NCBI RefSeq assembly: GCF_000590925.1
Contig: NZ_CP004372.1
Coordinates: 3,453,001-3,517,000 of the forward strand
Length of the DNA stretch: 64,000 nucleotides
Reading direction: 5' to 3'
Source: Roseibacterium elongatum DSM 19469
GTDB taxonomy: Bacteria > Pseudomonadota > Alphaproteobacteria > Rhodobacterales > Rhodobacteraceae
A program made the position numbers and the translations under genes. The notes below the pieces were generated by a model. The model saw only the letters and a program-made list of their open reading frames with translations, was not told where the DNA came from and did not search any database. How positions within the stretch are numbered: the stretch's first letter is position 1; each line of letters starts with the position of its first letter. This document shows positions 1 through 64,000 of this stretch, one piece after another.

Positions 1-291
1 CGCAAGGAACACCCCTCGCGCAAGTTCGTGGGTTTGGAGATCGAAGGGCAGAACGCCTTGGCCCATGGCGATTGCCTCCGCGTCGGGCGCGCTCAGGTGG
101 GCGAGGTCTGTTCCGCCATGCGCTCGCCCCGAACCGGCCAATGGATTGCACTGGCGCGGCTGGACGTGGCCCATGCCGCCGAGGGCACCCAGCTGCAAGT
201 CGGGCAATTGGACGGGCACCTGAAACGATACGCCGCCCGTGTCGTGCCCTTTCCCCATTACGACCCGCAAAAGACGCGGCCACGATCCTAA
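1..291 (+). CDS. GcvT-family aminomethyltransferase, C-terminal fragment
   Basis: The reading frame is open from base 1 and stops at TAA 289-291, so only the last 96 residues are in the window and the start lies upstream. The fragment has the pattern of the C-terminal beta-barrel of the GcvT / folate-dependent aminomethyltransferase family. It contains VGEVCSAMRSPRTGQWIALA, the counterpart of the conserved 'G-x-V-T-S-x-x-x-SP-x-x-x-x-x-IALA' stretch, and it ends in a PHYDPQKTRPR tail like that of dimethylglycine/sarcosine-type members. The reaction (glycine cleavage T-protein, sarcosine or DMSP-related demethylation) cannot be decided from the C-terminus alone. An upstream methionine at 28 is internal and not the true start. 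Confidence 0.75.
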   Translation, partial: RKEHPSRKFVGLEIEGQNALAHGDCLRVGRAQVGEVCSAMRSPRTGQWIALARLDVAHAAEGTQLQVGQLDGHLKRYAARVVPFPHYDPQKTRPRS

Positions 292-320
292 CCGCGCCAT
301 CGGGCGCCTGCCCTTTCGCG

Positions 321-1022
321 CTAGCGCAGCAAGGATCGGGCAATCGGCACGTCATGCTGTTGGCAGGCGGTCAGGATCGCCTTGGTCGCGCGCGCGAACG
401 CGTCCGAGCCGATCACGACCGGCGGGCCCGAGCGCCGCGCAATCGATATCCCGTTGCTGTCGCGGGCGATCATGATCGCCCCTGCCGCCCCCGGCCGACC
501 GAGCGCCAACGCCAACGGGGCAAGCGCCCTAACCCACCGCGGCAAGCCGCGCCGCCACGGCCCGATTTCGGCCATCTCGGCGAAGGGCACCGCAAAGCGG
601 CGGCGACCGGTCTCGACCTCCAGCCCTGTTTGCGTGATGCGCACGGCCATCGCGGCATAGTGCCACCCGATGCCGGTGAAGATCAGGAAGAACAGCCCGG
701 CCGGCCAGGCCAGCACCGCCGAAGGATGCAGCGCGCCGCCCCCCATAGGCCAGGCGGGTTCGGCCCAGAACGGGATCGCAAGGAATGGCGGCGCGAACAG
801 AAAGCTGAGCAAATCCGGGCCGATCACGGCAGGACCGCGGTCATAGACCCAAGCGTCGGCAGGCGGCTTGGGGATCGGGGCGGCAACGTAAACGACAAGG
901 GCAAGCACACCCAAGCCCACACCCGCGGCCCAGGACAGGCGCGCCGCGGCGATGCATGCAGCCAGTAACAGCGCGACCGTCACGGCCCGCTGCAGCGCAA
1001 GCGACAGGCCCCGCCCGGTCAT
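321..1022 (-). CDS. hypothetical integral membrane protein
   Basis: A 233-residue protein beginning MTGRGLSLALQRAV. An in-frame ATG further upstream (1073) exists, but the ATG at 1022 is preceded by AGAGGTGG and starts directly at a hydrophobic N-terminus. At least three hydrophobic segments are visible: residues about 13-50 (two closely spaced) and a later pair around the FLFAPPFLAIPFW and WPAGLFFLIFTGIGW stretches. They are followed by a basic, soluble C-terminal part with a VRITQTGLEVE-type strand, as in PH-like membrane-associated domains. I do not recognise a named family. It converges on the GcvT-like gene, and no functional partner is evident. Confidence 0.6.
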   Translation of the reverse strand: MTGRGLSLALQRAVTVALLLAACIAAARLSWAAGVGLGVLALVVYVAAPIPKPPADAWVYDRGPAVIGPDLLSFLFAPPFLAIPFWAEPAWPMGGGALHPSAVLAWPAGLFFLIFTGIGWHYAAMAVRITQTGLEVETGRRRFAVPFAEMAEIGPWRRGLPRWVRALAPLALALGRPGAAGAIMIARDSNGISIARRSGPPVVIGSDAFARATKAILTACQQHDVPIARSLLR

Positions 1023-1183
1023 CGCGCCACCTCTGCAAGAGGTACGACACGTGGCACACGGCCCGCGGCGCACCCCGCAATCGGGAGCATCATGTCCATT
1101 TGTCGACCACCCTTTTGCACGGTCCGGGACAACCGGATGCGCTCAGCCTAGGGCGTGGGGTCGGCCGGCTGACATGACTCAGG

Positions 1184-1942
1184 TCAATCCGGATTGCCCG
1201 GCGACGGGGCCTTGCGCGCCGATAGCGCATCGCCCAACGGCAGATCCACCTGCCCGAGCCAGTCGGCCATCGCGGCGGTCACGGGCGCGGGCTGCTCCAA
1301 TGTCGGCAGATGGCCGGCCCTCGCGACCATGACCAGCGTCGCCGCCGGGATCAGGCGGTGCATCAGCCGATGCCGGTCAGGCGGGCACAGCCGATCCTCG
1401 GCTCCGCACAGGATCAGCGACGGGACCTCGACCGCGGCCAGCGTCGCCTGCTGATCGGGCCGGTCACGCAGGGCAACCGACTGTCGCAGGAAGACCTCGG
1501 GCCCCAGAGTGCGGGCCATGGCCATGCACAGATCGAGGATCTCGGCATGGGTCTTGCCGCCGGCGGCCAGGTAGTTGGGTTTGAGCTCTTCGCGCATGAC
1601 CTGATCCAGAAGACCCGCGCGCACCTTGGCCATCTGCGGACCGCGCCGGGCCTTGACCTCGGGTTGTTCCGCAAGGGGGTTCGTATCGAGCAAGGCCAGC
1701 CCCGCCACGCGGTCAGGCGCCTGACGAAGGACCTCCATCGCCACGATGCCGCCCATCGACAACCCGGCCAGCGCAAACCGCGCAGGCGCCTGCGCAAGCA
1801 CCTGCGTCGCCAGATCCTGCACGGTATCCGCGCCCGTCAGATCGCCGACGACGACCGAGCGACCGGGTGACACTGCCGCGATCTGCGGTTCGAACAACCG
1901 GCGGTCGCACATCATGCCCGGCAACAGGACCAGCGGTGTCAT
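1184..1942 (-). CDS. alpha/beta hydrolase
   Basis: 252 residues starting MTPLVLLPGMMCDRRLF, the typical beta-strand plus oxyanion-loop opening of alpha/beta-fold esterases. The nucleophile elbow is the GLSMGG motif (Ser near residue 84). A late Asp in LILCGAEDRLCPP and a C-terminal His in RAGHLPTLEQP complete a normal catalytic triad. The start is fixed by context: the ATG at 1942 overlaps the TGA of the upstream MetE-like gene by four bases (ATGA), so the two are translationally coupled. The substrate is unknown. It sits at the end of the leftward operon that begins at the UgpC-type ATPase, so an ester or lactone hydrolysis step in that pathway is an inference. Confidence 0.8.
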   Translation of the reverse strand: MTPLVLLPGMMCDRRLFEPQIAAVSPGRSVVVGDLTGADTVQDLATQVLAQAPARFALAGLSMGGIVAMEVLRQAPDRVAGLALLDTNPLAEQPEVKARRGPQMAKVRAGLLDQVMREELKPNYLAAGGKTHAEILDLCMAMARTLGPEVFLRQSVALRDRPDQQATLAAVEVPSLILCGAEDRLCPPDRHRLMHRLIPAATLVMVARAGHLPTLEQPAPVTAAMADWLGQVDLPLGDALSARKAPSPGNPD

Positions 1943-3060
1943 GCGATCTGCCGCGCGCCCTCGACCATCGCGGCAAGCTTGGCATAGGCGATCTCCGGAT
2001 CGACCGCGCCAAACCCGGCAAAGGTGCCAAATCCGCAATCCGAGCCGGCGATCACGCGATCGGCCCCCACGATCTCGACAAACCTCTGCAGGCGCTGCGC
2101 CACAAGGTCGGGATGTTCGACGAAATTCGTTGTCGTATCGACCACACCGGGGACCAGCACCTTGTCCTCGGGGATATCGGCGGCGCGGTCGCGCCAGACG
2201 GTCCATTCATGCCCGTGGCGCGGGTTCGAGGTTTCGAACAGCAGGTAGCGCGCCTTGGCCGACACTAGCGTGTCGAACATCTTGGCCATGGGAATGTCGC
2301 AGACATGCGGCCCCTCGTAATTGCCCCAGCAGATGTGGATGCGCACACGATCCTCGGGGATTTCGGACAGGGCGTGGTTCAGCGCCTCGACATGGGAGGC
2401 CGCCACCTTGACGAACTCGGCATCGGACAGATCGTTGAACAGCATGTGACGCGACAGGGCCAGGTCGGGGCAATCGAGCTGCAGGTCCAGCCCGGCGGCC
2501 ACGATAGTCTCATATTCCGCCTTCATCGCATCAGCCAGCGCGGCAAGATACGCCTCGCGCGTCGGGTAGTGGTCGTTCTGCAGAAACAGCGAGATGACGC
2601 CGGGCGAGGCCGCGTTCATGAACCCGCGCGCGACCCCGTGCGCCTCCATCGCGGCCTTGAGATTGGCGATGTCCTTTTCCAGCTCGCCCTGCCCTTTCGA
2701 GCGTACCTCGCCCACGCACATCGGGCGCGCATATTTCGGCGTGCCGCCGGACTCGGCGATGCGCTTGAGGAAACTGGGAAACAGCTTGAGATCGGCAGGC
2801 GCGTTGCGCGGGCTGTCACCGTCAAAGCCGGTGTAGCGATCCTTGACATAGGTCGCATAGCTGATCTTGGACGTCTCGCCATCGCTGACGATATCGACCC
2901 CGGCCGCTTTCTGTTTGCCCACAGTCTCCATCACGGCCTGCGCCATGCAGGCGTCAAAATCCGCAGGCTCGTAGCTTTCGCCATGCTCGCGGGCGAAAAT
3001 GAAATCGACCACCGCCTGCGTGCGCGGCAGTGATCCGACATGAGTGGTCAACAACCCCAT
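1939..3060 (-). CDS. cobalamin-independent methionine synthase-like (MetE C-terminal family) protein
   Basis: 373 residues matching the catalytic (C-terminal) barrel of MetE in length and pattern. It has TTHVGSLPRT at the N-terminus, the DIVSDGE segment, an internal HICWGN (His-x-Cys zinc-ligand type), and a C-terminal AGSDCGFG motif carrying the last zinc-binding Cys. Stand-alone proteins of this type include methyltransferases and epoxyalkane:CoM transferase relatives. There is no N-terminal MetE half, so de novo methionine synthesis is not implied. It ends in an ATGA overlap with the hydrolase gene. Its start region overlaps the end of the atypical ORF at 3048-3458 by 13 bases. The substrate is not predictable from sequence. 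Confidence 0.8.
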   Translation of the reverse strand: MGLLTTHVGSLPRTQAVVDFIFAREHGESYEPADFDACMAQAVMETVGKQKAAGVDIVSDGETSKISYATYVKDRYTGFDGDSPRNAPADLKLFPSFLKRIAESGGTPKYARPMCVGEVRSKGQGELEKDIANLKAAMEAHGVARGFMNAASPGVISLFLQNDHYPTREAYLAALADAMKAEYETIVAAGLDLQLDCPDLALSRHMLFNDLSDAEFVKVAASHVEALNHALSEIPEDRVRIHICWGNYEGPHVCDIPMAKMFDTLVSAKARYLLFETSNPRHGHEWTVWRDRAADIPEDKVLVPGVVDTTTNFVEHPDLVAQRLQRFVEIVGADRVIAGSDCGFGTFAGFGAVDPEIAYAKLAAMVEGARQIA

Positions 3061-3458
3061 TTCGTGGCCTCATTCACATAACGGGCATACTGGATGTCAG
3101 GGACGCCTACTGAAAACCACTCGTAAGCCAGCACATTGCTTTGCTCTTCCGAATAATCATTCTCGGGAGCAAGAATTACGCCGCTTCCCGGTACATTTGT
3201 GCTGTTCTTCTTCACCACAATCGCGTTCAACCTAGGAAGTTGTTCGTGTTCGCAAATCATTCCAATGATGCCCAATGGCCGCGAGAGGCCAAACGCTGGC
3301 AACCCAATCCACCGCCCAGCTTCTGTGTATGAGATCAATCCTGCTGATAGTCCTTGCTCTTCCGGTTTGAATACCGCTGCGGCGGCAAGGATGGGCCAGA
3401 GTTGTATTGCTCGCCACGAAACCTCTTCGCCTCTATCTTGGAAGTACTCTAGTGCCAT
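3048..3458 (-). CDS. hypothetical protein, base composition unlike neighbours
   Basis: A 136-residue ORF with an AAGGGG ribosome-binding site about eight bases before ATG 3458. Its opening contains WRAIQLWPILAAAA and a later part reads LGIIGMICEHEQLPRLNAIVV followed by a 'K-x-T/S-x-x-P-G-x-G' stretch. This arrangement is seen in small uncharacterised bacterial proteins that open with 'WPILxxxA' and contain 'LPPLNALVVN..TGLPG'. No catalytic motif is recognisable. The stretch is visibly AT-richer than the genes on both sides and uses less biased third positions. It also interrupts an otherwise tight operon, which suggests acquisition by transfer. The function is unknown. Confidence 0.6.
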   Translation of the reverse strand: MALEYFQDRGEEVSWRAIQLWPILAAAAVFKPEEQGLSAGLISYTEAGRWIGLPAFGLSRPLGIIGMICEHEQLPRLNAIVVKKNSTNVPGSGVILAPENDYSEEQSNVLAYEWFSVGVPDIQYARYVNEATKWGC

Positions 3459-3480
3459 ACAGGAACCCCTTTTTTGGAAA

Positions 3481-4473
3481 TCAAGGCTCGTCGACGCGCC
3501 AAGTTCCGCCGGCCGGATCGTCGGTGCCTACCACGTGATACAGGGCGGCCTCGCCGGTCATCGACGGATAAGCGGTGTGGTCGAGGTTTTCCGGCACGCT
3601 CATCGTGTCGCCCGGGGCCAGCGTCGCTTCGCCCGCCGGGGTGCTGTCATTGCCCTGCCAGACCACGCGCCAATGGCCCTTGACCGGCATCAGGACCGAG
3701 GGGCGGTCGTGCCGGTGCATCCGGCGCGTCGCGGAGGCGCGGGTGACCAGTGCCACCTCGAACCCCGGCTTGTCGCGCAGAACGCCGTGTTCCCCGATCA
3801 CCGGAACGGGGTCACGATCGGCCATGGCCGCAAGGTCCAGGTAGCGGGCCACGTAGCCGGGAATGACCTCGCGCGTCGTGGGCTCGGGGAAGTTCTGCAA
3901 CTCCTCCTCGGTGAGCAACGGCATCGCGCCCACGCCCTCGGGCAGGGTTTCGCCCCTCTTGGTGTCATAGAGCTTGCCCTCGGCGGACAGGACCAGACCG
4001 TGATCGCGGGCGTCCTCGATCACCTGCGGGGCCCAGATCACGCCACCGCCCGCGTCATCCCCGCCCAGGATCGCCATGATCATCCCGTAATCTTCCCCGA
4101 TGTTTTCGAAGCCCCGAAAGATGCCCGTCGGGATGTTGAAGATGTCTCCGGGTTCCAGCACCACCTCGCCGGCGTCGCCCCAGCGCCCCCAGAAAAAGCG
4201 CCACCGCCCCGACAGGACGAAAAACACCTCGGCCGTGCGGTGCGAATGCAAGGAGTTGCGGCATTTGGGCGGCTGGCCGGCGGCCCCGATATTGAACCCA
4301 TGCGGGATCGTGATGTGGACGTGCTGGTCGGCCGCCTCGGACACGCCGCCCCCGATGATGGTGAAGTTCTCCTTTCGGTCGCTGCCCGGTGTATGGGCAT
4401 CGATGAACGCGGTGCGACACGGTTTCAGGTCGCCGTAGCGAACGATGCGGGCTTCCATCTCGGGCGGGGTCAT
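3481..4473 (-). CDS. bicupin (two cupin domains), dioxygenase/isomerase-like
   Basis: 330 residues with two cupin barrels. The first (about residues 60-140) has the metal-binding pattern H-S-H-x3-E in NSLHSHRTAEVFF, followed by LEPGDIFNIPTG. The second (about 235-320) has RRMHRHDRPSVL and LAPGDTMSVPENLDHTAYPS, so its first His pair and the distal His are present but the usual Glu is not obvious. The first domain may therefore be the metal-bearing catalytic one. ATG 4473 is preceded by AAAGGA. The gene lies in the leftward operon downstream of the double SnoaL gene. Gentisate-type ring-cleaving dioxygenases are bicupins, but so are isomerases and seed-storage-like proteins, so the reaction is left open. 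Confidence 0.75.
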   Translation of the reverse strand: MTPPEMEARIVRYGDLKPCRTAFIDAHTPGSDRKENFTIIGGGVSEAADQHVHITIPHGFNIGAAGQPPKCRNSLHSHRTAEVFFVLSGRWRFFWGRWGDAGEVVLEPGDIFNIPTGIFRGFENIGEDYGMIMAILGGDDAGGGVIWAPQVIEDARDHGLVLSAEGKLYDTKRGETLPEGVGAMPLLTEEELQNFPEPTTREVIPGYVARYLDLAAMADRDPVPVIGEHGVLRDKPGFEVALVTRASATRRMHRHDRPSVLMPVKGHWRVVWQGNDSTPAGEATLAPGDTMSVPENLDHTAYPSMTGEAALYHVVGTDDPAGGTWRVDEP

Positions 4474-4514
4474 CTGTGGGGTCCTTTGCGGGTCATGGTC
4501 GGTCGACGGGGCGC

Positions 4515-4556
4515 CGTTTTCCTCGAGGAAAACGGACGGAAACCTCGAGGTTTCCG
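4515..4556. repeat. two adjacent perfect 20-bp palindromes sharing a CCTCGAGG core
   Basis: CGTTTTCCTCGAGGAAAACG at 4515-4534 and CGGAAACCTCGAGGTTTCCG at 4537-4556 are each perfect 10+10 palindromes, separated by the dinucleotide GA. Both are centred on CCTCGAGG, and their flanks are partial inversions of each other (TTTT/AAAA against AAA/TTT). They fill the 99-bp gap between the SnoaL-like gene (4573-5565) and the bicupin (3481-4473). They could form a cruciform or twin hairpin in the transcript, acting as a processing or attenuation site, or serve as tandem protein-binding sites. Confidence 0.7.
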
Positions 4557-4572
4557 CGCCCTCTCTCGGGCG

Positions 4573-5565
4573 TCATTCATTTGGGCCGGCATAAAGCAGG
4601 ATCTGTTTCCAGATGGCGGTTTCGTCATAGAGCGTGTAATCGCGGCGCAGCGTCGGCTCGGCCGCGCCCAGCGTGCCGAACTCGGCATGGGTGATGCCCA
4701 TCACGTAGACGGGCGCGCCGGTGGGGGCACCGAACGCGCCCCAGCCCTCGTGCTTGCCCCAAAGGCTCCACCGGACGGCCGCGCGCGGCGGCATGGTCGG
4801 GTCTTCGCGGCCGATCTGGTGCTCGATGGTGAAGACGGCGTTGGGGAACGCCGCACGCAGGCCCATCCAGAACCAGTCCGCGGCCTCGTGCCCATGGGCG
4901 GTCAGGCCACCGGGATATTCAAGATGACAGGCCCGGTCATAGACCTGCGGGATGGCCCGCAGATCGGCCGCCATGATGCGGGTCAGCAGATCGGACAGGC
5001 GCTGCCCCCACTCGTTATCGTTGCCCCGCCCGGTATAGGGGCCCGGACGGTCGGTTTCCGGAGTCATCGGCTTGACACAGGCCAGCGGCCCGCCCTCGCG
5101 CGCGATCAGGTCACGGGCGTAATCGCGCGGCTCCCACCCCAGCTGGCGCACGATGGCCCCCTGGTCGCGGATCAGCCATTCATCGTCGATCATGTTGTCG
5201 CGCGCATGGCAATCGGCGAGGATGCGATAGCCCAGCTGCGCCCCGGTCGCCGCGCCGTAGACGCCGTCGCCGGAATGGGTCGCCTGGCTGAAGATGCGAT
5301 GGGAGGACAGCATGCCGTCCTCGGGGTCGCCCGACCAGATTACATCCTCGCCCAACAGGGTTCGGTCGGGAAACTCGGCCAGCGTGGCCATGGTGGCGGC
5401 GATCACGCCCGCATTGCCGGTCACGACCGAGGCGGGCGAGCGCACGACGATCTCCGGCGCGTAATAATCATGCAGCGTGGCGATGCCGCGATCTTCCCAG
5501 ATCTCCTTGGTGATCCCGATGATGTAATGGGGAAAATCGCGAAACTTGGGGTCGAAACCCTTCAT
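4573..5565 (-). CDS. double-domain SnoaL/NTF2-like protein
   Basis: 330 residues containing two SnoaL-like (NTF2-fold, 'ester cyclase') units in tandem. The first covers roughly residues 20-150 (IATLHDYYAPEIVVRSP, ILADCHARDN) and the second roughly 190-330 (AIPQVYDRACHLEYPGG, VYVMGITHAEF, ETAIWKQILLYAG). Start choice: the ATG at 5565 forms an ATGA overlap with the LacI stop and has GAAGGATGG at good spacing. An ATG three codons upstream (5574) would leave no room for a ribosome-binding site. It is a paralogue by architecture of the genes at 6580-7629 and 12171-13199. The fold is used by polyketide cyclases, dehydratases and ketosteroid isomerases, and the actual reaction is unknown. Confidence 0.75.
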   Translation of the reverse strand: MKGFDPKFRDFPHYIIGITKEIWEDRGIATLHDYYAPEIVVRSPASVVTGNAGVIAATMATLAEFPDRTLLGEDVIWSGDPEDGMLSSHRIFSQATHSGDGVYGAATGAQLGYRILADCHARDNMIDDEWLIRDQGAIVRQLGWEPRDYARDLIAREGGPLACVKPMTPETDRPGPYTGRGNDNEWGQRLSDLLTRIMAADLRAIPQVYDRACHLEYPGGLTAHGHEAADWFWMGLRAAFPNAVFTIEHQIGREDPTMPPRAAVRWSLWGKHEGWGAFGAPTGAPVYVMGITHAEFGTLGAAEPTLRRDYTLYDETAIWKQILLYAGPNE

Positions 5566-6583
5566 CTTGTCCATCCTTCAGGAATACGGGCCGAGCCGCG
5601 CAGGATCAGCGGCCCGGCAATCTCGATCTTTTCGGGCAGGCGGTTCGGGTCCTCGATCTGGCCAAGGACGGTCTCGACCGTCGCCTCGACCATGCGATTG
5701 AGCGGTTGGCGCAGCGTCGTCAGATCATAGGCGGGCCACTCGGCCATCGGCACGTCATCATAGCCCACGATCGAGACGTCACCCGGCACCGAAAGGCCCA
5801 ACTCGCTGCGCAGGGTATCCATCACGGCGAACGCCATGTGATCGTTCCCGACGAAGATCGCATCGGGGCGGTCGGCTGCGCGCATCAGGTCGCGCGCCGC
5901 CTGTGCTGCGGCCTCGCGATTGTACATGCCGTCGGTGACGGCGACCGGGGCGAGGCCCGCCTGATCGAGTGCGGCCAGAAACCCCTGGGCCCGGTCACGC
6001 CCGGTCGAGGCGCCCTGCCAGCCGGCGATATGGGCGATGCGCCGGTGCCCGCCCGCGACCAGAAACTCGGCCACGCGGGCGCCGCCGGCGCGGTTGGCCG
6101 ATGTGATCGCGCTGAAGCCCGCGCCATCCTGACCGCGGTTGAACATCACGACGGGAATGCCAAGCGCGCCGCAGCGCTCGGTCAGGTCGGACGACATGGC
6201 GACCGAGGCGGTGATGATCGCCTCGACCTGATAGGCCATCAGGTCTTGGACCACCTGCGCCACCCCTTCGGTCGAGTTTTCCGCCATCATCAGCAGGATG
6301 TTGTACCCGCGCGCCCGCAGGCGATGACCCAGGCTTTGGATGGCGGCCGGATAGAACTGATTGTCGAGATAGGCCACGACAAGGCCGATGATCCGGCTTT
6401 TGCCGGTGATCATGGCGCGGGCCAGCGAATTGGGGCGATAGCCAAGCTGGTCGGCGGCCGCGCGGACCTTGGCGATGGTCGATGGCGAGGCGGATCGACC
6501 CCCGAAAACACCCGGCTGACAGCCGACTGGCTGACACCGGCCAGCCGCGCCACATCGACAGAGGTGACCTTGGCCTCGGTCAT
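5562..6583 (-). pseudogene. LacI-family transcriptional regulator, frameshifted
   Basis: The N-terminal helix-turn-helix (TSVDVARLAGVSQSAVSRVF) reads in one frame from ATG 6583. The rest of the DNA-binding domain and the periplasmic-binding-like effector domain (IGLVVAYLDNQFYPA ... VSIVGYDDVPMAEW ... TTLRQP) read in another. Adding one G to the G5 run (6499-6503 on the plus strand) restores an uninterrupted 340-residue LacI protein with the expected hinge region (SASPSTIAKV...LGYRPN). ATG 6583 overlaps the stop of the upstream SnoaL gene (ATGA), and the stop overlaps the next ATG in the same way. The likely role is substrate-responsive control of the ABC transporter/SnoaL cluster through the paired operators at 8698 and 8823. 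The break may be a sequencing error. Confidence 0.85.
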
Positions 6584-7629
6584 CGGAGGTCCTCGGCCAT
6601 CGGATCGGGGATCTGCACCGCCGCCAGATTGCGGGCCTTGTTGAATTCGGCCACCCGCGCCAGAACGTCGACGCCGACCTGGCGATAAAGGTCGAGCAGA
6701 TCGACCAGCACCCAGTTCTCGCGGATCAGCCCGTCTTCGAGCCGCCAGAAATCGAGGCTGCACAGCAACACCTCGCCATGGCTGGGCGGCAGGCCCATCC
6801 AGCCGCCGCCCGTCAGGGTCAGGCGCATATTGGGCCACCCGGTTTCGGCGACGACATCGCCCTCGGCGATCCAATGGGACATCAGATCGCCCATCGCATC
6901 CAGCTTGCGGTCGGGCATCGCGCGCAGGAACGGGATCTGGTGCCAATGGCGAAAGCCTGCAACCCCACGCCCGGTGCCGATGCCGGCGGGGCCATACCAG
7001 TTGAACCGCGGGTGCCAGTAGCGGTCGAGCTTCATGACCTCGGGGCTGCCTTCGGCGGGATAGCGGCACAGATCGGTCAGCATGGCGATGACATGATCCA
7101 GCGCCGCCTGCCCGTCGCCGGACAGGCGCAGGCCATCGCCGCTCATCGGGGCGGGCGTGTTCAGGAACGCGCCCAGTTGTGGCGCCATGGGCCAGGCGCG
7201 GGCCTGCATCATCAGTTCCGGGATATCCCAGATCGCCTGCATCTCGGTGACCTGCCCGTTCTTGATGCAAAAGAACTCGTGATAACGCATATGGGCCAGA
7301 TGCCCGGTGGGCGGAATGCCCAGAAACGGCGCCAGAAAAGAGCCCATATAGCTGCCCATGCAGCCCACCCAATCCTGCCCCTGGGGGGTGGTGCCGGCCA
7401 CCACGATCATGTCGCGCCGTTCCAGATCGGGCATGGCGGCCAGCAGCGGGGCATAGGCCGCGTCGAACAGGGCCTCCGGGCCGGACAGGTCCCCGAACGG
7501 GTGACACAGATGCACCGTGGCATCGGGGGCCATCACCCCGGCTAGCGCAAGGCGCAGGCTATCCGGCGTGGTGGTTTCCGCCGCCTTGCGGAGCGGGAGC
7601 AGCGCGGCTTTCACGTCGCGGGTCGGCAT
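6580..7629 (-). CDS. double-domain SnoaL/NTF2-like protein
   Basis: 349 residues with two SnoaL-like units. The first half carries [20 protein letters not shown] and a [20 protein letters not shown] strand. The second carries [20 protein letters not shown] and ends in [20 protein letters not shown]. The '[12 protein letters not shown]' and 'W-G-P-x-GIG' phrases also occur, in modified form, in the 12171-13199 protein, so these two are the closer paralogues. It lies three bases downstream of the UgpC-type ATPase stop and is coupled to lacI by ATGA. No catalytic assignment is possible. The repeated genetic linkage to a carbohydrate-type ABC importer argues for a role in metabolising the imported compound. 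Confidence 0.75.
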
Positions 7630-7632
7630 GGG

Positions 7633-8674
<1,042 letters not shown>

Positions 8675-8697
8675 GTTCGTCCACCCTTGCGCAGATG

Positions 8698-8713
8698 TTG
8701 CATACGTTTTCAA
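8698..8713. promoter_or_regulatory. probable LacI-family operator (left copy)
   Basis: TTGCATACGTTTTCAA, a half-degenerate version of the 16-bp palindrome TTGCAYACGTRTGCAA with a central ACGT. It sits 24 bases upstream of the UgpC-type ATPase start in the divergent region, where it could block transcription of the leftward operon. LacI-family operators characteristically have a central CG in a 14-20-bp palindrome. Assignment to the LacI gene of this cluster is by proximity. Confidence 0.55.
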
Positions 8714-8822
8714 CGACGCTATCGCCAAACCGAAAAGGCAAGCAAGCCATATTTTGCAAGATAATCCAAACACCGTTCGAACGACGAAAATGCTTGTCAG
8801 CCACGGATTTGCTGGCCCAATG

Positions 8823-8838
8823 TTGCACACGTATGCAA
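8823..8838. promoter_or_regulatory. probable LacI-family operator (right copy)
   Basis: TTGCACACGTATGCAA, a nearly perfect 16-bp palindrome (one mismatched pair) matching the element at 8698-8713. The two centres are 125 bp apart, so one site lies near each of the divergent promoters (ATPase leftward, binding protein rightward from 8941). Looping between them is possible. The rest of the 8675-8940 region is AT-richer than its surroundings and holds no credible gene. Confidence 0.6.
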
Positions 8839-8940
8839 GCGCATTGGCGATTCGCCGTGCAGCGAATGCCGATGCCGAGAGGACGACAAGACAAAGGGCG
8901 CATCGCGAACGCGCCGACCACATCAGGGAGCCTTTGTGCC

Positions 8941-10178
8941 ATGACCTTCATCAGACTGACGGCCGCAACCCTTGCCGCAACGGCGCTGACCGGCGGCGCC
9001 GCGCTGGCCGAATGCACCATCGACAGCGGCCGCGTCGCGATCCTGTCGAACGACTTTCCCGCGCTGCAGGCGATGGCGGCCGGGGCCGCCGAAGCGCCAG
9101 CGACACGGTCGAGGTCACGGCCAACCAGACAACGGAACATCGCGACATCCAGGTCGCCGCGCTGACCGCCGATCCGGCCCAGTACACCAGCGCAGTGGTG
9201 GCGAATTCGTCGATCGTGCCGCTTTTGAATGACGGGCTGATCCGCCCGCTCGACGATCTGATCGCCGAACACGCCCCCGATCTGCCGGCGCTGAACCGCA
9301 TCACCATCGATGGCGAGGTCATGGCCGTGGCCTTCATGGCCAACGCCCAGCACCTCTACGTGCGGACCGACATCCTCGAACAGGTCGGCGCCGAGGTGCC
9401 CACCACCTACGAAGAGGTGCTCGAGGTGCTGGCCGCTGTGCGCGAGGCCGGGATCATGGACCACCCCTGGGCGATGAACACCGCCTCGGGCTGGAACCTT
9501 GGCGAGGAGTTCGTCAACATGATCCTCGGCATGGGCGGCACCCTGTTCGAACCCGGCAGCGCCGAGCCGGCGATCAACTCGCCCGAGGGTGTCGCCGCGC
9601 TGGAAATGCTGGCGGCCTTGAACGAATATGCCAATCCCGATTTCCTGACCTTCGACAGCAACGCCACGCAGGCGCTGTGGGAGTCCGGCGAACTGGCGAT
9701 GGCCTATATGTGGGGCTCGCGCGGGGGCGGCATCCTCGATGACGAGGGCGCGGCCGAGGGCGTCGTCGAAAACACGATGCTTGTCGCGGCCCCGACCGTC
9801 GGTGGCGGCGATCGTCCGGCCTCGACCCTGTGGTGGGACGGGTTCACCATCGCAGCCAATATCTCGGACGAGGACGCCGAGGCGACCTTTGTGGCCCTGA
9901 TGAACGGCCTGCGCCCCGAAATCATCACGGCCAACAACGATGCCGCCGTCTGGCTGCTGGCGGGCTACACGCCCGGCGCGCCCGCCGCCGGCGTTTCGGC
10001 GACGGCCGAGGCCGGGGCCACGCCCTACCCGATGCTGCCCTATGCGGGCCTGATGCACACGGCGCTCGGCAACGAGTTGGCGCAGTTCCTGCAAGGCGAG
10101 GAAAGCGCCGAACAGGCGCTGGCCGATGTCGAGGCGGCCTATATCGCGGCCGCGCGCCAGCAGGGCTTCCTCGAATAA
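8941..10178 (+). pseudogene. ABC transporter extracellular sugar-type substrate-binding protein, frameshifted
   Basis: ATG 8941 follows GGGAG and opens a Sec signal peptide ([19 protein letters not shown], cleavage after AALA near residue 23). The frame breaks near 9095. Adding one base in GAAGCGCCAGC joins it to a long frame that carries the remainder of a family-1 solute-binding protein. That part includes VAALTADPAQYTSAVVANSS, VRTDILEQVGAEVPTTYEEV, GSRGGGILDDEGAA and the C-terminal AYIAAARQQGFLE. The restored length is 412 residues, normal for the family. It would deliver substrate to the permeases at 10261-12174. The ligand is unknown. The break could be real or a sequencing error. Confidence 0.85.
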
Positions 10179-10189
10179 CCCACCCAAGC

Positions 10190-10217
10190 GGCAGGGCGGC
10201 CCGACGGCCGCCCTGCC
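10190..10217 (+). promoter_or_regulatory. perfect stem-loop between binding-protein and permease genes
   Basis: GGCAGGGCGGCC (10190-10201) and GGCCGCCCTGCC (10206-10217) form a perfect 12-bp stem with a four-base loop, starting 12 bases after the binding-protein stop. There is no T-run, so it is more likely an mRNA-stabilising or partial-attenuation structure than a full terminator. Such hairpins after binding-protein genes are known to raise binding protein over permease levels. Confidence 0.6.
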
Positions 10218-10260
10218 CGCCCCCTCGCCCCGTCCCCCTCCGCGCCGACGCGAGGCCACC

Positions 10261-11289
10261 ATGCCCCATCGCACCTTCTTCTGGTTCATCCTGCCGTCGC
10301 TGACGGCGATGTTCCTGTTCATCGCGCTGCCGATCGTGTCGGTCGTGATCCAGTCGCTGCATGTCGAACACGAGCAGGTTCTGGAAGTCGTGGAAACCTG
10401 CGGCCCATTCGGCTGCAACGAGGAAACCCGCGTCGACAGCGAGGCCACCCGCGCCCTGCGCGAGGCCGAGCCGTTGGGGCGGTTCAATGGCCTGGGCACC
10501 TATGTCAGCCGGGCCCATCTGGCGACAGATGAACTGGCCGCGGCCTGGGCCGAAAGCGACAGCCTGGCCGAGTTCGGCAGCCAGGTCATGAACCTGCCCT
10601 TCTACAAGGCGCTTGCCTTTACCCTGGCCTACACCTTCATTGTCACGCCGCTGGTCCTGGTGCTGGGCCTGGCCATTGCCCTCGGGGTCAACGGCCTGCC
10701 GCAACGCTTGCGTGGGGTGACGATCTTCTTCTCGCTTCTGCCGATGATCGTGACCCCGCTGATCGGATCGCTCGTTCTGTTCTGGATGATCGATGCCGAC
10801 GGGATCATCGGGGCCACGCTGCAATTGCTCTTCGACGACCCGGAATTGTCGCTCAAGGCCTCGCCGACGCTGACCTGGCTGACGCTGTTCGTCTACGGCG
10901 TCTGGCACTCGGCCCCCTTCGCTTTCATCGTCTTCTACGCCGGGCTGCAAACCGTGCCCGAGGAAACGCTCGAGGCCGCCATGATCGACGGGGCCAGCCG
11001 GTGGGAGCGGGTGCGCTACGTGGTGATCCCGCATCTGATGCCGCTGGTCGTCTTCATCACGCTGATCCAGTTGATGGACAATTTCCGCGTCTTCGAGCCC
11101 ATCGTCGGGTTCCAGGCGCAGGCCAGCGCGACCTCGCTCAGCTACATCATCTATTCCGACCTGCGCGGCGACACGCAGCAATTCGGCTCGGCCGCGGCGA
11201 CCTCGGTTCTGACGATCCTTGGCGTCGCCATCCTGCTGACGCCGGTGCTGATCCGCACCTGGCGCGATTTCAACCGCAAGAGGGCCTGA
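10261..11289 (+). CDS. carbohydrate ABC transporter permease (MalF/UgpA type)
   Basis: 342 residues. A first membrane helix (FFWFILPSLTAMFLFIALPI) is followed by an unusually long periplasmic insertion of about 75 residues containing two Cys (ETCGPFGCNEE) before the next helices. The cytoplasmic EAA loop reads EAAMIDGASRWERVRYVVIP and is the contact site for the ATPase. It is followed by further helices and a basic C-terminus. The start is ATG 10261, since an earlier in-frame ATG would begin inside the preceding gene. It pairs with the permease four bases downstream and with the UgpC-type ATPase across the divergent promoter. Confidence 0.9.
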   Translation: MPHRTFFWFILPSLTAMFLFIALPIVSVVIQSLHVEHEQVLEVVETCGPFGCNEETRVDSEATRALREAEPLGRFNGLGTYVSRAHLATDELAAAWAESDSLAEFGSQVMNLPFYKALAFTLAYTFIVTPLVLVLGLAIALGVNGLPQRLRGVTIFFSLLPMIVTPLIGSLVLFWMIDADGIIGATLQLLFDDPELSLKASPTLTWLTLFVYGVWHSAPFAFIVFYAGLQTVPEETLEAAMIDGASRWERVRYVVIPHLMPLVVFITLIQLMDNFRVFEPIVGFQAQASATSLSYIIYSDLRGDTQQFGSAAATSVLTILGVAILLTPVLIRTWRDFNRKRA

Positions 11290-11292
11290 GTC

Positions 11293-12174
11293 ATGTCCGC
11301 CGCCGCGCATCGCAAATCCACCGGCCTGATCGTGCTGTCCACGGGCTTCGTGCTGCTGTGGCTGATCCTCGCCGCCTTTCCCTTCCTCTGGACGCTGTGG
11401 GGGTCGTTCAAGGTGCAGGGCGATTTCTTTTCCCGCGCCGACTGGATGAATGCCATTCGCGGCCCCCTGACGCTCGAGGAAACCGGGGCGCGCTTTACCG
11501 GGCAGGGCTATTGGGGGGCGTGGATCGAGTCGGGGTTCTGGCGCAACGTGCTGAGCACCGCGATCATCGTCTCGGCCACGGTCGTGATCTCTCTGACCCT
11601 CGGAACGCTGGGGGGGTATGCGCTGGCGCGCTCGGGCTATCGCTATGCCTTCTGGCTCTTGATGATCGCGCTGATCTTTCGCGCCATGCCGCATATCACA
11701 CTGGTCTCGGGCTACCTGCTGCCGTTCTTCGAATGGAACCTCTGGGGGCATCTGCCCACGACGATCATCGTTCTGGTGGCAATCAACCAGCCCTTCACGC
11801 TATGGATGCTGCACTCGTTCTTCCTCAACATCCCCAAGGATCTGGACGAATCCGCCATGGTCGACGGGTGCACGCGCTTCCAATCCTTCCGGCTGGTCAT
11901 CATGCCGGTCATGTGGCCGGGCGTCATCACCACGGGCCTGTTCAGTTTCCTGCTCGCCTATAACGACTTTGCCGTCACGGCGATGCTGCTCAGCCAGGAA
12001 AACCAGACCATGGTGCCGCGCATCGCGTCCTTCCTCGGCTCCACCCAACAAGAGGGCAATGTCATGTTCGCCGTCGCCGCCGTGGTCTCGGCCACTGCGC
12101 CGCTGTTCGTGCTGATCCTGTTCTTCCAGCGCCAGATCGTCAGCGGCCTGACCGCCGGGGCGGTCAAGGGATGA
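11293..12174 (+). CDS. carbohydrate ABC transporter permease (MalG/UgpE type)
   Basis: 293 residues with about six membrane helices. These include LIVLSTGFVLLWLILAAFPF at the N-terminus and a C-terminal APLFVLILFFQ segment. The EAA loop reads LDESAMVDGCTRFQSFRLVI, with the conserved Asp-Gly. It starts three bases after the stop of the MalF-type gene and ends in an ATGA overlap with the double SnoaL gene, so the permeases and that enzyme are produced from one coupled transcript. Confidence 0.9.
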   Translation: MSAAAHRKSTGLIVLSTGFVLLWLILAAFPFLWTLWGSFKVQGDFFSRADWMNAIRGPLTLEETGARFTGQGYWGAWIESGFWRNVLSTAIIVSATVVISLTLGTLGGYALARSGYRYAFWLLMIALIFRAMPHITLVSGYLLPFFEWNLWGHLPTTIIVLVAINQPFTLWMLHSFFLNIPKDLDESAMVDGCTRFQSFRLVIMPVMWPGVITTGLFSFLLAYNDFAVTAMLLSQENQTMVPRIASFLGSTQQEGNVMFAVAAVVSATAPLFVLILFFQRQIVSGLTAGAVKG

Positions 12175-13199
12175 GGGACGAGGTGACCATCGGGTTCCAA
12201 GCCGAAAAGCAGCTGGTGCGCGACCATTACGCGGCGCTGGCGCGCGCCACGCCCGACACCGTGGCCGCGGTTCTGGCCGAACGCACCGCGCCCGATTGGC
12301 ACTGGCGCGGCATGCACCCGTTCAACACGCTACACGGTGCCGAGGCGGTGGCGCATGGGTTCTGGGGGCCGCTTCTGTCATCCATCGCCCGCATGCAGCG
12401 GCGCGAGGACATCTTCTTTGCCGGCCTGAACGAGATGGACGGGTTCGAGAACTGCTGGGTCGTGTCGATGGGTCACCTGATGGGTCTGTTCGATGCGCCA
12501 TGGCTCGGCATCCGTCCCAGTCGCAAGATCGTCATGTTGCGCTATTGCGAGTTCAACCGTGTCGAGCACGGCAAGATCGTCGAAACCGCTTGTTTCTGTG
12601 ACATCCCCCACCTCATGGCCCAGGCCGGACAAGACCCGTTCGGCCCGGCCACTGCCGCGCATCTGGTGCAACCGGGGCCGTTGGGCCATGGCGGGCTGCT
12701 TCATGACGCCCAACCACCCGAGGCCGGCGCCGCGACGCTGGCCGCCATCAACGCGATGATCGGCGATCTGGGGACATGGGGCCTTGGCCTGCCGCTCGAA
12801 GAGGAACTGGCGCGCACATGGGCTGACGACATGATCTGGTGGGGGCCGCACGGGATCGGCGCGACCTACACGATCGAGCGCTACGCGAAACAGCATTCCG
12901 GCCCGTTCCGCGCCGGGTTTGCCGACAGGGCCAAGACTCGCCACCTCGCCCGTCTTGCCGAAGGTCATTTCGGCGGTTTTTTCGGCTGGCCCAACTTCAC
13001 CGCGCGGCCGACAGGCGGGTTCATGGGCCTGCCCGCCACCGACCGACTGGCCGAGTTCCGGGTGATCGACATCTATCGCCGCGAGGGCGACAAGCTCGCC
13101 GAGAACTGGGTGTTCATCGACATGCTGCACATGCTCAAGACCCAGGGCGTCGATGTGCTGGGGCGTATGGCGAAGATCGCGGGCAGCGCCCCCATCTAA
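12171..13199 (+). CDS. double-domain SnoaL/NTF2-like protein
   Basis: 342 residues, the third protein of this architecture in the cluster. First unit: HWRGMHPFNTLHGAEAVAHG and VMLRYCEFNRVEHGKIVETA. Second unit: DDMIWWGPHGIGATYTIERY, GGFMGLPAT and DKLAENWVFIDMLHML. It shares the 'WWGPHGIG', 'GG-x-MGLP' and 'ENWVxxDxLxM' phrases with the 6580-7629 protein. The start is fixed by an ATGA overlap with the permease. Its stop codon overlaps the stop of the opposing CapA-like gene. Function is unknown. Linkage suggests an enzyme acting on the transported compound. Confidence 0.75.
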   Translation: MRDEVTIGFQAEKQLVRDHYAALARATPDTVAAVLAERTAPDWHWRGMHPFNTLHGAEAVAHGFWGPLLSSIARMQRREDIFFAGLNEMDGFENCWVVSMGHLMGLFDAPWLGIRPSRKIVMLRYCEFNRVEHGKIVETACFCDIPHLMAQAGQDPFGPATAAHLVQPGPLGHGGLLHDAQPPEAGAATLAAINAMIGDLGTWGLGLPLEEELARTWADDMIWWGPHGIGATYTIERYAKQHSGPFRAGFADRAKTRHLARLAEGHFGGFFGWPNFTARPTGGFMGLPATDRLAEFRVIDIYRREGDKLAENWVFIDMLHMLKTQGVDVLGRMAKIAGSAPI

Positions 13200-14407
13200 C
13201 GCGCGCAGGCCAGGTCCTCGGGCGAGATCACGCGCCCGGCCCCCAGAATGCGTTCGGCATGGGCCAGACTGGCCGCCCCGTTGGGGATCGTGGCCGCTGG
13301 CGCCACAGCGACCCCCTGGCTGGCATAGCGTTCGCCACGGGTGACAAGGGCGCGCGGTGGATGCGCGATCACGCGACCGCGCGCATCGCGGGCAAGATCG
13401 AAATACAGGATCGCCCCGGTGCGCCGTGGCAAGGCCCATTGCGACGACAGGAAATTGCCCAGCGAATACGCGACGAAGCCACGCCGGCCATCTGATGCCG
13501 TGATCTCCTCGATCGGTTGCAGGACATGCGGATGCGCCCCGATCACCGCCGCCGCGCCGGCCTCGATCGCGGCGCGCGCAAGGCGCCGTTGCCGCGCATC
13601 CGGGCTGGCGCTGTATTCCTGCCCCCAGTGCGGGGTGAGGATGACCGCGTCGATCTGTGGCCGCACGGAAAGGGCCTCGATCAGACCCGGCACCGACGGA
13701 TTGGATCCATAGCAGAGCAGCGCCTGATCGTGCGGGTTTGGCAGACCGTTCACATCATAGGTGCAGGCCAGAATGGCCACCTTCGCCGCCCCACCGGCCA
13801 TCGAAAGGCGCACCGTCGTGTGCCACGGTCCATCGCTACCCCGCGCGCGCGTGCCGGTGCTGCGCAAACCCGCCTCGGCCAAGGCGGCAAGGGTTCGATC
13901 CACCCCGAGCGGACCCCGATCGAGGGCGTGATTATTGGCGGTCTGGACGACATCGATGCCAATCGACCGAAGCGCCGAGGCGATCGACGGGTGGTAGTTG
14001 AATTGCGGATAGCCGGAATAGACCCGGTCGTCGAACAGGACTTCGGGCGCGACCGCCGCCGCGCGACCGCCGGGCAAAACACCCCGCGCGGCCGGGCCTT
14101 CGAGGTTCACGATGGTCAAATCGCTTCGCGACAGATAGGGGGCGACCGGCGCAAAGGCCGGTGTGAACCCCTCGGGCCGGGCTGTCGCATCCTGCTGGAT
14201 CAGACGATGCAACAGGACATCCCCGGCCGCGGCCACCGTGGCCGCCCCGGCGCGAAACACGCCCACCTCCGATGGGCAGGTGCCCGCGCGTGCAGCGACC
14301 GACGGGCCGCTGGCGTCATTCGGTACGCAGGCCGCCAGGACCAGCGCCAACATGGGGATAAACCTGTGTATCACCTGAGCCGTGGCCTGCATGCCCTTGG
14401 TTTTCAT
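13196..14407 (-). CDS. CapA-family (poly-gamma-glutamate synthesis-like) metallophosphatase lipoprotein
   Basis: 403 residues from ATG 14407, with a lipoprotein signal ending in the lipobox LVLAAC. The calcineurin-like metal motifs of the CapA family are all visible: AAGDVLLHRL (Asp), IVNLEGP, TANNHALDRG, ILTPHWGQEY and IGAHPHVLQP, plus FVAYSLGNFLSSQ. An in-frame ATG at 14455 would add 16 residues ahead of a less convincing signal. It lies 54 bases downstream of the YcaQ-like gene stop and is probably cotranscribed with it. CapA homologues are found far beyond polyglutamate producers and most lack an assigned substrate, so capsule synthesis is not claimed. Confidence 0.85.
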   Translation of the reverse strand: MKTKGMQATAQVIHRFIPMLALVLAACVPNDASGPSVAARAGTCPSEVGVFRAGAATVAAAGDVLLHRLIQQDATARPEGFTPAFAPVAPYLSRSDLTIVNLEGPAARGVLPGGRAAAVAPEVLFDDRVYSGYPQFNYHPSIASALRSIGIDVVQTANNHALDRGPLGVDRTLAALAEAGLRSTGTRARGSDGPWHTTVRLSMAGGAAKVAILACTYDVNGLPNPHDQALLCYGSNPSVPGLIEALSVRPQIDAVILTPHWGQEYSASPDARQRRLARAAIEAGAAAVIGAHPHVLQPIEEITASDGRRGFVAYSLGNFLSSQWALPRRTGAILYFDLARDARGRVIAHPPRALVTRGERYASQGVAVAPAATIPNGAASLAHAERILGAGRVISPEDLACAR

Positions 14408-14461
14408 TAATTTCACAAATGCAACATCTGTGGATAAGATCGCGTCGATGGGCATGGGGTG

Positions 14462-15679
14462 TCAAGGTTTCGCGGCCGCCGGACGCACCCAATCCTTGGC
14501 ATATGTGACATCACCACAGCCCGCGAACCGCGCCGCCCGCGCGATTTCGGCCTGCAGGCGGGCCACCCGGCCCTTGCCCATCGCGACGCCCGCTTCCGGC
14601 CAGAAAGCCCGCACGGCCAGGCGCGTTCGGGCCTCTTGCGTCGCCATGTCGATGCGCCCGACCATCCGCGCGCCCTCCAATACGGGAAACACGTAATAGC
14701 CATATCTGCGCTGCGCTGCCGGAACGAAGATCTCGATCCGATACCGAAAGCCAAAAAGGCGCTCGGCCCGCGCACGGTCACGCAGGGCCGGATCGAACGG
14801 GCTGAGGATCCGCATGCGGCGCGGCGGCTCGGGCACGCAACCAAGCCCGGCCAGACGATCGGACGCCATCACCGAGCGCCGCAATCGGCCATCGGCCCCC
14901 TCGATATCGACCTCGACGATGCGGCCATCCGCAAGCGCCCCGGCCACCCAATCGCCGGCCTCCTGCGGTGTGACCAACGCCCAGAAAGCCGCCAACTCGC
15001 CCCGTGTTGCAAACCCCAGCCGCGCCAAGGCGGCGCTGCAGGCCCAATCGACGGTTTCGGCCGACGTGACCCGCCGGTCGCGCACCGATGCCGGAATGAC
15101 ACGCTCGGTCAGGTCATACTGCTTGCGGAAGCCGTCGCGCCGCGTGACGGACAACTCGCCCGTGCGCCAGAGGTATTCCAGGGCCGTCTTGGAGGGGTGC
15201 CAATCCCACCAGCCGGTCGATTTCGACGCCCGTTCGCCCGAGAAATCGGCGCTGCAGACGGGGCCGTGATCGGCCACATGCGCCAGCACACGGTCCAGTT
15301 CGCCGTGGAAGGCGCCGCCATGCCAGTCCTTCCAGCGGTGATGCAGGCGCGCGCGATCCCGCGCAAAGCGCAACCGCCAATGTGGAAAGAACGCCACCGG
15401 CACGATGGAGGCGTCATGTGTCCAATGCTCGAAGGTCGCCCGGGCCCGATCGTTCAACCAGCGCAACGAGGCCGGCCGATAACTGGCACGCCGGGACCAC
15501 AGGATCAGGTCATGGGCCCGCGCAAAGGTGTTGACACTGTCGACCTGCACAAAGCCCAAGCGGTTGATGAGATCGGCCAGCGCCTGCCCCTTGGCCGGTC
15601 CGGCCGGCGGTTCGGCCAGCGCGTGCCGGTCGAGAAACAGCCGCCGCGCGATCGGATTGGAAAGGCGCGGCACCGTCAC
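14462..15679 (-). CDS. YcaQ-like winged-helix DNA glycosylase (crosslink repair family)
   Basis: 405 residues. The N-terminal LGFVQVDSVNTFARAHDLIL contains the Q-V-D-S motif of the HTH_42/YcaQ family. This is followed by FEHWTHDASIVPVAFFPHWR, GWWDWHPSKTALEYLWRTGE and the C-terminal RILSPFDPALRDRARAERLF with FGFRYRIEIFVPAAQRRYGY, all characteristic of the family. Characterised members unhook DNA interstrand crosslinks as glycosylases. The start codon is GTG 15679, followed by a second in-frame GTG two codons on. Downstream is the CapA-like gene. Confidence 0.85.
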   Translation of the reverse strand: MTVPRLSNPIARRLFLDRHALAEPPAGPAKGQALADLINRLGFVQVDSVNTFARAHDLILWSRRASYRPASLRWLNDRARATFEHWTHDASIVPVAFFPHWRLRFARDRARLHHRWKDWHGGAFHGELDRVLAHVADHGPVCSADFSGERASKSTGWWDWHPSKTALEYLWRTGELSVTRRDGFRKQYDLTERVIPASVRDRRVTSAETVDWACSAALARLGFATRGELAAFWALVTPQEAGDWVAGALADGRIVEVDIEGADGRLRRSVMASDRLAGLGCVPEPPRRMRILSPFDPALRDRARAERLFGFRYRIEIFVPAAQRRYGYYVFPVLEGARMVGRIDMATQEARTRLAVRAFWPEAGVAMGKGRVARLQAEIARAARFAGCGDVTYAKDWVRPAAAKP

Positions 15680-15706
15680 CGGCCCGCGCCCCCCGAATGC
15701 CAGGCC

Positions 15707-17602
15707 TCAGGCCACATCCTTCCAGCGCCATGGCCGGGTATATTCCCCCAGGACATGGGTCAGCTTTTCCTCGTCCACGTCGCCGGTCTTTTCCAGATGC
15801 GCAACCAGACCCAGTTTCTTGTCCTCGGTCACGGCGGCCACATGCGCGGCAAGCCCCTCTTTCTGGAGGGCGGCATCGTAGATCCGCGCGATCGCGCGTT
15901 TGCGCAGATCCGGCTTGAAGATCTTGCCGACGGCGGTCTTGGGCAATTCGGGCAGGATTTCCAGATGCTTGGGGATCGCCGCGCGTTCGTGGATATGTTC
16001 GCGACACCAGGTCATCAGTTCGTCCTCGTTCGCCGTCGCGTCCTCGACCAGTTCGACATAAACGCAAGGCAGTTCGCCCGCGAAACTGTCGGGCTGCCCG
16101 ATGGCCCCGGCAAAGGCGACATCCTTGTGCCCGGCAAGGGCCTCTTCGATCTCGGCAGGGTCGATATTGTGCCCGCCGCGAATGATCAGGTCCTTCGCGC
16201 GGCCGGTGATCCAGAGATAGCCATCGGGGTCGATGCGGCCCAGATCCCCCGTGCGCAGGAAGTTCCCGAAATGGTAGAGATCGCGGTTCTTGTCGGTTTC
16301 GGTATAGGTGCCGCCCTGGCGGACGCCGGGGTTGTCGACACAGATCTCGCCCACCTCGTCCACCTCGCATTCCACCACACCTTCGGGGCTTTGCTTGAGG
16401 ATCTTGACGTTGCAATGCGGAAAGGGAATGCCGACCGATCCGATCTTTTTCTCGCCGTCAACCGGGTTGCACGACACAAGGCAGGTCGCCTCTGTCAGGC
16501 CGTACCCCTCGACGAGGGTGACGCCCGTGGCGCGCTCGAACCGGTGGAACAGTTCGACCGGCAAAGGGGCCGATCCGGAAAACGCCGTCTTGACCGTCGA
16601 CACATCGGCATTCACCGGGCGCTGCATCTTGGCGGCGATCGCCGTTGGCACGGTGATGATGAAGGTCACCTTCCACCGTTCGACCAGCTTCCAGAAATTG
16701 TCGAACACCCCCTCGCCCCGGTAGCCCTGCGGCGTCGGAAAGATCACATGCGCCCCCGAGGCGATCATCGCCATCAGGATGACGTGCACGGCAAAGACGT
16801 GAAACAGCGGCAACGGGCAGATCACGTTGTCCTCTTCGGTGAAGAGAAGGGTGTGCCCGACCCAGCCGTTATAGATCATGCCGCTGTAATTGTGCTGCGC
16901 GACCTTTGGCATGCCGGTGGTGCCGCCGGTATGGAAATAGGCCGCCACCCGTTCCGAGGCGCGGTCTTCGAAGGTCAGGGCGTCGCGCGGATGCTTGGAC
17001 ACTTCGCTGTCCCAATCGACGACGCGGGCATGGTGGCCAACGGGGTTCTTGGGCCGGATGAACGGCACGATCAGCTTTTTCAGACCCGTCATGTAGCGCA
17101 GCAGGTCAACCTCGAGCACGGTATGCACATGAGGCGCATGGCGCACCGCCTCGGCCATCTTCTGCGCCACGTCGGTCTTGGGAAATTCCTTGAGCGTGAC
17201 CACGACCTTGGCGTCGGTTTCGCGCAGGATGGCACTGATCTGTTCGGGTTCCAGCAAGGGGTTGATCGGGTTCACGATCCCGGCGACGGCGCCGCCCAGC
17301 AGGGTGACGACCGTTTCCGTGGAATTGGGCAGCACGAAGGCGATGGTGTCGGTCTCTTTGACCCCAAGCGACCGGAACAGGTTGGCCGCTTGTGTCACGC
17401 GCGCATGCAACTCGGTCCAGGTCAGCGTTTCGGCCGGGTCCTTGGGGCCGGAAAACATCTGAAAGCTGACGGCGTTCAACGGGCCGTGATTGGCCTTGGT
17501 GTTGCTCAGCATCTCGTAGAGCGTCGTGGCCGGCTGACTGTCGGGCCACGGCAGATCCCCCTCGATCTGCTTGATATCCTGCGGATTGGCGAATCTCACC
17601 AC
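15707..17602 (-). CDS. acyl-CoA synthetase (AMP-forming, long variant)
   Basis: 631 residues of the ANL superfamily. The P-loop-like motif is AAYFHTGGTTGMPKVAQHNY, the A5 motif VEGYGLTEATC, the A7 motif LRTGDLGRIDPDGYLWITGR and the A10 lysine region ELPKTAVGKIFKPDLRK. The start is GTG 17602, preceded by GGGGAGGA. The closest recognisable group is the medium/long-chain acyl-CoA synthetases with an extra C-terminal 40-50 residues (KKLGLVAHLEKTGDVDEEKL). It is probably cytosolic and feeds beta-oxidation. No dedicated partner gene is adjacent, and its acyl specificity is not predictable. Confidence 0.85.
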   Translation of the reverse strand: MVRFANPQDIKQIEGDLPWPDSQPATTLYEMLSNTKANHGPLNAVSFQMFSGPKDPAETLTWTELHARVTQAANLFRSLGVKETDTIAFVLPNSTETVVTLLGGAVAGIVNPINPLLEPEQISAILRETDAKVVVTLKEFPKTDVAQKMAEAVRHAPHVHTVLEVDLLRYMTGLKKLIVPFIRPKNPVGHHARVVDWDSEVSKHPRDALTFEDRASERVAAYFHTGGTTGMPKVAQHNYSGMIYNGWVGHTLLFTEEDNVICPLPLFHVFAVHVILMAMIASGAHVIFPTPQGYRGEGVFDNFWKLVERWKVTFIITVPTAIAAKMQRPVNADVSTVKTAFSGSAPLPVELFHRFERATGVTLVEGYGLTEATCLVSCNPVDGEKKIGSVGIPFPHCNVKILKQSPEGVVECEVDEVGEICVDNPGVRQGGTYTETDKNRDLYHFGNFLRTGDLGRIDPDGYLWITGRAKDLIIRGGHNIDPAEIEEALAGHKDVAFAGAIGQPDSFAGELPCVYVELVEDATANEDELMTWCREHIHERAAIPKHLEILPELPKTAVGKIFKPDLRKRAIARIYDAALQKEGLAAHVAAVTEDKKLGLVAHLEKTGDVDEEKLTHVLGEYTRPWRWKDVA

Positions 17603-17712
17603 GGCTCAGGTCCTCCCCTCTCGTCCTGTCCCCGCCCTCCTGCGGGGGTCCCCTTCGCGCAAATGTGGGTGCATTGCCTGAGGCGCGCAAGCCTGACGCA
17701 GCGAAACGCGTG

Positions 17713-19587
17713 CTATTCCGCAGCCAGACCTTCGGTGAACTGCAGGCGCGCCAGCCGGGCATAGAGCCCGCCCTGCGCCACAAGGCTGTCATGGGTGCCC
17801 TCGGCAACGATGCGGCCCTCGTCGAACACCAGGATACGGTCGGCCTGCTTCACCGTGGCCAACCTGTGAGCCACGATCAGGGTCGTGCGATCCTCGGTCA
17901 GGCGGGTGACGGCCTGTTGCACAAGGCGTTCGCTTTCCGCGTCCAGCGCGCTGGTGGCCTCGTCGAGCAGCAGCACCGGCGCGTCGCGCAGGATCGCGCG
18001 GGCAATGGCGATGCGCTGTTTCTGGCCGCCCGAGAGCATCAGACCCCGCTCGCCCACATAGGTGTCATACCCCTGCGGCAGCTTCGACAGGAACTCGTGG
18101 GCCGCAGCGGCGCGGGCGGCGGCCTCGACCTCGGCATCGCTGGCATCGGGCCGGCCAAAGCGGATATTCTCACGCGCCGAGGCGGCAAAGATCACGGGGT
18201 CCTGCGGCACAAGGGCCATGGCCGCCCGAAACGTCTCGCGCCGCATGTCGGTCAATGGCACGCCGTCCAGCGTGATCTGCCCCGAGGACGGATCGTAAAA
18301 CCGCAGCAAAAGCTGAAAGATGGTCGACTTGCCGGCCCCGGACGGGCCGACCAGCGCCACCGACTCTCCGGGTTGGATCGTGAAGCTGACACCATCGAGC
18401 GCATGGCTGTCGGGCCGCGTGGGATAGGCAAAGCGCACCGCGTCGAACCGGATGGCGCCCTGCCCCCCCTGCGCCAGGGGTTTGCCGACGCTGGGGTCGG
18501 ACACCGCGTCGTCGGTGCGCAGCAATTCGACCAGACGTTCGGTCGCGCCGGCCGCGCGCTGCAACTCGCCCCAGATCTCGGACAAGGCGCCGACGGCCCC
18601 GGCCACCATGATCGCGTAGATCAGGAACTGGATCAGCTCGCCGATCGACATCGCGTCGCCGCGCACATCGCGCGCCCCGACCCACAGCACCCCGACAATG
18701 CCGGCAAATACCAGCGAAATGACGATCACCGTCATCACGGCCCGCGTCGCGATCCGCTTTCTGGCGCTGTCGAAACTCTTTTCCGTCACCCCGGCAAAAG
18801 TGCTGGCCGAGGCCCGTTCATTGGTAAAGGCCTGCACCGTCTGAACCGACAGAAGCGCCTCGGACGCGTTGCCCGAGCTTTCCGCGATCCAGTCCTGGTT
18901 CTGACGGCTCAGCACCCTTAGCCGTCGACCCAGGATGATGATCGGCACGATGACCAGCGGCACAATCAGCAGCACCGCCCCCGTCAGCTTGGCCGAAGTG
19001 AACAGCATCAGGACCAGACCGCCCAGCAGCAACAGCGTGTTGCGCAATGCGATCGACATCGAAGACGAGATGACACTTAACAGCAGCGTCGTATCGGTGG
19101 TGATGCGGCTGAGCACCTCGCCGGTCATGATGCGCTCGTAGAACGCCGGGCTCATGCCGATCATCCGGTCGAACACCGCCTTGCGGATGTCGGCGACGAC
19201 CCGTTCGCCAAGGCGCGTGACGAGGTAGTAGCGCAGGCCAGTGCCAAAGGCGAGCAAGATGGCGATCCCGAGCGCGGCGAGGAAATACTGATCCAGCAAT
19301 TCCGAGCTTTCGGTTTCGAACCCGTCGACGACACGGCGCACGGCCAACGGCAAGGTCAGGGACACGATCGCCGTCAGCACAAGGGCCGTTATCGCGGCGG
19401 CCAGCATGGGTTTGTAAGGCATCAAGAAAGGCCATAGGGCCTGCAGGCTGCCGATGCGGCGCGACTTGGCGCGCTCTTCGGTGGCCGATTGCGGGGTGGC
19501 GTCCTGTGCCGGCTTGGCGGCGTCGGGCTGCGGCGCGGGGGCGTCCATCGCTTCGATCGTCTCTTTGGTCCTGTTCAGGTCGGGCAT
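17713..19587 (-). CDS. ABC transporter with fused membrane and ATPase domains (MsbA/lipid- or drug-export type)
   Basis: 624 residues. About 45 N-terminal residues are polar and Ala/Pro-rich, then six transmembrane helices (residues about 55-330), then the nucleotide-binding domain. That domain has Walker A GPSGAGKST, signature LSGGQKQR, Walker B VLLLDEATSALD and H-loop IVAHR. The ATG at 19587 (MPDLNRTKE) was chosen. An internal ATG (MDAPAPQPD) is also possible. It is divergent from the RTX-protein gene across a 294-bp AT-rich intergenic region. Despite this proximity it lacks the C39-like domain of RTX type I exporters, so a direct export role for that protein is not assumed. Confidence 0.85.
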   Translation of the reverse strand: MPDLNRTKETIEAMDAPAPQPDAAKPAQDATPQSATEERAKSRRIGSLQALWPFLMPYKPMLAAAITALVLTAIVSLTLPLAVRRVVDGFETESSELLDQYFLAALGIAILLAFGTGLRYYLVTRLGERVVADIRKAVFDRMIGMSPAFYERIMTGEVLSRITTDTTLLLSVISSSMSIALRNTLLLLGGLVLMLFTSAKLTGAVLLIVPLVIVPIIILGRRLRVLSRQNQDWIAESSGNASEALLSVQTVQAFTNERASASTFAGVTEKSFDSARKRIATRAVMTVIVISLVFAGIVGVLWVGARDVRGDAMSIGELIQFLIYAIMVAGAVGALSEIWGELQRAAGATERLVELLRTDDAVSDPSVGKPLAQGGQGAIRFDAVRFAYPTRPDSHALDGVSFTIQPGESVALVGPSGAGKSTIFQLLLRFYDPSSGQITLDGVPLTDMRRETFRAAMALVPQDPVIFAASARENIRFGRPDASDAEVEAAARAAAAHEFLSKLPQGYDTYVGERGLMLSGGQKQRIAIARAILRDAPVLLLDEATSALDAESERLVQQAVTRLTEDRTTLIVAHRLATVKQADRILVFDEGRIVAEGTHDSLVAQGGLYARLARLQFTEGLAAE

Positions 19588-19881
19588 ACATTCGGCGCCC
19601 TTGTCACACAAGCCCGACCGGGGCCGCACCCCGCCCCATGCCCCGCCAACGCCGGGACCCGCGTCTTGACGGATGCGGGCGCGCGCCGGGTGACGCCACA
19701 CCCGTCATGCGGCCCAGGCCCCGCCCGCGCCGCATCCGCCTTAGGTCGCTCGACACGGTTTTTATGGGCGTATTTGCGATCATTTAACCTTTTCAGGCTA
19801 CAATCTCGGTTGACGCATGTGGCCATCTCGGCCACCCTTAACCGCATTCCATTTTTTTATTGCCAGGGCAGCCGACGCACC

Positions 19882-21312
19882 ATGCCAAGCCTGATCGAGA
19901 CATTGGACTTATCGAAAATTCTCGGTGGCGATGACCCTCAGGGCGCGCTTTTCGCGGCCCTGCAGGACCTTGCCGCGATGCCGGATGGGTCTGCGGCGAC
20001 TGACGGGCGCGCGGCCCGGACGGGCAACCGCGGCGAAGTGGATGGCAGCGCGACCGGGGACACGGTCCCGGCCGAGTTGATGACAAGCATGGACAATGCC
20101 GGGTTCCCGTGGGATCGGGTCGGGGACTTCGCGTCCGATACGGGGCCCTTGTCGTCACTGGGCGACGATCTGGATCCTCATTCCGGCTTTGCCAGCGATG
20201 GAACGACCCCGATCACGGACCCGCCCGGGAACGTCCCCGGAAACGGCGACGACTCGTCGGGTACACCGAGCGATGACTGGTCGGACGTCGGTTCGGGCAG
20301 TCCGCCGGACGAAGGCGACGAAGCGCTCGACACGTCAACGCTTGTGGACCTGATCGCGGAACTGTTGGCGGCCTTGCCCACGTTCAATTTCAGCCAGGCG
20401 GACTATTTCGACGACTGGGCCGACGGCAGCGCAACGCTTGATTGGCTCGAGGCCTTCCTTGAGGAATTGCTCGAGGAAATCAGGGACATGGCCGAAGACG
20501 ACGCCCCGTGGGACATTGATGTCCCGAACGACGGCGATGACCGGCCGTCGAATGACCCCGGCGATGGAGAGTGCGAGCCGGGAGAGGAACCCGGCGAGGA
20601 GCCCGGAGAAGAACCGGGCGAAGAGCCCGGAGAGGAGCCGGGTGAAGAACCCGGAGAGGAGCCGGGCGAGGAACCCGGAGAAGAACCGGGCGAGGAACCC
20701 GGAGAGGAGCCGGGTGAAGAACCCGGAGAGGAGCCGGGCGAGGAACCCGGAGAAGAACCGGGCGAGGAACCCGGAGAGGAACCGGGCGAAGAGCCCGGAG
20801 AGGAACCGGGCGAAGAGCCCGGAGAGGAGCCTGGCGAAGAACCCGGAGAGGAACCGGGCGAAGAGCCCGGCGCGGAAATCCCGCCGCAGTACGGAACCGA
20901 CGACGCGGACGTTTTGAATGGCGGTGATGACGACGATATCGTCATCGCCTATGGCGGCGATGATACCATCTCGACCGGTGCCGGCGCGGATGTGGTCAAT
21001 GGCGGCGCGGGCGGGGACAGGATCGATGGTGGCGCCGGCGACGATCAGCTTTGGGGCAATCTCGATGCCGATACGTTCATTTTCGCGGACGGACACGGCC
21101 AGGACATGATCCACGATTTCGACGCAAACAGCGATCTGGAAAAAATCGACCTGTCCGGCGTGTCTGCGATCGGCAGCTTCGCCGATCTGCAGGCCGATGG
21201 CGTGATGGAAGCGATCGGCGAGAATGTGCGGATCGACACGGGCGATGGCAATTCGATCTGGCTCAGCGGCATTTTGATCGACCAACTCGACGAGAACGAT
21301 TTCATATTCTGA
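19882..21312 (+). CDS. RTX-type calcium-binding protein with long GEEP repeat linker
   Basis: 476 residues starting MPSLIETLDLSKILGG, with no Sec signal. Residues 1-230 are acidic and low-complexity with a predicted amphipathic segment (WLEAFLEELLEEIRD). Residues about 234-329 are 24 perfect GEEP repeats. The C-terminal part (about 335-476) has RTX nonapeptides (GGDDDDIVI, GGDDTISTG, GGAGGDRID, GGAGDDQLW) and the serralysin-type ending DADTFIFADGHGQDMIHDFD ... LDENDFIF. This implies Ca-dependent folding after type I secretion. No protease or other catalytic domain is present. The role could be adhesin, surface layer or matrix protein. Type I export genes are not adjacent. Confidence 0.8.
   Translation: MPSLIETLDLSKILGGDDPQGALFAALQDLAAMPDGSAATDGRAARTGNRGEVDGSATGDTVPAELMTSMDNAGFPWDRVGDFASDTGPLSSLGDDLDPHSGFASDGTTPITDPPGNVPGNGDDSSGTPSDDWSDVGSGSPPDEGDEALDTSTLVDLIAELLAALPTFNFSQADYFDDWADGSATLDWLEAFLEELLEEIRDMAEDDAPWDIDVPNDGDDRPSNDPGDGECEPGEEPGEEPGEEPGEEPGEEPGEEPGEEPGEEPGEEPGEEPGEEPGEEPGEEPGEEPGEEPGEEPGEEPGEEPGEEPGEEPGEEPGEEPGEEPGEEPGAEIPPQYGTDDADVLNGGDDDDIVIAYGGDDTISTGAGADVVNGGAGGDRIDGGAGDDQLWGNLDADTFIFADGHGQDMIHDFDANSDLEKIDLSGVSAIGSFADLQADGVMEAIGENVRIDTGDGNSIWLSGILIDQLDENDFIF
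20581..20868 (+). repeat. 24 tandem 12-bp repeats encoding GEEP
   Basis: In-frame repeat unit GGN-GAR-GAR-CCN, exactly 24 copies over 288 bp inside the RTX gene. Synonymous third positions vary and alternate (GGA/GGC, CCC/CCG), giving a partial 24-bp superstructure. The flanking codons (EP before, GAEI after) look like decayed copies. The array is prone to expansion and contraction by slippage without frameshift. Confidence 0.95.
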
Positions 21313-21332
21313 CCGGCCCCGAGCCGCGGGCG

Positions 21333-23028
21333 TCAGGCCGTATCGGGCTGCGTTGCGATATCCAGCAAGGCGAGGCGTCGCTCTTGGTCAATCGCGGTCA
21401 AGGCCGCGTCGATCGCGGCCGGCACCTCGTCGGCTAAGGTCACCCGCCGCGCCCATGCCCGGCTTGCCTGAGCCGTCTTGACGAAATCAGGAACGGGGCT
21501 GAGCGCGGTCAACGGCACGGTGTTGGCGCGCGCGGCATACCCGTCGGGGTAAAGCCCCCGGACCGAGGCGCGCACGGCCCCCCACTTCGGCATTGTTCAA
21601 CACGATCACCAGGATGTTCAGGCCCAACGCTTCGGCGATCTGGTGGCACGCGGTCGGGTTGGCGAACATGTAGGACCCGTCGCCGATGGTCGCCACGACC
21701 GTCCGTTCGGGCGCGGCCAGCCTCGCCCCCATGGCGGCCGGAAACGACCAGCCCAGACCACCCGAATGGGGTTCCTGAAACCATGACCGATGACCGCGCC
21801 GCTCCAAAGGGCCCAGGATGGTGCCCAATTCGGAAAAGACGCTCGACGGACGGTCGGCCAAAGCCTCGGACAGGCAGTGACTGACCCAGGCCTTGCTGAT
21901 GCCCCCGTCTCGTCCGGCCTGCGCCTGGGCGTGCCGGCCCGCCAGATCGGCCGCGGCGGCGGCCGCCACCTTCTGGCGCCGCGCCGACAGGGCCACATGG
22001 TCGGCCGGGGCCTGCCCCATCGCCGCGATCAGGGCCGGGATCGTCAGCGCCGTTTCCCCGGCAACCGCGAGGTCGCAGCGAAATGTCCGGGCGGGCGCCC
22101 GCGAGAACAGCGGATCGGGCCCGAGATGGATCACCTTCGCCTCTGGGCTCAGGCAGTGGCGGTCCGGCCACCATGGGGCGAGGCAATCGAGCACGACGAC
22201 GACATCCGCCTCGGCCAGCCAGGGGCCAGGGTCCGGCCCGACATGGCACGGGTGGTCGGTGTCGAGCGCCAGATGCGTCGCCCACCACGAACAAACCGGG
22301 ATACCCCAATCCGCCACCCAGTCGGCAAAGGCGGCAAAGCTGGCCGCATCCCCCGCGCCGCGTTGCGCGATGATCACCGGGCGCGCGGCCCCGGCCAGCA
22401 TCTCGGCGGCGCGGGTTATCGCGGCCGGGTCCGGCGCTGCGCAGGCCGGCACCATCGATGGACCGCCCGCCAGGGTTTCGGGCGCGACGGGCTGGCACAG
22501 GACCTCGCGCGGGAGCGCGAGGTAAACCGGCCCCCTGGGGGTGGAACTGGCGATGGCATGCGCGCGATCCAGCAAGGGCGCGACCTGTTCGGGAAAGCGC
22601 AACTCGTAGTCCCACTTGACGCTTTCGCGCACCAGCGCTGTCTGGTCGAACATCTCCTGCCCCCAGCCGATGGGCACCGTGCGCGCGCCAAAGCGCCCCC
22701 CTTCGGTCACCGGGGTGCGGCCGGACATCAGCAGCATCGGCACGTGGTCGCAGGCGGCGTTGATCGCCCCGATGGCCCCGTTGGCGAGGCCCACATTGGT
22801 GTGCAGCATGACGGCCTGTGCCCGGCCACTCATCAGGTAGTGGCCATGCGCCATGCCCATCGCCGCATGTTCGTGCGGGATGGGAATGGCCTGGGGCAGC
22901 TCGACGCCCTTGGCGGCCGCCTCGGCCAGACCTTCGATGATCGGGGGAAAGTCGGTGCCCGAATTGGCAAAGACATACTCGACGCCCAGGGCCTTGAGCC
23001 GCTGGAAAATGGCGCCCCCCGCCGTCAT
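21333..23028 (-). pseudogene. thiamine-diphosphate-dependent enzyme (acetolactate synthase/benzoylformate decarboxylase-like), frameshifted
   Basis: From ATG 23028 the ORF carries the N-terminal ThDP domain, with the catalytic Glu region HEHAAMGMAHGHYLMSGRAQ. It continues through the central domain (AARPVIIAQRGAGD) and the C-terminal cofactor-binding motif GDGSYMFANPTACHQ...LNILVIVLNNAE. At the G6 run 21578-21583 the frame shifts. Dropping one base continues into GAVRASVRGLYPDGYAARAN and a stop at 21333, giving about 564 residues, normal for the family. A GTG at 23049 overlapping the TRAP stop (GTGA) is an alternative start. The enzyme is coupled to a TRAP transporter, so it probably decarboxylates or condenses an imported 2-oxoacid. 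The substrate is unknown. Confidence 0.85.
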
Positions 23029-23045
23029 GCCGCCCCGTTCTTTCG

Positions 23046-24413
23046 TCACGACAGCGACCTGATGAAGGCGGGCAGCCACAATACCAGCCCCGGAAACGCG
23101 ATCAGCACGGCCACGCGCACCAGTTCCGCGGCGAAAAACGGCATCACGCCCTTGAAGGTGTCCCACATGGGCGTGTCCCGCGCCAAGGCCGAGATGACGA
23201 AGACATTCATGCCCACCGGCGGCGTGATCAGGCCCAGTTCGACCACGATCAACGCCAATATCCCGAACCAGATCTTCAGGTCTTCGGTGCTCATGCCAAA
23301 GCCGGTATTGTCGCCCATCGCGTAGAGCCCGCCGTTCATCTCGACCAGCACGGGCCAGAAGAACGGGATGACCAGCAGGATCATCGACAGCGAATCCATC
23401 AGGCAGCCCAACAGGATCAATGCCAAGAGCAGCAGGATAAGAACCGTCATCGGCTCCAGCCCCGAGGCCCCGATCCATTCCGCCGCGGCCTGGGGCATGC
23501 GGATGCGCGACATGAAGATCTTGACCAGTTCAGCCCCCAGCAGGATCAGGTAGATCATGCCTGTGGTGCTGGCCGTTTCCTTGAGGCTCTCCAGAAGCGC
23601 CCCCAGACCCAGCGACCGTCGCACAAGACCATAGAGCAGCACCAGCGCCACCCCGACCGCCGCCCCCGGCGTGGGATTGTAGAACCCCGCATAGATACCG
23701 CCCAGCACGATGGCGAAAATCCCCAGGACGGGCAGCATCCCCAGGGTGGCGGCGATGAACTCGGCCCGATCCGCCGCGCCGCCCTTGGGGCCGGCCTCGG
23801 GGCGGATCAGCACGACCAGCGCGATGGTGGCGATGAAGAAGATCACGGCCAGCGCGCCGGGGATCATCGCCGCCATGAACAGGGTGACGATGTTGGCCTC
23901 GACGATGATGGCGTAGATGATCAACACGACCGACGGCGGGATCAGGATGCCCAGCACCCCACCCGCGGCCAATGAGCCCGTCGCCAGCGAGCCCGCGTAA
24001 TTGTAGCGCTTGAGTTCCGGCAGGGCGATCTTGCCCATGGTCGAGGCCGTCGCCAGAGACGAGCCCGAGACCGCCCCGAACCCCGCACAGCCGGCGATGG
24101 CGGCCATGGCGGTGCCGCCCCGCGCCCAGCCCAGCCACGCATTCGCCGCCCGGAACAGGGCCTGGCTCATGCCGGTCTTGGCGGCAATGGCCCCCATCAG
24201 CACGAACATCGGCACGACCGACAGGCCGTAATTCGAAAACTGCCCATAGGCCAGTGTCTTGAGCTGGTTCATCACGGTCATCGGACCGTTCATGACCATC
24301 GTGCCGATGCCGCCCACAAGGATCATGGCATAGGCGATGGGCATGCGCATCGCGATCAGCGCGACGAGGGCGGCAAGGCCGATCATCCCCAGCGTGATGG
24401 GATCGAGGCTCAT
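23046..24413 (-). CDS. TRAP transporter large permease subunit (DctM type)
   Basis: 455 residues, about 12 hydrophobic segments, with family signatures such as PIAYAMILVGGIGTMVMNGP, GCAGFGAVSGSSLATASTMG, GGVLGILIPPSVVLIIYAII and LGLITPPVGMNVFVISALA. It is the Na+-coupled transport subunit of a tripartite ATP-independent periplasmic transporter. ATG 24413 overlaps the stop of the small subunit (ATGA). Confidence 0.93.
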   Translation of the reverse strand: MSLDPITLGMIGLAALVALIAMRMPIAYAMILVGGIGTMVMNGPMTVMNQLKTLAYGQFSNYGLSVVPMFVLMGAIAAKTGMSQALFRAANAWLGWARGGTAMAAIAGCAGFGAVSGSSLATASTMGKIALPELKRYNYAGSLATGSLAAGGVLGILIPPSVVLIIYAIIVEANIVTLFMAAMIPGALAVIFFIATIALVVLIRPEAGPKGGAADRAEFIAATLGMLPVLGIFAIVLGGIYAGFYNPTPGAAVGVALVLLYGLVRRSLGLGALLESLKETASTTGMIYLILLGAELVKIFMSRIRMPQAAAEWIGASGLEPMTVLILLLLALILLGCLMDSLSMILLVIPFFWPVLVEMNGGLYAMGDNTGFGMSTEDLKIWFGILALIVVELGLITPPVGMNVFVISALARDTPMWDTFKGVMPFFAAELVRVAVLIAFPGLVLWLPAFIRSLS

Positions 24414-24934
24414 GCTGAGTTGCCCCGCGACGGGGGCCGAAGGCTTTCGAGCAAGGTGATCGCAGAGGCCAGGACCAGCAGCACAAGCGACGGGATCGCG
24501 GCCAGATAGGCCCACCATGTCGGGATGCTAAGGATGGCCGTGACGTAGGAAAACTCACGCTGGCTGCCCATGCCCAGAAAGACCTGGCGCACCAGCAGGA
24601 TCGAAAACAGCAAGGCGACGACCGAGGCCACCAGCGTGAAGATCGAGATGAGGCGCGGCCCGGCCCCCGAGGTGAAGATATCGGCCGAGACATTCGCGCC
24701 GGTCAGTTGGCAATAGGGCAGAAAGGCAAAGGCCGCGATGGCCACGCCCATCTGCGTCAGTTCGAAATCGCCGGGAAAGGGACGACCGATGATGCCGCCC
24801 AAAACGGTCAGGACGTTGACGGCGACGACGGCGAGGATGATCCCCCCGCCAAGGATCGCCCAGGCGGTGATCAAACGTTCCGCCGCACCGGTCCAACCGG
24901 TGCGGCGGGGTGTGTCGTGGATGGGGGTGTCCAT
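24410..24934 (-). CDS. TRAP transporter small permease subunit (DctQ type)
   Basis: 174 residues with four membrane helices (WAILGGGIILAVVAVNVLTV, GVAIAAFAFLPYCQLT, IFTLVASVVALLFSILLVRQ, IPSLVLLVLASAITLLE), the standard DctQ layout including a FELTQ motif after the first helix pair. ATG 24934 overlaps the binding-protein stop by one base (TGATG). A GTG one codon upstream is also in frame. It forms the membrane complex with the large subunit encoded next. Confidence 0.9.
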   Translation of the reverse strand: MDTPIHDTPRRTGWTGAAERLITAWAILGGGIILAVVAVNVLTVLGGIIGRPFPGDFELTQMGVAIAAFAFLPYCQLTGANVSADIFTSGAGPRLISIFTLVASVVALLFSILLVRQVFLGMGSQREFSYVTAILSIPTWWAYLAAIPSLVLLVLASAITLLESLRPPSRGNSA

Positions 24935-25974
24935 CACATCTCGGCGTTTTCGGCGATCAGGCGGCGGGCCTCTTCGACCAGCGCGGCGCCATCAATCCCC
25001 TGCGTACCGAGCTCGTCGATCCAGCGCTGGACCACGGGCTGCAGCGCCTCTTCGAAGGCGGCGGTTTCGTCCTCGGTCAGGGTGACATGCGTATTGCCGG
25101 CCTCGACGGCCATGTTGATGCCGAAATCGTCGGTCCCTCGCCATATGCGGCCGACCTCGCCCCACCAGTCGCGGTTCGACGCCTCGCGGAAGGCGGCCTG
25201 AATATCCTCGGGCAGGCCGTTCCAGCGATCGGCATTCATCGACACTTGGAAGGTGGTCGTGCCGAACCGGGCCTCGTCATGGCCCTCGATCTGGTATTCG
25301 GTCTGCTCCTGGATGCGCAGCGGCGGGATGATCTCGAAGGGGATCAGCGCGCCGTCGACATTGCCGGTCTGCAGCGCCTGCGGCAGGTCGGGCACCGGCA
25401 TCGCCACGGGCTGCGCGCCCAGTTGCTCGATGATCCAGGCCCCGGTGCGGGTCGGGATGCGCAAGCGCAGGCCTTCGAAATCCTCGGGCGTACGCACCTC
25501 GGTATCGACGGTATGCAGGGCCTGACCGGCATGCACATGCAGGAACATCACCTCGACGCCCTGGTAATCGGCCGACAGGTGGTCGTCGAACATGTCATAG
25601 AGCGCGAGGTTCGCGGCCACCGGATCGTTGAGGAAGACAAAGGGCAGTTCCATCACCTCGGATCGCGGAAACAGGCCCGGCGTGTAGCCATTGACCGTCC
25701 AGACCAGATCCACGACGCCGTCACGGGCCTGGCTGATCAGTTCCGGCGGCGCACCCCCCAGCGTCATGGCGGGGAAGATCTCGATCTCGACGCGGCCCTC
25801 CGACAGTTCCTCGACCCGCTCGGCCCAGGGGGCCAGCATCTGGCTATGGGCGGGGGCCTGGGCGCTTAGAAAATGATGCAGGCGAAACGTGTACTCCTGC
25901 GCCGATGCGGCCGAGACCGCCGCGACACTGATGCCGGCGGCCAGAAGACCCGCGGCCAATTTCGATGGGTTCAT
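24934..25974 (-). CDS. TRAP transporter periplasmic substrate-binding protein (DctP type)
   Basis: 346 residues. The signal peptide MNPSKLAAGLLAAGISVAAV ends near SAASAQ|EYTF. The typical DctP features follow: FRLHHFLSAQAPAHSQMLAP, VEIEIFPAMTLGG, and the FEGLRLRIPTR stretch containing the Arg that usually binds a substrate carboxylate. The start at ATG 25974 is supported by AGGGAGGA. It is the first gene of the transporter operon, directly downstream of gntR. The ligand is likely a carboxylate. Proximity to aromatic-acid genes suggests, but does not show, an aromatic or 2-oxo acid. Confidence 0.92.
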   Translation of the reverse strand: MNPSKLAAGLLAAGISVAAVSAASAQEYTFRLHHFLSAQAPAHSQMLAPWAERVEELSEGRVEIEIFPAMTLGGAPPELISQARDGVVDLVWTVNGYTPGLFPRSEVMELPFVFLNDPVAANLALYDMFDDHLSADYQGVEVMFLHVHAGQALHTVDTEVRTPEDFEGLRLRIPTRTGAWIIEQLGAQPVAMPVPDLPQALQTGNVDGALIPFEIIPPLRIQEQTEYQIEGHDEARFGTTTFQVSMNADRWNGLPEDIQAAFREASNRDWWGEVGRIWRGTDDFGINMAVEAGNTHVTLTEDETAAFEEALQPVVQRWIDELGTQGIDGAALVEEARRLIAENAEM

Positions 25975-26011
25975 GGTTTTTTCCTCCCTGGTTGCAACCA
26001 ATGTTCTGGTC

Positions 26012-26767
26012 TTATCCGCCTCCTACCCTCCCGGTATCGGAGACGAGTGACAAGCCCGGAACGGTATCCTGAACCGAACGGCGGGCATCGAGCACGGCCT
26101 TGAGGTTGGCATGCGCCAGGCGCGCGTGTTCGCGGCAGATGGCCTCGGCCCGGCTGCCTTCACGGGCCTCGATGGCCTGCAGGACCGCTCGGTGCTGCTC
26201 TTGCGCGCCAAAGAGCGACTGGCGGATTTCGGACATGGCCGCCTGCGCCTGCAAGAAGGCACTGGGCCGGGCCATCGGCAAGGCCGTGATGCGCTGATAT
26301 TCCCGCATCACCATCTCGCTGCCGCACAGGCCGTTGACCAAGTCGTGAAAGCGGTCGTTCAACGCCGCATAGCGTTCGAAATCGACATCGGCGGCGCTTT
26401 GACCCAGGGCGATGTCGATCTCGTCGGCCACCGATCTGCAGGCGCGCAGATCGGCAACCGGCGCGCCGCGTTCGGCCGCGAGCCGTGCAGCGGTGCCTTC
26501 GATCACGCCGCGCAACTCGATAGCATCGACCACGTCGACGATGCTGAGCGCGCGCACCCGCACCCCGCCCGAGGGCACACGTTCGAGCAGACCTTCCTCG
26601 ACAAGCTGCTGGATCGCCTGTCGCAGAGGTGTGCGCGAAATCCCCAGACGCGCCGACAAGGTCGGCTCGGACAGGCGCTGCCCCGGCGCGACCTCGCCAC
26701 CGAGCACGATCGAGCGCAGCCCCATCAGGGCCTTGTGCGACTGCGCGTTGCGGGCCGCGTCTGCCAT
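26012..26767 (-). CDS. GntR-family transcriptional regulator with FCD domain
   Basis: 251 residues. An N-terminal winged helix (SEPTLSARLGISRTPLRQAI, then LLERVPSGGVRVR) is followed by an all-helical FCD ligand domain. That domain has the metal-ligand-like Asp/His pattern (ERYAALNDRFHDLV, EHRAVLQAI). ATG 26767 is preceded by GGGAG. It is the first gene of the leftward transcript leading into the TRAP transporter and ThDP enzyme, and is probably an autoregulating repressor relieved by a carboxylate metabolite. Candidate operators TGTATACA lie 64 and 158 bases upstream. Confidence 0.9.
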   Translation of the reverse strand: MADAARNAQSHKALMGLRSIVLGGEVAPGQRLSEPTLSARLGISRTPLRQAIQQLVEEGLLERVPSGGVRVRALSIVDVVDAIELRGVIEGTAARLAAERGAPVADLRACRSVADEIDIALGQSAADVDFERYAALNDRFHDLVNGLCGSEMVMREYQRITALPMARPSAFLQAQAAMSEIRQSLFGAQEQHRAVLQAIEAREGSRAEAICREHARLAHANLKAVLDARRSVQDTVPGLSLVSDTGRVGGG

Positions 26768-26830
26768 GATACTCCCTGTTTTTCCGGCGCTGCGGCATGG
26801 CGCAGAGCCGACCTCCCGTCAGGCGCATCC

Positions 26831-26838
26831 TGTATACA
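26831..26838. promoter_or_regulatory. TGTATACA palindrome, candidate GntR operator
   Basis: A perfect 8-bp palindrome located 64 bases upstream of gntR, in sequence CC-TGTATACA-CC. The identical octamer recurs 94 bp away. GntR/FCD regulators commonly bind short palindromes of the TTGTATACAA kind, and assignment here is by proximity and repetition. Confidence 0.45.
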
Positions 26839-26924
26839 CCCACGGCCGAGGATGACCGCGATTCGCAAGAAATCAACTGATTTTTCTTGATATGCATGGG
26901 GCGGGCCACACCATGGCAAAAAAC

Positions 26925-26932
26925 TGTATACA
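26925..26932. promoter_or_regulatory. TGTATACA palindrome, candidate GntR operator (second copy)
   Basis: The second perfect copy of the octamer, in context AAAC-TGTATACA-TCC, within the AT-rich centre of the divergent region. It could act on the pobA-side promoter, on the gntR-side promoter, or on both. Confidence 0.45.
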
Positions 26933-27296
26933 TCCTAGAGATCTGAAAAATATGAATAAACTTAGCTTCGATCAAAGTCCGCCAAGGGAAAACCACTGGA
27001 CAGGCCGGGCCAATTCGCCCCCAATGCCCCGGCGAACACAGGCCGCACCGCGCATGGCCGTTCGGAGGGAGGGTCCGGGCGCAATATGGCGCGCGCAGCG
27101 TGGCGGCGCTGACGAAGGGAGGGGACGCACCGATGCCAACCGCTGCCAGTTTTTGCGCGCCTGCAAAGCGCGATGTCGATCAGCCGCGACCGGCGCGGGA
27201 CCGGGTGCTGCCGCGCCGCGCGGCGCTGACGGGCAGCGTCCCGTCCGCCATGGGCGATGCCGGACCTGACAGATGGCAACCGAGGACACGACGCGC

Positions 27297-28475
27297 ATGA
27301 CGACCGGCAAGACCCAAGTGGCGATCATCGGCGGCGGTCCGTCGGGCCTGTTGCTGTCTCAGCTTTTGCATACCCGCGGTATCGACAGCGTCGTTCTGGA
27401 ACGTCGGACCAAGGCCCATGTGCTTGGCCGCATCCGCGCGGGCGTGCTGGAACAGGGGTTGATCGCCCTGATGGACGAGGCCGGCTGCGCCGACCGGCTG
27501 CATGCCGAGGGGTTCGTCCATGACGGGGTGCAACTGTCCTTTGGCGAGGATCGCGTGCATATCAACATCGTCGAGGCCGCCGGCAAACCCGTGGTCGTCT
27601 ATGGGCAGACCGAGGTGACCCGCGACCTCTATGCCGCGCGCGAGGCCGCCGGCGGGCGCCTGATCTTCGAGGCCGAGGATGTCGCGATCCACGACGCGAC
27701 ATCCGATGCCCCGTTCGTCACCTACACCCTTGGCGGCGACAGCCATCGCCTGGACTGTGATTTCGTCGCCGGGTGCGACGGGTTTCACGGCATCAGCCGC
27801 CAGACCATCCCCGCCAGCGCCCGGACCGAGTTCGAAAAACTGTATCCCTTCGGCTGGCTGGGCATCCTGTCGGAAACGCCCCCGGTTGTGCCCGAAATCC
27901 TCTATGCCAATTCGCCGCGCGGCTTTGCCTTGTGTTCGATGCGCAATGCCGCGCTCAGCCGCTACTACATTCAATGTCCCCTGACCGACCGGGTCGAGGA
28001 TTGGAGCGACGACGCCTTTTGGGACGAGTTCAGACGCCGCATCCCATCGGATGTCGCCGCCGATCTGGTCACCGGCCCATCCATCGAGAAATCCATCGCA
28101 CCGCTGCGATCCTTCGTCTGCGAGCCGATGCAGTGGGGGCGGCTGTTCCTGTGCGGGGACGCGGCCCATATCGTGCCGCCCACCGGCGCCAAGGGGCTGA
28201 ACACCGCCGCGTCCGACGTGCATTACCTGTTCCATGCACTTTCCGAGTATTACCAGACCGGCGACAGCGCCGGGATCGAGGGCTATTCCGATCAAGCCCT
28301 TGCGCGGGTCTGGAAAACGCAGCGCTTTTCGTGGTGGCTGACCTCGCTGATGCACCGCACCCCCGAAATGTCGGACTTCGAAGAGCGCATGCAGGTGGCC
28401 GAGATCGCCTTTCTCCGCGAAAATCACGCCGCGCAAACCGCCATGGCGCAGAACTATGTTGGCCTGCCCTATTGA
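27297..28475 (+). CDS. pobA: 4-hydroxybenzoate 3-monooxygenase
   Basis: 392 residues of the class A flavoprotein hydroxylases. The N-terminal FAD fold reads TQVAIIGGGPSGLLLSQLL and is followed by VLERRTKAHVLGRIRAGVLE, the DFVAGCDGFHG motif and GRLFLCGDAAHIVPPTGAKG. The C-terminus ends in AMAQNYVGLPY, the usual PobA tail. The ATG at 27297 has GAGGA ten bases upstream and matches the usual PobA start. An ATG at 27273 lacks a ribosome-binding site. It converts 4-hydroxybenzoate to protocatechuate with NADPH and O2. It is first in an operon with pcaC, pcaH and pcaG. Confidence 0.95.
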   Translation: MTTGKTQVAIIGGGPSGLLLSQLLHTRGIDSVVLERRTKAHVLGRIRAGVLEQGLIALMDEAGCADRLHAEGFVHDGVQLSFGEDRVHINIVEAAGKPVVVYGQTEVTRDLYAAREAAGGRLIFEAEDVAIHDATSDAPFVTYTLGGDSHRLDCDFVAGCDGFHGISRQTIPASARTEFEKLYPFGWLGILSETPPVVPEILYANSPRGFALCSMRNAALSRYYIQCPLTDRVEDWSDDAFWDEFRRRIPSDVAADLVTGPSIEKSIAPLRSFVCEPMQWGRLFLCGDAAHIVPPTGAKGLNTAASDVHYLFHALSEYYQTGDSAGIEGYSDQALARVWKTQRFSWWLTSLMHRTPEMSDFEERMQVAEIAFLRENHAAQTAMAQNYVGLPY

Positions 28476-28485
28476 AGGACGACAG

Positions 28486-28878
28486 ATGAGCAACCGCTAC
28501 GACGCAGGCATGAAGACGCGGCGCGAGGTTCTGGGCGATGCCCATGTCGACCGCGCCGAGGCCGCGAAATCCGTCTTTGACCAACCCTTCCAGGACATGA
28601 TCACCGAAGGGGCCTGGGGCACTCTTTGGGCCGACGACACGATCAGCCGCCGGGATCGGTCGCTGCTGACGCTGGCCCTGTTGGCGGCAACCGGCAATTT
28701 CGCGGAAATCCCGATGCATGTGCGCGCCACCGCCCGGACCGGGGCCACCCCGCCCGAGATCATGCAGGCGTTTTTGCATGTCGCGGTCTATGCGGGCGTG
28801 CCGGCGGCCAACCATGCGATCAAGCTGGCCAAGGAAACATTGGCCGAGATGGAAGAGGAAGACCGCCATGCCCCATGA
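28486..28878 (+). CDS. pcaC: 4-carboxymuconolactone decarboxylase
   Basis: 130 residues, all-helical AhpD-like fold family. It contains [20 protein letters not shown] and the conserved [20 protein letters not shown], with the His region [23 protein letters not shown] 28486 follows AAGGACGAC, ten bases after pobA. It converts gamma-carboxymuconolactone to beta-ketoadipate enol-lactone. It overlaps pcaH by 11 bases. pcaB, pcaD and pcaQ are not in the window, so the pathway is completed elsewhere. Confidence 0.93.
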
Positions 28879-29593
28879 CGCCGAATACATTCAGCGCGAC
28901 CGTACCTGGCACCCCCCGGCTCTTTCCCCCGCCTACAAGACCAGCGTGTCACGCTCGCCCCGCCTGCCGCTGATCAGTATCGAACAGACCGTGTCGGAAA
29001 TCACCGGGCCGCGTTTCGGTCATGGCGATATCGGCGCTTTGGATCATGATTTGCTCAAGAATTACGCCACCACCGGCGACCCAGTGGGCGAGCGGATCAT
29101 CGTGCATGGCCGCGTTCTGGATCAAGAGGGGCGGCCGGTGCCCGAAACGCTGGTCGAGGTCTGGCAGGCCAATGCCGGCGGGCGCTATCGCCACCGCAAG
29201 GACACGTATTTCGCCCCGATCGACCCGAATTTCGGCGGCTGCGGGCGGACGATCACCGATGAAAACGGTTCCTACTTTTTCCGCACCGTCAAACCCGGCG
29301 CCTATCCCTGGCGCAACAGCATCAACGACTGGCGACCGGCGCATATCCATGTCTCGGTCTTTGGCCGGGCCTTTTGCCAACGGCTGATCACGCAACTCTA
29401 TTTCGAGGGGGATCCGCTGATCCCGCGTTGCCCCATCGCGCAATCCATCGCCGATCCGGTGGCCATCGACATGCTGACGGCCAAGCTGGACATGGGCGCG
29501 GCCATCCCGCTCGACAGCCTTGCCTATCGCTTCGACATCGTGCTGCGCGGGCGGCGATCCACCCTGTTCGAAAACCGGCTGGAGGGGAACTGA
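28868..29593 (+). CDS. pcaH: protocatechuate 3,4-dioxygenase beta subunit
   Basis: 241 residues. The four Fe(III) ligands of the family are all present: Tyr107 (GRYRH), Tyr146 (PGAYPW), His159 and His161 ([11 protein letters not shown]), within one position of the Pseudomonas numbering. The starting sequence [19 protein letters not shown] is typical of PcaH. It performs intradiol ring cleavage of protocatechuate to beta-carboxy-cis,cis-muconate with PcaG. The start overlaps pcaC, and its stop overlaps the pcaG ATG (TGATG). Confidence 0.96.
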
Positions 29594-30213
29594 TGGCCAA
29601 CGATCCGACATTGCTGCGCGAAACCCCGTCGCAGACCGCCGGCCCTTATGTCCATATCGGCCTTGCGCCGGGGGCGGCGGGTTTCGACATCTACGAGCAT
29701 GAACTGAGCTGGGACATCGCCGGACCAAATGCTGCGGGCGAGCGCATCCGCGTCGAAGGGCTGGTGATCGACGCCATGGGCAGCCCGGTCAAGGATGTGC
29801 TGCTCGAGGCGTGGCAGGCCAACGCGGCCGGGCACTATCCCCACCCCGAGGGCGGCGGCGAGGTCGAAGACGGGTTTCGCGGCTGGGGCCGTGTCATCAC
29901 CGATTTCGAGACCGGCGAATGGGGCTTTGACACGGTAAAACCGGGCCCGGTGCGTGGCCGGAACGGCACGATGCAGGCCCCCCATATCAGCTTGTGGATC
30001 GTTGCGCGCGGGATCAACCTGGGCCTCAACACGCGGCTCTATTTTTCGGACGAGGCCGAGGCGAATGCGAGCGACCCTGTCCTGAACGGGATCGAGTGGG
30101 AAAACCGCCGCGCCACCCTCATCGCGGAACGGGGCACGCGCGACGGGCAGACCGTGTATCGCTTCAACATCCGCCTGCAAGGCGATGATGAAACGGTGTT
30201 TTTCGACATCTGA
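29593..30213 (+). CDS. pcaG: protocatechuate 3,4-dioxygenase alpha subunit
   Basis: 206 residues beginning [20 protein letters not shown], the characteristic PcaG opening, with LEAWQANAAGHYPHPE and the PHISLWIVARGINLGLNTRL segment. As expected for the alpha subunit it lacks the full set of iron ligands (PHIS in place of HIH). It ends only five bases from the stop of the opposing dehalogenase fusion gene, and no terminator is visible between them. Confidence 0.95.
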   Translation: MANDPTLLRETPSQTAGPYVHIGLAPGAAGFDIYEHELSWDIAGPNAAGERIRVEGLVIDAMGSPVKDVLLEAWQANAAGHYPHPEGGGEVEDGFRGWGRVITDFETGEWGFDTVKPGPVRGRNGTMQAPHISLWIVARGINLGLNTRLYFSDEAEANASDPVLNGIEWENRRATLIAERGTRDGQTVYRFNIRLQGDDETVFFDI

Positions 30214-30218
30214 AGCCG

Positions 30219-33200
30219 CTACAGCTCGACCTCGATCACAGAATTGGGTTCGACCGCACGCGACTGGCACAGGATGATCGTATCCCTGCGCTGCGCCTTG
30301 GACAGCACCCAGTCGCGGTGTTCGACCGCACCCGAGATCAGGCGGCATTTGCACACGCCGCAGATGCCGTCAGAGCATTTCACATCCACTTGCACCCCGT
30401 TTTCGGCCAGCACATCCGTGGCCGATTTCTCGGGCGGGACGGCGAACTCACGCCCGTCCGACAGGCGCAAGGTGAAGGGGTGGTTTTCGTATTCCGGCAC
30501 CTCGGGGACCGAGAAGTATTCCAGATGCCGCGCCTCGTCGGGGAATCCCGCCGTCTCGGCCGCCGCGATGACACTGTCCATGTAGCGATCCGGGCCGCAG
30601 GTATAGACGTGCCAGCCGGGGCGGTAGCCGCGCAGGATCGCCTCGAGGTCGGCGCGCGTGCCCTCGTCACTGATATGCAGATGCACCCGGTCGGCCCAAG
30701 GCATCGCGGCCAGATCCGCCAAGTAAGCCGCGCGATCCCGGCTGGGGACCGAGTAATGCAGCGCGAAATCGCGTCCCAAGGTGTGCAGGCGATGGGCAAA
30801 GGCGATCATCGGTGTCACCCCGATGCCACCGGCCATCAACAAGGTCTTTTCAGCATCCTCGACCAGGTCGAAATGGTTGATCGGTTTCGAAATGAAGACC
30901 TTGCGTCCCTCGGTAAAGATGCGATGCATGAGTTTCGACCCACCCCGCCCCGCCTCCTCGCGCAGCACGCCGATTTCATAGCGCGTGCGATCCGCCGGGT
31001 CACCGGACATGGAATACTGGCGCAGGAACTCGGGCGCGACGACGATGTCGAGATGCGCGCCCGCCGTCCATTCCGGCAGATCACCTCCATCCAGCGCGCG
31101 AAATTCGTATTTCGTGATGTCCTCGGTCATCTGCTCTGTGCGGGCAACCTCGACCCGCAGCACGGGCGCGTCGCCCGGCACGTGATAAGCATGCAAATGA
31201 TCCGTCTCGCCGCGCGACAGCTTCAGCTTGTACTCCTCCGCCGTGACCAAGGCCTGAAACGCCGCGATCCCGGCCTCGCGATCCATCGGAAAGGGATAGG
31301 GCCACGGCCATGGCGCAAGGTTGGCCGGGTAGACGGCCATGGTCTGATCCTCGGGCCGCAGGTCGAGATCGCGCTGCAACCCACGCCGGTTGACCGGGTG
31401 GCGCGTGGGCCGATAGGCGCCATCCTCCTGCAACTCGATATCCCACCACCATTTCTTGGTGTCATTCAGGCCGCCGCGCCCAAGTGCGTCGTCCAGTTTC
31501 GCCAAGGGCCGGGCCAGCGCCGGAATATTGGACGCCGCCCAGCGAAACGGCGCCTCGGCGAACAGTCCCTCGAGGTTCCAGGGGCAGGTCTTCATGCAGC
31601 GCCCGCACATCGCGCCGCCCTCGGTCGTGATGCGGTAGGTGGCACATTTCTGGCTGTCGGATTTCCAGATCTCGTAACCGTTGAACATCAACTTCGGGCC
31701 GGCCGTGATCGCCCCCGAGGGGCATTCGCGGGCGCATTTGTTGCAGGCCTCGCAAAACGCCTGAAGGCCGAAATCGATCGGCGCGTCATGGGCGATGGGC
31801 ATATCGGTCGTCACGACGCCCGATTTCAGGCGCGGCCCAAGGTAGGGGTTCAGGATCACCTCGCCGATGCGGCTGACCTCGCCCAACCCCGACAACAGCA
31901 AAAGCGGCGGCTGCAACACCTCGCCATCCATGACCGTGTGGGCCTTGGCGGAATAGCCCAGGTTTCGGATCTGCTGTGCGATGACACCCCCCAGCAGGGA
32001 AAAGCGCAGATAGGCGCGCATCGACTGCGCGACGCTGATCCAGTCATCGCCCGAGGCGCCCTCCATCGTTTCATAGCCCTGATCGATGATCATGCTGATG
32101 GCCTGATCGTGGGCCGGGTCGATCGGCGCGCCTGTCGCGTCATGGGAATACCATGTCCAGTCCGGGCAGCGCGACAGGCCCACCGCATCGACCCCGAGGA
32201 AATGGCTGGCGGCCTTGAGGTTCTGCGCATTGCGCACCGCGTCCGTCGGGCGCGCGCCCGCGGGGTTTGGCGCACCGTCCTGCAACAACACGAACGCCCC
32301 CAAGGCGCGACGCTGCGCCGAGGAGGGGGCCGATTTTCGCGCGTAATGCCCGCCCTTGGCCCCGTCCTGCACCGTTTTGCCCATGTCGCCGAACTGCGCG
32401 CGGGCGAACATGTCGGTGCGCTTGGGCACGCGGGGCACGCGGGCTTCGTCGATATGGGTGGTCGGGGCGTCCACGCGCCGCAACCGTTCGAACGGGTGTG
32501 CGCCCTGCACGAAACCACGCCTGGCAAACGGGTCGCGAGTGAGCGCGGATCTGGCGGCACGGGTTCCCAGCCACCAGGCCGGGCCCCTTGTTTCCGCCCA
32601 GGGCTGCTGCGCCCAAGGGGCGAGGGGCGCATCAACCTGCAGATCCAGGGTTGTCGTCACGGCGGCAAGGCCGAACCCGGCCCCGATCCAGGGCGCGCTC
32701 AGTTCTCCGTCCTCGACCGTGGTCAGACCTGCGGCCACCGCCAGACGGTTCAGGCAGACATCGCTGGCAGTGGCCGAGTGGCTTTTTGCATCCCACCCCA
32801 ACAGCCGAATGTAGGTTGCAATGACACAAGCGGTCTCATTGGCCCGCATCGCCGCGCTGTGGCGTTCGGCCCCGGCCAGCCACTCGGTGCCCGGCTCGTC
32901 GCGGCGGGGGGGACGCGGGGCCTGGTACAGGAAGACGATGGCATGGCTGTGCCCGCCGATCCCCGAGGCGGGCGCCTCCATCGACTCCTTGAGGTCGGCC
33001 ATGATCACATCGATCCCGGAGGCCAGCGTCTTGGTCTGGCGGCGGCGCAGGTCGCGGGCCAGACGATCAATGGCGGGGTTGGCGATCGGCTCGGGCAACT
33101 GCGCGCTGTCGGGCAGGCGGCAGATGCCCACCATGGCGGCATCGTTGAAATAGCCGAAGGCCTTGATGTGATCGGCCCGGGCGGCCGGATCGTCGGGGAT

Positions 33201-33431
33201 CGTGGCGCGGGCCTTGTTGACGAACCCGTCGCGGATCGCATCCAGCATGGCCTGATGCCCCGCCATCGCGTTGACCAGCGCCTCGGGCCGCTCGGGGCAG
33301 TCGAAAGGCAGGCCGCACATGGTCGGCACCTGCGACAGATCGACGGCAACGAGGCGACGCAGCCGCTCGGTCGGGTAGGGGCCCAGATGAACCGGCCGGT
33401 TCCTGTTCGAGAAAAAACGCAGCCCCATCAC
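30219..33431 (-). CDS. self-sufficient reductive dehalogenase: corrinoid RdhA domain fused to FMN/NAD/2Fe-2S reductase
   Basis: 1070 residues. Residues 1 to about 690 are an RdhA-type module that opens FFSNRNRPVHLGPYPTERL and has no Tat signal. Its two 4Fe-4S clusters are marked by C560-x2-C563-x2-C566-x3-C570-P and by C596 with C609-x2-C612-x3-C616-P. Residues about 755-985 form a ferredoxin-reductase-like domain with RQYSMSGDP (flavin) and GGIGVTPM (NAD). Residues about 985-1070 hold a plant-type 2Fe-2S domain (C1019, C1024, C1027, C1055). The same order is known from the aerobic 3,5-dibromo-4-hydroxybenzoate dehalogenase BhbA. Together with pobA-pcaCHG on the other strand, this predicts NAD(P)H-driven removal of halogen from hydroxybenzoates in the cytoplasm. 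Bound cobalamin and substrate are inferred. It has no membrane anchor RdhB, so it is catabolic rather than respiratory. Confidence 0.9.
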   Translation of the reverse strand: MMGLRFFSNRNRPVHLGPYPTERLRRLVAVDLSQVPTMCGLPFDCPERPEALVNAMAGHQAMLDAIRDGFVNKARATIPDDPAARADHIKAFGYFNDAAMVGICRLPDSAQLPEPIANPAIDRLARDLRRRQTKTLASGIDVIMADLKESMEAPASGIGGHSHAIVFLYQAPRPPRRDEPGTEWLAGAERHSAAMRANETACVIATYIRLLGWDAKSHSATASDVCLNRLAVAAGLTTVEDGELSAPWIGAGFGLAAVTTTLDLQVDAPLAPWAQQPWAETRGPAWWLGTRAARSALTRDPFARRGFVQGAHPFERLRRVDAPTTHIDEARVPRVPKRTDMFARAQFGDMGKTVQDGAKGGHYARKSAPSSAQRRALGAFVLLQDGAPNPAGARPTDAVRNAQNLKAASHFLGVDAVGLSRCPDWTWYSHDATGAPIDPAHDQAISMIIDQGYETMEGASGDDWISVAQSMRAYLRFSLLGGVIAQQIRNLGYSAKAHTVMDGEVLQPPLLLLSGLGEVSRIGEVILNPYLGPRLKSGVVTTDMPIAHDAPIDFGLQAFCEACNKCARECPSGAITAGPKLMFNGYEIWKSDSQKCATYRITTEGGAMCGRCMKTCPWNLEGLFAEAPFRWAASNIPALARPLAKLDDALGRGGLNDTKKWWWDIELQEDGAYRPTRHPVNRRGLQRDLDLRPEDQTMAVYPANLAPWPWPYPFPMDREAGIAAFQALVTAEEYKLKLSRGETDHLHAYHVPGDAPVLRVEVARTEQMTEDITKYEFRALDGGDLPEWTAGAHLDIVVAPEFLRQYSMSGDPADRTRYEIGVLREEAGRGGSKLMHRIFTEGRKVFISKPINHFDLVEDAEKTLLMAGGIGVTPMIAFAHRLHTLGRDFALHYSVPSRDRAAYLADLAAMPWADRVHLHISDEGTRADLEAILRGYRPGWHVYTCGPDRYMDSVIAAAETAGFPDEARHLEYFSVPEVPEYENHPFTLRLSDGREFAVPPEKSATDVLAENGVQVDVKCSDGICGVCKCRLISGAVEHRDWVLSKAQRRDTIILCQSRAVEPNSVIEVEL

Positions 33432-33575
33432 ACCTGCCCCACCGCCTGTCAGGAGACCACGTTAGGACAGACCCCGCCGCACCGCCAGAGACCAGGCGCA
33501 CGCGCTCGGCATAGGGTCCGAGCGATCGGGTCGGCTTGACGCGGCACCGGCCATCGCATAGATCACCCGTGCTGA

Positions 33576-33650
<75 letters not shown>

Positions 33651-33849
33651 ACCGCACCCCCATCTCACGGCAGACCGCATGCGGCTGCGCCGGCGGCGCA
33701 GTTCTGTGTCAGGTCGGGCCGGATCGCAGAGCGCCACCGAATTGCACGGGAATCGCCCTTTTCTTGCCGTGGCGGTCCGTCATCGTCATGTGTGCGGGCG
33801 ACGTGGTGCCCTCCCTGCCGCGCGGTCCACTCTCTCCGAAAGACGACTG

Positions 33850-33880
33850 GCCGCATCCCCGGATGCGGCTTTCTTTTTCG
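33850..33880 (+). terminator. rho-independent terminator of uncertain owner
   Basis: GCCGCATCC (33850-33858) and GGATGCGGC (33861-33869) form a perfect 9-bp stem with a two-base loop, followed by TTTCTTTTTC on the plus strand. The nearest upstream plus-strand gene is tRNA-Gly, which ended 200 bases earlier. It therefore ends either a long tRNA precursor or an unrecognised small RNA in 33651-33850. Confidence 0.75.
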
Positions 33881-33886
33881 GGGCGC

Positions 33887-34597
33887 TCAACCGGGGCGTC
33901 GCGCCACGCCCATGTAGATGATCCCCCGAAAGGGCAGCGGCCCAAAGCGCATGTCGCCATTGAGCCCGATGCCGCGCGGTCCCAGCCCCGTCATCGGGCC
34001 GACAACAAGGCCCGCCCCGGTCATGGCGCGATGCAGGTCGCCCGGCCGGATGAACAAGTCGGGGTCATGCGTGCCCTTCGGCAAAAGGCGCAGAACATCC
34101 TCGGCCATTGTGATGACGGCCAGACGCGCCAGCAGATTGCGATTGATCGTGTCGAACATGAACAGGCCGCCGGGGCGCAGGACGCGCGCCACCTCGGCCA
34201 TGACACGGTTCAGGTCTGCGACATGCTCCAGCACATCCACGCAGACCACGGCGTCGAAGCTTTGATCGCCATAGGGCAGCGCCTCGCCCACGCCGACGTC
34301 ATAGGCGATGGCGCGCCCGGTCGCGTCGGCATGGGCGCGGGCGGCGGCGATGGCCCCCTCGGCCGGGTCGATGCCGGTCACCTTCGCCCCGCGCGCGTCG
34401 AGCGCTTCGGCCATGAACCCACCCGCACAGCCCAGATCGAGCACCGTCTGGCCGGACCAGTCGATATGCCGATCGAACCACGCCAGGCGCCCCGGCACCA
34501 TCGCCTTGAGCGTCCGCACCCAACGGACCCTGTCCGACCACCAATCGTCGGCGGCCGCGTCATAGATGCTCAGGTCATTGCGCAGAGGACGGTTCAT
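33887..34597 (-). CDS. UbiG-like SAM-dependent O-methyltransferase
   Basis: 236 residues with the class I methyltransferase motif I VLDLGCAGGFMAEAL, post-I VTGIDPAEGAI and FDAVVCVDVLEHV. The segments FDTINRN and LRLLPKGTHDPDLFI closely follow UbiG (ubiquinone O-methyltransferase). The opening MNRPLRNDLSIYDAAADDWW differs from housekeeping UbiG, so a paralogue with another phenolic substrate is possible. The start at 34597 has AAAGGT upstream and overlaps the end of the upstream methyltransferase-like gene by 23 bases. Confidence 0.8.
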   Translation of the reverse strand: MNRPLRNDLSIYDAAADDWWSDRVRWVRTLKAMVPGRLAWFDRHIDWSGQTVLDLGCAGGFMAEALDARGAKVTGIDPAEGAIAAARAHADATGRAIAYDVGVGEALPYGDQSFDAVVCVDVLEHVADLNRVMAEVARVLRPGGLFMFDTINRNLLARLAVITMAEDVLRLLPKGTHDPDLFIRPGDLHRAMTGAGLVVGPMTGLGPRGIGLNGDMRFGPLPFRGIIYMGVARRPG

Positions 34598-35408
34598 CGG
34601 GGGACCTTTCGGATCGGGCAAATCGCGGTACCATGTAGGGCGTTCGGGCTGCATAGCGATCAAAGCGCGCGCCATAGCGGGCGCGAAAGCGGCGCTCTTT
34701 GAGAACGGGTGCGGCGACACAGTATGTGGTCAGGCTCAGGGCAAGCAGCAGTTGATCCGGGGTCCAGACCGGCACCAGCCAGGTGGTCAGCGCAAAGGCC
34801 AGGTAGATCGGCTGCCGGATCACCCGGAAAGTGCCGGTCTTGGGCATGTCGGGAAAACGCGGGCGGCGGTCGGCCATCAGGCTCATCCAGCCCAGCGCGC
34901 CCGATTGCACCTCGGCCCCGGCATCCCAGCTGGCCTTGACCAGGAACAGCCAACTTGCCCCGTAGCCAAGCAAGATCAGCCAAAGGGCCATGCCTTCGGC
35001 CCGCCACCAGATGATGCCCGATGGGGTCCAGAAGGCAAACAGCACGAAGAGTTGGACCGAGGCGATGATCGCATATGTCGTCGTGGCCAAGGTGCCGCCA
35101 TGCGCCCCCAAACGCGACAGCAGCCGCCCGCCCCGGCGCGTCAGCAACAGGCTGTGAACAATGGGAAACTGCAGCACCAGCGCCGCATTGGCCAGCGCCG
35201 CCCAGGGCCACGGGACGCGGCCAAGGCTCTCGCTCATGCCGAAGGCCATGGCAAGGATCATGGCCAGGACGGCGGCGGCGAACACGGCGTGGCACAGCAC
35301 ACCGAGTGCAAGCGCGAGCGCGATGCGCCCCAACCCCGGCGGAGGGGCAAGCGCGCCGCGAAGCAACGCCCAGATGCGGGCAAAATGCGTGTCCTGTGGG
35401 TCAGTCAT
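34575..35408 (-). CDS. membrane methyltransferase-family (isoprenylcysteine carboxyl methyltransferase/NnrU-like) protein
   Basis: 277 residues with five or six hydrophobic helices. The C-terminal half carries FRVIRQPIYLAFALTTWLVP and ERRFRARYGARFDRYAARTP, matching the SAM-binding 'R-x-P-x-Y' and 'EE/ER-x-x-x-x-x-F-G-x-x-Y-x-x-Y' elements of the phospholipid/isoprenylcysteine methyltransferase superfamily. It overlaps the UbiG-like gene by 23 bases, suggesting coupled expression. The substrate is unknown. Confidence 0.7.
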   Translation of the reverse strand: MTDPQDTHFARIWALLRGALAPPPGLGRIALALALGVLCHAVFAAAVLAMILAMAFGMSESLGRVPWPWAALANAALVLQFPIVHSLLLTRRGGRLLSRLGAHGGTLATTTYAIIASVQLFVLFAFWTPSGIIWWRAEGMALWLILLGYGASWLFLVKASWDAGAEVQSGALGWMSLMADRRPRFPDMPKTGTFRVIRQPIYLAFALTTWLVPVWTPDQLLLALSLTTYCVAAPVLKERRFRARYGARFDRYAARTPYMVPRFARSERSPDEPSSAQ

Positions 35409-35469
35409 GGGGCGGAGATAGGCGCGGATGCGGCCCCGGCCAGCGGTCGGGCATCGTGCCGCACGCGGC

Positions 35470-36135
35470 TCAGGCCGCCAGCGGCTCGATCAACTCGGGG
35501 CCACTGGCGCGGTTGGAATTGACGCGCGGATCGACGCGCCAACGGCGATAGCGCCCCTCGGGGGCGGGCTTCATCAACAGGGCCGCGCCCTTGCCCTCTT
35601 CGCCCAGCCACTTGGCCCACTCCTCGGGTGCCAGGCTGACCGGCTCGCGGTGGTGGGTCTCGGCCATCCAGTCCCCTGCGGCACAGGTGACGATGGCACA
35701 GGTGGTCAGGGGCGTTTCACCGCGATCCCAGATCTGCCAGATCCCTGCAAAGACCAGCGGCGCCCCGTCGGGCGTGGTGAAATACCACGGCAGGCGGTTG
35801 CCCGCGGCATCCTTGGTCCATTCGTAAAAGCCGGTGGCGGGCACGAGACAGCGCCGCTCGCGGCAGGCGGCGCGAAAGGCCGGTTTCTCGGCGATGGTTT
35901 CGGCACGGGCATTGATCAAGAGCGGGCCGTCGGTGGGGCTTTTGTACCAATGGGGCAGAAAGCCCCAGCGCATCGGGCGATAGCGCCGCCCCTGCCCGTC
36001 CGAGGTGACCACGCCCACGCCTTGCGTCGGACAGATGTTGTAGCGCGGCCCCTGCGGCAGATCATTGGACGGCGCGGCCTGAAACAGCCGCGCCATCGCG
36101 TCGTCGGGATGGGTCATGGTCATGCGCCCGCACAT
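35470..36135 (-). CDS. SOS-response-associated peptidase / SRAP domain protein (YedK/HMCES type)
   Basis: 221 residues from ATG 36135, where Cys2 (MCGRM) is the nucleophile after Met removal, which decides this start against an in-frame ATG 51 bases upstream. The other catalytic positions are present: INARAET (Asn), VPATGFYEW (Glu) and the His of the ETHHREPVSL segment. The protein forms a covalent thiazolidine with abasic sites in single-stranded DNA, shielding them during replication. Confidence 0.93.
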   Translation of the reverse strand: MCGRMTMTHPDDAMARLFQAAPSNDLPQGPRYNICPTQGVGVVTSDGQGRRYRPMRWGFLPHWYKSPTDGPLLINARAETIAEKPAFRAACRERRCLVPATGFYEWTKDAAGNRLPWYFTTPDGAPLVFAGIWQIWDRGETPLTTCAIVTCAAGDWMAETHHREPVSLAPEEWAKWLGEEGKGAALLMKPAPEGRYRRWRVDPRVNSNRASGPELIEPLAA

Positions 36136-36157
36136 GGGCGCAAGCCTAGCCCCTCGC

Positions 36158-36325
36158 TCAGGCGCCGTAAACGGCAGCGCGGGCAATGCGCCGGGCGTCG
36201 CCCGGATAAATGCCCAAGTCTTCGATCCCGCGGGCGGGCTCGATGCGCGACAACTCTGCCACTGTCCGACGATACGCGGCGCGTTTCTCGACGGCGGAGC
36301 AGATACGGGCGAGGATCGAGGTCAT
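36158..36325 (-). CDS. DUF1127 (YjiS-like) small protein
   Basis: A 55-residue ORF starting MTSILARICSAVEKRAAYRR and ending RRIARAAVYGA, preceded by a strong AAGGAGCTTCGAC ribosome-binding site. The core RRTVAELSRIEPARGIEDLG has the Arg-rich helix, 'ELsrls-d-eL-DiGl' pattern of DUF1127. Members in Rhodobacteraceae and Rhizobiales are tiny cytoplasmic proteins linked to growth and phosphate or RNA-related regulation. No specific role is claimed. It lies 22 bases upstream of the SRAP gene start. Confidence 0.85.
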   Translation of the reverse strand: MTSILARICSAVEKRAAYRRTVAELSRIEPARGIEDLGIYPGDARRIARAAVYGA

Positions 36326-36441
36326 GTCGAAGCTCCTTTCCTTGGCTGGATGTCTCTCGTCTCGACCCGCAATATGATAGCGCTAACCACGCATTCAATC
36401 GCCGCTGCGCCATAGCCGTCTTGCATTTTCTGCAACGCAGC

Positions 36442-36473
36442 AAAAAGGCCGGCGCGCAGATGCACACCGGCCT
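36442..36473 (-). terminator. rho-independent terminator after the 5'-nucleotidase gene
   Basis: On the minus strand AGGCCGG (36473-36467) pairs with CCGGCCT (36452-36446) across a 14-base loop and is followed by TTTTTG. It lies 28 bases beyond the stop of the gene at 36502-38112 and before the DUF1127 gene, separating the two transcripts. Confidence 0.75.
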
Positions 36474-36501
36474 GATTTCATTCGGTTTTCGAAGCCGTGG
36501 C

Positions 36502-38112
36502 TCAGTTGGCCTCGGCGATGCGGCCGTCGGTGTAGGGCGTGTAGGGCGTGATTTCGCTGAAATAATCCGCCAGCACCTGGGCCACGTCCGGTCCGAAATC
36601 ATAGGCATTCATGCCGTTGTCGCGGAACATCGCATAGCCGTCACCGCCATTGCGCAGAAAGCTGTTGGACACGACACTGTAGGTCGCTTCGGGGTCCAGT
36701 GCGGTCCAGGTTCCGTCCATGTCGACCTCCACCGAGGTGACCCGGCTGCCCGGGTCAGCGGCCGGATCCCAGGTGAAGCGCAGGCCGGCGACCTGCGGGA
36801 AACGCCCCGCACCGTCTGCGACCTGGCTGACGCCGTTTTCGAGCGCGGCCAGGACATCCGCACCGGCCAAGTCGAATGTCGCCAAAGTGTTCTGGAACGG
36901 AAGCACGGTGAACACCTCTCCCATCGTGACCTCGCCGCTATCGATGGAGGCCCGCAAACCGCCGCCATTGTAGATGGCGATCTGGGCGCCCTGCCCCGCA
37001 ACACGATCGAGAATCGCATCTGCCACGAGGTTGCCCATCGGGCATTCCACGGCGCGACAGACCGAGCGGTCGCCCTCGATGAACTCGGTGGTCTCGCCAA
37101 CCACCTCGCCCATCATTTCCTCGATCGGGCCGGCCAGCTCCGCGACCCGCGCCGCGATATCGGCATCCGGCGTCACCGAGGCGTCGAGCAACATCGTGTT
37201 GCCGTCGGCATAGACGACATTGCCCGCGTCATCGAAGGTCACGGTCAGGTGGCCAAGGTATTTGCCGAAAGACATGGCCTGCACAACCGGCACCATCACG
37301 CCGTCGGGGTTCGAGATCCAGGTCGGATAGGGACCGTCGCGATCGGGATCGTCGGCCGAGAGGTAGGTGTGCGAATGTCCGCCCACGATGACGTCGATCC
37401 CCGTCGTCGCCTCGGCAATCCGGATATCGTCGGGCAGGCCGACATGGGTCAACGCGATGATGATGTCGACGCCCGCCTCGGTCAGCGTGTCGGCATCTTC
37501 CTGCAGCGACGCGATCTCGTCGGCAAAGACCACATCGGGGCCGGGCGACGAGATCTCCATCGTGTCGCGGGTCACGGCCGAGATGATCCCGACCTGCACG
37601 CCGTTCACGTCCAGCACCACCGTGTCGTCGACGCGGCCGTTCAGGGCCGGCTGCGCGCTGACGTCGAGGTTGCCGCCGACGACCGGAAAGCTGACCTCGT
37701 CGAGAAGCGGAAGGATGCCCTCGGGCCCGTTGTTGAACTCGTGGTTGCCCAGTGCCATCACGTCAAAGCCGATGGCCTCCATGAACTCGCCCGCCGCGGC
37801 GCCGTCATAGGTGGTGAAGAACAGGCTGCCCTGATACTGGTCTCCGGCATCGAGGACGATGACGTTTTCGCCGTCGGCCGTCAGTTCGTCGCGCAGCGTG
37901 TTGATCGCGGTGCCGATCCGCGCCACCCCGCCAAAACATTCGCCCGCGGCGTCATCCTCGGCCGGGCAGGTCGAGTTGAAGCGGTTGATCGGCTGGATGC
38001 GGCTGTGAAGATCGTTGATATGCAGGATGTGCAGCGTGGTTTCGGCCGCGACCGGCGCGGCCAGGCCAAGGCCCGCCATCATCGCCGTCGTGCCCATGAT
38101 CCGAGCAAGCAT
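36502..38112 (-). CDS. periplasmic 5'-nucleotidase / 2',3'-cyclic phosphodiesterase family protein (UshA-like)
   Basis: 536 residues. The signal peptide MLARIMGTTAMMAGLGLAAP has its cleavage after AAPVAA. Metallophosphatase motifs follow: ILHINDLHSRIQP, VIVLDAGDQYQGS, VMALGNHEFNNG, IIALTHVGLPDD and VIVGGHSHTYL. The C-terminal 5'-nucleotidase domain has NLVADAIL, AIYNGGGLRASID and NSFLRNGGDGYAMF. The start at 38112 has GGGAG upstream. It hydrolyses extracellular nucleotides to nucleosides, which the deo/cdd/add operon in this window could use after uptake. Confidence 0.92.
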   Translation of the reverse strand: MLARIMGTTAMMAGLGLAAPVAAETTLHILHINDLHSRIQPINRFNSTCPAEDDAAGECFGGVARIGTAINTLRDELTADGENVIVLDAGDQYQGSLFFTTYDGAAAGEFMEAIGFDVMALGNHEFNNGPEGILPLLDEVSFPVVGGNLDVSAQPALNGRVDDTVVLDVNGVQVGIISAVTRDTMEISSPGPDVVFADEIASLQEDADTLTEAGVDIIIALTHVGLPDDIRIAEATTGIDVIVGGHSHTYLSADDPDRDGPYPTWISNPDGVMVPVVQAMSFGKYLGHLTVTFDDAGNVVYADGNTMLLDASVTPDADIAARVAELAGPIEEMMGEVVGETTEFIEGDRSVCRAVECPMGNLVADAILDRVAGQGAQIAIYNGGGLRASIDSGEVTMGEVFTVLPFQNTLATFDLAGADVLAALENGVSQVADGAGRFPQVAGLRFTWDPAADPGSRVTSVEVDMDGTWTALDPEATYSVVSNSFLRNGGDGYAMFRDNGMNAYDFGPDVAQVLADYFSEITPYTPYTDGRIAEAN

Positions 38113-38235
38113 TGGAAACTCCCGTTTTTCGTTGGACGCCCACCAGATTGGCGAGGTGCAGGGATCAAGTAAAGCGGCAAGTTGACGGTCGCGTGACACT
38201 TGACGCGAGGACGCGAACGCGCCACTCCCCGCGCC

Positions 38236-38571
38236 ATGCATATCTACAAGATCCTGCGGCCTGCCGAATGGGCCGAGCTAGACGAACAGGGCGAAACCGC
38301 CGGCGCGCCGATCGACGTGGCCGATGGGTTCATCCATTTCTCGACAGCCGAGCAGACGCCCGAGACCGCCGCCAGGCATTTCGCCGGTGAAGAGGGCCTC
38401 GTGATCGCGGCCTTCGACGCCGAGGCGATGGGCGAGGCGCTGAAATGGGAAGTGTCGCGCGGCGGCGCGCTGTTCCCGCATCTTTACGGTCCGCTGCGCC
38501 GGTCCGACGTGATCTGGCATGGCCCGCTGCCGCTGGTCGATGGCGTCCACGTACTTCCAAGGAACATGTAG
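38236..38571 (+). CDS. DUF952 domain protein
   Basis: 111 residues starting MHIYKILRPAEWAELDEQGE, with VADGFIHFSTAEQTPETAAR and FPHLYGPLRRSDVIWHGPLP. This is the standard DUF952 layout, in which the 'DGFIHFS' and 'FPHLYGPL' motifs are the hallmark. The family may be related to glutathione S-transferase or ADP-ribose-type enzymes, but its role is unknown. It lies three bases before pyrD and is probably cotranscribed. Confidence 0.88.
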   Translation: MHIYKILRPAEWAELDEQGETAGAPIDVADGFIHFSTAEQTPETAARHFAGEEGLVIAAFDAEAMGEALKWEVSRGGALFPHLYGPLRRSDVIWHGPLPLVDGVHVLPRNM

Positions 38572-38574
38572 GCG

Positions 38575-39627
38575 ATGTGGGAACGCTTCGGATTGTCGGT
38601 GATGCAACGCATGGACCCCGAGCGTGCCCATGCCCTCGCCATCACCGCGCTGAAAACCGGCTTGCTGCCGCTTGGCGGCCCGGTCACCTCGCCCCGGCTG
38701 GCGACGACGCTGGCCGGACTGGCCCTGCCCAACCCCGTTGGTCTTGCCGCAGGCTTTGACAAGAACGCCGAGGCCGTCCCTGCCCTGTCGCGGGCGGGTT
38801 TCGGGTTTCTCGAGGTTGGCGCCGCCACCCCGCACGCCCAGCCCGGCAATGAAAAACCGCGTCTGTTCCGCCTGAGCGAGGATGCCGCCGCGATCAATCG
38901 CTTCGGGTTCAACAACGAGGGGATGGAGGCGATCTGCGGCCGCCTGGCCGAGGCCCCGCGGCAGGTGCCGGTCGGTCTGAACCTCGGCGCGAACAAGGAC
39001 AGCGCGGACCGCGCCGGCGATTTCGCCCGCGTGCTGGCCCATTGCGGCCCTCATCTGGATTTCGCGACGGTCAATGTCTCGTCGCCGAACACCGAACGCC
39101 TGCGCGATCTGCAGGGCCGCGCGGCGCTGGAGGGTCTGCTTTCAGGCGTCATGCAGGCCAATGCCGATCTGGTCCGCCCCCTGCCCGTCTTTCTCAAGAT
39201 CGCGCCGGACCTGTCCGATGACGAGCTTGCCGAGATTGCCGAGGTCGCTTTGGCGCAACGGCTTGCCGGGATCATCGCCACGAATACCACCCTGTCCCGC
39301 GACGGGCTGACAGGCCCCCACCGGGGCGAGACCGGCGGGTTGTCGGGCCAGCCCCTGTTCGAGAAAAGCACGCGGGTTCTGGCGCGGCTCTACCAGTTGA
39401 CCGACGGCCGCCTGCCCCTGATCGGCGTGGGTGGTGTCGGCAGCGTGGATCAGGCTTGGGACAAGCTGCGCGCCGGGGCCAGCGCGGTGCAGCTTTACAC
39501 GGCGCTTGTCTATGGCGGTCTTTCGCTGGCATCCCGCATCGCCGAGGGGCTGGACGAGAAACTGAAAAAGGCCGGGGCCAGCTCGGTCACCGAGGTCACC
39601 GGCACGGGGGTGGACGCATGGATTTGA
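38575..39627 (+). CDS. pyrD: dihydroorotate dehydrogenase (quinone), class 2
   Basis: 350 residues. The N-terminal amphipathic extension ([20 protein letters not shown]) marks the membrane-associated class 2 enzymes. FMN/orotate motifs are [62 protein letters not shown] (catalytic Ser) and ATNTT, with LIGVGGVGS for phosphate binding. It performs the fourth step of pyrimidine synthesis, reducing ubiquinone. It overlaps the ArsC-like gene by ten bases. Confidence 0.96.
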
Positions 39628-39959
39628 CCCTTTGGCACAACCCGCGCTGCTCGAAATCACGCGAAGCCGGAAAACTGCTGGCGGACCGGGGCGTGGCCCA
39701 TGCCATCCGCCTCTACCTGAAGGAGCCGCCCAGCGCCGAAGAGGTGATGGGGCTGGCAAATCGCATCGGCAGGCCCGTGTCCGAAATCGTGCGGACCAAG
39801 GAAAAGGCCTATCGCGCGCTGGGGCTGGCCGCAGCCGATGACGCGGCGCTGGCCATGGCGATTTCCGAGACCCCCGTCTTGCTGGAACGCCCGATTCTCG
39901 ATGACGGGAGACGCGCCGTCATTGGCCGGCCGCCCGAGGATATCCTGACGCTGAACTGA
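39618..39959 (+). CDS. ArsC/Spx-family thioredoxin-fold protein (arsenate reductase-like)
   Basis: 113 residues starting [20 protein letters not shown], where the Cys of NPRCSKSR is the nucleophile. The glutaredoxin-type ArsC pattern continues with [12 protein letters not shown], the [10 protein letters not shown] segment and the C-terminal [20 protein letters not shown], carrying the conserved Arg positions. No arsR or arsB is nearby. Linkage to pyrD is seen in related genomes, and a stress or redox role is as likely as arsenate reduction. Confidence 0.85.
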
Positions 39960-39963
39960 GGCC

Positions 39964-39989
39964 GCATTTTCTTTCACGGAAGAAAATGC
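39964..39989. terminator. bidirectional terminator hairpin between convergent genes
   Basis: GCATTTTCTT (39964-39973) and AAGAAAATGC (39980-39989) form a perfect 10-bp stem with loop TCACGG. The AT-rich arms supply T-rich sequence on both strands. It lies between the ArsC-like stop (39959) and the MATE stop (39999). Confidence 0.7.
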
Positions 39990-39998
39990 CACCCCGGC

Positions 39999-41325
39999 TC
40001 ACCCCGCCGCACGTTCCAGCGCCGGATAACGCAAGGCCAGCGTCACGCCGCGCAGAACGAACATGCCCAGCATCGCGGCCCATAGACCGTGATTGCCCAT
40101 CAGCGGCATCAGCGCCGCCGCCAGGGCGACATAACCCAGGAAACTGACCACCATCATGTTGCGCATGTCGCGCGTGCGGGTGGCGCCGATGAAAATGCCA
40201 TCCAGCATCCACGCCCCGACGCCCAGGATGGGGGCGGCCACCATCCAGGGCAGGAAACGCCGCGCCTCCTGCTGCACCTCGGGCGCGGTGGTCATGGTGT
40301 CGATCACCCACGGTCCGCCCACCCAAAAGGCCACCGCCATGGCAATGCAGATCGCCAACCCCCAGCCGCTGGTCAGGATCGACGCGCGCCGCACCCGCAG
40401 CGCTGCGCGGGCGCCCATGGCCTGCCCCACGAGGCTTTCGGCGGCAAAGGCGAAGCCGTCCAGCGCATGCGCCGTGACATGCAGGAACTGGATGAGGATC
40501 TGGTTGGCGGCCAGCGTGATGTCGCCGAAATCGGCCCCGAGGAACATGAAGGACGTGAACGCCGCCAACAGCAGTACCGAGCGGATCAGGATGTCGGTGT
40601 TCACCAGCGCCATGTGTTTCAGCTTGACCACGTCCAGCACCCGCGCCCAGTCGCGCCAGGCCGGCACGCGAAACGCCCCGCGACACAGCCACAGGCCCAG
40701 GGCAAGGCCGCTCCATTCCGCGATGAATGTCGCCAGCGCCACCCCCTCGATCCCCATGCCGAGGCCAAGGACAAAAGCCACCGACATGACGATGTTGAAC
40801 CCGTTCATCCAAAGCTGGATGGCCAGAACGCCGGCCGTGCGTTCCTGGGCGATCAACCAACCCAGAATGCCGTAGATCGCGATGGCCGCCGGGGCCGAGA
40901 AGATGCGGATCGACATGTAAAGGCGCGCCAGCTCCTCGACCTCGGCGCTGGCGGGCGAGAGCTGGAACGCGGCCCAGAAGAGAGGGACCTGCACCAGGAT
41001 CAGCAGCAGGCCCCGCCCCGCCCCCGATCATCAGCACCCGCGTCAACAGTGCCGCCACCTCGGCATCGTCGCGCGCGCCCACGGCCTGTGCGGCCAGGCC
41101 GACCGTGCCCATGCGCAGAAAGCCGAAGATCCAGTAGATCGATGTCAGGATCACTGCGCCGATGCCGACCGCGCCGATCGGGGCCGGATCGCCCAGTTGC
41201 CCTACGACGCCCGTATCGACCACGCCCAGCAACGGCACCGTCGCATTCGACAGGACCACCGGCACGGCGATCTTGAGCACACGGGCATGCGACAGCGCGG
41301 GCGGATCGGCCACAGCCCCCGACAC
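39999..41325 (-). pseudogene. MATE-family multidrug/toxin efflux transporter, frameshifted
   Basis: From ATG 41325 the first roughly 100 residues (VLKIAVPVVLSNATVPLLGV, TGVVGQLGDPAPIGAVGIGA, FLRMGTVGLAAQAVGARDD) match the N-terminal half-repeat of MATE/DinF proteins. At the G5 run 41021-41025 the frame shifts. Removing one base restores RVLMIGAGRGLLLILVQVPL and the remaining helices to the stop at 39999, for about 441 residues in total. About 12 membrane helices result. It is a Na+- or H+-coupled exporter of cationic compounds. The break sits in a homopolymer and may be a sequencing error. Confidence 0.87.
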
Positions 41326-41329
41326 GGGC

Positions 41330-41845
41330 CTACCCCTCGCGGGGTGGCATCAGGAAATGCCCGGTGGCCTGCGCAAACAGTTTGTCGCGGTTGTCCTGCC
41401 AGGCCTCGACATGGACCGACGCATAGCGCCGCCCCGAGCGGTTGACGCGCGCCCGCGCATAGGCGTCGCGCGGCAGGCCCGAGCGCAGGTAATCCACCGT
41501 GAAGTCGATGGTCTTGGGCAGGCGCGGCAGCACCTCGGGTGTCAGCGCCTCGACATCGAGTTGTCCGGTCTCGATATCGTCCCACAGCATCTGGAACGAC
41601 AACTCGACGATCGCCGCCACCTCGAGGAACGAGGCCGTCGCCCCCCCGTGCAGCGCCGGGATGAACGGGTTGCCGATCAGCTTGTCGTCGAAATTCATCA
41701 CCGCCGTCAGTTCATCGCCGCGCCGGTCGAAGCCGATACCCATGAACCGGATATAGGGCACGCCATCGACCAGGGCCGACAGCGCCTTGTCGCGGCGCTG
41801 CTTGACCAGATGGACCGGCTCGGGTGGCTTGCGGGGCGTCGTCAT
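41330..41845 (-). CDS. hotdog-fold thioesterase (PaaI family)
   Basis: 171 residues. The hotdog core contains VPYIRFMGIGFDRRGDELTA, IPALHGGATASFLEVAAIVE (the HGG motif with a catalytic acid on the helix) and IDFTVDYLRSGLPRDAYARA. Starting at ATG 41845 it is coupled by ATGA to the second thioesterase gene. It probably cleaves acyl- or aryl-CoA thioesters, and a link to the beta-oxidation genes to the right is plausible. Confidence 0.85.
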   Translation of the reverse strand: MTTPRKPPEPVHLVKQRRDKALSALVDGVPYIRFMGIGFDRRGDELTAVMNFDDKLIGNPFIPALHGGATASFLEVAAIVELSFQMLWDDIETGQLDVEALTPEVLPRLPKTIDFTVDYLRSGLPRDAYARARVNRSGRRYASVHVEAWQDNRDKLFAQATGHFLMPPREG

Positions 41846-42306
41846 GGTTTGACCTCCGCGCCCTTGCCCTGGGCGATGGTGAAGGCCCCGCTGGCGGCGG
41901 CGAGGGGTTTGGCCTCGTCGACGTCCCAGGCCTTGGCGCGCACAAAGGCGACCGACCGGGTGACGTGATAGCACTCCGCCCTTGCGGTGATGCGGCAGCC
42001 GGGCTCGGCGGCGCGCATGTAATCGATGCGCAGATCGATGGTGGCGGTGCCGGCAGGGGCGTCGGGATAGCTCATGACGGCGGCGCCGCCGCAGGTGTCC
42101 ATCAGGGCCGAAACCGCGCCGCCATGCACCACGCCGGTGCGCGGGTCGCCCACCAACGCCTCGGAATAGGGCATCGAGATCTGGGCGACGCCATCGCCGA
42201 TCTCGTCGAAATGCATGTTCAAGGCCTTGGAAAAGGGGATCGCCTCGATGAATTGCCGGGCGATGCGGGCCTTCTGCTCGGCATTGGTGTGGCTTTCGTC
42301 GGCCAT
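41842..42306 (-). CDS. hotdog-fold thioesterase (PaaI family)
   Basis: 154 residues from ATG 42306 (MADESHTNAEQKARIARQF). The motif DPRTGVVHGGAVSALMDTCG holds the His-Gly-Gly loop and catalytic Asp of PaaI-type thioesterases, followed by TIDLRIDYMRAAEPGCRITA. It is paired with the gene downstream (ATGA overlap), and such tandem hotdog pairs are frequent in Rhodobacteraceae. It is divergent from the MerR-type gene at 42476. Confidence 0.87.
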   Translation of the reverse strand: MADESHTNAEQKARIARQFIEAIPFSKALNMHFDEIGDGVAQISMPYSEALVGDPRTGVVHGGAVSALMDTCGGAAVMSYPDAPAGTATIDLRIDYMRAAEPGCRITARAECYHVTRSVAFVRAKAWDVDEAKPLAAASGAFTIAQGKGAEVKP

Positions 42307-42475
42307 CTGCTGAACCCATCCTGATCTGCGTTGGTGCCGTTCCGACAAGGTTTCGCCCCGCACGGGCCGGGGCGCAAGGGGCAAAGCCCGTGCCGCTGCG
42401 GCCGGGCGCTTTGCAATCGGGGTGGGCGATGCTACCTAGCTGCCCAAGCGTCACCCACCGGGACGAGACAGGGCG

Positions 42476-42844
42476 ATGTCCGGCGACAAAATGGATCTCA
42501 AGGAGATGTGCGCGCGGTTCGATGTGACACCGCGCACGCTGCGTCACTACGAGTATATCGAACTGCTGATGCCCGAGCGCGACGGGCGCAGGCGGCTTTA
42601 TGGCCCGCGCGAGGTTGCGCGCATGACCCTGATCCTGCGCGGGCGGCGCTTCGGGTTTTCGCTGGAAGAGATCCGGCAATGGCTGGAACTGTACGACAAG
42701 GACCCCAAGGGGCAGCTTCAGCGCGACACATGGCTGGACATGGCCGACAAGCAGCTGGCCGAGTTGGACAATCGACGTCGCGAGTTGGACGAGGTCATCG
42801 CGGAATTGCGCGACCTGAGGGATCAGGCCGCAGCGTCACGGTGA
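42476..42844 (+). CDS. MerR-family transcriptional regulator
   Basis: 122 residues. The N-terminal winged helix [20 protein letters not shown] and the MerR helix '[20 protein letters not shown]' lead into a C-terminal coiled coil (LAELDNRRRELDEVIAELRD). No metal-binding Cys are present, so it belongs to the short LiuR/AtuR-like type that responds to acyl-CoAs or stress. It is a clear paralogue of the regulator at 44379, with the same VTPRTLR and [15 protein letters not shown] phrases. It is divergent from the thioesterase pair and overlaps the 3' end of the GT61 gene tail-to-tail by nine bases. Confidence 0.9.
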   Translation: MSGDKMDLKEMCARFDVTPRTLRHYEYIELLMPERDGRRRLYGPREVARMTLILRGRRFGFSLEEIRQWLELYDKDPKGQLQRDTWLDMADKQLAELDNRRRELDEVIAELRDLRDQAAASR

Positions 42845-44056
42845 GGACCCCGCGCCCATCAGGCGCAGTGCCGCGGCACGCACCGCCTCGACGTCGATGA
42901 CCCAGCGGTCGAGGTCCCGCGCCGCGCCCGAAAGCGCCTCGTAGCGCAGGCCACGCCGCGCCGCGACCGCCGCGAAGGCCAGCGTTCCCCTGTCAGGGTG
43001 AAACAGTTCCAGAACGGCCGCGCCCGGCCGCGCCGCAAACAGCGTCGCAAGCGCGCCGCCATGGGGGGCGATGATCACGTCCGCCGCGGCGACGGCGGCC
43101 AATTGCCCGGGGCCTTGAAGATCCTCCATCTCGACCGACACGAAGCCAAGCTGCCTGAGGCCGCCGATCAGATCCCTTTCATTCACCATACGGCGTCGCT
43201 GCGCCTTGGCGCGGCTGATATAAAGCAGCCGCCCGCCCCCCTCGACGCCGGCTGTCACCCCTTCGGCTGCGGCGGCAAACTCCGACAGGATGGCGGGATC
43301 GGCGATATGAAACGGATGGTGCCCGGCCCCCGCCACGACAGCGCTGGTGGGCAGCAGAAGTTCCTCGACCCGGTACAGGCGGTCCGGGATGGCGGATCGA
43401 AACCCCGGGTTTACCGCCCCTTGCAGTGTCCGGTTCACCGGGGCGCCCGTCGCTGGCAGAAATATCTCGGATGGCGCGTAGCCCGCCTTGGCAAGCAGGG
43501 CAGCCGTGGTCAGGTGATCGCCGAGGAAATGCGCGGGGTTGTCGGGCGAATGCCGGTTGCCGCAATAGATCATGCGCGCCACCTGCGCCCCCCGACCGGC
43601 CGCGGCATCCACCAGACAGGCCTGCGACGGGATCGCCGTGGAACGGGTGTCGATCGCCGCCCCCCGAAACACGCAGAAACGATCGCCTCGATGGGCGAAA
43701 AAGACATCGCGCAAGGCGATCAGACGCATGGGGTGCGCCGGCTTGTCCCGTGCGAAGCCGAGGCGGTTGACCCCCGGGCCGACCGCGACGCGCCCCGGAT
43801 CGAGCTCCGGCCAATCCGGCACTGGTGCGACCGGGTCGCCGAGGCCGGGCGCGGCCAGATCGGTTTCGAACAGCCCGGCGAGATACCGAAAGCCCTTCAC
43901 GCCGACCAGATCGCCTAGAATGCGCCCGGGCTTGTCTATGGGCATCGGGCTCAGGTCGAGTTGGCGCCGCAGCAGGCTTACGGGCCAGAGATAGGGCGAG
44001 CGCCCTGTCAGCAGGCGTTGCGCCATCCAGCGACCAATCCGGCCCACATGCGGCAC
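42836..44056 (-). CDS. glycosyltransferase family 61 protein
   Basis: 406 residues from GTG 44056, which is preceded by AAGGGGGG. The C-terminal half has the GT61/DUF563 signature: LLYISRAKAQRRRMVNERDL, a variable linker, and ADVIIAPHGGALATLFAARP followed by AAVLELFHP. The N-terminal half is less conserved. No signal peptide is evident. It probably acts in capsule or exopolysaccharide glycan decoration. It is flanked by two MerR paralogues rather than by polysaccharide genes, so the context is uninformative. Confidence 0.82.
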   Translation of the reverse strand: MPHVGRIGRWMAQRLLTGRSPYLWPVSLLRRQLDLSPMPIDKPGRILGDLVGVKGFRYLAGLFETDLAAPGLGDPVAPVPDWPELDPGRVAVGPGVNRLGFARDKPAHPMRLIALRDVFFAHRGDRFCVFRGAAIDTRSTAIPSQACLVDAAAGRGAQVARMIYCGNRHSPDNPAHFLGDHLTTAALLAKAGYAPSEIFLPATGAPVNRTLQGAVNPGFRSAIPDRLYRVEELLLPTSAVVAGAGHHPFHIADPAILSEFAAAAEGVTAGVEGGGRLLYISRAKAQRRRMVNERDLIGGLRQLGFVSVEMEDLQGPGQLAAVAAADVIIAPHGGALATLFAARPGAAVLELFHPDRGTLAFAAVAARRGLRYEALSGAARDLDRWVIDVEAVRAAALRLMGAGSSP

Positions 44057-44378
44057 AGGCGCCCCCCTTTTTCAACGCGCGCACCGCCCACGCGACGCGG
44101 CAGACCCATCTGGCCCTTGCCTATATCCGCCCACGGACCGGTTGAAAACACCGCGAAACCGCAAGGGCGCGGGCCAAGGGCGCGCCGGGCCATGCACCGC
44201 CCTGCCCGCGCCGGCAGCAAAGCCGCAAGCGCCCTACGCAAAAAGATTGCGCCAGCAAAACGTCATCTTTCCTTACGTTTCGTCAGGCGCAAAGTGACGC
44301 AACGTCCTGTTTACGTAAACGTCATCTTCTCTTGTAGAGTGTGACGGTGACTCGCATGTTCCTGCGCCAGAGACAGCC
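44057..44378. other. 322-bp divergent intergenic region upstream of the MerR/beta-oxidation operon
   Basis: No gene is supported. Several TTACG/GTGACG-type elements occur between 44265 and 44330, including the palindromic operator-promoter listed separately. The left part near the GT61 start is GC-rich with no recognisable signal. Confidence 0.5.
44310..44340 (+). promoter_or_regulatory. MerR-type promoter with LiuR-like operator
   Basis: TTTACGTAAACGTCA (44310-44324) matches the LiuR-type operator pattern (reverse complement TGACGTTTACGTAAA). A -35-like TTTACG at 44310-44315 and a -10-like TAGAGT at 44335-44340 are separated by 19 bases, the over-long spacing characteristic of MerR-activated promoters, with the operator lying within it. 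It precedes the MerR gene at 44379 and the acyl-CoA dehydrogenase operon. Confidence 0.6.
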
Positions 44379-44801
44379 ATGTTCGACCTGACGAAAGACA
44401 TCATGACCCAGGAAACCATGACCATCCGCGAAATGTGCGATGCGTTCGACGTGACGCCGCGCACCCTGCGCTTCTACGAGTCCAAGGAGCTTCTTTTTCC
44501 GATCCGCGAAGGACAAAAGCGCCTTTTCACCCGCCGCGACCGCGCGCGCCTCAAGCTGATCCTGCGCGGCAAGCGCTTTGGCTTCAGCCTCGAGGAAATC
44601 CGCCAGTTGCTCGACCTCTACTATGTCGGCGATCAGCAGGCCACGCAGTTGTCGCGCACGCTGGACATCGCGCAGGACCGCTTGTCGGACATGGAGCGCC
44701 AGCGCGCCGAACTGGACGATGCCATCGACGAATTGAAATCGCAGATGGGCCTGGTCAACGGCATGCTGGCCGACCGGATCGCGAGGGACGCCGCCGAGTA
44801 A
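44379..44801 (+). CDS. MerR-family transcriptional regulator of the beta-oxidation operon (LiuR-like)
   Basis: 140 residues. The winged helix [20 protein letters not shown] and [20 protein letters not shown] are followed by a C-terminal coiled coil ([20 protein letters not shown]). An internal ATG at 44403 (MTQETM) is an alternative start. It is first in an operon with acyl-CoA dehydrogenase, GST, thiolase and FadJ-like genes. LiuR-type regulators repress or activate branched-chain and fatty acid catabolism in response to acyl-CoAs. The upstream 19-bp-spaced promoter fits autoregulation. Confidence 0.88.
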
Positions 44802-44863
44802 TCGACCAAAGCGCGAACACCACCATACCCCAAGCCCATGACATCCCCGGGAGGTTTTTGAGG

Positions 44864-46639
44864 ATGCCAAGCTACACCGCCCCCACCAAGGACGCACAAT
44901 TCATCCTGCATGACGTGCTGAACATCTCCGGCAAGGAGATCCCCGGTTTTGCAGATCTCGACCGCGACTTCACGGCCGCCATTCTCGAAGAGGCCGGCAA
45001 GATCGCGGCCGAGGTGCTGACGCCGCTGAACGCCGTCGGCGACCAGGAAGGGTGCCGCCTGGAAAACGGCGTGGTCTATACGCCCACCGGGTTCAAGGCC
45101 GCCTTCGACCAGATGAAGGCGGGCGGCTGGCCCGGCATCGACATGCCCGAGGAATACGGCGGGCAGAACATGCCCTATGTCATCGGCACGGCGGTGGGCG
45201 AGTTCTTTTCCGCCGCCAACCAGGCATTCATGATGTATCAGGGCCTGACCCACGGGGCGGCCTCGGCGATCCTGGCCCACGGGACGGAGGCGCAAAAGCA
45301 CAAGTGGCTGCCCAAGATGGTCAGCTGCGACTGGACCGGCACCATGAACCTGACCGAGCCGCATTGCGGCACCGATCTGGGCCTGATGCGCACCAAGGCC
45401 GAGCCGCAGGACGATGGCAGCTACAAGATCACCGGCCAGAAGATCTTCATCTCTGCCGGCGATCACGACATGGCCGAGAACGTGGTGCATCTGGTGCTGG
45501 CCAAGATCCCCGGCGGCCCTGAGGGCATCAAGGGTGTTTCGCTGTTCATCGTGCCCAAGCTCCTCGTCGATGACGATGGCAATCTGGGCGCGCGCAACGG
45601 CGTGTCGGTCGGCAAGATCGAGCACAAGATGGGCATTCACGGCAACGCCACCTGCGTCATGAATTACGACGGGGCAACAGGCTACCTGTTGGGGGACATG
45701 CACAAGGGCATGCGCGCGATGTTCACCATGATGAACGAGGCGCGTCTGGGCGTCGGCATGCAGGGCCTGGCACAGGCCGAGGTCGCGTTCCAGAACGCCC
45801 TGGACTATGCGAAAGACCGCCTGCAGGGCCGCGACGTGACCGGCCCCAAGAACCCCGATGGCCCGGCCGATCCGTTGATCGTGCACCCCGATATCCGCCG
45901 CAACCTGATGGAGCAGAAAAGCTTTGCCGAGGGCGCACGCGCCTTCATGCTGTGGGGCGCCACGCTGATCGACCAGGCCCACCGCGCCCAGGACGCGGAT
46001 GCCGATGGCCTGATCTCGCTCATGACGCCGGTCATCAAGGGCTTCCTGACCGACAAGGGCTTTGACATGACCATTCAGGCCCAGCAGGTCTATGGCGGGC
46101 ACGGTTACATCGAGGAATGGGGCATGTCGCAATTCGCCCGCGACGCCCGCATCGCCATGATCTACGAAGGCGCCAACGGCGTGCAGGCCCTCGACCTTGT
46201 GGGGCGCAAGCTGGCGCAGGACGGCGGCAAGCATGTCATGGCGTTTTTCGATCTCGTCAAAACCTTCTGCAAGGAGGAAGCCGGGACCGACGGCATGGCC
46301 GAATTCGTCGGCCCGGTGAAAAACGCCTCGAAAGACCTGCAAGCCGCCGCGATGTATTTCATGCAGGAAGGCATGAAGAACCCCAACAACGCGCTGGCAG
46401 GGTCCTATGACTTCATGCATCTGTTCGGGCATGTCTGCCTGGGCCTGATGTGGGCGAAAATGGCCAAGGCGTCGCTTGACGCGCTGGCGTCGGGGACATC
46501 GGATCCCAAGTTCCACCAGACCAAGCTGGCCACCGCGCGCTTCTACATGAGCCGCCAGCTGCCGATGACCGCGACCCATCTGGCCCGCATCCAGTCGGGG
46601 GCCGAGCCGGTCATGGCGCTGGAGGCCGCCAATTTCTAA
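44864..46639 (+). CDS. acyl-CoA dehydrogenase, long (about 590 aa) type
   Basis: 591 residues from ATG 44864, preceded by GGGAGG. The dehydrogenase core has [53 protein letters not shown] and the catalytic-Glu segment [20 protein letters not shown]. An extra C-terminal domain of about 130 residues is characteristic of the DmdC/FadE-like subgroup, which includes methylmercaptopropionyl-CoA dehydrogenase. Without experiment both a fatty-acyl-CoA and a DMSP-derived substrate remain possible. It supplies enoyl-CoA to the FadJ-like and thiolase enzymes downstream. Confidence 0.9.
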
Positions 46640-46645
46640 GCTCAT

Positions 46646-46676
46646 GCCATGGCCGCCCCCCAAGGGCGGCCATGGC
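46646..46676 (+). promoter_or_regulatory. perfect 13-bp stem-loop after the acyl-CoA dehydrogenase gene
   Basis: GCCATGGCCGCCC (46646-46658) and GGGCGGCCATGGC (46664-46676) pair perfectly around a five-base loop, seven bases after the dehydrogenase stop. There is no T-run. It probably acts as an mRNA-stabilising or attenuating structure, reducing read-through into the downstream genes of the operon. Confidence 0.55.
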
Positions 46677-46696
46677 AGCCGAACACGGAGAACAAC

Positions 46697-46909
46697 ATGC
46701 CCAAGCGCTTGCGCCTGACCCGGCGGCCCAACATCGCGATGAGCGAGGATGCCTATCGCCGGTTGCGCAGCCTGTCGGACGAGGCCGGATTGAACGAGGG
46801 CGAGTTCCTGTCCTTCCTGTTCGAACACTGGTCGAGCTGCATCAACGACGAAAAATTCACCGCCCGGCTGCGCCTGTTCAATTCGGAACTGGACGAGCGA
46901 AAACGCTGA
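46697..46909 (+). CDS. small hypothetical protein, possible ribbon-helix-helix type
   Basis: 70 residues starting MPKRLRLTRRPNIAMSEDAY, with CGGAGAACAAC just upstream. A basic beta-strand-like start followed by two predicted helices (DAYRRLRSLSDEAGLN, EGEFLSFLFEHWSSC) resembles MetJ/Arc-type DNA-binding domains, but the match is only structural. It lies between the dehydrogenase and the GST gene and is conserved in tone with its neighbours (high GC). Confidence 0.6.
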   Translation: MPKRLRLTRRPNIAMSEDAYRRLRSLSDEAGLNEGEFLSFLFEHWSSCINDEKFTARLRLFNSELDERKR

Positions 46910-46938
46910 CGGCGGCGCAAAGAGACGACGGAGGATGT

Positions 46939-46960
46939 GAGTATTTTTGCCAAGAAGAAG
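46939..46960 (+). repeat. left arm of 22-bp imperfect inverted repeat
   Basis: GAGTATTTTTGCCAAGAAG plus AAG; it pairs with 47124-47145 with 19 of 22 positions matching. The motif 'GAGTATTTxxxCCAAGAAGAAG' with adjacent G-tracts resembles an intergenic repeat type common in Rhodobacteraceae chromosomes (from memory, not searched). Confidence 0.6.
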
Positions 46961-47123
46961 GGGTAGGGTCGCGGCCCTGCCGAACCGTCTGCGCATCGGG
47001 ACCCCGACCGGGTCAGCACGCATCAGCGGGGGCAGGGCCGCCTTCTCCTTGGGCGGTCATCGGCTCTCCAGCCTGTACCGCACGATGAGCAAAGCACGTT
47101 AACCTTAACAAAGGGTTACGCGC

Positions 47124-47145
47124 CTTCTTCTTGGTTGAAATACTC
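47124..47145 (-). repeat. right arm of 22-bp imperfect inverted repeat
   Basis: CTTCTTCTTGGTTGAAATAC plus TC on the plus strand, the inverted counterpart of 46939-46960. It is followed immediately by CGACGGGGGTGCGGGGG and the hairpin at 47156-47176. This combined unit (CTTCTTGG...ATACTCCGACGGGGGT) looks like a complete repeat element. Confidence 0.6.
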
Positions 47146-47217
47146 CGACGGGGGTGCGGGGGTGTGAAACCCCCGCCACTTCAGTCACAGATGGTACGGG
47201 CTGCACGGGAGGGCACC

Positions 47218-47853
47218 ATGACCAACATGCTTTATTGCTTCGGCGAAAGCGGGAATGCCTACAAGGCGGCGCTCGCGCTGGAATTGGCGAGTGTCCCGTG
47301 GGCGGCCCGTTTCGTCGATTTCTTCAACGGCGAGGCGCGCAGCCTCGCGTTCCGTGCGATCAACCGGATGGGTGAGGTCCCCGTGCTGGACGCGCATGGC
47401 ACGATCCTGACCCAGTCGGGTGTGATCCAGGATTGGGTCATGGACGAGACCGGCAAACTGTGCGGCGACGGGTCCAAGGCCACGCGGCGCGAGATCCTGC
47501 GCTGGACGATCTTCGACAATCAGAAGGTCTCGGGACAGGCGGGGCCCTTGCGGTTCCTGATGAACTTCCTGCCCGAGGACAAACGCCCGCAAGAGGTCGT
47601 GGCGTTCATGGCCGGTCGCCTCAAGGCGGCTTTGCTGGTTCTGGAGGCCGAACTGGCAACCCGTGACTGGCTGGTGGGCGACAGCCTGACCTGCGCCGAC
47701 CTGAGTTGCTGTGGATACCTCTACTACGACGAGCCCTTCACCTTCGACCGGGCCGCGTACCCGGCGATTTCCGCCTGGCTGGACCGCATCGCCGCGACGC
47801 CGGGATGGAAACACCCCTATGACCTGATGCAGCGGGCCTACCCGCCTGCCTGA
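47218..47853 (+). CDS. glutathione S-transferase family protein
   Basis: 211 residues from ATG 47218, with GGGAGGG upstream. The N-terminal thioredoxin fold (MLYCFGESGNAYKAALALEL) has the cis-Pro/Ser motif region MGEVPVLDAHGTILTQSGVI. The C-terminal helical domain carries DWLVGDSLTCADLSCCGYLY, with the conserved capping Asp. GST genes inside beta-oxidation operons are common in this family of bacteria. The substrate is unknown. Confidence 0.9.
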   Translation: MTNMLYCFGESGNAYKAALALELASVPWAARFVDFFNGEARSLAFRAINRMGEVPVLDAHGTILTQSGVIQDWVMDETGKLCGDGSKATRREILRWTIFDNQKVSGQAGPLRFLMNFLPEDKRPQEVVAFMAGRLKAALLVLEAELATRDWLVGDSLTCADLSCCGYLYYDEPFTFDRAAYPAISAWLDRIAATPGWKHPYDLMQRAYPPA

Positions 47854-47903
47854 CCCCCTGCCCCAACCGACCGGGCAAAGACGACACAAACGGAGCGCAC
47901 ATC

Positions 47904-49115
47904 ATGACCGACGCCTATATCTACGACGCGATCCGCACGCCGCGCGGCAAGGGCCGCAAGGACGGCGCCCTGCACGAGGTGACCTCGGCCCGCCTGTCGG
48001 CCTTCACGCTGAACAGCCTGAAGGAACGCAACAATCTTGACGGGCACGCGGTCGAGGACGTGATCTGGGGCAATGCCACGCAGGTGATGGAACAGGGCGG
48101 CTGCCTTGCGCGCACCGCCGTTCTGGCCTCGGATCTCGACGAGCGGATTCCGGGCCTGTCGATCAACCGCTTCTGCGCCTCGGGGCTGGAGGCGGTGAAC
48201 CTTGCCGCCAACCAGGTGCGCGGCGGGGCCGGTGACGGCTATATCGCGGGCGGTGTCGAAATGATGGGCCGCGTCGCCATGGGGTCCGACGGGGCGGCCA
48301 TCGCCGTCGATCCGTCCATCGCGATGAACAGCTATTTCGTGCCGCAAGGCATCAGCGCCGATATCATCGCCACCGAATACGGCATCTCGCGCGACGACGC
48401 CGACGCGCTGGCCGTGGAGTCGCAGAACCGCGCCGCCGCGGCCTGGGCCGATAACCGGTTCGCGAAATCGGTGATGCCGGTGACGGATGTCAACGCCCTG
48501 ACGATTCTGGATCGCGACGAATACATGCGCCCGGGCACCGACATGCAGGCGCTCGGCGCGCTGAAACCCTCATTCAAGGATATGGGCGAACAGATGCCCG
48601 GCTTCGACGCCATCGCGCTGATGAAATACCCCCATCTCGAGGCGATCACCCACATCCACCATGCCGGCAATTCCTCGGGCATCGTTGATGGCGCCGCCGC
48701 GGTTCTGATCGGCAACAAGGCCTTCGGCGAGACATGGGGCCTGACCCCGCGTGCCCGCATCCGCGCCACGGCCAAGATCGGCACCGACCCCACCATCATG
48801 CTGACCGGGCCCGTTCCGGCCACGGAAAAGATCCTTGCCGACAGTGGCATGTCGATTTCCGATATCGACCTGTTCGAGGTGAACGAGGCGTTCTCGTCGG
48901 TGGTGTTGCGCTTCATGCAGGCGTTCGACGTTGACCATTCCAAGGTCAACGTGAACGGCGGCGCCATCGCCATGGGCCATCCACTGGGCGCGACAGGCGC
49001 GATTATCCTTGGTACGCTGCTGGACGAGTTGGAGCGCAGCGGCAAGGGCACCGGCCTTGCCACCTTGTGCGTCGCCTCGGGGATGGGGGCGGCCACAATC
49101 ATCGAGCGCGTGTAA
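47904..49115 (+). CDS. fadA: acetyl-CoA C-acyltransferase (thiolase)
   Basis: 403 residues. The nucleophilic Cys is C91 in NRFCASGLEAVN. The His of NEAFSS-containing FEVNEAFSSVVLRFMQAF and the C-terminal NGGAIAMGHPLGATGA and CVASGMGAATIIERV (second Cys) complete the active site. It removes acetyl-CoA in the last step of beta-oxidation, acting with the FadJ-like protein encoded two genes downstream. The N-terminus MTDAYIYDAIRTPRGKGRKD is standard for the FadA/AtoB group. Confidence 0.94.
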   Translation: MTDAYIYDAIRTPRGKGRKDGALHEVTSARLSAFTLNSLKERNNLDGHAVEDVIWGNATQVMEQGGCLARTAVLASDLDERIPGLSINRFCASGLEAVNLAANQVRGGAGDGYIAGGVEMMGRVAMGSDGAAIAVDPSIAMNSYFVPQGISADIIATEYGISRDDADALAVESQNRAAAAWADNRFAKSVMPVTDVNALTILDRDEYMRPGTDMQALGALKPSFKDMGEQMPGFDAIALMKYPHLEAITHIHHAGNSSGIVDGAAAVLIGNKAFGETWGLTPRARIRATAKIGTDPTIMLTGPVPATEKILADSGMSISDIDLFEVNEAFSSVVLRFMQAFDVDHSKVNVNGGAIAMGHPLGATGAIILGTLLDELERSGKGTGLATLCVASGMGAATIIERV

Positions 49116-49145
49116 CGAGTAGCCGGTGCAACGACATGGTGGAGC

Positions 49146-49577
49146 ATGGCACAAAACGCGGCCCTGGCGATTTATCAGGATTTTCTCGACCTCATGGGGG
49201 CGGCCGTCATTGCCAGCGATGCCGACACCTTTCTTGCCCATGTTTTCCTGCCGCACCGGATCGTCACCGAGACGGAAACCATCGTGATCGAGACCATGGC
49301 CAGTTCGCGGCGTCATTTCGAGGGGTTCGCAGCCGCCCTTCGCGGGCAAGGGGCCGACAGCTACGCGCGTGTTGCCAAGACGGCCGTGTTTCTTTCCCCC
49401 GACCGGATCGCCGGCACGCACGATGCGTTCATCTCTTCGCGCGGGAAACTTGTGGTGCCGCGCTTTGCCAACGAGATCGAGATCGTGCAACGCGACGGCA
49501 TCTGGGGGTCGGTGCGCACGCGCCATTACACGCGGTTCGTCTCGTGGCCCGATATCCTGCCCAGAATGACCGTGTGA
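49146..49577 (+). CDS. NTF2/SnoaL-like small protein
   Basis: 143 residues with an NTF2-like fold pattern. A long N-terminal helix (LAIYQDFLDLMGAAVIASDA) is followed by DTFLAHVFLPHRIVTETETI and two C-terminal strand pairs (DRIAGTHDAFISSRGK, IEIVQRDGIWGSVRTRHYTR). It lies between fadA and the FadJ-like gene and is paralogous to the next gene, sharing the ALxxYQxxLD start. The role in fatty acid oxidation is unknown. Enoyl-CoA hydration or a scaffold function are guesses. Confidence 0.65.
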   Translation: MAQNAALAIYQDFLDLMGAAVIASDADTFLAHVFLPHRIVTETETIVIETMASSRRHFEGFAAALRGQGADSYARVAKTAVFLSPDRIAGTHDAFISSRGKLVVPRFANEIEIVQRDGIWGSVRTRHYTRFVSWPDILPRMTV

Positions 49578-49579
49578 CC

Positions 49580-50045
49580 ATGGCGCTCGAGACCTATCAA
49601 TCCTGGCTGGACCACGGTGGGAGGGCTACTCTGGACCGGCGCCTTCGAGGCCGTGGCCGAGATCATGCACTATCCCCAGCGCGTGGAAACGCGCGATGGC
49701 GGCGTGCATTACGCCGCCCCGCACCAGATGCGCGAGGCCGCGTCCGAATTCCGCGCGTTTCTCAGCCGCATGGGCGCGACGAGCTATCATCGCATCGCGA
49801 AGCACGCGACCTTTGCCGATGGTGATCGCACCCGGATCGAGGGCGCGCATACCACGCATATCCTGCGGGGCGGAAACTACGCGGTCGAGCCCTTCACATC
49901 GCACCTGACGCTCGTCCTGCGTGACGGCGTCTGGCTGGGCGCGGGTCTGCGCTCGGCCATTTCCAACCATACCTGCACGATCCTGCCCCCCGCGCATCTT
50001 GCCGCCCAGCGACAGGCGCAGGCGGGGCAAAGCAAAGAAGGATGA
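49580..50045 (+). pseudogene. NTF2/SnoaL-like small protein, frameshifted
   Basis: ATG 49580, two bases after the previous stop, opens MALETYQSWLDHGG, matching the N-terminus of the paralogue just upstream. Between about 49613 and 49630 the frame shifts by one base into LWTGAFEAVAEIMHYPQRVE and on to the stop at 50043-50045. Removing one base gives about 154 residues. The larger part could also be read from GTG 49617, but that would lose the first helix. The stop overlaps the start of the FadJ-like gene (ATGA). Confidence 0.65.
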
Positions 50046-52258
50046 CCACCATGACCGATTTCACCATGCAGATCGACGCCGATGGCGTCGCCATCGTCAC
50101 CTGGGATGTACCGGGCAAGTCGATGAACGTCCTCTCGCGCGAGGCCTTCGCCACCGTCGAGACGCTGATCGACGACGCGCTGGCCGATGACGCGGTCAAG
50201 GGTATCGTCATCACCAGCGGCAAGGACAGTTTTGCCGGCGGCATGGACCTGAACACGCTGGCCACGATCCGGCAGGAATCGGGCGATGACCCGGCCAAGG
50301 GGCTGTTCGATTTCACCATGAACGGCCACCGTATCCTGCGCAAACTGGAACGCGCCGGAATGGACCCCAAGACCAACAAGGGCGGCAAGCCCATCGCCTG
50401 CGCCATTCCCGGCACCTGTGCGGGCATCGGGACCGAGATCGCGCTGGCCTGTCATCGCCGCTTCATGGCCGACAACCCCAAGGCCAAGATCGGCCTGCCC
50501 GAAATCTTGGTCGGAATCTTCCCCGGCGGCGGCGGCACCACCCGCTACAGCCGCATGGTCGGCACGATGGCCGCGGCCCCGGTCCTGCTGGAGGGTCGGA
50601 TGCTGGACCCGAAAAAGGCCAAGTCGGCGCAATTGGTGGACGAGGTGGTGCCGGCGGACGACCTGCTTTCCAGGGCAAAGGAGTGGGTCCTGTCCGCCAA
50701 GGATGCCGATATCGTGAAACCCTGGGATCAGAAGGGATGGAAGATGCCCGGCGGCGCGCCCTATCACCCGGCGGGCTTCATGACCTTTGTCGGGGCCTCC
50801 GCCATGATCAACGGCAAGACCAAGGGAGTCTACCCGGCGGCCAAGGCGCTGCTGTCGTCGGTCTACGAGGGCGCGTTGGTCGATTTCGACACGGCCCTGA
50901 AGATCGAGGCGCGGTGGTTCACATCCGTTCTGATGAAACCCTCCTCCTCGGCCATGATCCGGTCGCTGTTCCTGAACAAGGAAGCGCTGGAAAAGGGCGC
51001 GAACCGGCCGGCGGTCGAAGACCAGCGCGTGAAAAAGGTCGGTGTTCTGGGCGCGGGCATGATGGGCGCAGGCATCGCCTATGTCAGCGCCAATGCCGGG
51101 ATCGAGGTGGTGCTGATCGACGCCGCGCAGGACGCCGCCGACCGCGGCCGCGCCCATGCCGAGGGGATCCTCGACAAGGGGATGAAGCGCGGCAAGGTCA
51201 CGCCCGAGAAGAAAGAGCAGGTCCTCGGCCGGATCACGGCGACCACCGATTATGCTGCGCTCGAGGGCTGCGACCTGATCGTCGAAGCCGTGTTCGAAGA
51301 CCCCGGCGTGAAGGCCGAGGTGACCGCCAAGGCCGAGGCGCAGATGTTGGAGACGGGCGTCTTCGCCACCAACACCTCGACCCTGCCCATCACGGAACTG
51401 GCCACGGCCAGCGCGCGGCCCGAGCAATTCATCGGCATCCACTTCTTCAGCCCGGTGGACAAGATGATGCTGGTCGAGATCATCAAGGGCGCGCACACCG
51501 GCGACATCGCCGTGGCCAAGGCGCTGGATTTCGTGCGCCAGATCCGCAAGACGCCCATCGTGGTGAACGACGCGCGGTTCTTCTACGCCAACCGCTGCAT
51601 CATTCCCTATATCAACGAGGGGATCCGCATGGTGGCCGAAGGGGTGGAACCCGCCCTGATCGAAAACGCTGCCAAGCTGGTGGGAATGCCGCTGGGTCCG
51701 CTGCAACTGGTCGACGAGACCTCGATCGATCTGGGCGTCAAGATCGCCAGGGCGACCAAGGCCGCGATGGGCGACGCCTATCCTGATGGTGCGGTGGACG
51801 AGGTGCTGTTCTGGATGGCCGGTGCGGGCCGGTTGGGCCGGAAATCCAACGCGGGCTTCTATGAATATGACGACACCGGCAAGCGCGGAGTGATCTGGCC
51901 CGGTTTGCGCGACAAGCACCCGGTCGCCGACACGCAACCCGATCTGACCGAGGTGCAGCACCGTCTGCTCTTTGCACAGGTGCTGGAGGCCGTGCACGCG
52001 TTCGAGGCCGGCGTTCTGACCGACATCCGCGAGGGCGATGTTGGCGCGATCCTGGGCTGGGGCTTTGCGCCCTGGTCGGGCGGGCCGTTCAGTTGGCTGG
52101 ATATTCTGGGCACGCCCTATGCCGCCGAGCGCTGCGACCAGTTGCAGGCGGCCTTCGGTGACCGCTTTGCCTGCCCGGATCTGCTGCGCGAGATGGCCGA
52201 GCGCAACCAGAGCTTCTATGGGCGTTTCGGAACCGGAACGGGCAGCAAGGCCGCCTGA
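50042..52258 (+). CDS. fadJ: fatty acid oxidation multifunctional protein: enoyl-CoA hydratase / 3-hydroxyacyl-CoA dehydrogenase
   Basis: 738 residues. The crotonase domain (1 to about 300) has the oxyanion loop KDSFAGGMDLNTL and a catalytic-Glu region in LGLPEILVGIFPGGGGTTRY-type sequence. The NAD-binding dehydrogenase domain starts at KKVGVLGAGMMGAGIAYVSA. Active-site elements include HFFSPVDKMMLVEIIKG (catalytic His) and RFFYANRCIIPYINEG. It catalyses hydration of enoyl-CoA and oxidation of 3-hydroxyacyl-CoA. The start overlaps the upstream NTF2-like stop. A second ATG nine bases on is possible. Confidence 0.93.
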   Translation: MTTMTDFTMQIDADGVAIVTWDVPGKSMNVLSREAFATVETLIDDALADDAVKGIVITSGKDSFAGGMDLNTLATIRQESGDDPAKGLFDFTMNGHRILRKLERAGMDPKTNKGGKPIACAIPGTCAGIGTEIALACHRRFMADNPKAKIGLPEILVGIFPGGGGTTRYSRMVGTMAAAPVLLEGRMLDPKKAKSAQLVDEVVPADDLLSRAKEWVLSAKDADIVKPWDQKGWKMPGGAPYHPAGFMTFVGASAMINGKTKGVYPAAKALLSSVYEGALVDFDTALKIEARWFTSVLMKPSSSAMIRSLFLNKEALEKGANRPAVEDQRVKKVGVLGAGMMGAGIAYVSANAGIEVVLIDAAQDAADRGRAHAEGILDKGMKRGKVTPEKKEQVLGRITATTDYAALEGCDLIVEAVFEDPGVKAEVTAKAEAQMLETGVFATNTSTLPITELATASARPEQFIGIHFFSPVDKMMLVEIIKGAHTGDIAVAKALDFVRQIRKTPIVVNDARFFYANRCIIPYINEGIRMVAEGVEPALIENAAKLVGMPLGPLQLVDETSIDLGVKIARATKAAMGDAYPDGAVDEVLFWMAGAGRLGRKSNAGFYEYDDTGKRGVIWPGLRDKHPVADTQPDLTEVQHRLLFAQVLEAVHAFEAGVLTDIREGDVGAILGWGFAPWSGGPFSWLDILGTPYAAERCDQLQAAFGDRFACPDLLREMAERNQSFYGRFGTGTGSKAA

Positions 52259-52282
52259 TCCAAAGCCAACGGATCGCGACGG

Positions 52283-52312
52283 AAAAGGGGCCAGCGGCCC
52301 CTTTTCTTTTGT
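52283..52312 (+). terminator. rho-independent terminator of the beta-oxidation operon
   Basis: AAAAGGGGCC (52283-52292) and GGCCCCTTTT (52296-52305) form a perfect 10-bp stem with loop AGC, followed by CTTTTG. It lies 25 bases after the FadJ-like stop on the plus strand. This is the clearest intrinsic terminator in the window. Confidence 0.9.
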
Positions 52313-52470
52313 ATGGCGAACGCGGCGCTCAGGCGGCGCGGCAGACGGTCAAAGCGTCATCGCCCGGCATACCGGCCATAACCCCGACACTCAGGCGTAA
52401 GCACGCCCCCCGCCGGACAGCCGCACCATTGGCATCAGCGGGCAATTCGGTCCATACTGTGACGATGCCG

Positions 52471-53070
52471 TCACCCAAGAACCTCGGTCACCAATTGCCG
52501 CGCGTCCGTTTGGGACAGCACGGGCACGGCATCAAGCGGCCTTTGCGCCAGAATATCGGAACCATGGCTCAGCACGTAGGACCCATCGTCAATGGCCATC
52601 AATTGTGGCAACTCCGTTTCGAGGTGCACGGAGGGTTGCCGCTCCGTTGGATCATCCGAGTGTACACCGGCGAGACCCAACAAAACCCTTACGGGAATGA
52701 CCGCGAAGGATAGCCCTGACCGCCCATCATACTCGAACAGCACGGAGTTGTCCGGCATGACCCGAACCGGGGCGGCATTCCCAAGCACGCCGGCAGGCAC
52801 AGAAAGCGGCCAGATATGCATCGGGCAGGTCACGTTGCTGCTGAAGGTGTAGCCCTTTGAGATGCCCAATATCGGAACAAAGCCATCATCAAAGGTCATG
52901 ACCTCATCGCCCGCGCGCACCTCGGTTGCGCGGCGCGTACCTCTCGAGGTCAGAACATAGTTGTCGGAAAGCAACCCCGAGGCGGAACAGGCGGCACAGG
53001 CCAGGGGGGTATTTCCCGCTTCGCAGAACGGGCGCATGGATTCTGAGAATTTTCGCTTCAAAACGACCAC
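52471..53070 (-). CDS. Hint-domain-like (Hedgehog/intein fold) protein
   Basis: 199 residues if read from GTG 53070. Because GGGGAGGT directly abuts this codon, a TTG three codons on or ATG 53037 may be the real start. The middle YVLTSRGTRRATEVRAGDEV followed by MTFDDGFVPILGISKG is the opening of a Hint_2-type module, and PVRVMPDNSVLFEYDGRSGL matches the later 'H/N-core' region. The usual first catalytic Cys (C-F/L-x-x-G-T-x-I) is replaced by LLSDNYVLTSRG, so self-processing is doubtful. The gene is AT-richer than its surroundings and stands alone on the minus strand between two plus-strand operons. Confidence 0.65.
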   Translation of the reverse strand: MVVLKRKFSESMRPFCEAGNTPLACAACSASGLLSDNYVLTSRGTRRATEVRAGDEVMTFDDGFVPILGISKGYTFSSNVTCPMHIWPLSVPAGVLGNAAPVRVMPDNSVLFEYDGRSGLSFAVIPVRVLLGLAGVHSDDPTERQPSVHLETELPQLMAIDDGSYVLSHGSDILAQRPLDAVPVLSQTDARQLVTEVLG

Positions 53071-53440
53071 ACCTCCCCGTCAAGGGCAGCCGCCCCAACG
53101 CCCCACGGGTCGGGAGGAACCGTGTGCTCCGCATTCGAAACTTGCGATGCGAAAAGGGGACACCACCCTACACCGCGCGTCAATCGTCGGTGCCAAACAC
53201 CCTGGCGGAAAACACGACAAGGTCCTGCAAGCGCCACCAATGAACCACCTTTGATCGGGACAGATGCGCACCCCGCGGGGCATGGCAACACAGCTTGCAG
53301 GCCCACTGTAGCGACCTTTCCCGCGCGGGCTCCCGGACCAGCGTGCAGGATCAGGGCCCTTGGTGCGGGCGGGCCTTTTCTTTTCTTGCGCGTTGCGCCA
53401 TCACTTGGCTCAGATTATTTCGCCGCAACGGAGGGGTTCC
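53071..53440. other. 370-bp intergenic region
   Basis: No credible gene. It has the same lowered GC content as the adjoining Hint-like gene up to about 53300. A weak terminator-like GGCCC...GGGCC-TTTTCTTTTCTT (about 53357-53387, plus strand) lies just before the acyl-CoA synthetase, whose ribosome-binding site (GGAGGGG) is at its end. Confidence 0.45.
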
Positions 53441-55075
53441 ATGGGCTGGATGAAGGACGAGACCGGGCTTGAGAAACGCGCGGCCAATTTCGTGCCGTTG
53501 ACGCCGCTGTCGCATCTGCAACGCGCGGCCCAGATCTATCCCAACCGCACCGCCGTGGTCGATCGCGCCTTTCGCACCACCTATGCTGAACATACCGGCC
53601 GCGTGACGCGCCTTGCCTCGGCCCTTGCGCGCCGCGGCGTGCATCCGGGCGATGTGGTCGCCGCCATCATGCCCAACACCTACCCCCATGTCGAAGCGCA
53701 TTTCGGCGTGCCCGCCTGTGGCGCCATCCTCAACTCGATCAATATCCGCCTCGATGTGGGCACGATCAGCTACATCCTCGATCACGGCGAGGCCAAGGTG
53801 GTGCTGTGCGACACGCAGTTCCTCGGTACGGTCGAGGCCGCCTTGAAGGAGATGGAGGCCGAAAACCTGCCCCTGATCGTCGAGGTGCCGGACGAGGCGG
53901 CCGGCTATCACGCAAGCGGCCGTCACGTGACCTACGAGCAGCTCTTGGCCGAAGGCGACCCCGAGTTCGAATGGATCCTGCCCCAGGATGAATGGGAATC
54001 CATCGCGCTGAATTACACTTCGGGCACGACCGGCCGGCCCAAGGGTGTCGTCTATCACCATCGCGGGGCCTACCTGATCTCAATGGGCACGCCGATTTCC
54101 TGGCGCATGACGCTCTACCCCCACTACCTGACCATCGTGCCGCTTTTTCACTGCAACAACTGGTGTCATGTCTGGACGATGCCCTTGGTCGGCGGCACCA
54201 CCGTCTGCTGCCGCGAGATCACGGCCAAGAACATCTACGACGCCATCGCGGACGAGGGTGTGACCCATTTCGGCGGCGCGCCCATCGTGTTGAACATGAT
54301 CGTCAACGCCAAACCCGAGGAAAAGCGCGCCTTCGACCACACGGTCGAGGTGTTTACCGCCGGTGCGCCGCCCGCCGCCGCGACGCTTGCGGCGATCGAG
54401 ACGATGGGCTTCAACATCACGCAGGTCTACGGGCTGACCGAAACCTATGGTCCGGCGACTGAATGCACCTTCAAGGACGGTGTCTGGGACGTGCTGGAGG
54501 GGGCCGACCGCGCCACCGTCAAGGCCCGTCAGGGCGTGGCCATGCCGCAGATGGACCACATCACCGTCATGGACCCCAAACATATGGAACAAGTGCCGAT
54601 GGATGGCGCCGCGCTTGGCGAGATCATGATGCGCGGCAACGCGGTGATGAAAGGGTATTACAAGAACCCCCGCGCCACCAACGAGGCGTTTCGCGGCGGC
54701 TATTTCCACACCGGCGATATCGCCATGCAGCACCCCGACAGCTACGTACAGATCGCCGACCGCGCCAAGGACATCATCATCTCGGGCGGCGAGAATGTCA
54801 GCTCGGTCGAGGTCGAGGGCGCGCTGATGCACCACCCCGCCGTGCTGCTATCGGCGGTCGTGGCCAAACCCGACGAGAAATGGGGCGAAGTGCCTTGTGC
54901 CTTTGTCGAGTTGAAGGACAGCGCCGAAGCCAGCGAACAGGAATTGATTGAATTCGTCCGTCAGCGCCTTGCCGGTTTCAAGACGCCCAAACATGTGGTG
55001 TTCCGGGATCTGCCGAAAACCTCGACCGGAAAGGTCCAGAAGTTCGAGCTGCGCAAGGCCGCCGCGACGTTGTAA
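53441..55075 (+). CDS. acyl-CoA synthetase (AMP-forming; DmdB/FadD-like)
   Basis: 544 residues from ATG 53441, after GGAGGGG. ANL motifs are YTSGTTGRPKGVVYHHRGAY (P-loop), QVYGLTETYGPATECTF (A5), YFHTGDIAMQHPDSYVQIAD (A7), DIIISGGENVSSVEVE (A8) and LPKTSTGKVQKFELRK (catalytic Lys). Length and motifs fit the group that includes methylmercaptopropionate-CoA ligase and medium-chain acyl-CoA ligases. It could supply acyl-CoA to the upstream beta-oxidation operon, but it is separated from it by the Hint-like island. Confidence 0.9.
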   Translation: MGWMKDETGLEKRAANFVPLTPLSHLQRAAQIYPNRTAVVDRAFRTTYAEHTGRVTRLASALARRGVHPGDVVAAIMPNTYPHVEAHFGVPACGAILNSINIRLDVGTISYILDHGEAKVVLCDTQFLGTVEAALKEMEAENLPLIVEVPDEAAGYHASGRHVTYEQLLAEGDPEFEWILPQDEWESIALNYTSGTTGRPKGVVYHHRGAYLISMGTPISWRMTLYPHYLTIVPLFHCNNWCHVWTMPLVGGTTVCCREITAKNIYDAIADEGVTHFGGAPIVLNMIVNAKPEEKRAFDHTVEVFTAGAPPAAATLAAIETMGFNITQVYGLTETYGPATECTFKDGVWDVLEGADRATVKARQGVAMPQMDHITVMDPKHMEQVPMDGAALGEIMMRGNAVMKGYYKNPRATNEAFRGGYFHTGDIAMQHPDSYVQIADRAKDIIISGGENVSSVEVEGALMHHPAVLLSAVVAKPDEKWGEVPCAFVELKDSAEASEQELIEFVRQRLAGFKTPKHVVFRDLPKTSTGKVQKFELRKAAATL

Positions 55076-55157
55076 GCGGGCGGCGGCTTCTCAGATTGAG
55101 GGACAGCCCGCAAGGGGCTAGTCTTGCGCCCAAAGAACGACAGGCAGGACGCCCGCG

Positions 55158-56180
55158 ATGACCGCGCTGCAACAATACCGTCGGCTCGAGGCGCTCGGCC
55201 TCTGGCGGGAAAACGCTGCCGATCAGCGGCGCGAGGTCGTCGTGTCCCTGGGCGATGCAACGCTGGTCGTATCCACCGCGCATGAAACCGCGCTGACGCA
55301 TTGGTCGCTGGCCGCCGTCGAACGGTTGAATCCGGGCCGCATTCCCGCGCTCTACAGCCCCGGTGCCGACAGCACCGAGCGGCTGGAAATCGAGGACCCC
55401 GACATGATCGAGGCCCTCGAAAAGGTTCTTGCCGCGATCCGGCGTTCGGGCCCGCATCCGGGGCGTTTGCGGTGGCTTTTGGGGGCCGGGTTCGGGCTGG
55501 GTGCCCTGGCGCTGGCCGTCTTCTGGTTGCCCGAGGCCCTGACACGGCAGACCGTCGCCCTGCTTCCCGAAGCCAAGCGCGCCGAGATCGGGGGGGCCCT
55601 GCTCGACGAGATGACGCGCCTTGCGGGTCAGCCCTGCACGGCACCACGCGGCCTTGGCGCGCTGCGCGATTTGACGGGGCGGGTGTTCCCCGGCCCCAAT
55701 GCACCCGAGGTGGTGGTGCTGCCCGCGACCATCCCCGACACGATCGCCCTGCCTGGTAACCTGATCGTCATCTCGGCCGCGCTGGTCGAGGATCACGAGA
55801 CACCCGAGGTTCTGGCCGGCTACCTGCTGGCAGAAGAGGCGCGTCGGCGCGCCGTCGACCCGATCCACGCCCTGCTGACCGAGGCAGGGCTGACCGTGAC
55901 CTTTCGCCTCCTGACGACGGGCCTGATCGCGACCGAGCCGTTGGCCGAATACGCAATGACATTGCTGAGCCGTCCCGAAGCGCCCGTACCGGCCGCGAAG
56001 CTGATCGCCCTGTTCGACGAGGCGCGGATCTCGACCCAACCCTATGCCTTTGCCCGAGACGTCTCGGGCGAAACTGTCCTGCCCTTGATCGAAGCGGACC
56101 CCTTGCGCAACGCCGACCGCGCGCCGCTGCTCAGCGATCAAAGCTGGGTCAGCCTGCAAGAGATCTGCACACGGTCCTGA
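55158..56180 (+). CDS. single-pass membrane protein with degenerate M48-like peptidase region
   Basis: 340 residues. A soluble N-terminal region (1-100), one membrane helix (LLGAGFGLGALALAVFWLPE, about 112-132), then a C-terminal domain. Within it, DTIALPGNLIVISAALVEDH followed by EVLAGYLLAEEARRR parallels the M48 peptidase pattern 'A-x-ALPGG-x-I-x-V..GLL...DELAGVLAHEIAH'. The HExxH zinc motif is replaced by AEEAR. It is therefore either an inactive M48 homologue or an unrelated membrane protein with coincidental similarity. No operon partner is evident. Confidence 0.55.
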   Translation: MTALQQYRRLEALGLWRENAADQRREVVVSLGDATLVVSTAHETALTHWSLAAVERLNPGRIPALYSPGADSTERLEIEDPDMIEALEKVLAAIRRSGPHPGRLRWLLGAGFGLGALALAVFWLPEALTRQTVALLPEAKRAEIGGALLDEMTRLAGQPCTAPRGLGALRDLTGRVFPGPNAPEVVVLPATIPDTIALPGNLIVISAALVEDHETPEVLAGYLLAEEARRRAVDPIHALLTEAGLTVTFRLLTTGLIATEPLAEYAMTLLSRPEAPVPAAKLIALFDEARISTQPYAFARDVSGETVLPLIEADPLRNADRAPLLSDQSWVSLQEICTRS

Positions 56181-56208
56181 CGCGGCCCGCCGCGGGTCGC
56201 GCCCGCCC

Positions 56209-57129
56209 TCAGGAGTCGGAGCCGGGAACCGGCGGCATTAGGTTGCGCTCGTCGGACCCTGCGCGCACCACGCGGACACGCGGTTCCGGTTCGGCCGCGA
56301 CCAGCCGACGGGGCACCGTATCGGTCCAGATCATGGCCATCTCGGCCTCGCCCGAAATGTGGCGAATACCGCGCATCGGGTTGATGCGACCATCCTGCCA
56401 GACCTGCACATAGCCGTCCGGGATCACCTGGTCGGGCGCGGGCGGCGGCTGAATACGGGCCGCGACATGGCCCGTGGGACTGACGCGTTCGCCGTTATAG
56501 GTGACCGGGTTCAAACGGGCACCCGGCCGGTTCAGGCCACGGGCCGCATCGCCGGGATGCACGGCCTGCGGGCCACAGCGCACACCCGGCCCCGACAGGT
56601 ATTGCGCGGTCAGCCCGGTCATTCCGGGACAGGTCGTCTGGTTTCGGGGGGCTGCGGGCACCTCGACCGGCTGTAGGGTCGGACGGGTGGCCGATGGGCC
56701 CGGCAGAACCCGGATGCCCGGCGTGCTGACCGCGGCCGGCGTTTGCCGGATCACGGTACGCGGCTGCGTGGGCGCCGCGCTGCGCGGCGCCGCAGCCATG
56801 GTCGTGGGCGCCCCACCGATGACGGTCACGCCCGGGCCCGGATTGGCCGGATCGGCCGCCCCCCGCGCCGGACCGGCCCCGGCCACGCGCGTGGGCTGAT
56901 AACCACAGAGTTGCCGCCGGTCACGCCCGACACGGGGCACCCATTCGGTGCTGCTGCCGAAGCCGACGCGCACGAACACGCAGCCTTGGCTGTCCACGTA
57001 TTGATCGGCCCGAAAACTGCTTGGCGGTGTTTCGGCCGGCACAGCCTGTTGTGCAAACGACGCGCCCCCCGTCGTCAGGGCCGCGACAAGGCCCAAGACG
57101 GTGGCGCGGATGAATCGAGTGTTCCGCAT
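56209..57129 (-). CDS. secreted hypothetical protein, Pro/Ala-rich
   Basis: 306 residues with a Sec signal peptide (MRNTRFIRATVLGLVAALTT, cleavage after ASFA). Next comes a short Cys-containing module YVDSQGCVFVRVGFGSSTEW with VPRVGRDRRQLCGYQPT, which is recurrent in Rhodobacteraceae exported proteins (from memory). A long Pro/Ala/Thr-rich linker leads to a C-terminal region with a 'GYVQVWQDGRINPMRGIRH' segment. It is likely periplasmic or cell-envelope associated, and some relatives carry SPOR domains, not seen here. Function is unknown. Confidence 0.65.
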   Translation of the reverse strand: MRNTRFIRATVLGLVAALTTGGASFAQQAVPAETPPSSFRADQYVDSQGCVFVRVGFGSSTEWVPRVGRDRRQLCGYQPTRVAGAGPARGAADPANPGPGVTVIGGAPTTMAAAPRSAAPTQPRTVIRQTPAAVSTPGIRVLPGPSATRPTLQPVEVPAAPRNQTTCPGMTGLTAQYLSGPGVRCGPQAVHPGDAARGLNRPGARLNPVTYNGERVSPTGHVAARIQPPPAPDQVIPDGYVQVWQDGRINPMRGIRHISGEAEMAMIWTDTVPRRLVAAEPEPRVRVVRAGSDERNLMPPVPGSDS

Positions 57130-57198
57130 GCAAGCCCCCCAGGATTGCTACCCGTGAGAGTGGCGCAACATTCCATGCAAGTAAAGGTGCAACAACGA

Positions 57199-57831
57199 TT
57201 ATTTCGTTCCGTACATCCGGTCTCCGGCATCGCCGAGGCCCGGAACGATATAGCCATGGTCGTTGAGATGATCGTCAAGGGCGGCGGTGACGATGGGCAC
57301 GTCGGGATGCGCCTCCTTCATGCGGGCGACGCCCTCGGGGGCGGCCAGCAGGCACAGGAACCGGATATTTTTGGCGCCGGCCTCTTTCAGCATGTCGATC
57401 GCCGCGGCCGAGGAATTGCCCGTCGCCAGCATCGGATCGACCACGATGGTGATGCGATCCTCGAGCGCGTCGGGCACCTTGAAATAGTATTTCACCGGTT
57501 GCAGCGTCTCGGGGTCGCGGTAGAGGCCGACAAAGCCCACCCGCGCGGCCGGCACAAGATCGAGGATCCCGTCGAGCAAGCCGTTGCCCGCCCGCAGGAT
57601 CGACACCAAGGCCAGTTTCTTGCCCTCGATCATGGGCGCGTCCATCGGACAGAGCGGCGTCTCGATCCGGTCGGTCGTCATCGGCAGTTCGCGCGTCACC
57701 TCGTAGGCCAGCAGATGCGCGATCTCGCGCAGAAGCTGGCGGAAGGTCTTGGTCGAGGTCGTCTTTTCCCGCATCAGCGTCAGCTTGTGCTGCACGAGCG
57801 GATGCTCGACCACGGTGAGATGTTCGGTCAT
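57199..57831 (-). CDS. upp: uracil phosphoribosyltransferase
   Basis: 210 residues. [20 protein letters not shown] is the standard Upp start, followed by [20 protein letters not shown] (uracil/phosphate loop), the PRPP-binding [20 protein letters not shown] and the C-terminal [19 protein letters not shown]. It converts uracil plus PRPP to UMP. It is last in the nucleoside salvage operon, joined to add by an ATGA overlap. Confidence 0.97.
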
Positions 57832-58811
57832 GTCCTGTCCCCCAGTTTCTTGCGGATCGTGTCCTTGGTCGCGGCATCGCAAAAGGCCGCGTCGATGGCG
57901 GTTGCGTTGATTTCGGCGAAGTCCTCTTCGCCCCAACCGAAACTGGCTGCAAGCCTCTCGTACTCGGCCGTCATGGTGGTGTGGAAAAAGGGCGGGTCGT
58001 CGGTCGAGACCGTCACCTTGACGCCGCGCGCCCGCAGCCGTTGGATCGGATGGGCGGACCAGGTCGGATAAACCCCAAGCGCCACATTCGATCCGGGGCA
58101 GCATTCCAGCACGATCCCCTGCTCGGCCAGGTCATCGACCAGCGCCAGATCGTCGATGGCCTGCACGCCATGGCCGATCCGGTCCGGGCGCAGCGCCGCG
58201 AGCGCGTCGCGCACCGAGGCCGCACCCCCCCATTCGCCCGCATGCACCGTCAGGCGCAGACCCGCCTCGCGCGCGCAGTCGAACGCCCAGATGAAGTCAG
58301 AAGGTTGTCCCTTCATCTCGTCGCCCGCCATGCCGAAGCCCGTCAGCCAGTCGCCTGCCGTCTCGGCGGCGCAGATCGCGATGGGTTTCGCCGCCTCGGG
58401 GCCGAAATGGCGAATGCAGGTGACGATGCCGCGCAGGGTGATCCCGAGATCGCGCTCGGCCCCGTCCGCCGCCTCGCGGATGGCCAAAAGATACTCGCGC
58501 CACGCCGCGACATCGCCACCGCCGCAGAAATCGGGGCTGAGAAAGGTTTCGGAATAGACCACGCCATGGGCCGCGCTTTCCTCGAGCACGGCACGGGTCA
58601 GGCGGGCGTAATCCTCGGGGCTGGTCAGAACGCTGGTGGCGGCCTCATAGACGCTGAGGAAATGGACGAAATCTCGAAAGGCATAGCTTCCGTCCTCGCG
58701 GAAGATGCCCGACAGGTCCACGCCCTTTTCCCCGGCCAGCCCACGGATGAAGGACGGCGGGGCGGCCCCCTCGTGATGCAGGTGCAATTCGACCTTGGGG
58801 ATCTGTCTCAT
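57828..58811 (-). CDS. add: adenosine deaminase
   Basis: 327 residues from ATG 58811 ([15 protein letters not shown]). Zinc ligands are the His pair of ELHLHHEG, the His of [11 protein letters not shown] and the Asp of [12 protein letters not shown]. The His in RIGHGVQAI completes the site. It deaminates adenosine and deoxyadenosine to the inosine forms. The upstream ATG at 58871 is excluded because ATG 58811 overlaps the TGA of the 52-residue membrane protein. Confidence 0.95.
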
Positions 58812-58966
58812 GCGCCGATGGCCCAGCCGATGAAGGCGATGATGAACCCGAACCAGACCGCGCCGCGCCACGCCGTGCGCGGCCGCCCGATCAGCGGGCC
58901 GATATAGCGCACCGCCAGCGTGACAACGACAAAGGTCATCACGAAATAGATCTGTTCAGAGGTCAT
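58808..58966 (-). CDS. 52-residue two-helix membrane protein inside the nucleoside operon
   Basis: A small ORF reading MTSEQIYFVMTFVVVTLAVR, then a polar hinge (GPLIGRPRTAWRG) and a second helix ([17 protein letters not shown]). ATG 58966 overlaps the deoB stop and its own TGA overlaps the add ATG, both as ATGA. This makes it very likely to be translated. Two helices with a basic loop suggest a membrane hairpin. It may assist a nucleoside transporter or anchor operon enzymes, but no function is known. Confidence 0.8.
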   Translation of the reverse strand: MTSEQIYFVMTFVVVTLAVRYIGPLIGRPRTAWRGAVWFGFIIAFIGWAIGA

Positions 58967-60180
58967 CGCCCCTCGCAAAAACTCTCACCCGGCCCCTTTG
59001 CCGGGATGCCCAGATGCGCCGCGACCGAGGCCGCGACATCGGCAAAGGCCCGGATGCCGATCTGCCCGGAATAGGGCCCTTTGGCCAGCACCGGCACCCG
59101 TTCGCGGGTGTGATCGGTGCCGCTCCATGTCGGGTCATTGCCATGATCGGCCGTCAGGATCATCAGGTCATCGGGCCGCATCGCGGCAAGAACGGGGCCG
59201 ATGGCGGCGTCGAACCATTCGAGATGGCGCGCATAGCCCGACACATCGCGACGGTGGCCGTAAAGACTGTCGAATTCGACGAAATTGGCAAAGGTCAGGC
59301 TACCCTCGGGGGCGGTGGCCACGCAGTCGGCCAGATGCGCCATCAGGGTGCGATCCTCGCCTTTCAGGACCTCGTCCACCCCCTGCCCGGCAAAGATGTC
59401 GCGGATCTTGCCGATGGCGATGGTCTTGCGCCCTGCGCCTTGCGCCCAGTCCAGCAGGGTCGGTGCAGGCGGCGTCATCGCATAATCGTGGCGGTTGCCA
59501 GTCCGTGCATAGCTGCCCGGTTCGCCGATGAAAGGCCGGGCGATCACGCGGCCCACGCGGCGGTCATGCAGCATCGGCGCAAGGCCCTCGCAAAGCTGCA
59601 GCAATCGATCAAGCCCGAAACTTTCTTCATGCGCGGCGATCTGGAACACGCTATCCGCCGACGTATAGCAGATCGGCCAGCCGGTTTTCTGGTGCTGGTC
59701 GCCCAGGCGCGCGATGATCTCGGTGCCGCTGGCGTGGCAGTTGCCAAGAATCCCGTCCGCACCCGCAAGGCGCTTGACCTCGTCCACGATGTCGTCGGGG
59801 AACGCGGGCGTCTGATCGGGGAAATAGCTCCAGTCCCAGGGCACCGGCAGACCCGCCAGTTCCCAGTGCCCAGAGGGCGTATCCTTGCCGACGCTGACCT
59901 CTTGAGCCGCCCCCCAGAGCCCAACCGGATCGGCATCAAGCCCCTCGCCCCGCGCGCCGGAGGCAAGACGCAGCGCCGCGCCCAGGCCCAGCGCGTCCAG
60001 ATGCGGCAGATGGAGGGGGCCGCTGCGCCCCTCTTCGGCGGCACCGGTGGCGCAGGCCGCCGCGATATGACCCAGCGTGTTGGCGCCGGTATCCGGCCTG
60101 TCGCCATTGAAGAACCGGTCCGCGTCAGGGGCCCCGCCAATGCCGACACTGTCCATCACCACCAGAAACGCGCGGGGCAT
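58963..60180 (-). CDS. deoB: phosphopentomutase
   Basis: 405 residues of the alkaline-phosphatase superfamily. It starts MPRAFLVVMDSVGIGGAPDA (metal-binding Asp). The metal-site segment DDLMILTADHGNDPTWSGTD, followed by HTRERVPVLAKGP, and the nucleophile region KDTPSGHWELAG (Thr) are intact. It interconverts (deoxy)ribose-1- and -5-phosphate, passing sugar phosphates from nucleoside phosphorolysis to central metabolism. ATGA overlaps occur at both ends. Confidence 0.96.
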   Translation of the reverse strand: MPRAFLVVMDSVGIGGAPDADRFFNGDRPDTGANTLGHIAAACATGAAEEGRSGPLHLPHLDALGLGAALRLASGARGEGLDADPVGLWGAAQEVSVGKDTPSGHWELAGLPVPWDWSYFPDQTPAFPDDIVDEVKRLAGADGILGNCHASGTEIIARLGDQHQKTGWPICYTSADSVFQIAAHEESFGLDRLLQLCEGLAPMLHDRRVGRVIARPFIGEPGSYARTGNRHDYAMTPPAPTLLDWAQGAGRKTIAIGKIRDIFAGQGVDEVLKGEDRTLMAHLADCVATAPEGSLTFANFVEFDSLYGHRRDVSGYARHLEWFDAAIGPVLAAMRPDDLMILTADHGNDPTWSGTDHTRERVPVLAKGPYSGQIGIRAFADVAASVAAHLGIPAKGPGESFCEGR

Positions 60181-61490
60181 CAGCCTATCCTTTCATGTAT
60201 CAGCGGCGGCGGGGCCACGGCGGCATCCTCCAGCGTGAAAGCCTTGCGCAGGTCGTCGGCGATGGCGCGGCCCGCCTCTTCGCTGGCTGCATAGATGCGG
60301 CACAGCGGCGTTTGCGGATCGACCTTGTCGCCAAGGCGCACGATGTCGGAGAGGCCGACCGCGGGATCGACCCGGTCGCTCTGCCTCAGGCGACCGCCGC
60401 CCAGATGCACCACCGCTTCGCCCAGCGCCCGCGTGTCGATGGCCGAGACATGACCGCTCTGGCCCGGGTGCAGATCCAGCATGACGGGGGCCGCCGGCAA
60501 GCGGTCGCGCCACCGCTCGACGAAATCGATCGGCCCCCCAAGGGCTGCCACCATCTCGCCAAAGACCTCGGCGGCTTGCCCATCGGCCAGCGCATGGGCG
60601 ATGCGCGCCTCGCCATCCGCCGCGTCAGCGGCCAGACCGCCAAGGGCCAGAACCTCGCCGCCCAGCGCAATTGTGACACGGGCCAGATCGGTGTTCTGAT
60701 CGCCGCCGGTCATTGCCTGCATCACCTCGATCACCTCGAGGGCATTGCCCGCGGTGCGCGCCAGCGGCTGGTTCATGTCCGTCACAAGGGCCGAGGTCAT
60801 GCACCCTGCCCCCTGTGCGGTGCTGACCAGCGATTGCGCCAGGGCCAGCGCGTCGGCGGGGTCGGCCATGAAGGCGCCCGAGCCGACCTTCACATCGAGG
60901 ACGAGCGACTCGAGCCCGGCCGCCAGTTTCTTGGACAGGATCGAGGCGGTGATCAGGTCGATCGACTCGACCGTGCCGGTCACGTCGCGGATGGCATAGA
61001 GGCGCTTGTCGGCAGGCGCGATATCGGCGCTGGCCCCGACGATGGCGCAGCCGATATCGGCCACGATCTCCTGCAGATCTGCGACCGAGACCTGCGTCTG
61101 GTAGCCCGGTATCGCCTCGAGCTTGTCCAGCGTACCGCCCGTATGGCCCAGACCGCGCCCTGAAATCATCGGCACATAGGCCCCGCAGGCCGCAAGCGCT
61201 GGGGCCAGCAGCAGCGACACCGCATCGCCGACGCCGCCGGTCGAATGCTTGTCGACCACGGGGCCATCGAGATCCCATTTCAGGACATCGCCGGTTTCCC
61301 GCATGGCGGTGGTCAGTTGCACGCGCCCCGCCTCGCCCAGCCCCCTGGCACAGACGGCCATGGCAAAGGCCCCGGCCTGGGCATCGGTGACATCGCCCGA
61401 GGCCAATCCTTCGGCGAACCAGGCCAACTCGGCCTCGGTCGGGCGAGCGCCGTCGCGCAATTTCGCAAGGATGGCGCGGGCGTCGGTCAC
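60180..61490 (-). CDS. deoA: thymidine phosphorylase
   Basis: 436 residues from GTG 61490 (reads VTDARAILAKLRDGARPTEA), chosen because this codon overlaps the cdd stop (GTGA). An ATG further upstream lies inside cdd. Signatures are KHSTGGVGDAVSLLLAPALA, MISGRGLGHTGGTLDKLEAI (phosphate/nucleoside binding) and LVTDMNQPLARTAGNALEV. It cleaves thymidine and deoxyuridine to the base and deoxyribose-1-phosphate. Confidence 0.96.
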   Translation of the reverse strand: MTDARAILAKLRDGARPTEAELAWFAEGLASGDVTDAQAGAFAMAVCARGLGEAGRVQLTTAMRETGDVLKWDLDGPVVDKHSTGGVGDAVSLLLAPALAACGAYVPMISGRGLGHTGGTLDKLEAIPGYQTQVSVADLQEIVADIGCAIVGASADIAPADKRLYAIRDVTGTVESIDLITASILSKKLAAGLESLVLDVKVGSGAFMADPADALALAQSLVSTAQGAGCMTSALVTDMNQPLARTAGNALEVIEVMQAMTGGDQNTDLARVTIALGGEVLALGGLAADAADGEARIAHALADGQAAEVFGEMVAALGGPIDFVERWRDRLPAAPVMLDLHPGQSGHVSAIDTRALGEAVVHLGGGRLRQSDRVDPAVGLSDIVRLGDKVDPQTPLCRIYAASEEAGRAIADDLRKAFTLEDAAVAPPPLIHERIG

Positions 61491-61897
61491 GTTGCGCCCC
61501 CCGCGACATCCATGTGCCCGGCGTCGAAGCGGCCCGGCAGCAACTGGGCCACGGTCATCGACAGCGTCGCGCCCGAGGTTGTCGCCATGGTCACCACCAC
61601 ATCGCCGGCGGCGAATTCGGCGATCTTCTGGCGGCACCCGCCACAGGGCGGCACGGGCGCGGATGCATTGGCGATCACGGCGATCTCGGCGATACGCGTG
61701 TCCCCCGCGGCGATCATGGCCGCGATGGCCCCCGCCTCGGCACAGGTGCCTTCGGGATAGGCCACGTTCTCGACATTGCAGCCGACATGGACATGCCCCT
61801 CGACCGAGCGGAGCGCCGCCCCGACCTGAAAATCCGAATACGGCGCATAGGCCCGTGCCCGAACGGCATTCGCCGCGTCGATCAGCTTGTCGGACAT
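61487..61897 (-). CDS. cdd: cytidine deaminase
   Basis: 136 residues from ATG 61897, preceded by GGAAGGGCGGG. The zinc site is complete: CNVENVAYPEGTCAEAGAI contains the catalytic Cys-Ala-Glu, and APVPPCGGCRQKIAEF the two further Cys ligands. It deaminates cytidine and deoxycytidine to the uridine forms. It is first in the operon, so the promoter should lie in 61898-62042 or further upstream. Confidence 0.96.
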   Translation of the reverse strand: MSDKLIDAANAVRARAYAPYSDFQVGAALRSVEGHVHVGCNVENVAYPEGTCAEAGAIAAMIAAGDTRIAEIAVIANASAPVPPCGGCRQKIAEFAAGDVVVTMATTSGATLSMTVAQLLPGRFDAGHMDVAGGAT

Positions 61898-62005
61898 GTC
61901 CCGCCCTTCCCCGTCACTACCTTTTCGCGGCAGTTTGGAGAACGGCTTGGGCGAGTGCAAGGACAAGCCCATGCTCCGTCGGGGCACCGGGCCATGAGCG
62001 CATGC

Positions 62006-62026
62006 GCCCCGGCCTGCGACCGGGGC
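62006..62026 (-). terminator. GC-rich hairpin downstream of prpE
   Basis: GCCCCGG (62006-62012) and CCGGGGC (62020-62026) pair perfectly across a seven-base loop, 17 bases beyond the prpE stop. There is no following T-run on either strand, so it is at best a weak or rho-assisted terminator. It separates prpE from the cdd operon. Confidence 0.35.
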
Positions 62027-62042
62027 ACCCATGGGCGACGAT

Positions 62043-63932
62043 CTACGCGCCGTAGCCCAAGGGCTTCACGGCCTCGGCGATTTCATCGAGGATTGCGGGA
62101 TCGTCGATCGTGGCGGGCATCTTGAATTCTTGCCCATCGGCGATCTTGACCATCGTGCCGCGCAGGATCTTGCCCGAGCGGGTCTTGGGCAGACGGTCGA
62201 CCACCACGGCCAGCTTGAAGGCCGCGACCGGGCCAATCTGATCCCGCACCATCTTGACGCAGTCCTTGACCACCTGCTCGGGCGCGGTCTCGGCCCCCTT
62301 GTTCAGGCACAGGAAGCCCATGGGCAACTGCCCCTTGAGGGCATCGGCGACCCCGATGACGGCGCATTCGGCCACATCTGCATGGGCGGCCAGAACCTCC
62401 TCCATGGCGCCGGTCGACAGACGGTGACCGGCCACGTTAATGACGTCATCGGTCCGCGCCATGATGTAGAGGTACCCGTCCTCGTCGATCATGCCGGCAT
62501 CGCCCGTCTCGTAATAGCCGGGGAAATGGGTGAGGTAGGACGCGTGAAACCGGTCCTCGGCCTGCCACAGGGTTGGCAGTGTTCCGGGGGGCAGCGGCAG
62601 CTTGACCGCGATGGCACCCAACTCGCCCGTCTTCATCGGGTGGCCGCCCTCGTCCAGGATCTGCACGTCATAGCCCGGCATCGCCACCGAGGGAGAGCCG
62701 ATCTTGACCGGCAGCGCCTCGACCCCGAGCGGATTGCCGGCGATGGCCCAGCCCGTTTCCGTCTGCCACCAATGGTCGATCACCGGCACGCCCAGCTTGT
62801 CCTGCGCCCATTCGATCGTGTCGGGGTCGGCGCGCTCGCCGGCCAGAAACAGCGATTTGAGGCTGGACAGATCATAGTCCCCCACGAGGCTGCCGGTGGG
62901 ATCGTCGCGCTTGATCGCGCGAAACGCCGTGGGGGCCGTGAACAGGCATTTCACCTTGTGGTCGCGGATCACGCGCCAGAAGGTGCCGGCATCCGGGGTG
63001 CCCACCGGCTTGCCCTCGAACACCACCGTCGTGCATCCATAGGTCAGCGGCCCGTAGCAGATATAGCTGTGCCCGACGACCCAGCCGACATCCGAAGCGG
63101 CCCAGAACACCTCGCCCGGGTTCATGTCGTAGAGGTTCTTCATCGTCCAGTTGAGCGCAACCGAATGGCCGCCTGTGTGGCGTACCACGCCCTTGGGCTG
63201 GCCAGTCGTTCCCGACGTGTAAAGAATGTACAGGGGGTGGTTGCCCTCGACCGGGACGCAATCGGCCGGCTCGACCCCGTACTGAAACCCGTGCCAGTTG
63301 ACGTCACGGCCCTCTTCGAGATGGGCCACCTCCTGCTCGCGCTGGTAGATGACGCAGAAATCGGGCTGGTGGGTCGCCTGGTCCAGCGCGCCGTCGAGCA
63401 GCGGCTTGTAGTGAACGACGCGCCCCGGCTCGATCCCGCAAGACGCGGCGATGATGCATTTCGGGGTGCAATCGTCGATCCGCACCGCCAACTCGTGCGA
63501 TGCAAACCCGCCGAAAACGACCGAGTGGACGGCGCCGAGCCGGGCGCAGGCCAGCATCGCCTCGAGCGCCTCGGGGATCATCGGCATGTAGATGATGACG
63601 CGGTCGCCTTTCCCGACGCCCTTGGCGCGCAGCGCGCCGGCCAGGGTCGCGACACGGTTGCGCAGCTCGACAAAGGTGATCTCGCGCTTGGTATGGGTGA
63701 CGGGGCTGTCGTAGATGATGGCGGTGCGGTCGCCATGGCCGGCCTCGACATGGCGGTCAACGGCATTCCAGCAGGCGTTCAGCTTGCCGTCTGCATACCA
63801 CTCGTAGAGCGGCGCGTTCTCGTCGAAGAGGGCCTTGGAGGGCTGCACATCCCAATCGATTCCCTTGGCTGCCTCCATCCAGAAGGCGTCGGGGTCGCGC
63901 TTGGCGGATTCGTAAAGGTCGCCATAGGTCAT
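62043..63932 (-). CDS. prpE: propionyl-CoA synthetase
   Basis: 629 residues from ATG 63932, preceded by GGAGGAG. It is an acetyl-CoA-synthetase-like ANL enzyme. Motifs are LYILYTSGTTGQPKGVVRHT (P-loop), HWWQTETGWAIAGNPLG (A5), YYETGDAGMIDEDGYLYIMA (A7), VINVAGHRLSTGAMEE (A8) and LPKTRSGKILRGTMVKIADG (catalytic/acetylatable Lys). The GYYETGDAG and AGHRLSTG phrases and the MTYGDLYESAKRDPDAFW start are typical of PrpE rather than Acs. It activates propionate for the methylcitrate or methylmalonyl-CoA route. A short AT-rich promoter region follows at 63940-64000. Confidence 0.92.
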   Translation of the reverse strand: MTYGDLYESAKRDPDAFWMEAAKGIDWDVQPSKALFDENAPLYEWYADGKLNACWNAVDRHVEAGHGDRTAIIYDSPVTHTKREITFVELRNRVATLAGALRAKGVGKGDRVIIYMPMIPEALEAMLACARLGAVHSVVFGGFASHELAVRIDDCTPKCIIAASCGIEPGRVVHYKPLLDGALDQATHQPDFCVIYQREQEVAHLEEGRDVNWHGFQYGVEPADCVPVEGNHPLYILYTSGTTGQPKGVVRHTGGHSVALNWTMKNLYDMNPGEVFWAASDVGWVVGHSYICYGPLTYGCTTVVFEGKPVGTPDAGTFWRVIRDHKVKCLFTAPTAFRAIKRDDPTGSLVGDYDLSSLKSLFLAGERADPDTIEWAQDKLGVPVIDHWWQTETGWAIAGNPLGVEALPVKIGSPSVAMPGYDVQILDEGGHPMKTGELGAIAVKLPLPPGTLPTLWQAEDRFHASYLTHFPGYYETGDAGMIDEDGYLYIMARTDDVINVAGHRLSTGAMEEVLAAHADVAECAVIGVADALKGQLPMGFLCLNKGAETAPEQVVKDCVKMVRDQIGPVAAFKLAVVVDRLPKTRSGKILRGTMVKIADGQEFKMPATIDDPAILDEIAEAVKPLGYGA

Positions 63933-64000
63933 GATGCTGTCACTCCTCCTCCGGGATGGTAATTTCCTATCGTTTAATTGGCGGTTTGCGCAATGACGAG

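Follow-up and report, generated by a model that had tools for sequence, protein, structure and literature searches.

Described relatives and comparable gene clusters

The closest characterised relative of the enzyme described here, JtRdhA, is reported to debrominate and deiodinate 4-hydroxybenzoates with NADPH, and its substrates include 3,5-dibromo- and 3-bromo-4-hydroxybenzoate, also in air (PMC10463259). According to the same account it acts on 3-bromo-4-hydroxyphenylacetate at 99% of its best rate, accepts 2,6-dibromophenol, 2-iodophenol, 2,4,6-triiodophenol and TBBPA, and dechlorinated none of the chlorinated compounds tested there, which bind to it and inhibit it (PMC10463259). Enzymes of this class can debrominate under aerobic conditions and need no reductant other than NADPH. 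BhbA of Comamonas sp. 7D-2, which removes bromine from 3,5-dibromo-4-hydroxybenzoate, is likewise described as an RdhA part with a C-terminal reductase, encoded in a catabolic gene cluster (PMC10463259, PMC13101508). NpRdhA of Nitratireductor pacificus (PDB 4ras, 6zxu; PMC7565698) is described as having no fused reductase and, unlike JtRdhA, as reducing chlorinated compounds; it is also said to carry a vestigial duplicated cobalamin-binding domain (PMC10463259). On the side of aromatic degradation, the Roseobacter clusters described for 4-hydroxybenzoate and the beta-ketoadipate pathway contain pobA, pcaC, pcaH and pcaG with TRAP genes near pca, and the TRAP transporter near the pca cluster of Roseovarius nubinhibens is listed as upregulated in a 4-hydroxybenzoate study (PMC12442348).

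The locus analysed here lies in a 64 kb window, the whole stretch of DNA that was analysed, and places an rdhA gene beside pobA-pcaCHG (Table 1). In the Roseobacter clusters as described the operon includes pcaD and is headed by pcaQ (PMC12442348), whereas here pcaD is distant, a GntR-type gene stands in front and rdhA is added. The plasmid-borne bromoxynil cluster with BhbA is described as leading to 4-carboxy-2-hydroxymuconate-6-semialdehyde, whereas this locus has pcaHG, for 3,4-cleavage (PMC10463259). Oxygen-dependent steps alongside a cobalamin enzyme, to which the first-pass annotation had drawn attention, have a precedent in BhbA, and JtRdhA too is reported to be active in air (PMC10463259). 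The enzyme type is thus known from a close relative studied in the laboratory, and the repeated pairing with genes of 4-hydroxybenzoate degradation is the new detail.

Table 1. Features of the rdhA-pob-pca locus, with positions in the 64 kb window
Feature	Position	Strand	Evidence
dctM, TRAP large membrane subunit	23046..24518	-	PF06808
dctQ, TRAP small membrane subunit	24410..24937	-	position between dctP and dctM
dctP, TRAP solute-binding protein	24934..26001	-	PF03480; orthologue about 1.2 kb from pobA in G089, G125, G350
GntR/FCD-family regulator, divergent from pobA	26012..26767	-	PF00392 + PF07729
TGTATACA palindrome, putative GntR operator 1	26831..26838		2 in 64 kb window vs 0.05 expected
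TGTATACA palindrome, putative GntR operator 2	26925..26932		2 in 64 kb window vs 0.05 expected
pobA, 4-hydroxybenzoate 3-monooxygenase	27273..28475 (possible start 27297)	+	TIGR02360, 667.7 bits (cut-off 538.7)
pcaC, 4-carboxymuconolactone decarboxylase	28456..28878	+	TIGR02425, 183.7 bits (cut-off 155.7)
pcaH, protocatechuate 3,4-dioxygenase beta subunit	28868..29593	+	PF00775 + PF12391 (PCDO_beta_N)
pcaG, protocatechuate 3,4-dioxygenase alpha subunit	29593..30213	+	TIGR02423, 248.4 bits (cut-off 126.25)
rdhA, RdhA-reductase fusion	30219..33431	-	TIGR02486 match above cut-off; 4ras and 2pia matches; catalytic and cluster residues

The rdhA gene and its product

The rdhA gene is convergent with pobA-pcaCHG, and five bases separate its stop codon from the end of pcaG on the opposite strand, the distance claimed in the first-pass annotation. 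The claimed length of 1070 residues applies if translation begins at a GTG; it is 1069 from the ATG directly behind it, which is probably the true start, and the database copy of the protein (P0002) has 1069 residues. With TIGR02486, whose curated cut-off is 160.35, the RdhA part reached 190.1 bits; it also matched NpRdhA (4ras) at E=7e-157 and holds two 4Fe-4S motifs (C560-C563-C566-C570 and C596-C609-C612-C616). A part like phthalate dioxygenase reductase follows at residues about 752-1070; it matched 2pia at E=4e-54 over residues 752-1066 and carries RQYSM at 804, GGIGVTP at 868 and C1019-C1024-C1027-C1055. These matches and motifs bear out the earlier description of an RdhA module joined to an NAD/flavin/2Fe-2S chain in the BhbA-like order, RdhA and then the C-terminal reductase. 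They identify the predicted product as a self-sufficient catabolic RdhA, an RdhA-PDOR fusion of the BhbA/JtRdhA kind. A total of 3639 homologues at E<=1e-3 were found among 8000 scored candidates.

Inspection by eye found no twin-arginine signal in the first 60 residues, where a single RR occurs at 25, and inspection of the locus found neither the Tat signal nor the membrane anchor RdhB of respiratory RdhA systems, as had been annotated; the upstream neighbours of rdhA are tRNA-Gly and ubiG. The reductase part also sets the protein apart from truncated catabolic enzymes of the NpRdhA kind, NpRdhA being described as having no such fusion (PMC10463259). The protein shares 44% identity with NpRdhA over 667 aligned residues and aligns to its residues 1-103 and 112-703, a comparison at the level of sequence only, as the AlphaFold model was poor (mean pLDDT 63.5, 26 close sequences) and was left unused. 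The Pfam Dehalogenase model PF13486 matched neither this protein nor any other in the genome; it is uninformative as a probe, with 0 matches in 14 control genomes as well.

Active site and halogen preference

In the alignment to NpRdhA that the first-pass annotation had proposed as a check, the Tyr/Lys/Arg set was intact. Ser470, Tyr474, Lys536 and Arg600 are kept and are invariant in 26 aligned sequences, the query included, and S422, M423, Y426, K488, R552 and F291 of NpRdhA are all retained. The nearest characterised enzyme is represented by P0084 of Jhaorihella thermophila, which is taken from the name of the organism to be JtRdhA. P0084 is 75% identical over 100% of the query and shares its length, fusion and catalytic residues. 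The pocket is nearly the same, as F290M, F310Y, A419V and N452V (NpRdhA numbering) are common to both proteins and position 311 is Ala here, Val in P0084 and Pro in NpRdhA. The proposal that bromo- or chloro-hydroxybenzoates are the substrates therefore needs revision. Its "chloro-" part is unsupported because JtRdhA, at this identity and with this pocket, does not dechlorinate in the published assays, and by analogy the phrase should most likely read bromo- or iodo-. The "marine" of that proposal is likewise unsupported. The suggested search for cobalamin genes found two biosynthesis genes, CobN and CobS, both over cut-off.

The pob-pca operon, its regulator and the TRAP transporter

The genes pobA, pcaC, pcaH and pcaG overlap in an operon-like arrangement. 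The earlier description of this operon as complete is too strong where the pathway is concerned, because pcaB and pcaD are absent from it. By its coordinates pcaD lies about 1.1 Mb from here, and a pcaB-like gene, also outside the operon, is split over two frames, so that completion of the pathway in this genome is unproven.

Both copies of TGTATACA in the 64 kb window precede pobA and none precedes rdhA, and a reading of rdhA as governed by this putative GntR operator was rejected. Since the putative sites stand only before pobA and rdhA is convergent and has an upstream region of its own, the suggested co-regulation of rdhA with pobA-pcaCHG is unsupported.

The TRAP-regulator-pobA layout recurs in three other genomes (G089, G125 and G350), and relatives of dctQ with 50-59% identity sit between dctP and dctM at four other loci (L011, L175, L258, L259). 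The DctP system is probably an importer of aromatic acids. TRAP genes in general were rejected as partners of rdhA: dctM-like genes occur near it in 12/140 neighbourhoods, but by first candidate counts TRAP systems are numerous in these genomes, and for this reason only close orthologues were compared. Orthologues of dctP did not co-occur with rdhA above chance in these genomes (24/151 with rdhA vs 33/243 without, P=0.31).

Recurrence of the linkage in other genera

Of the 394 genomes taken from the family, at about one per genus, 151 have rdhA. A pobA match was found in 120/151 of these and in 144/243 of the others (odds ratio 2.7). This co-occurrence alone is weak evidence, because choline sulfatase, used as a control, is likewise associated with rdhA (odds ratio 2.3).

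Within about 8 kb of rdhA, pobA was found in 4/140 neighbourhoods of other genera, against 0.48 expected (Poisson P=0.0015), and the same four have gaps of at most 350 bp, where 0.021 would be expected (P=8e-9); the 350-bp limit was chosen after the gaps were seen, and the random-position null behind both values takes no account of phylogeny, of hot spots of rearrangement or of the ends of contigs. Control genes lay within 8 kb in 1 of 560 gene-locus pairs. The layouts vary, with rdhA and pobA divergent (347 bp, L118), convergent (247 bp, L136) or in tandem (93 bp in L179, 12 bp between the ORFs in L183, about 50 bp in a Nitratireductor assembly, L033). Elsewhere pcaC lies 20 bp upstream of rdhA on the same strand (L171), and a gene for 3-oxoadipate:acetyl-CoA acetyltransferase with pcaGHC is convergent with rdhA (L036). 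On a 144-row FastTree the label for linkage requires 11 changes, at least seven of the changes being forced by well-supported branches. This return of the adjacency under varied arrangements, among them tandem pairs separated by 12-93 bp, supports a functional link in the genera concerned. This part of the earlier claim stands, but the link is not obligatory, because 136/140 neighbourhoods lack pobA at distances up to about 8 kb from rdhA, 0/140 hold pcaH or pcaG over that distance, and 31/151 rdhA-bearing genomes have no pobA match by hand count.

In G235, the second genome sampled from the genus, pobA-pcaCHG is present but there is no rdhA match. Insertion of rdhA at an ancestral pcaG-ubiG junction was considered and rejected, as no simple empty site was seen; a gene end that follows pcaG in G235, presumably isocitrate-dehydrogenase-like, has no counterpart in the window.

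Proposed function and alternatives

The rdhA product is probably a catabolic reductive dehalogenase that works in the cytoplasm, is driven by NAD(P)H, acts on bromo- or iodo-4-hydroxybenzoates and feeds PobA, PcaHG and PcaC. NAD(P)H would reduce the flavin of the fusion, and the [2Fe-2S] centre would pass single electrons through the two [4Fe-4S] clusters to base-off cobalamin, whose cobalt would be ligated by the substrate halogen. Lys536, Arg600 and Ser470 would hold the phenol hydroxyl and Tyr474 would supply the proton. Its physiological substrates are likely to be 4-hydroxybenzoates, or closely related p-hydroxy aromatic acids, with Br or I beside the hydroxyl, probably brought in by the adjacent TRAP transporter. 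The 4-hydroxybenzoate formed would be hydroxylated by PobA, and PcaHG and PcaC would carry out ring opening and processing, the other steps falling to genes elsewhere in the genome. With rdhA beside a route into central metabolism, growth of Rhodobacteraceae on bromo-hydroxybenzoates can be tested directly and in a genetically simple way.

The same enzyme might instead serve a bromo- or iodo-4-hydroxyphenylacetate or a breakdown product of halotyrosine, with pob-pca handling ordinary 4-hydroxybenzoate. The near-maximal rate of JtRdhA on 3-bromo-4-hydroxyphenylacetate fits this idea, as do the rdhA genomes that have no pobA match and a relative in Thalassovita gelatinovora, 75% identical and named in its source as a 3-chloro-4-hydroxyphenylacetate reductive dehalogenase precursor; the recurrence of the adjacency to pobA or pca in several genera and layouts speaks against it and makes it unlikely. 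About equally improbable is a broad detoxification of bromo- and iodophenols such as 2,4,6-trihalophenols, the proximity of pcaG being incidental. Such a role would agree with the range of phenols accepted by JtRdhA, the lack of a putative GntR site before rdhA and its highly variable contexts, where the most widely shared neighbour family is found at 28/141 loci. However, four other genera with such short gaps to pobA are far above the random expectation; Arg600, Lys536 and Ser470 are also kept, yet what they hold is the phenol hydroxyl, and their retention alone does not demand a carboxylate. Dechlorination in the manner of NpRdhA is very improbable, since JtRdhA is inhibited by chlorinated compounds and the pocket substitutions follow JtRdhA and not NpRdhA, although the catalytic polar residues are identical in all three enzymes and Fisher et al. 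leave it unclear whether fused enzymes act on anything other than brominated compounds.

Sulfatase-associated loci and other neighbours

A sulfatase-like gene lies near rdhA in six other genera and co-occurs strongly with it, for which habitat may be the cause; it is absent from the genome studied here. The Nitratireductor assembly has the run sulfatase-SDR-rdhA-pobA. A wider reading, offered tentatively, is that the RdhA-PDOR fusions of Rhodobacteraceae and their neighbours form an exchangeable debromination cartridge, set repeatedly beside 4-hydroxybenzoate/beta-ketoadipate genes and elsewhere beside the sulfatase-like gene and an SDR like aromatic alcohol dehydrogenases. Sulfated algal bromophenols might then lose their sulfate, be oxidised to bromo-4-hydroxybenzoates and, after debromination, be mineralised, all under aerobic conditions, and the present genome would carry a version that lacks the sulfatase. 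The recurrent neighbourhoods with pobA, pca or the sulfatase point to substrates that can be tested for this gene, which occurs in 151 of the 394 genomes.

Other neighbours were less informative. A reading of L058 as a vanAB-rdhA run was rejected, as its oxygenase scored 95.7 bits with a sterol monooxygenase model of NCBIfam (cut-off 600); judging from its sequence it is presumably of the Rieske type. A genomic island starting from the tRNA-Gly was likewise rejected, as rdhA is found 5' of the tRNA and the G+C content is uniform; a tRNA is within 1 kb of rdhA in 4/140 neighbourhoods. The region upstream of rdhA in the window holds no MarR-type regulator. Elsewhere a family of such regulators is found at 21/141 rdhA loci, 20 of them no more than 1.2 kb away and 16 encoded on the same strand, and a direct search placed one upstream of rdhA in 15/140.

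The fused dehalogenase and its genome

The reductive dehalogenase gene of the window (rdhA) encodes a protein, with 1069 residues in a database copy, that is a reductive dehalogenase up to residue ~735 (TIGR02486, 190.1 bits against a cut-off of 160.35; E=7e-157 with NpRdhA of Nitratireductor pacificus, PDB 4ras) and that matches phthalate dioxygenase reductase (2pia, E=4e-54) over residues 752-1066. The two 4Fe-4S motifs, the flavin motif, the NAD motif and the 2Fe-2S cysteines are all intact, and 5 bases separate the stop codons of rdhA and the convergent pcaG. The fused dehalogenase beside pobA-pcaCHG that the first-pass annotation described from the sequence alone is confirmed. One result that counts against it is that Pfam Dehalogenase PF13486 did not match the window protein, though the same model matched in 0 of 14 control genomes as well. 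The long open reading frame antisense to rdhA probably stems from the high G+C content (0.6575).

The enzyme belongs to an already known kind, because fused catabolic RdhAs and putative Roseobacter homologues of bhbA have been described. Catabolic RdhAs are split into fused and truncated kinds and placed in a tree that includes those of Ruegeria pomeroyi and Pseudovibrio (PMC10463259), and putative bhbA homologues are called widespread in the Roseobacter clade (PMC13101508). No description of rdhA-pobA or rdhA-sulfatase neighbourhoods in the family was found among titles and abstract openings, a search that left most subscription literature outside and does not prove absence.

The window's own genome (G000; 1 contig of 3,555,109 bases) has a single rdhA, and the only other match to the RdhA query was to its reductase part (38% identity). 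Cobalamin genes, for which a genome search had been proposed, were found: CobN (884.9 bits including neighbours in frame, cut-off 822.05) and CobS. Since both are present, this organism probably makes cobalamin by the aerobic route, as far as two genes can indicate. PcaD was also found above its cut-off, and the adjoining pcaB-like gene is split over two reading frames (174.5 and 104.1 bits, both below the cut-off of 355.75), which may reflect either an error in the sequence or a disrupted gene.

Coordinates and arrangement of features in the window, in the window's own genome (G000), in another sampled genome of the family (G084) and in rdhA loci fetched from other genomes (L numbers)
Feature	Position	Strand or orientation	Remarks
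SnoaL-like proteins (three)	window 4573-5574, 6580-7629, 12171-13199		333-349 residues; domain matches in both or different halves
Sugar-type ABC permease gene	window 10126-11289
Thiamine-diphosphate enzyme	window 21487-23040		right after dctM
TGTATACA palindromes	window 26831-26838, 26925-26932		gntR-pobA gap
pobA, pcaC, pcaH, pcaG	window 27273-30213	towards rdhA	overlapping, operon-like
rdhA	window 30219-33431	minus	1070 residues from GTG, 1069 from the ATG right after it
Antisense ORF	window 30318-33539	plus	1073 residues
tRNA-Gly (TCC)	window 33576-33650	plus	directly upstream of rdhA
Terminator-like hairpin	window 33849-33870		accompanies tRNA-Gly
pcaB-like gene	G000:C1:2346747-2347755		adjoins pcaD
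pcaD	G000 2347812-2348552
Oxygenase to rdhA run	L058 5882-13222		Hongsoonwoonella zoysiae; TGTATACA at 5903 and 6208
pobA	L118	divergent from rdhA	347 bp
pobA	L136	convergent with rdhA	247 bp
pobA	L179	tandem with rdhA	93 bp
pobA	L183	tandem with rdhA	12 bp between ORFs
pobA	L033	tandem with rdhA	Nitratireductor; 54% identity, above TIGR02360 cut-off
pobA	L020	downstream of rdhA	5.6 kb
3-oxoadipate:acetyl-CoA acetyltransferase-pcaG-pcaH-pcaC	L036	convergent with rdhA
pcaC	L040 (same stretch as L171)	same strand as rdhA	20 bp upstream
Sulfatase-like gene	L033:333-1976
Sulfatase-like gene and pobA	G084:C11:73070-75956	convergent

Active site and halogen preference

Active-site residues were compared by alignment to NpRdhA. 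S422, M423, Y426, K488, R552 and F291 of that enzyme are all conserved (S470, M471, Y474, K536, R600 and F342 in the window protein), so the Tyr/Lys/Arg set that the first-pass annotation wanted checked is in place. At F290, F310, A419 and N452 of NpRdhA, the window protein and P0084, its homologue from Jhaorihella thermophila, share the substitutions M, Y, V and V, and P311 is replaced by A and V, respectively. P0084 is presumed from the organism name to be JtRdhA, the characterised enzyme of that species; it is 75% identical to the window protein, with a nearly identical pocket.

In NpRdhA, K488, R552 and S422 bind the hydroxyl group, Y426 is the proton donor and A419 forms part of the pocket for the second bromine (PMC7565698). 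JtRdhA is reported to debrominate and deiodinate ortho-halophenols with NADPH, also aerobically, with 3,5-dibromo-4-hydroxybenzoate and 3-bromo-4-hydroxyphenylacetate as its best substrates; no chlorinated compound that was tested lost its chlorine, and the authors call it unclear whether fusion enzymes in general handle brominated compounds only (PMC10463259). Given the identity and the shared pocket, the window enzyme most likely has the halogen preference of JtRdhA, and the chlorinated substrates included in the first-pass interpretation are unlikely. What stands of that interpretation is a debrominase feeding the 4-hydroxybenzoate route, which is the best reading of the locus and, in our judgement, a probable one.

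Import and regulation

The TRAP transporter genes dctPQM adjoin a GntR/FCD regulator gene that is divergent from pobA. Orthologues of dctP (67% identity) lie ~1.2 kb from pobA in three sampled genomes, of which G089 has rdhA and G125 and G350 have no rdhA among the matches listed; in G125 the gene between dctP and pobA is PcaQ (TIGR02424, 411 bits, cut-off 303.8). In Roseibium aquae (L011), TRAP genes of 50-75% identity lie right after rdhA and convergent with it. A study of how Roseovarius nubinhibens uses 4-hydroxybenzoate found upregulation of a TRAP system whose genes precede the pca cluster by 159 bp (PMC12442348). By analogy with these cases, dctPQM probably imports 4-hydroxybenzoate-like acids, halogenated or not. 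The profile match of the thiamine-diphosphate enzyme (NF006203, 569.8 bits, cut-off 456) ends at position 490 of 571, and the end of the protein seems to be out of frame.

The 506-bp gap between gntR and pobA contains two exact TGTATACA palindromes, with 0.05 expected in the whole window and no others in it. Five occur in 4.34 Mb of fetched loci. L058 has two of these, one where an oxygenase ORF starts and one within it, and this ORF precedes a GntR gene of 52% identity; the palindrome was not seen in L175, L011, L118, L136, L183 and L253. The pairs near GntR/FCD genes are possible operators of that regulator. The order in L058 is oxygenase (presumably Rieske-type), gntR, reductase, dctP and rdhA, which suggests that another p-hydroxy aromatic acid is the substrate there. 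The palindrome is not found before rdhA in the window, so co-regulation of rdhA with pobA is unsupported here.

Linkage of rdhA to pobA and pca genes across the family

The family was sampled at about one genome per genus, 394 in all; rdhA (E<=1e-50) was found in 151 of them and pobA (E<=1e-80) in 264. As counted from the listings, pobA was present in 120 of the 151 rdhA genomes versus 144 of the 243 others (odds ratio 2.7, P=2e-5). However, choline sulfatase, used as a control, gave a similar result (127/151 versus 169/243, odds ratio 2.3, P=7e-4), so this co-occurrence alone says little.

Besides the window's own genome, 150 have rdhA; neighbourhoods were compared for 140 of these (ten were left out), and some of the 140 are truncated where a contig ends. 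Within ~8 kb of rdhA, pobA was found in four (L118, L136, L179, L183) and not in the other 136, pcaH and pcaG in none, and pcaC (66% identity) in L171 only, leaving out of the count weaker matches in L172 and L199 (32 and 35%). Random placement, assuming 4-Mb genomes and ignoring kinship, predicts 0.48 cases within 8 kb (P=0.0015); for gaps of no more than 350 bp, a limit set after the gaps were known, it predicts 0.021 (P=8e-9). As controls served four genes of the window: ubiG, and three that we take to be isoprenylcysteine-methyltransferase-like, SRAP-like and 5'-nucleotidase-like. They lay that close to rdhA in 1 of 560 gene-locus pairs (Fisher P=0.0065). Among the pobA matches listed, G089 and G108 have pobA ~10 kb from rdhA. 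A second set of 80 loci, which overlaps partly with the same genomes, supplied the linked cases L033, L036, L040 and L020.

A FastTree tree was built from 144 sequences, 11 of which carry the linked label (pobA, pca or TRAP genes). On this tree the label takes 11 changes, with well-supported branches forcing at least 7 of them, and shuffled labels average 10.7; the label is unclustered, and rdhA linkage was therefore gained or lost several times. Frequencies must not be read from this tree, because L011, L020, L033 and L036 were included for being linked. The contexts of rdhA are variable, with the commonest neighbour family in 28 of 141 loci. The acetyltransferase of L036 and its relatives (~85% identity) in L019, L135 and L154 lie ~0.2-5 kb from rdhA. 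In 15 loci of L113-L252, L225 among them, a MarR-family gene lies immediately upstream of more distant rdhA genes, on the same strand as rdhA in the 14 rows listed.

A sulfatase-like gene near rdhA

The nearest solved structure to a sulfatase-like protein of L033 is 4upl, a "sulfatase family protein" (E=3e-229), and in NCBIfam it matches models for arylsulfatase and for phosphoric/sulfuric ester hydrolase, each time below the cut-off. The L033 protein does not show the common sulfatase motif C-x-(P/A)-S-R, reading CGSSR at that site, and a relative in L220 reads CGASR, so the sulfatase label for this family is not secure.

The family occurs in 182 of the 394 genomes, among them 112 of the 151 that have rdhA and 70 of the 243 that do not (odds ratio 7.1, P=6e-19); the window's own genome has no match to the L033 type. 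Of the 140 neighbourhoods, 6 (L123, L144, L139, L220, L205, L145) have a relative of 62-81% identity no more than 8 kb from rdhA, versus 0.56 expected, assuming 1.25 copies per genome (P=3e-5), with a seventh match left out (L184, 54%, 7.8 kb). The gene is upstream of rdhA on the same strand in L139 (183 bp) and L205 (5 bp) and on the opposite strand in L145. In L033, L123 and L144 a short-chain dehydrogenase gene lies between the two; that of L033 reaches 229.3 bits against a model for coniferyl-alcohol dehydrogenase, below the cut-off of 242.

Lanosol-4,7-disulfate is described as a major metabolite of red algae (PMC9322897), and 3,5-dibromo-4-hydroxybenzaldehyde is tabled among algal bromophenols (PMC3148503). 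In the sulfatase-linked genera rdhA might serve the breakdown of sulfated bromophenols, a reading open to confounding by shared habitat. In G084, a genome without an rdhA match, a member of the sulfatase-like family lies ~95 bp from pobA.
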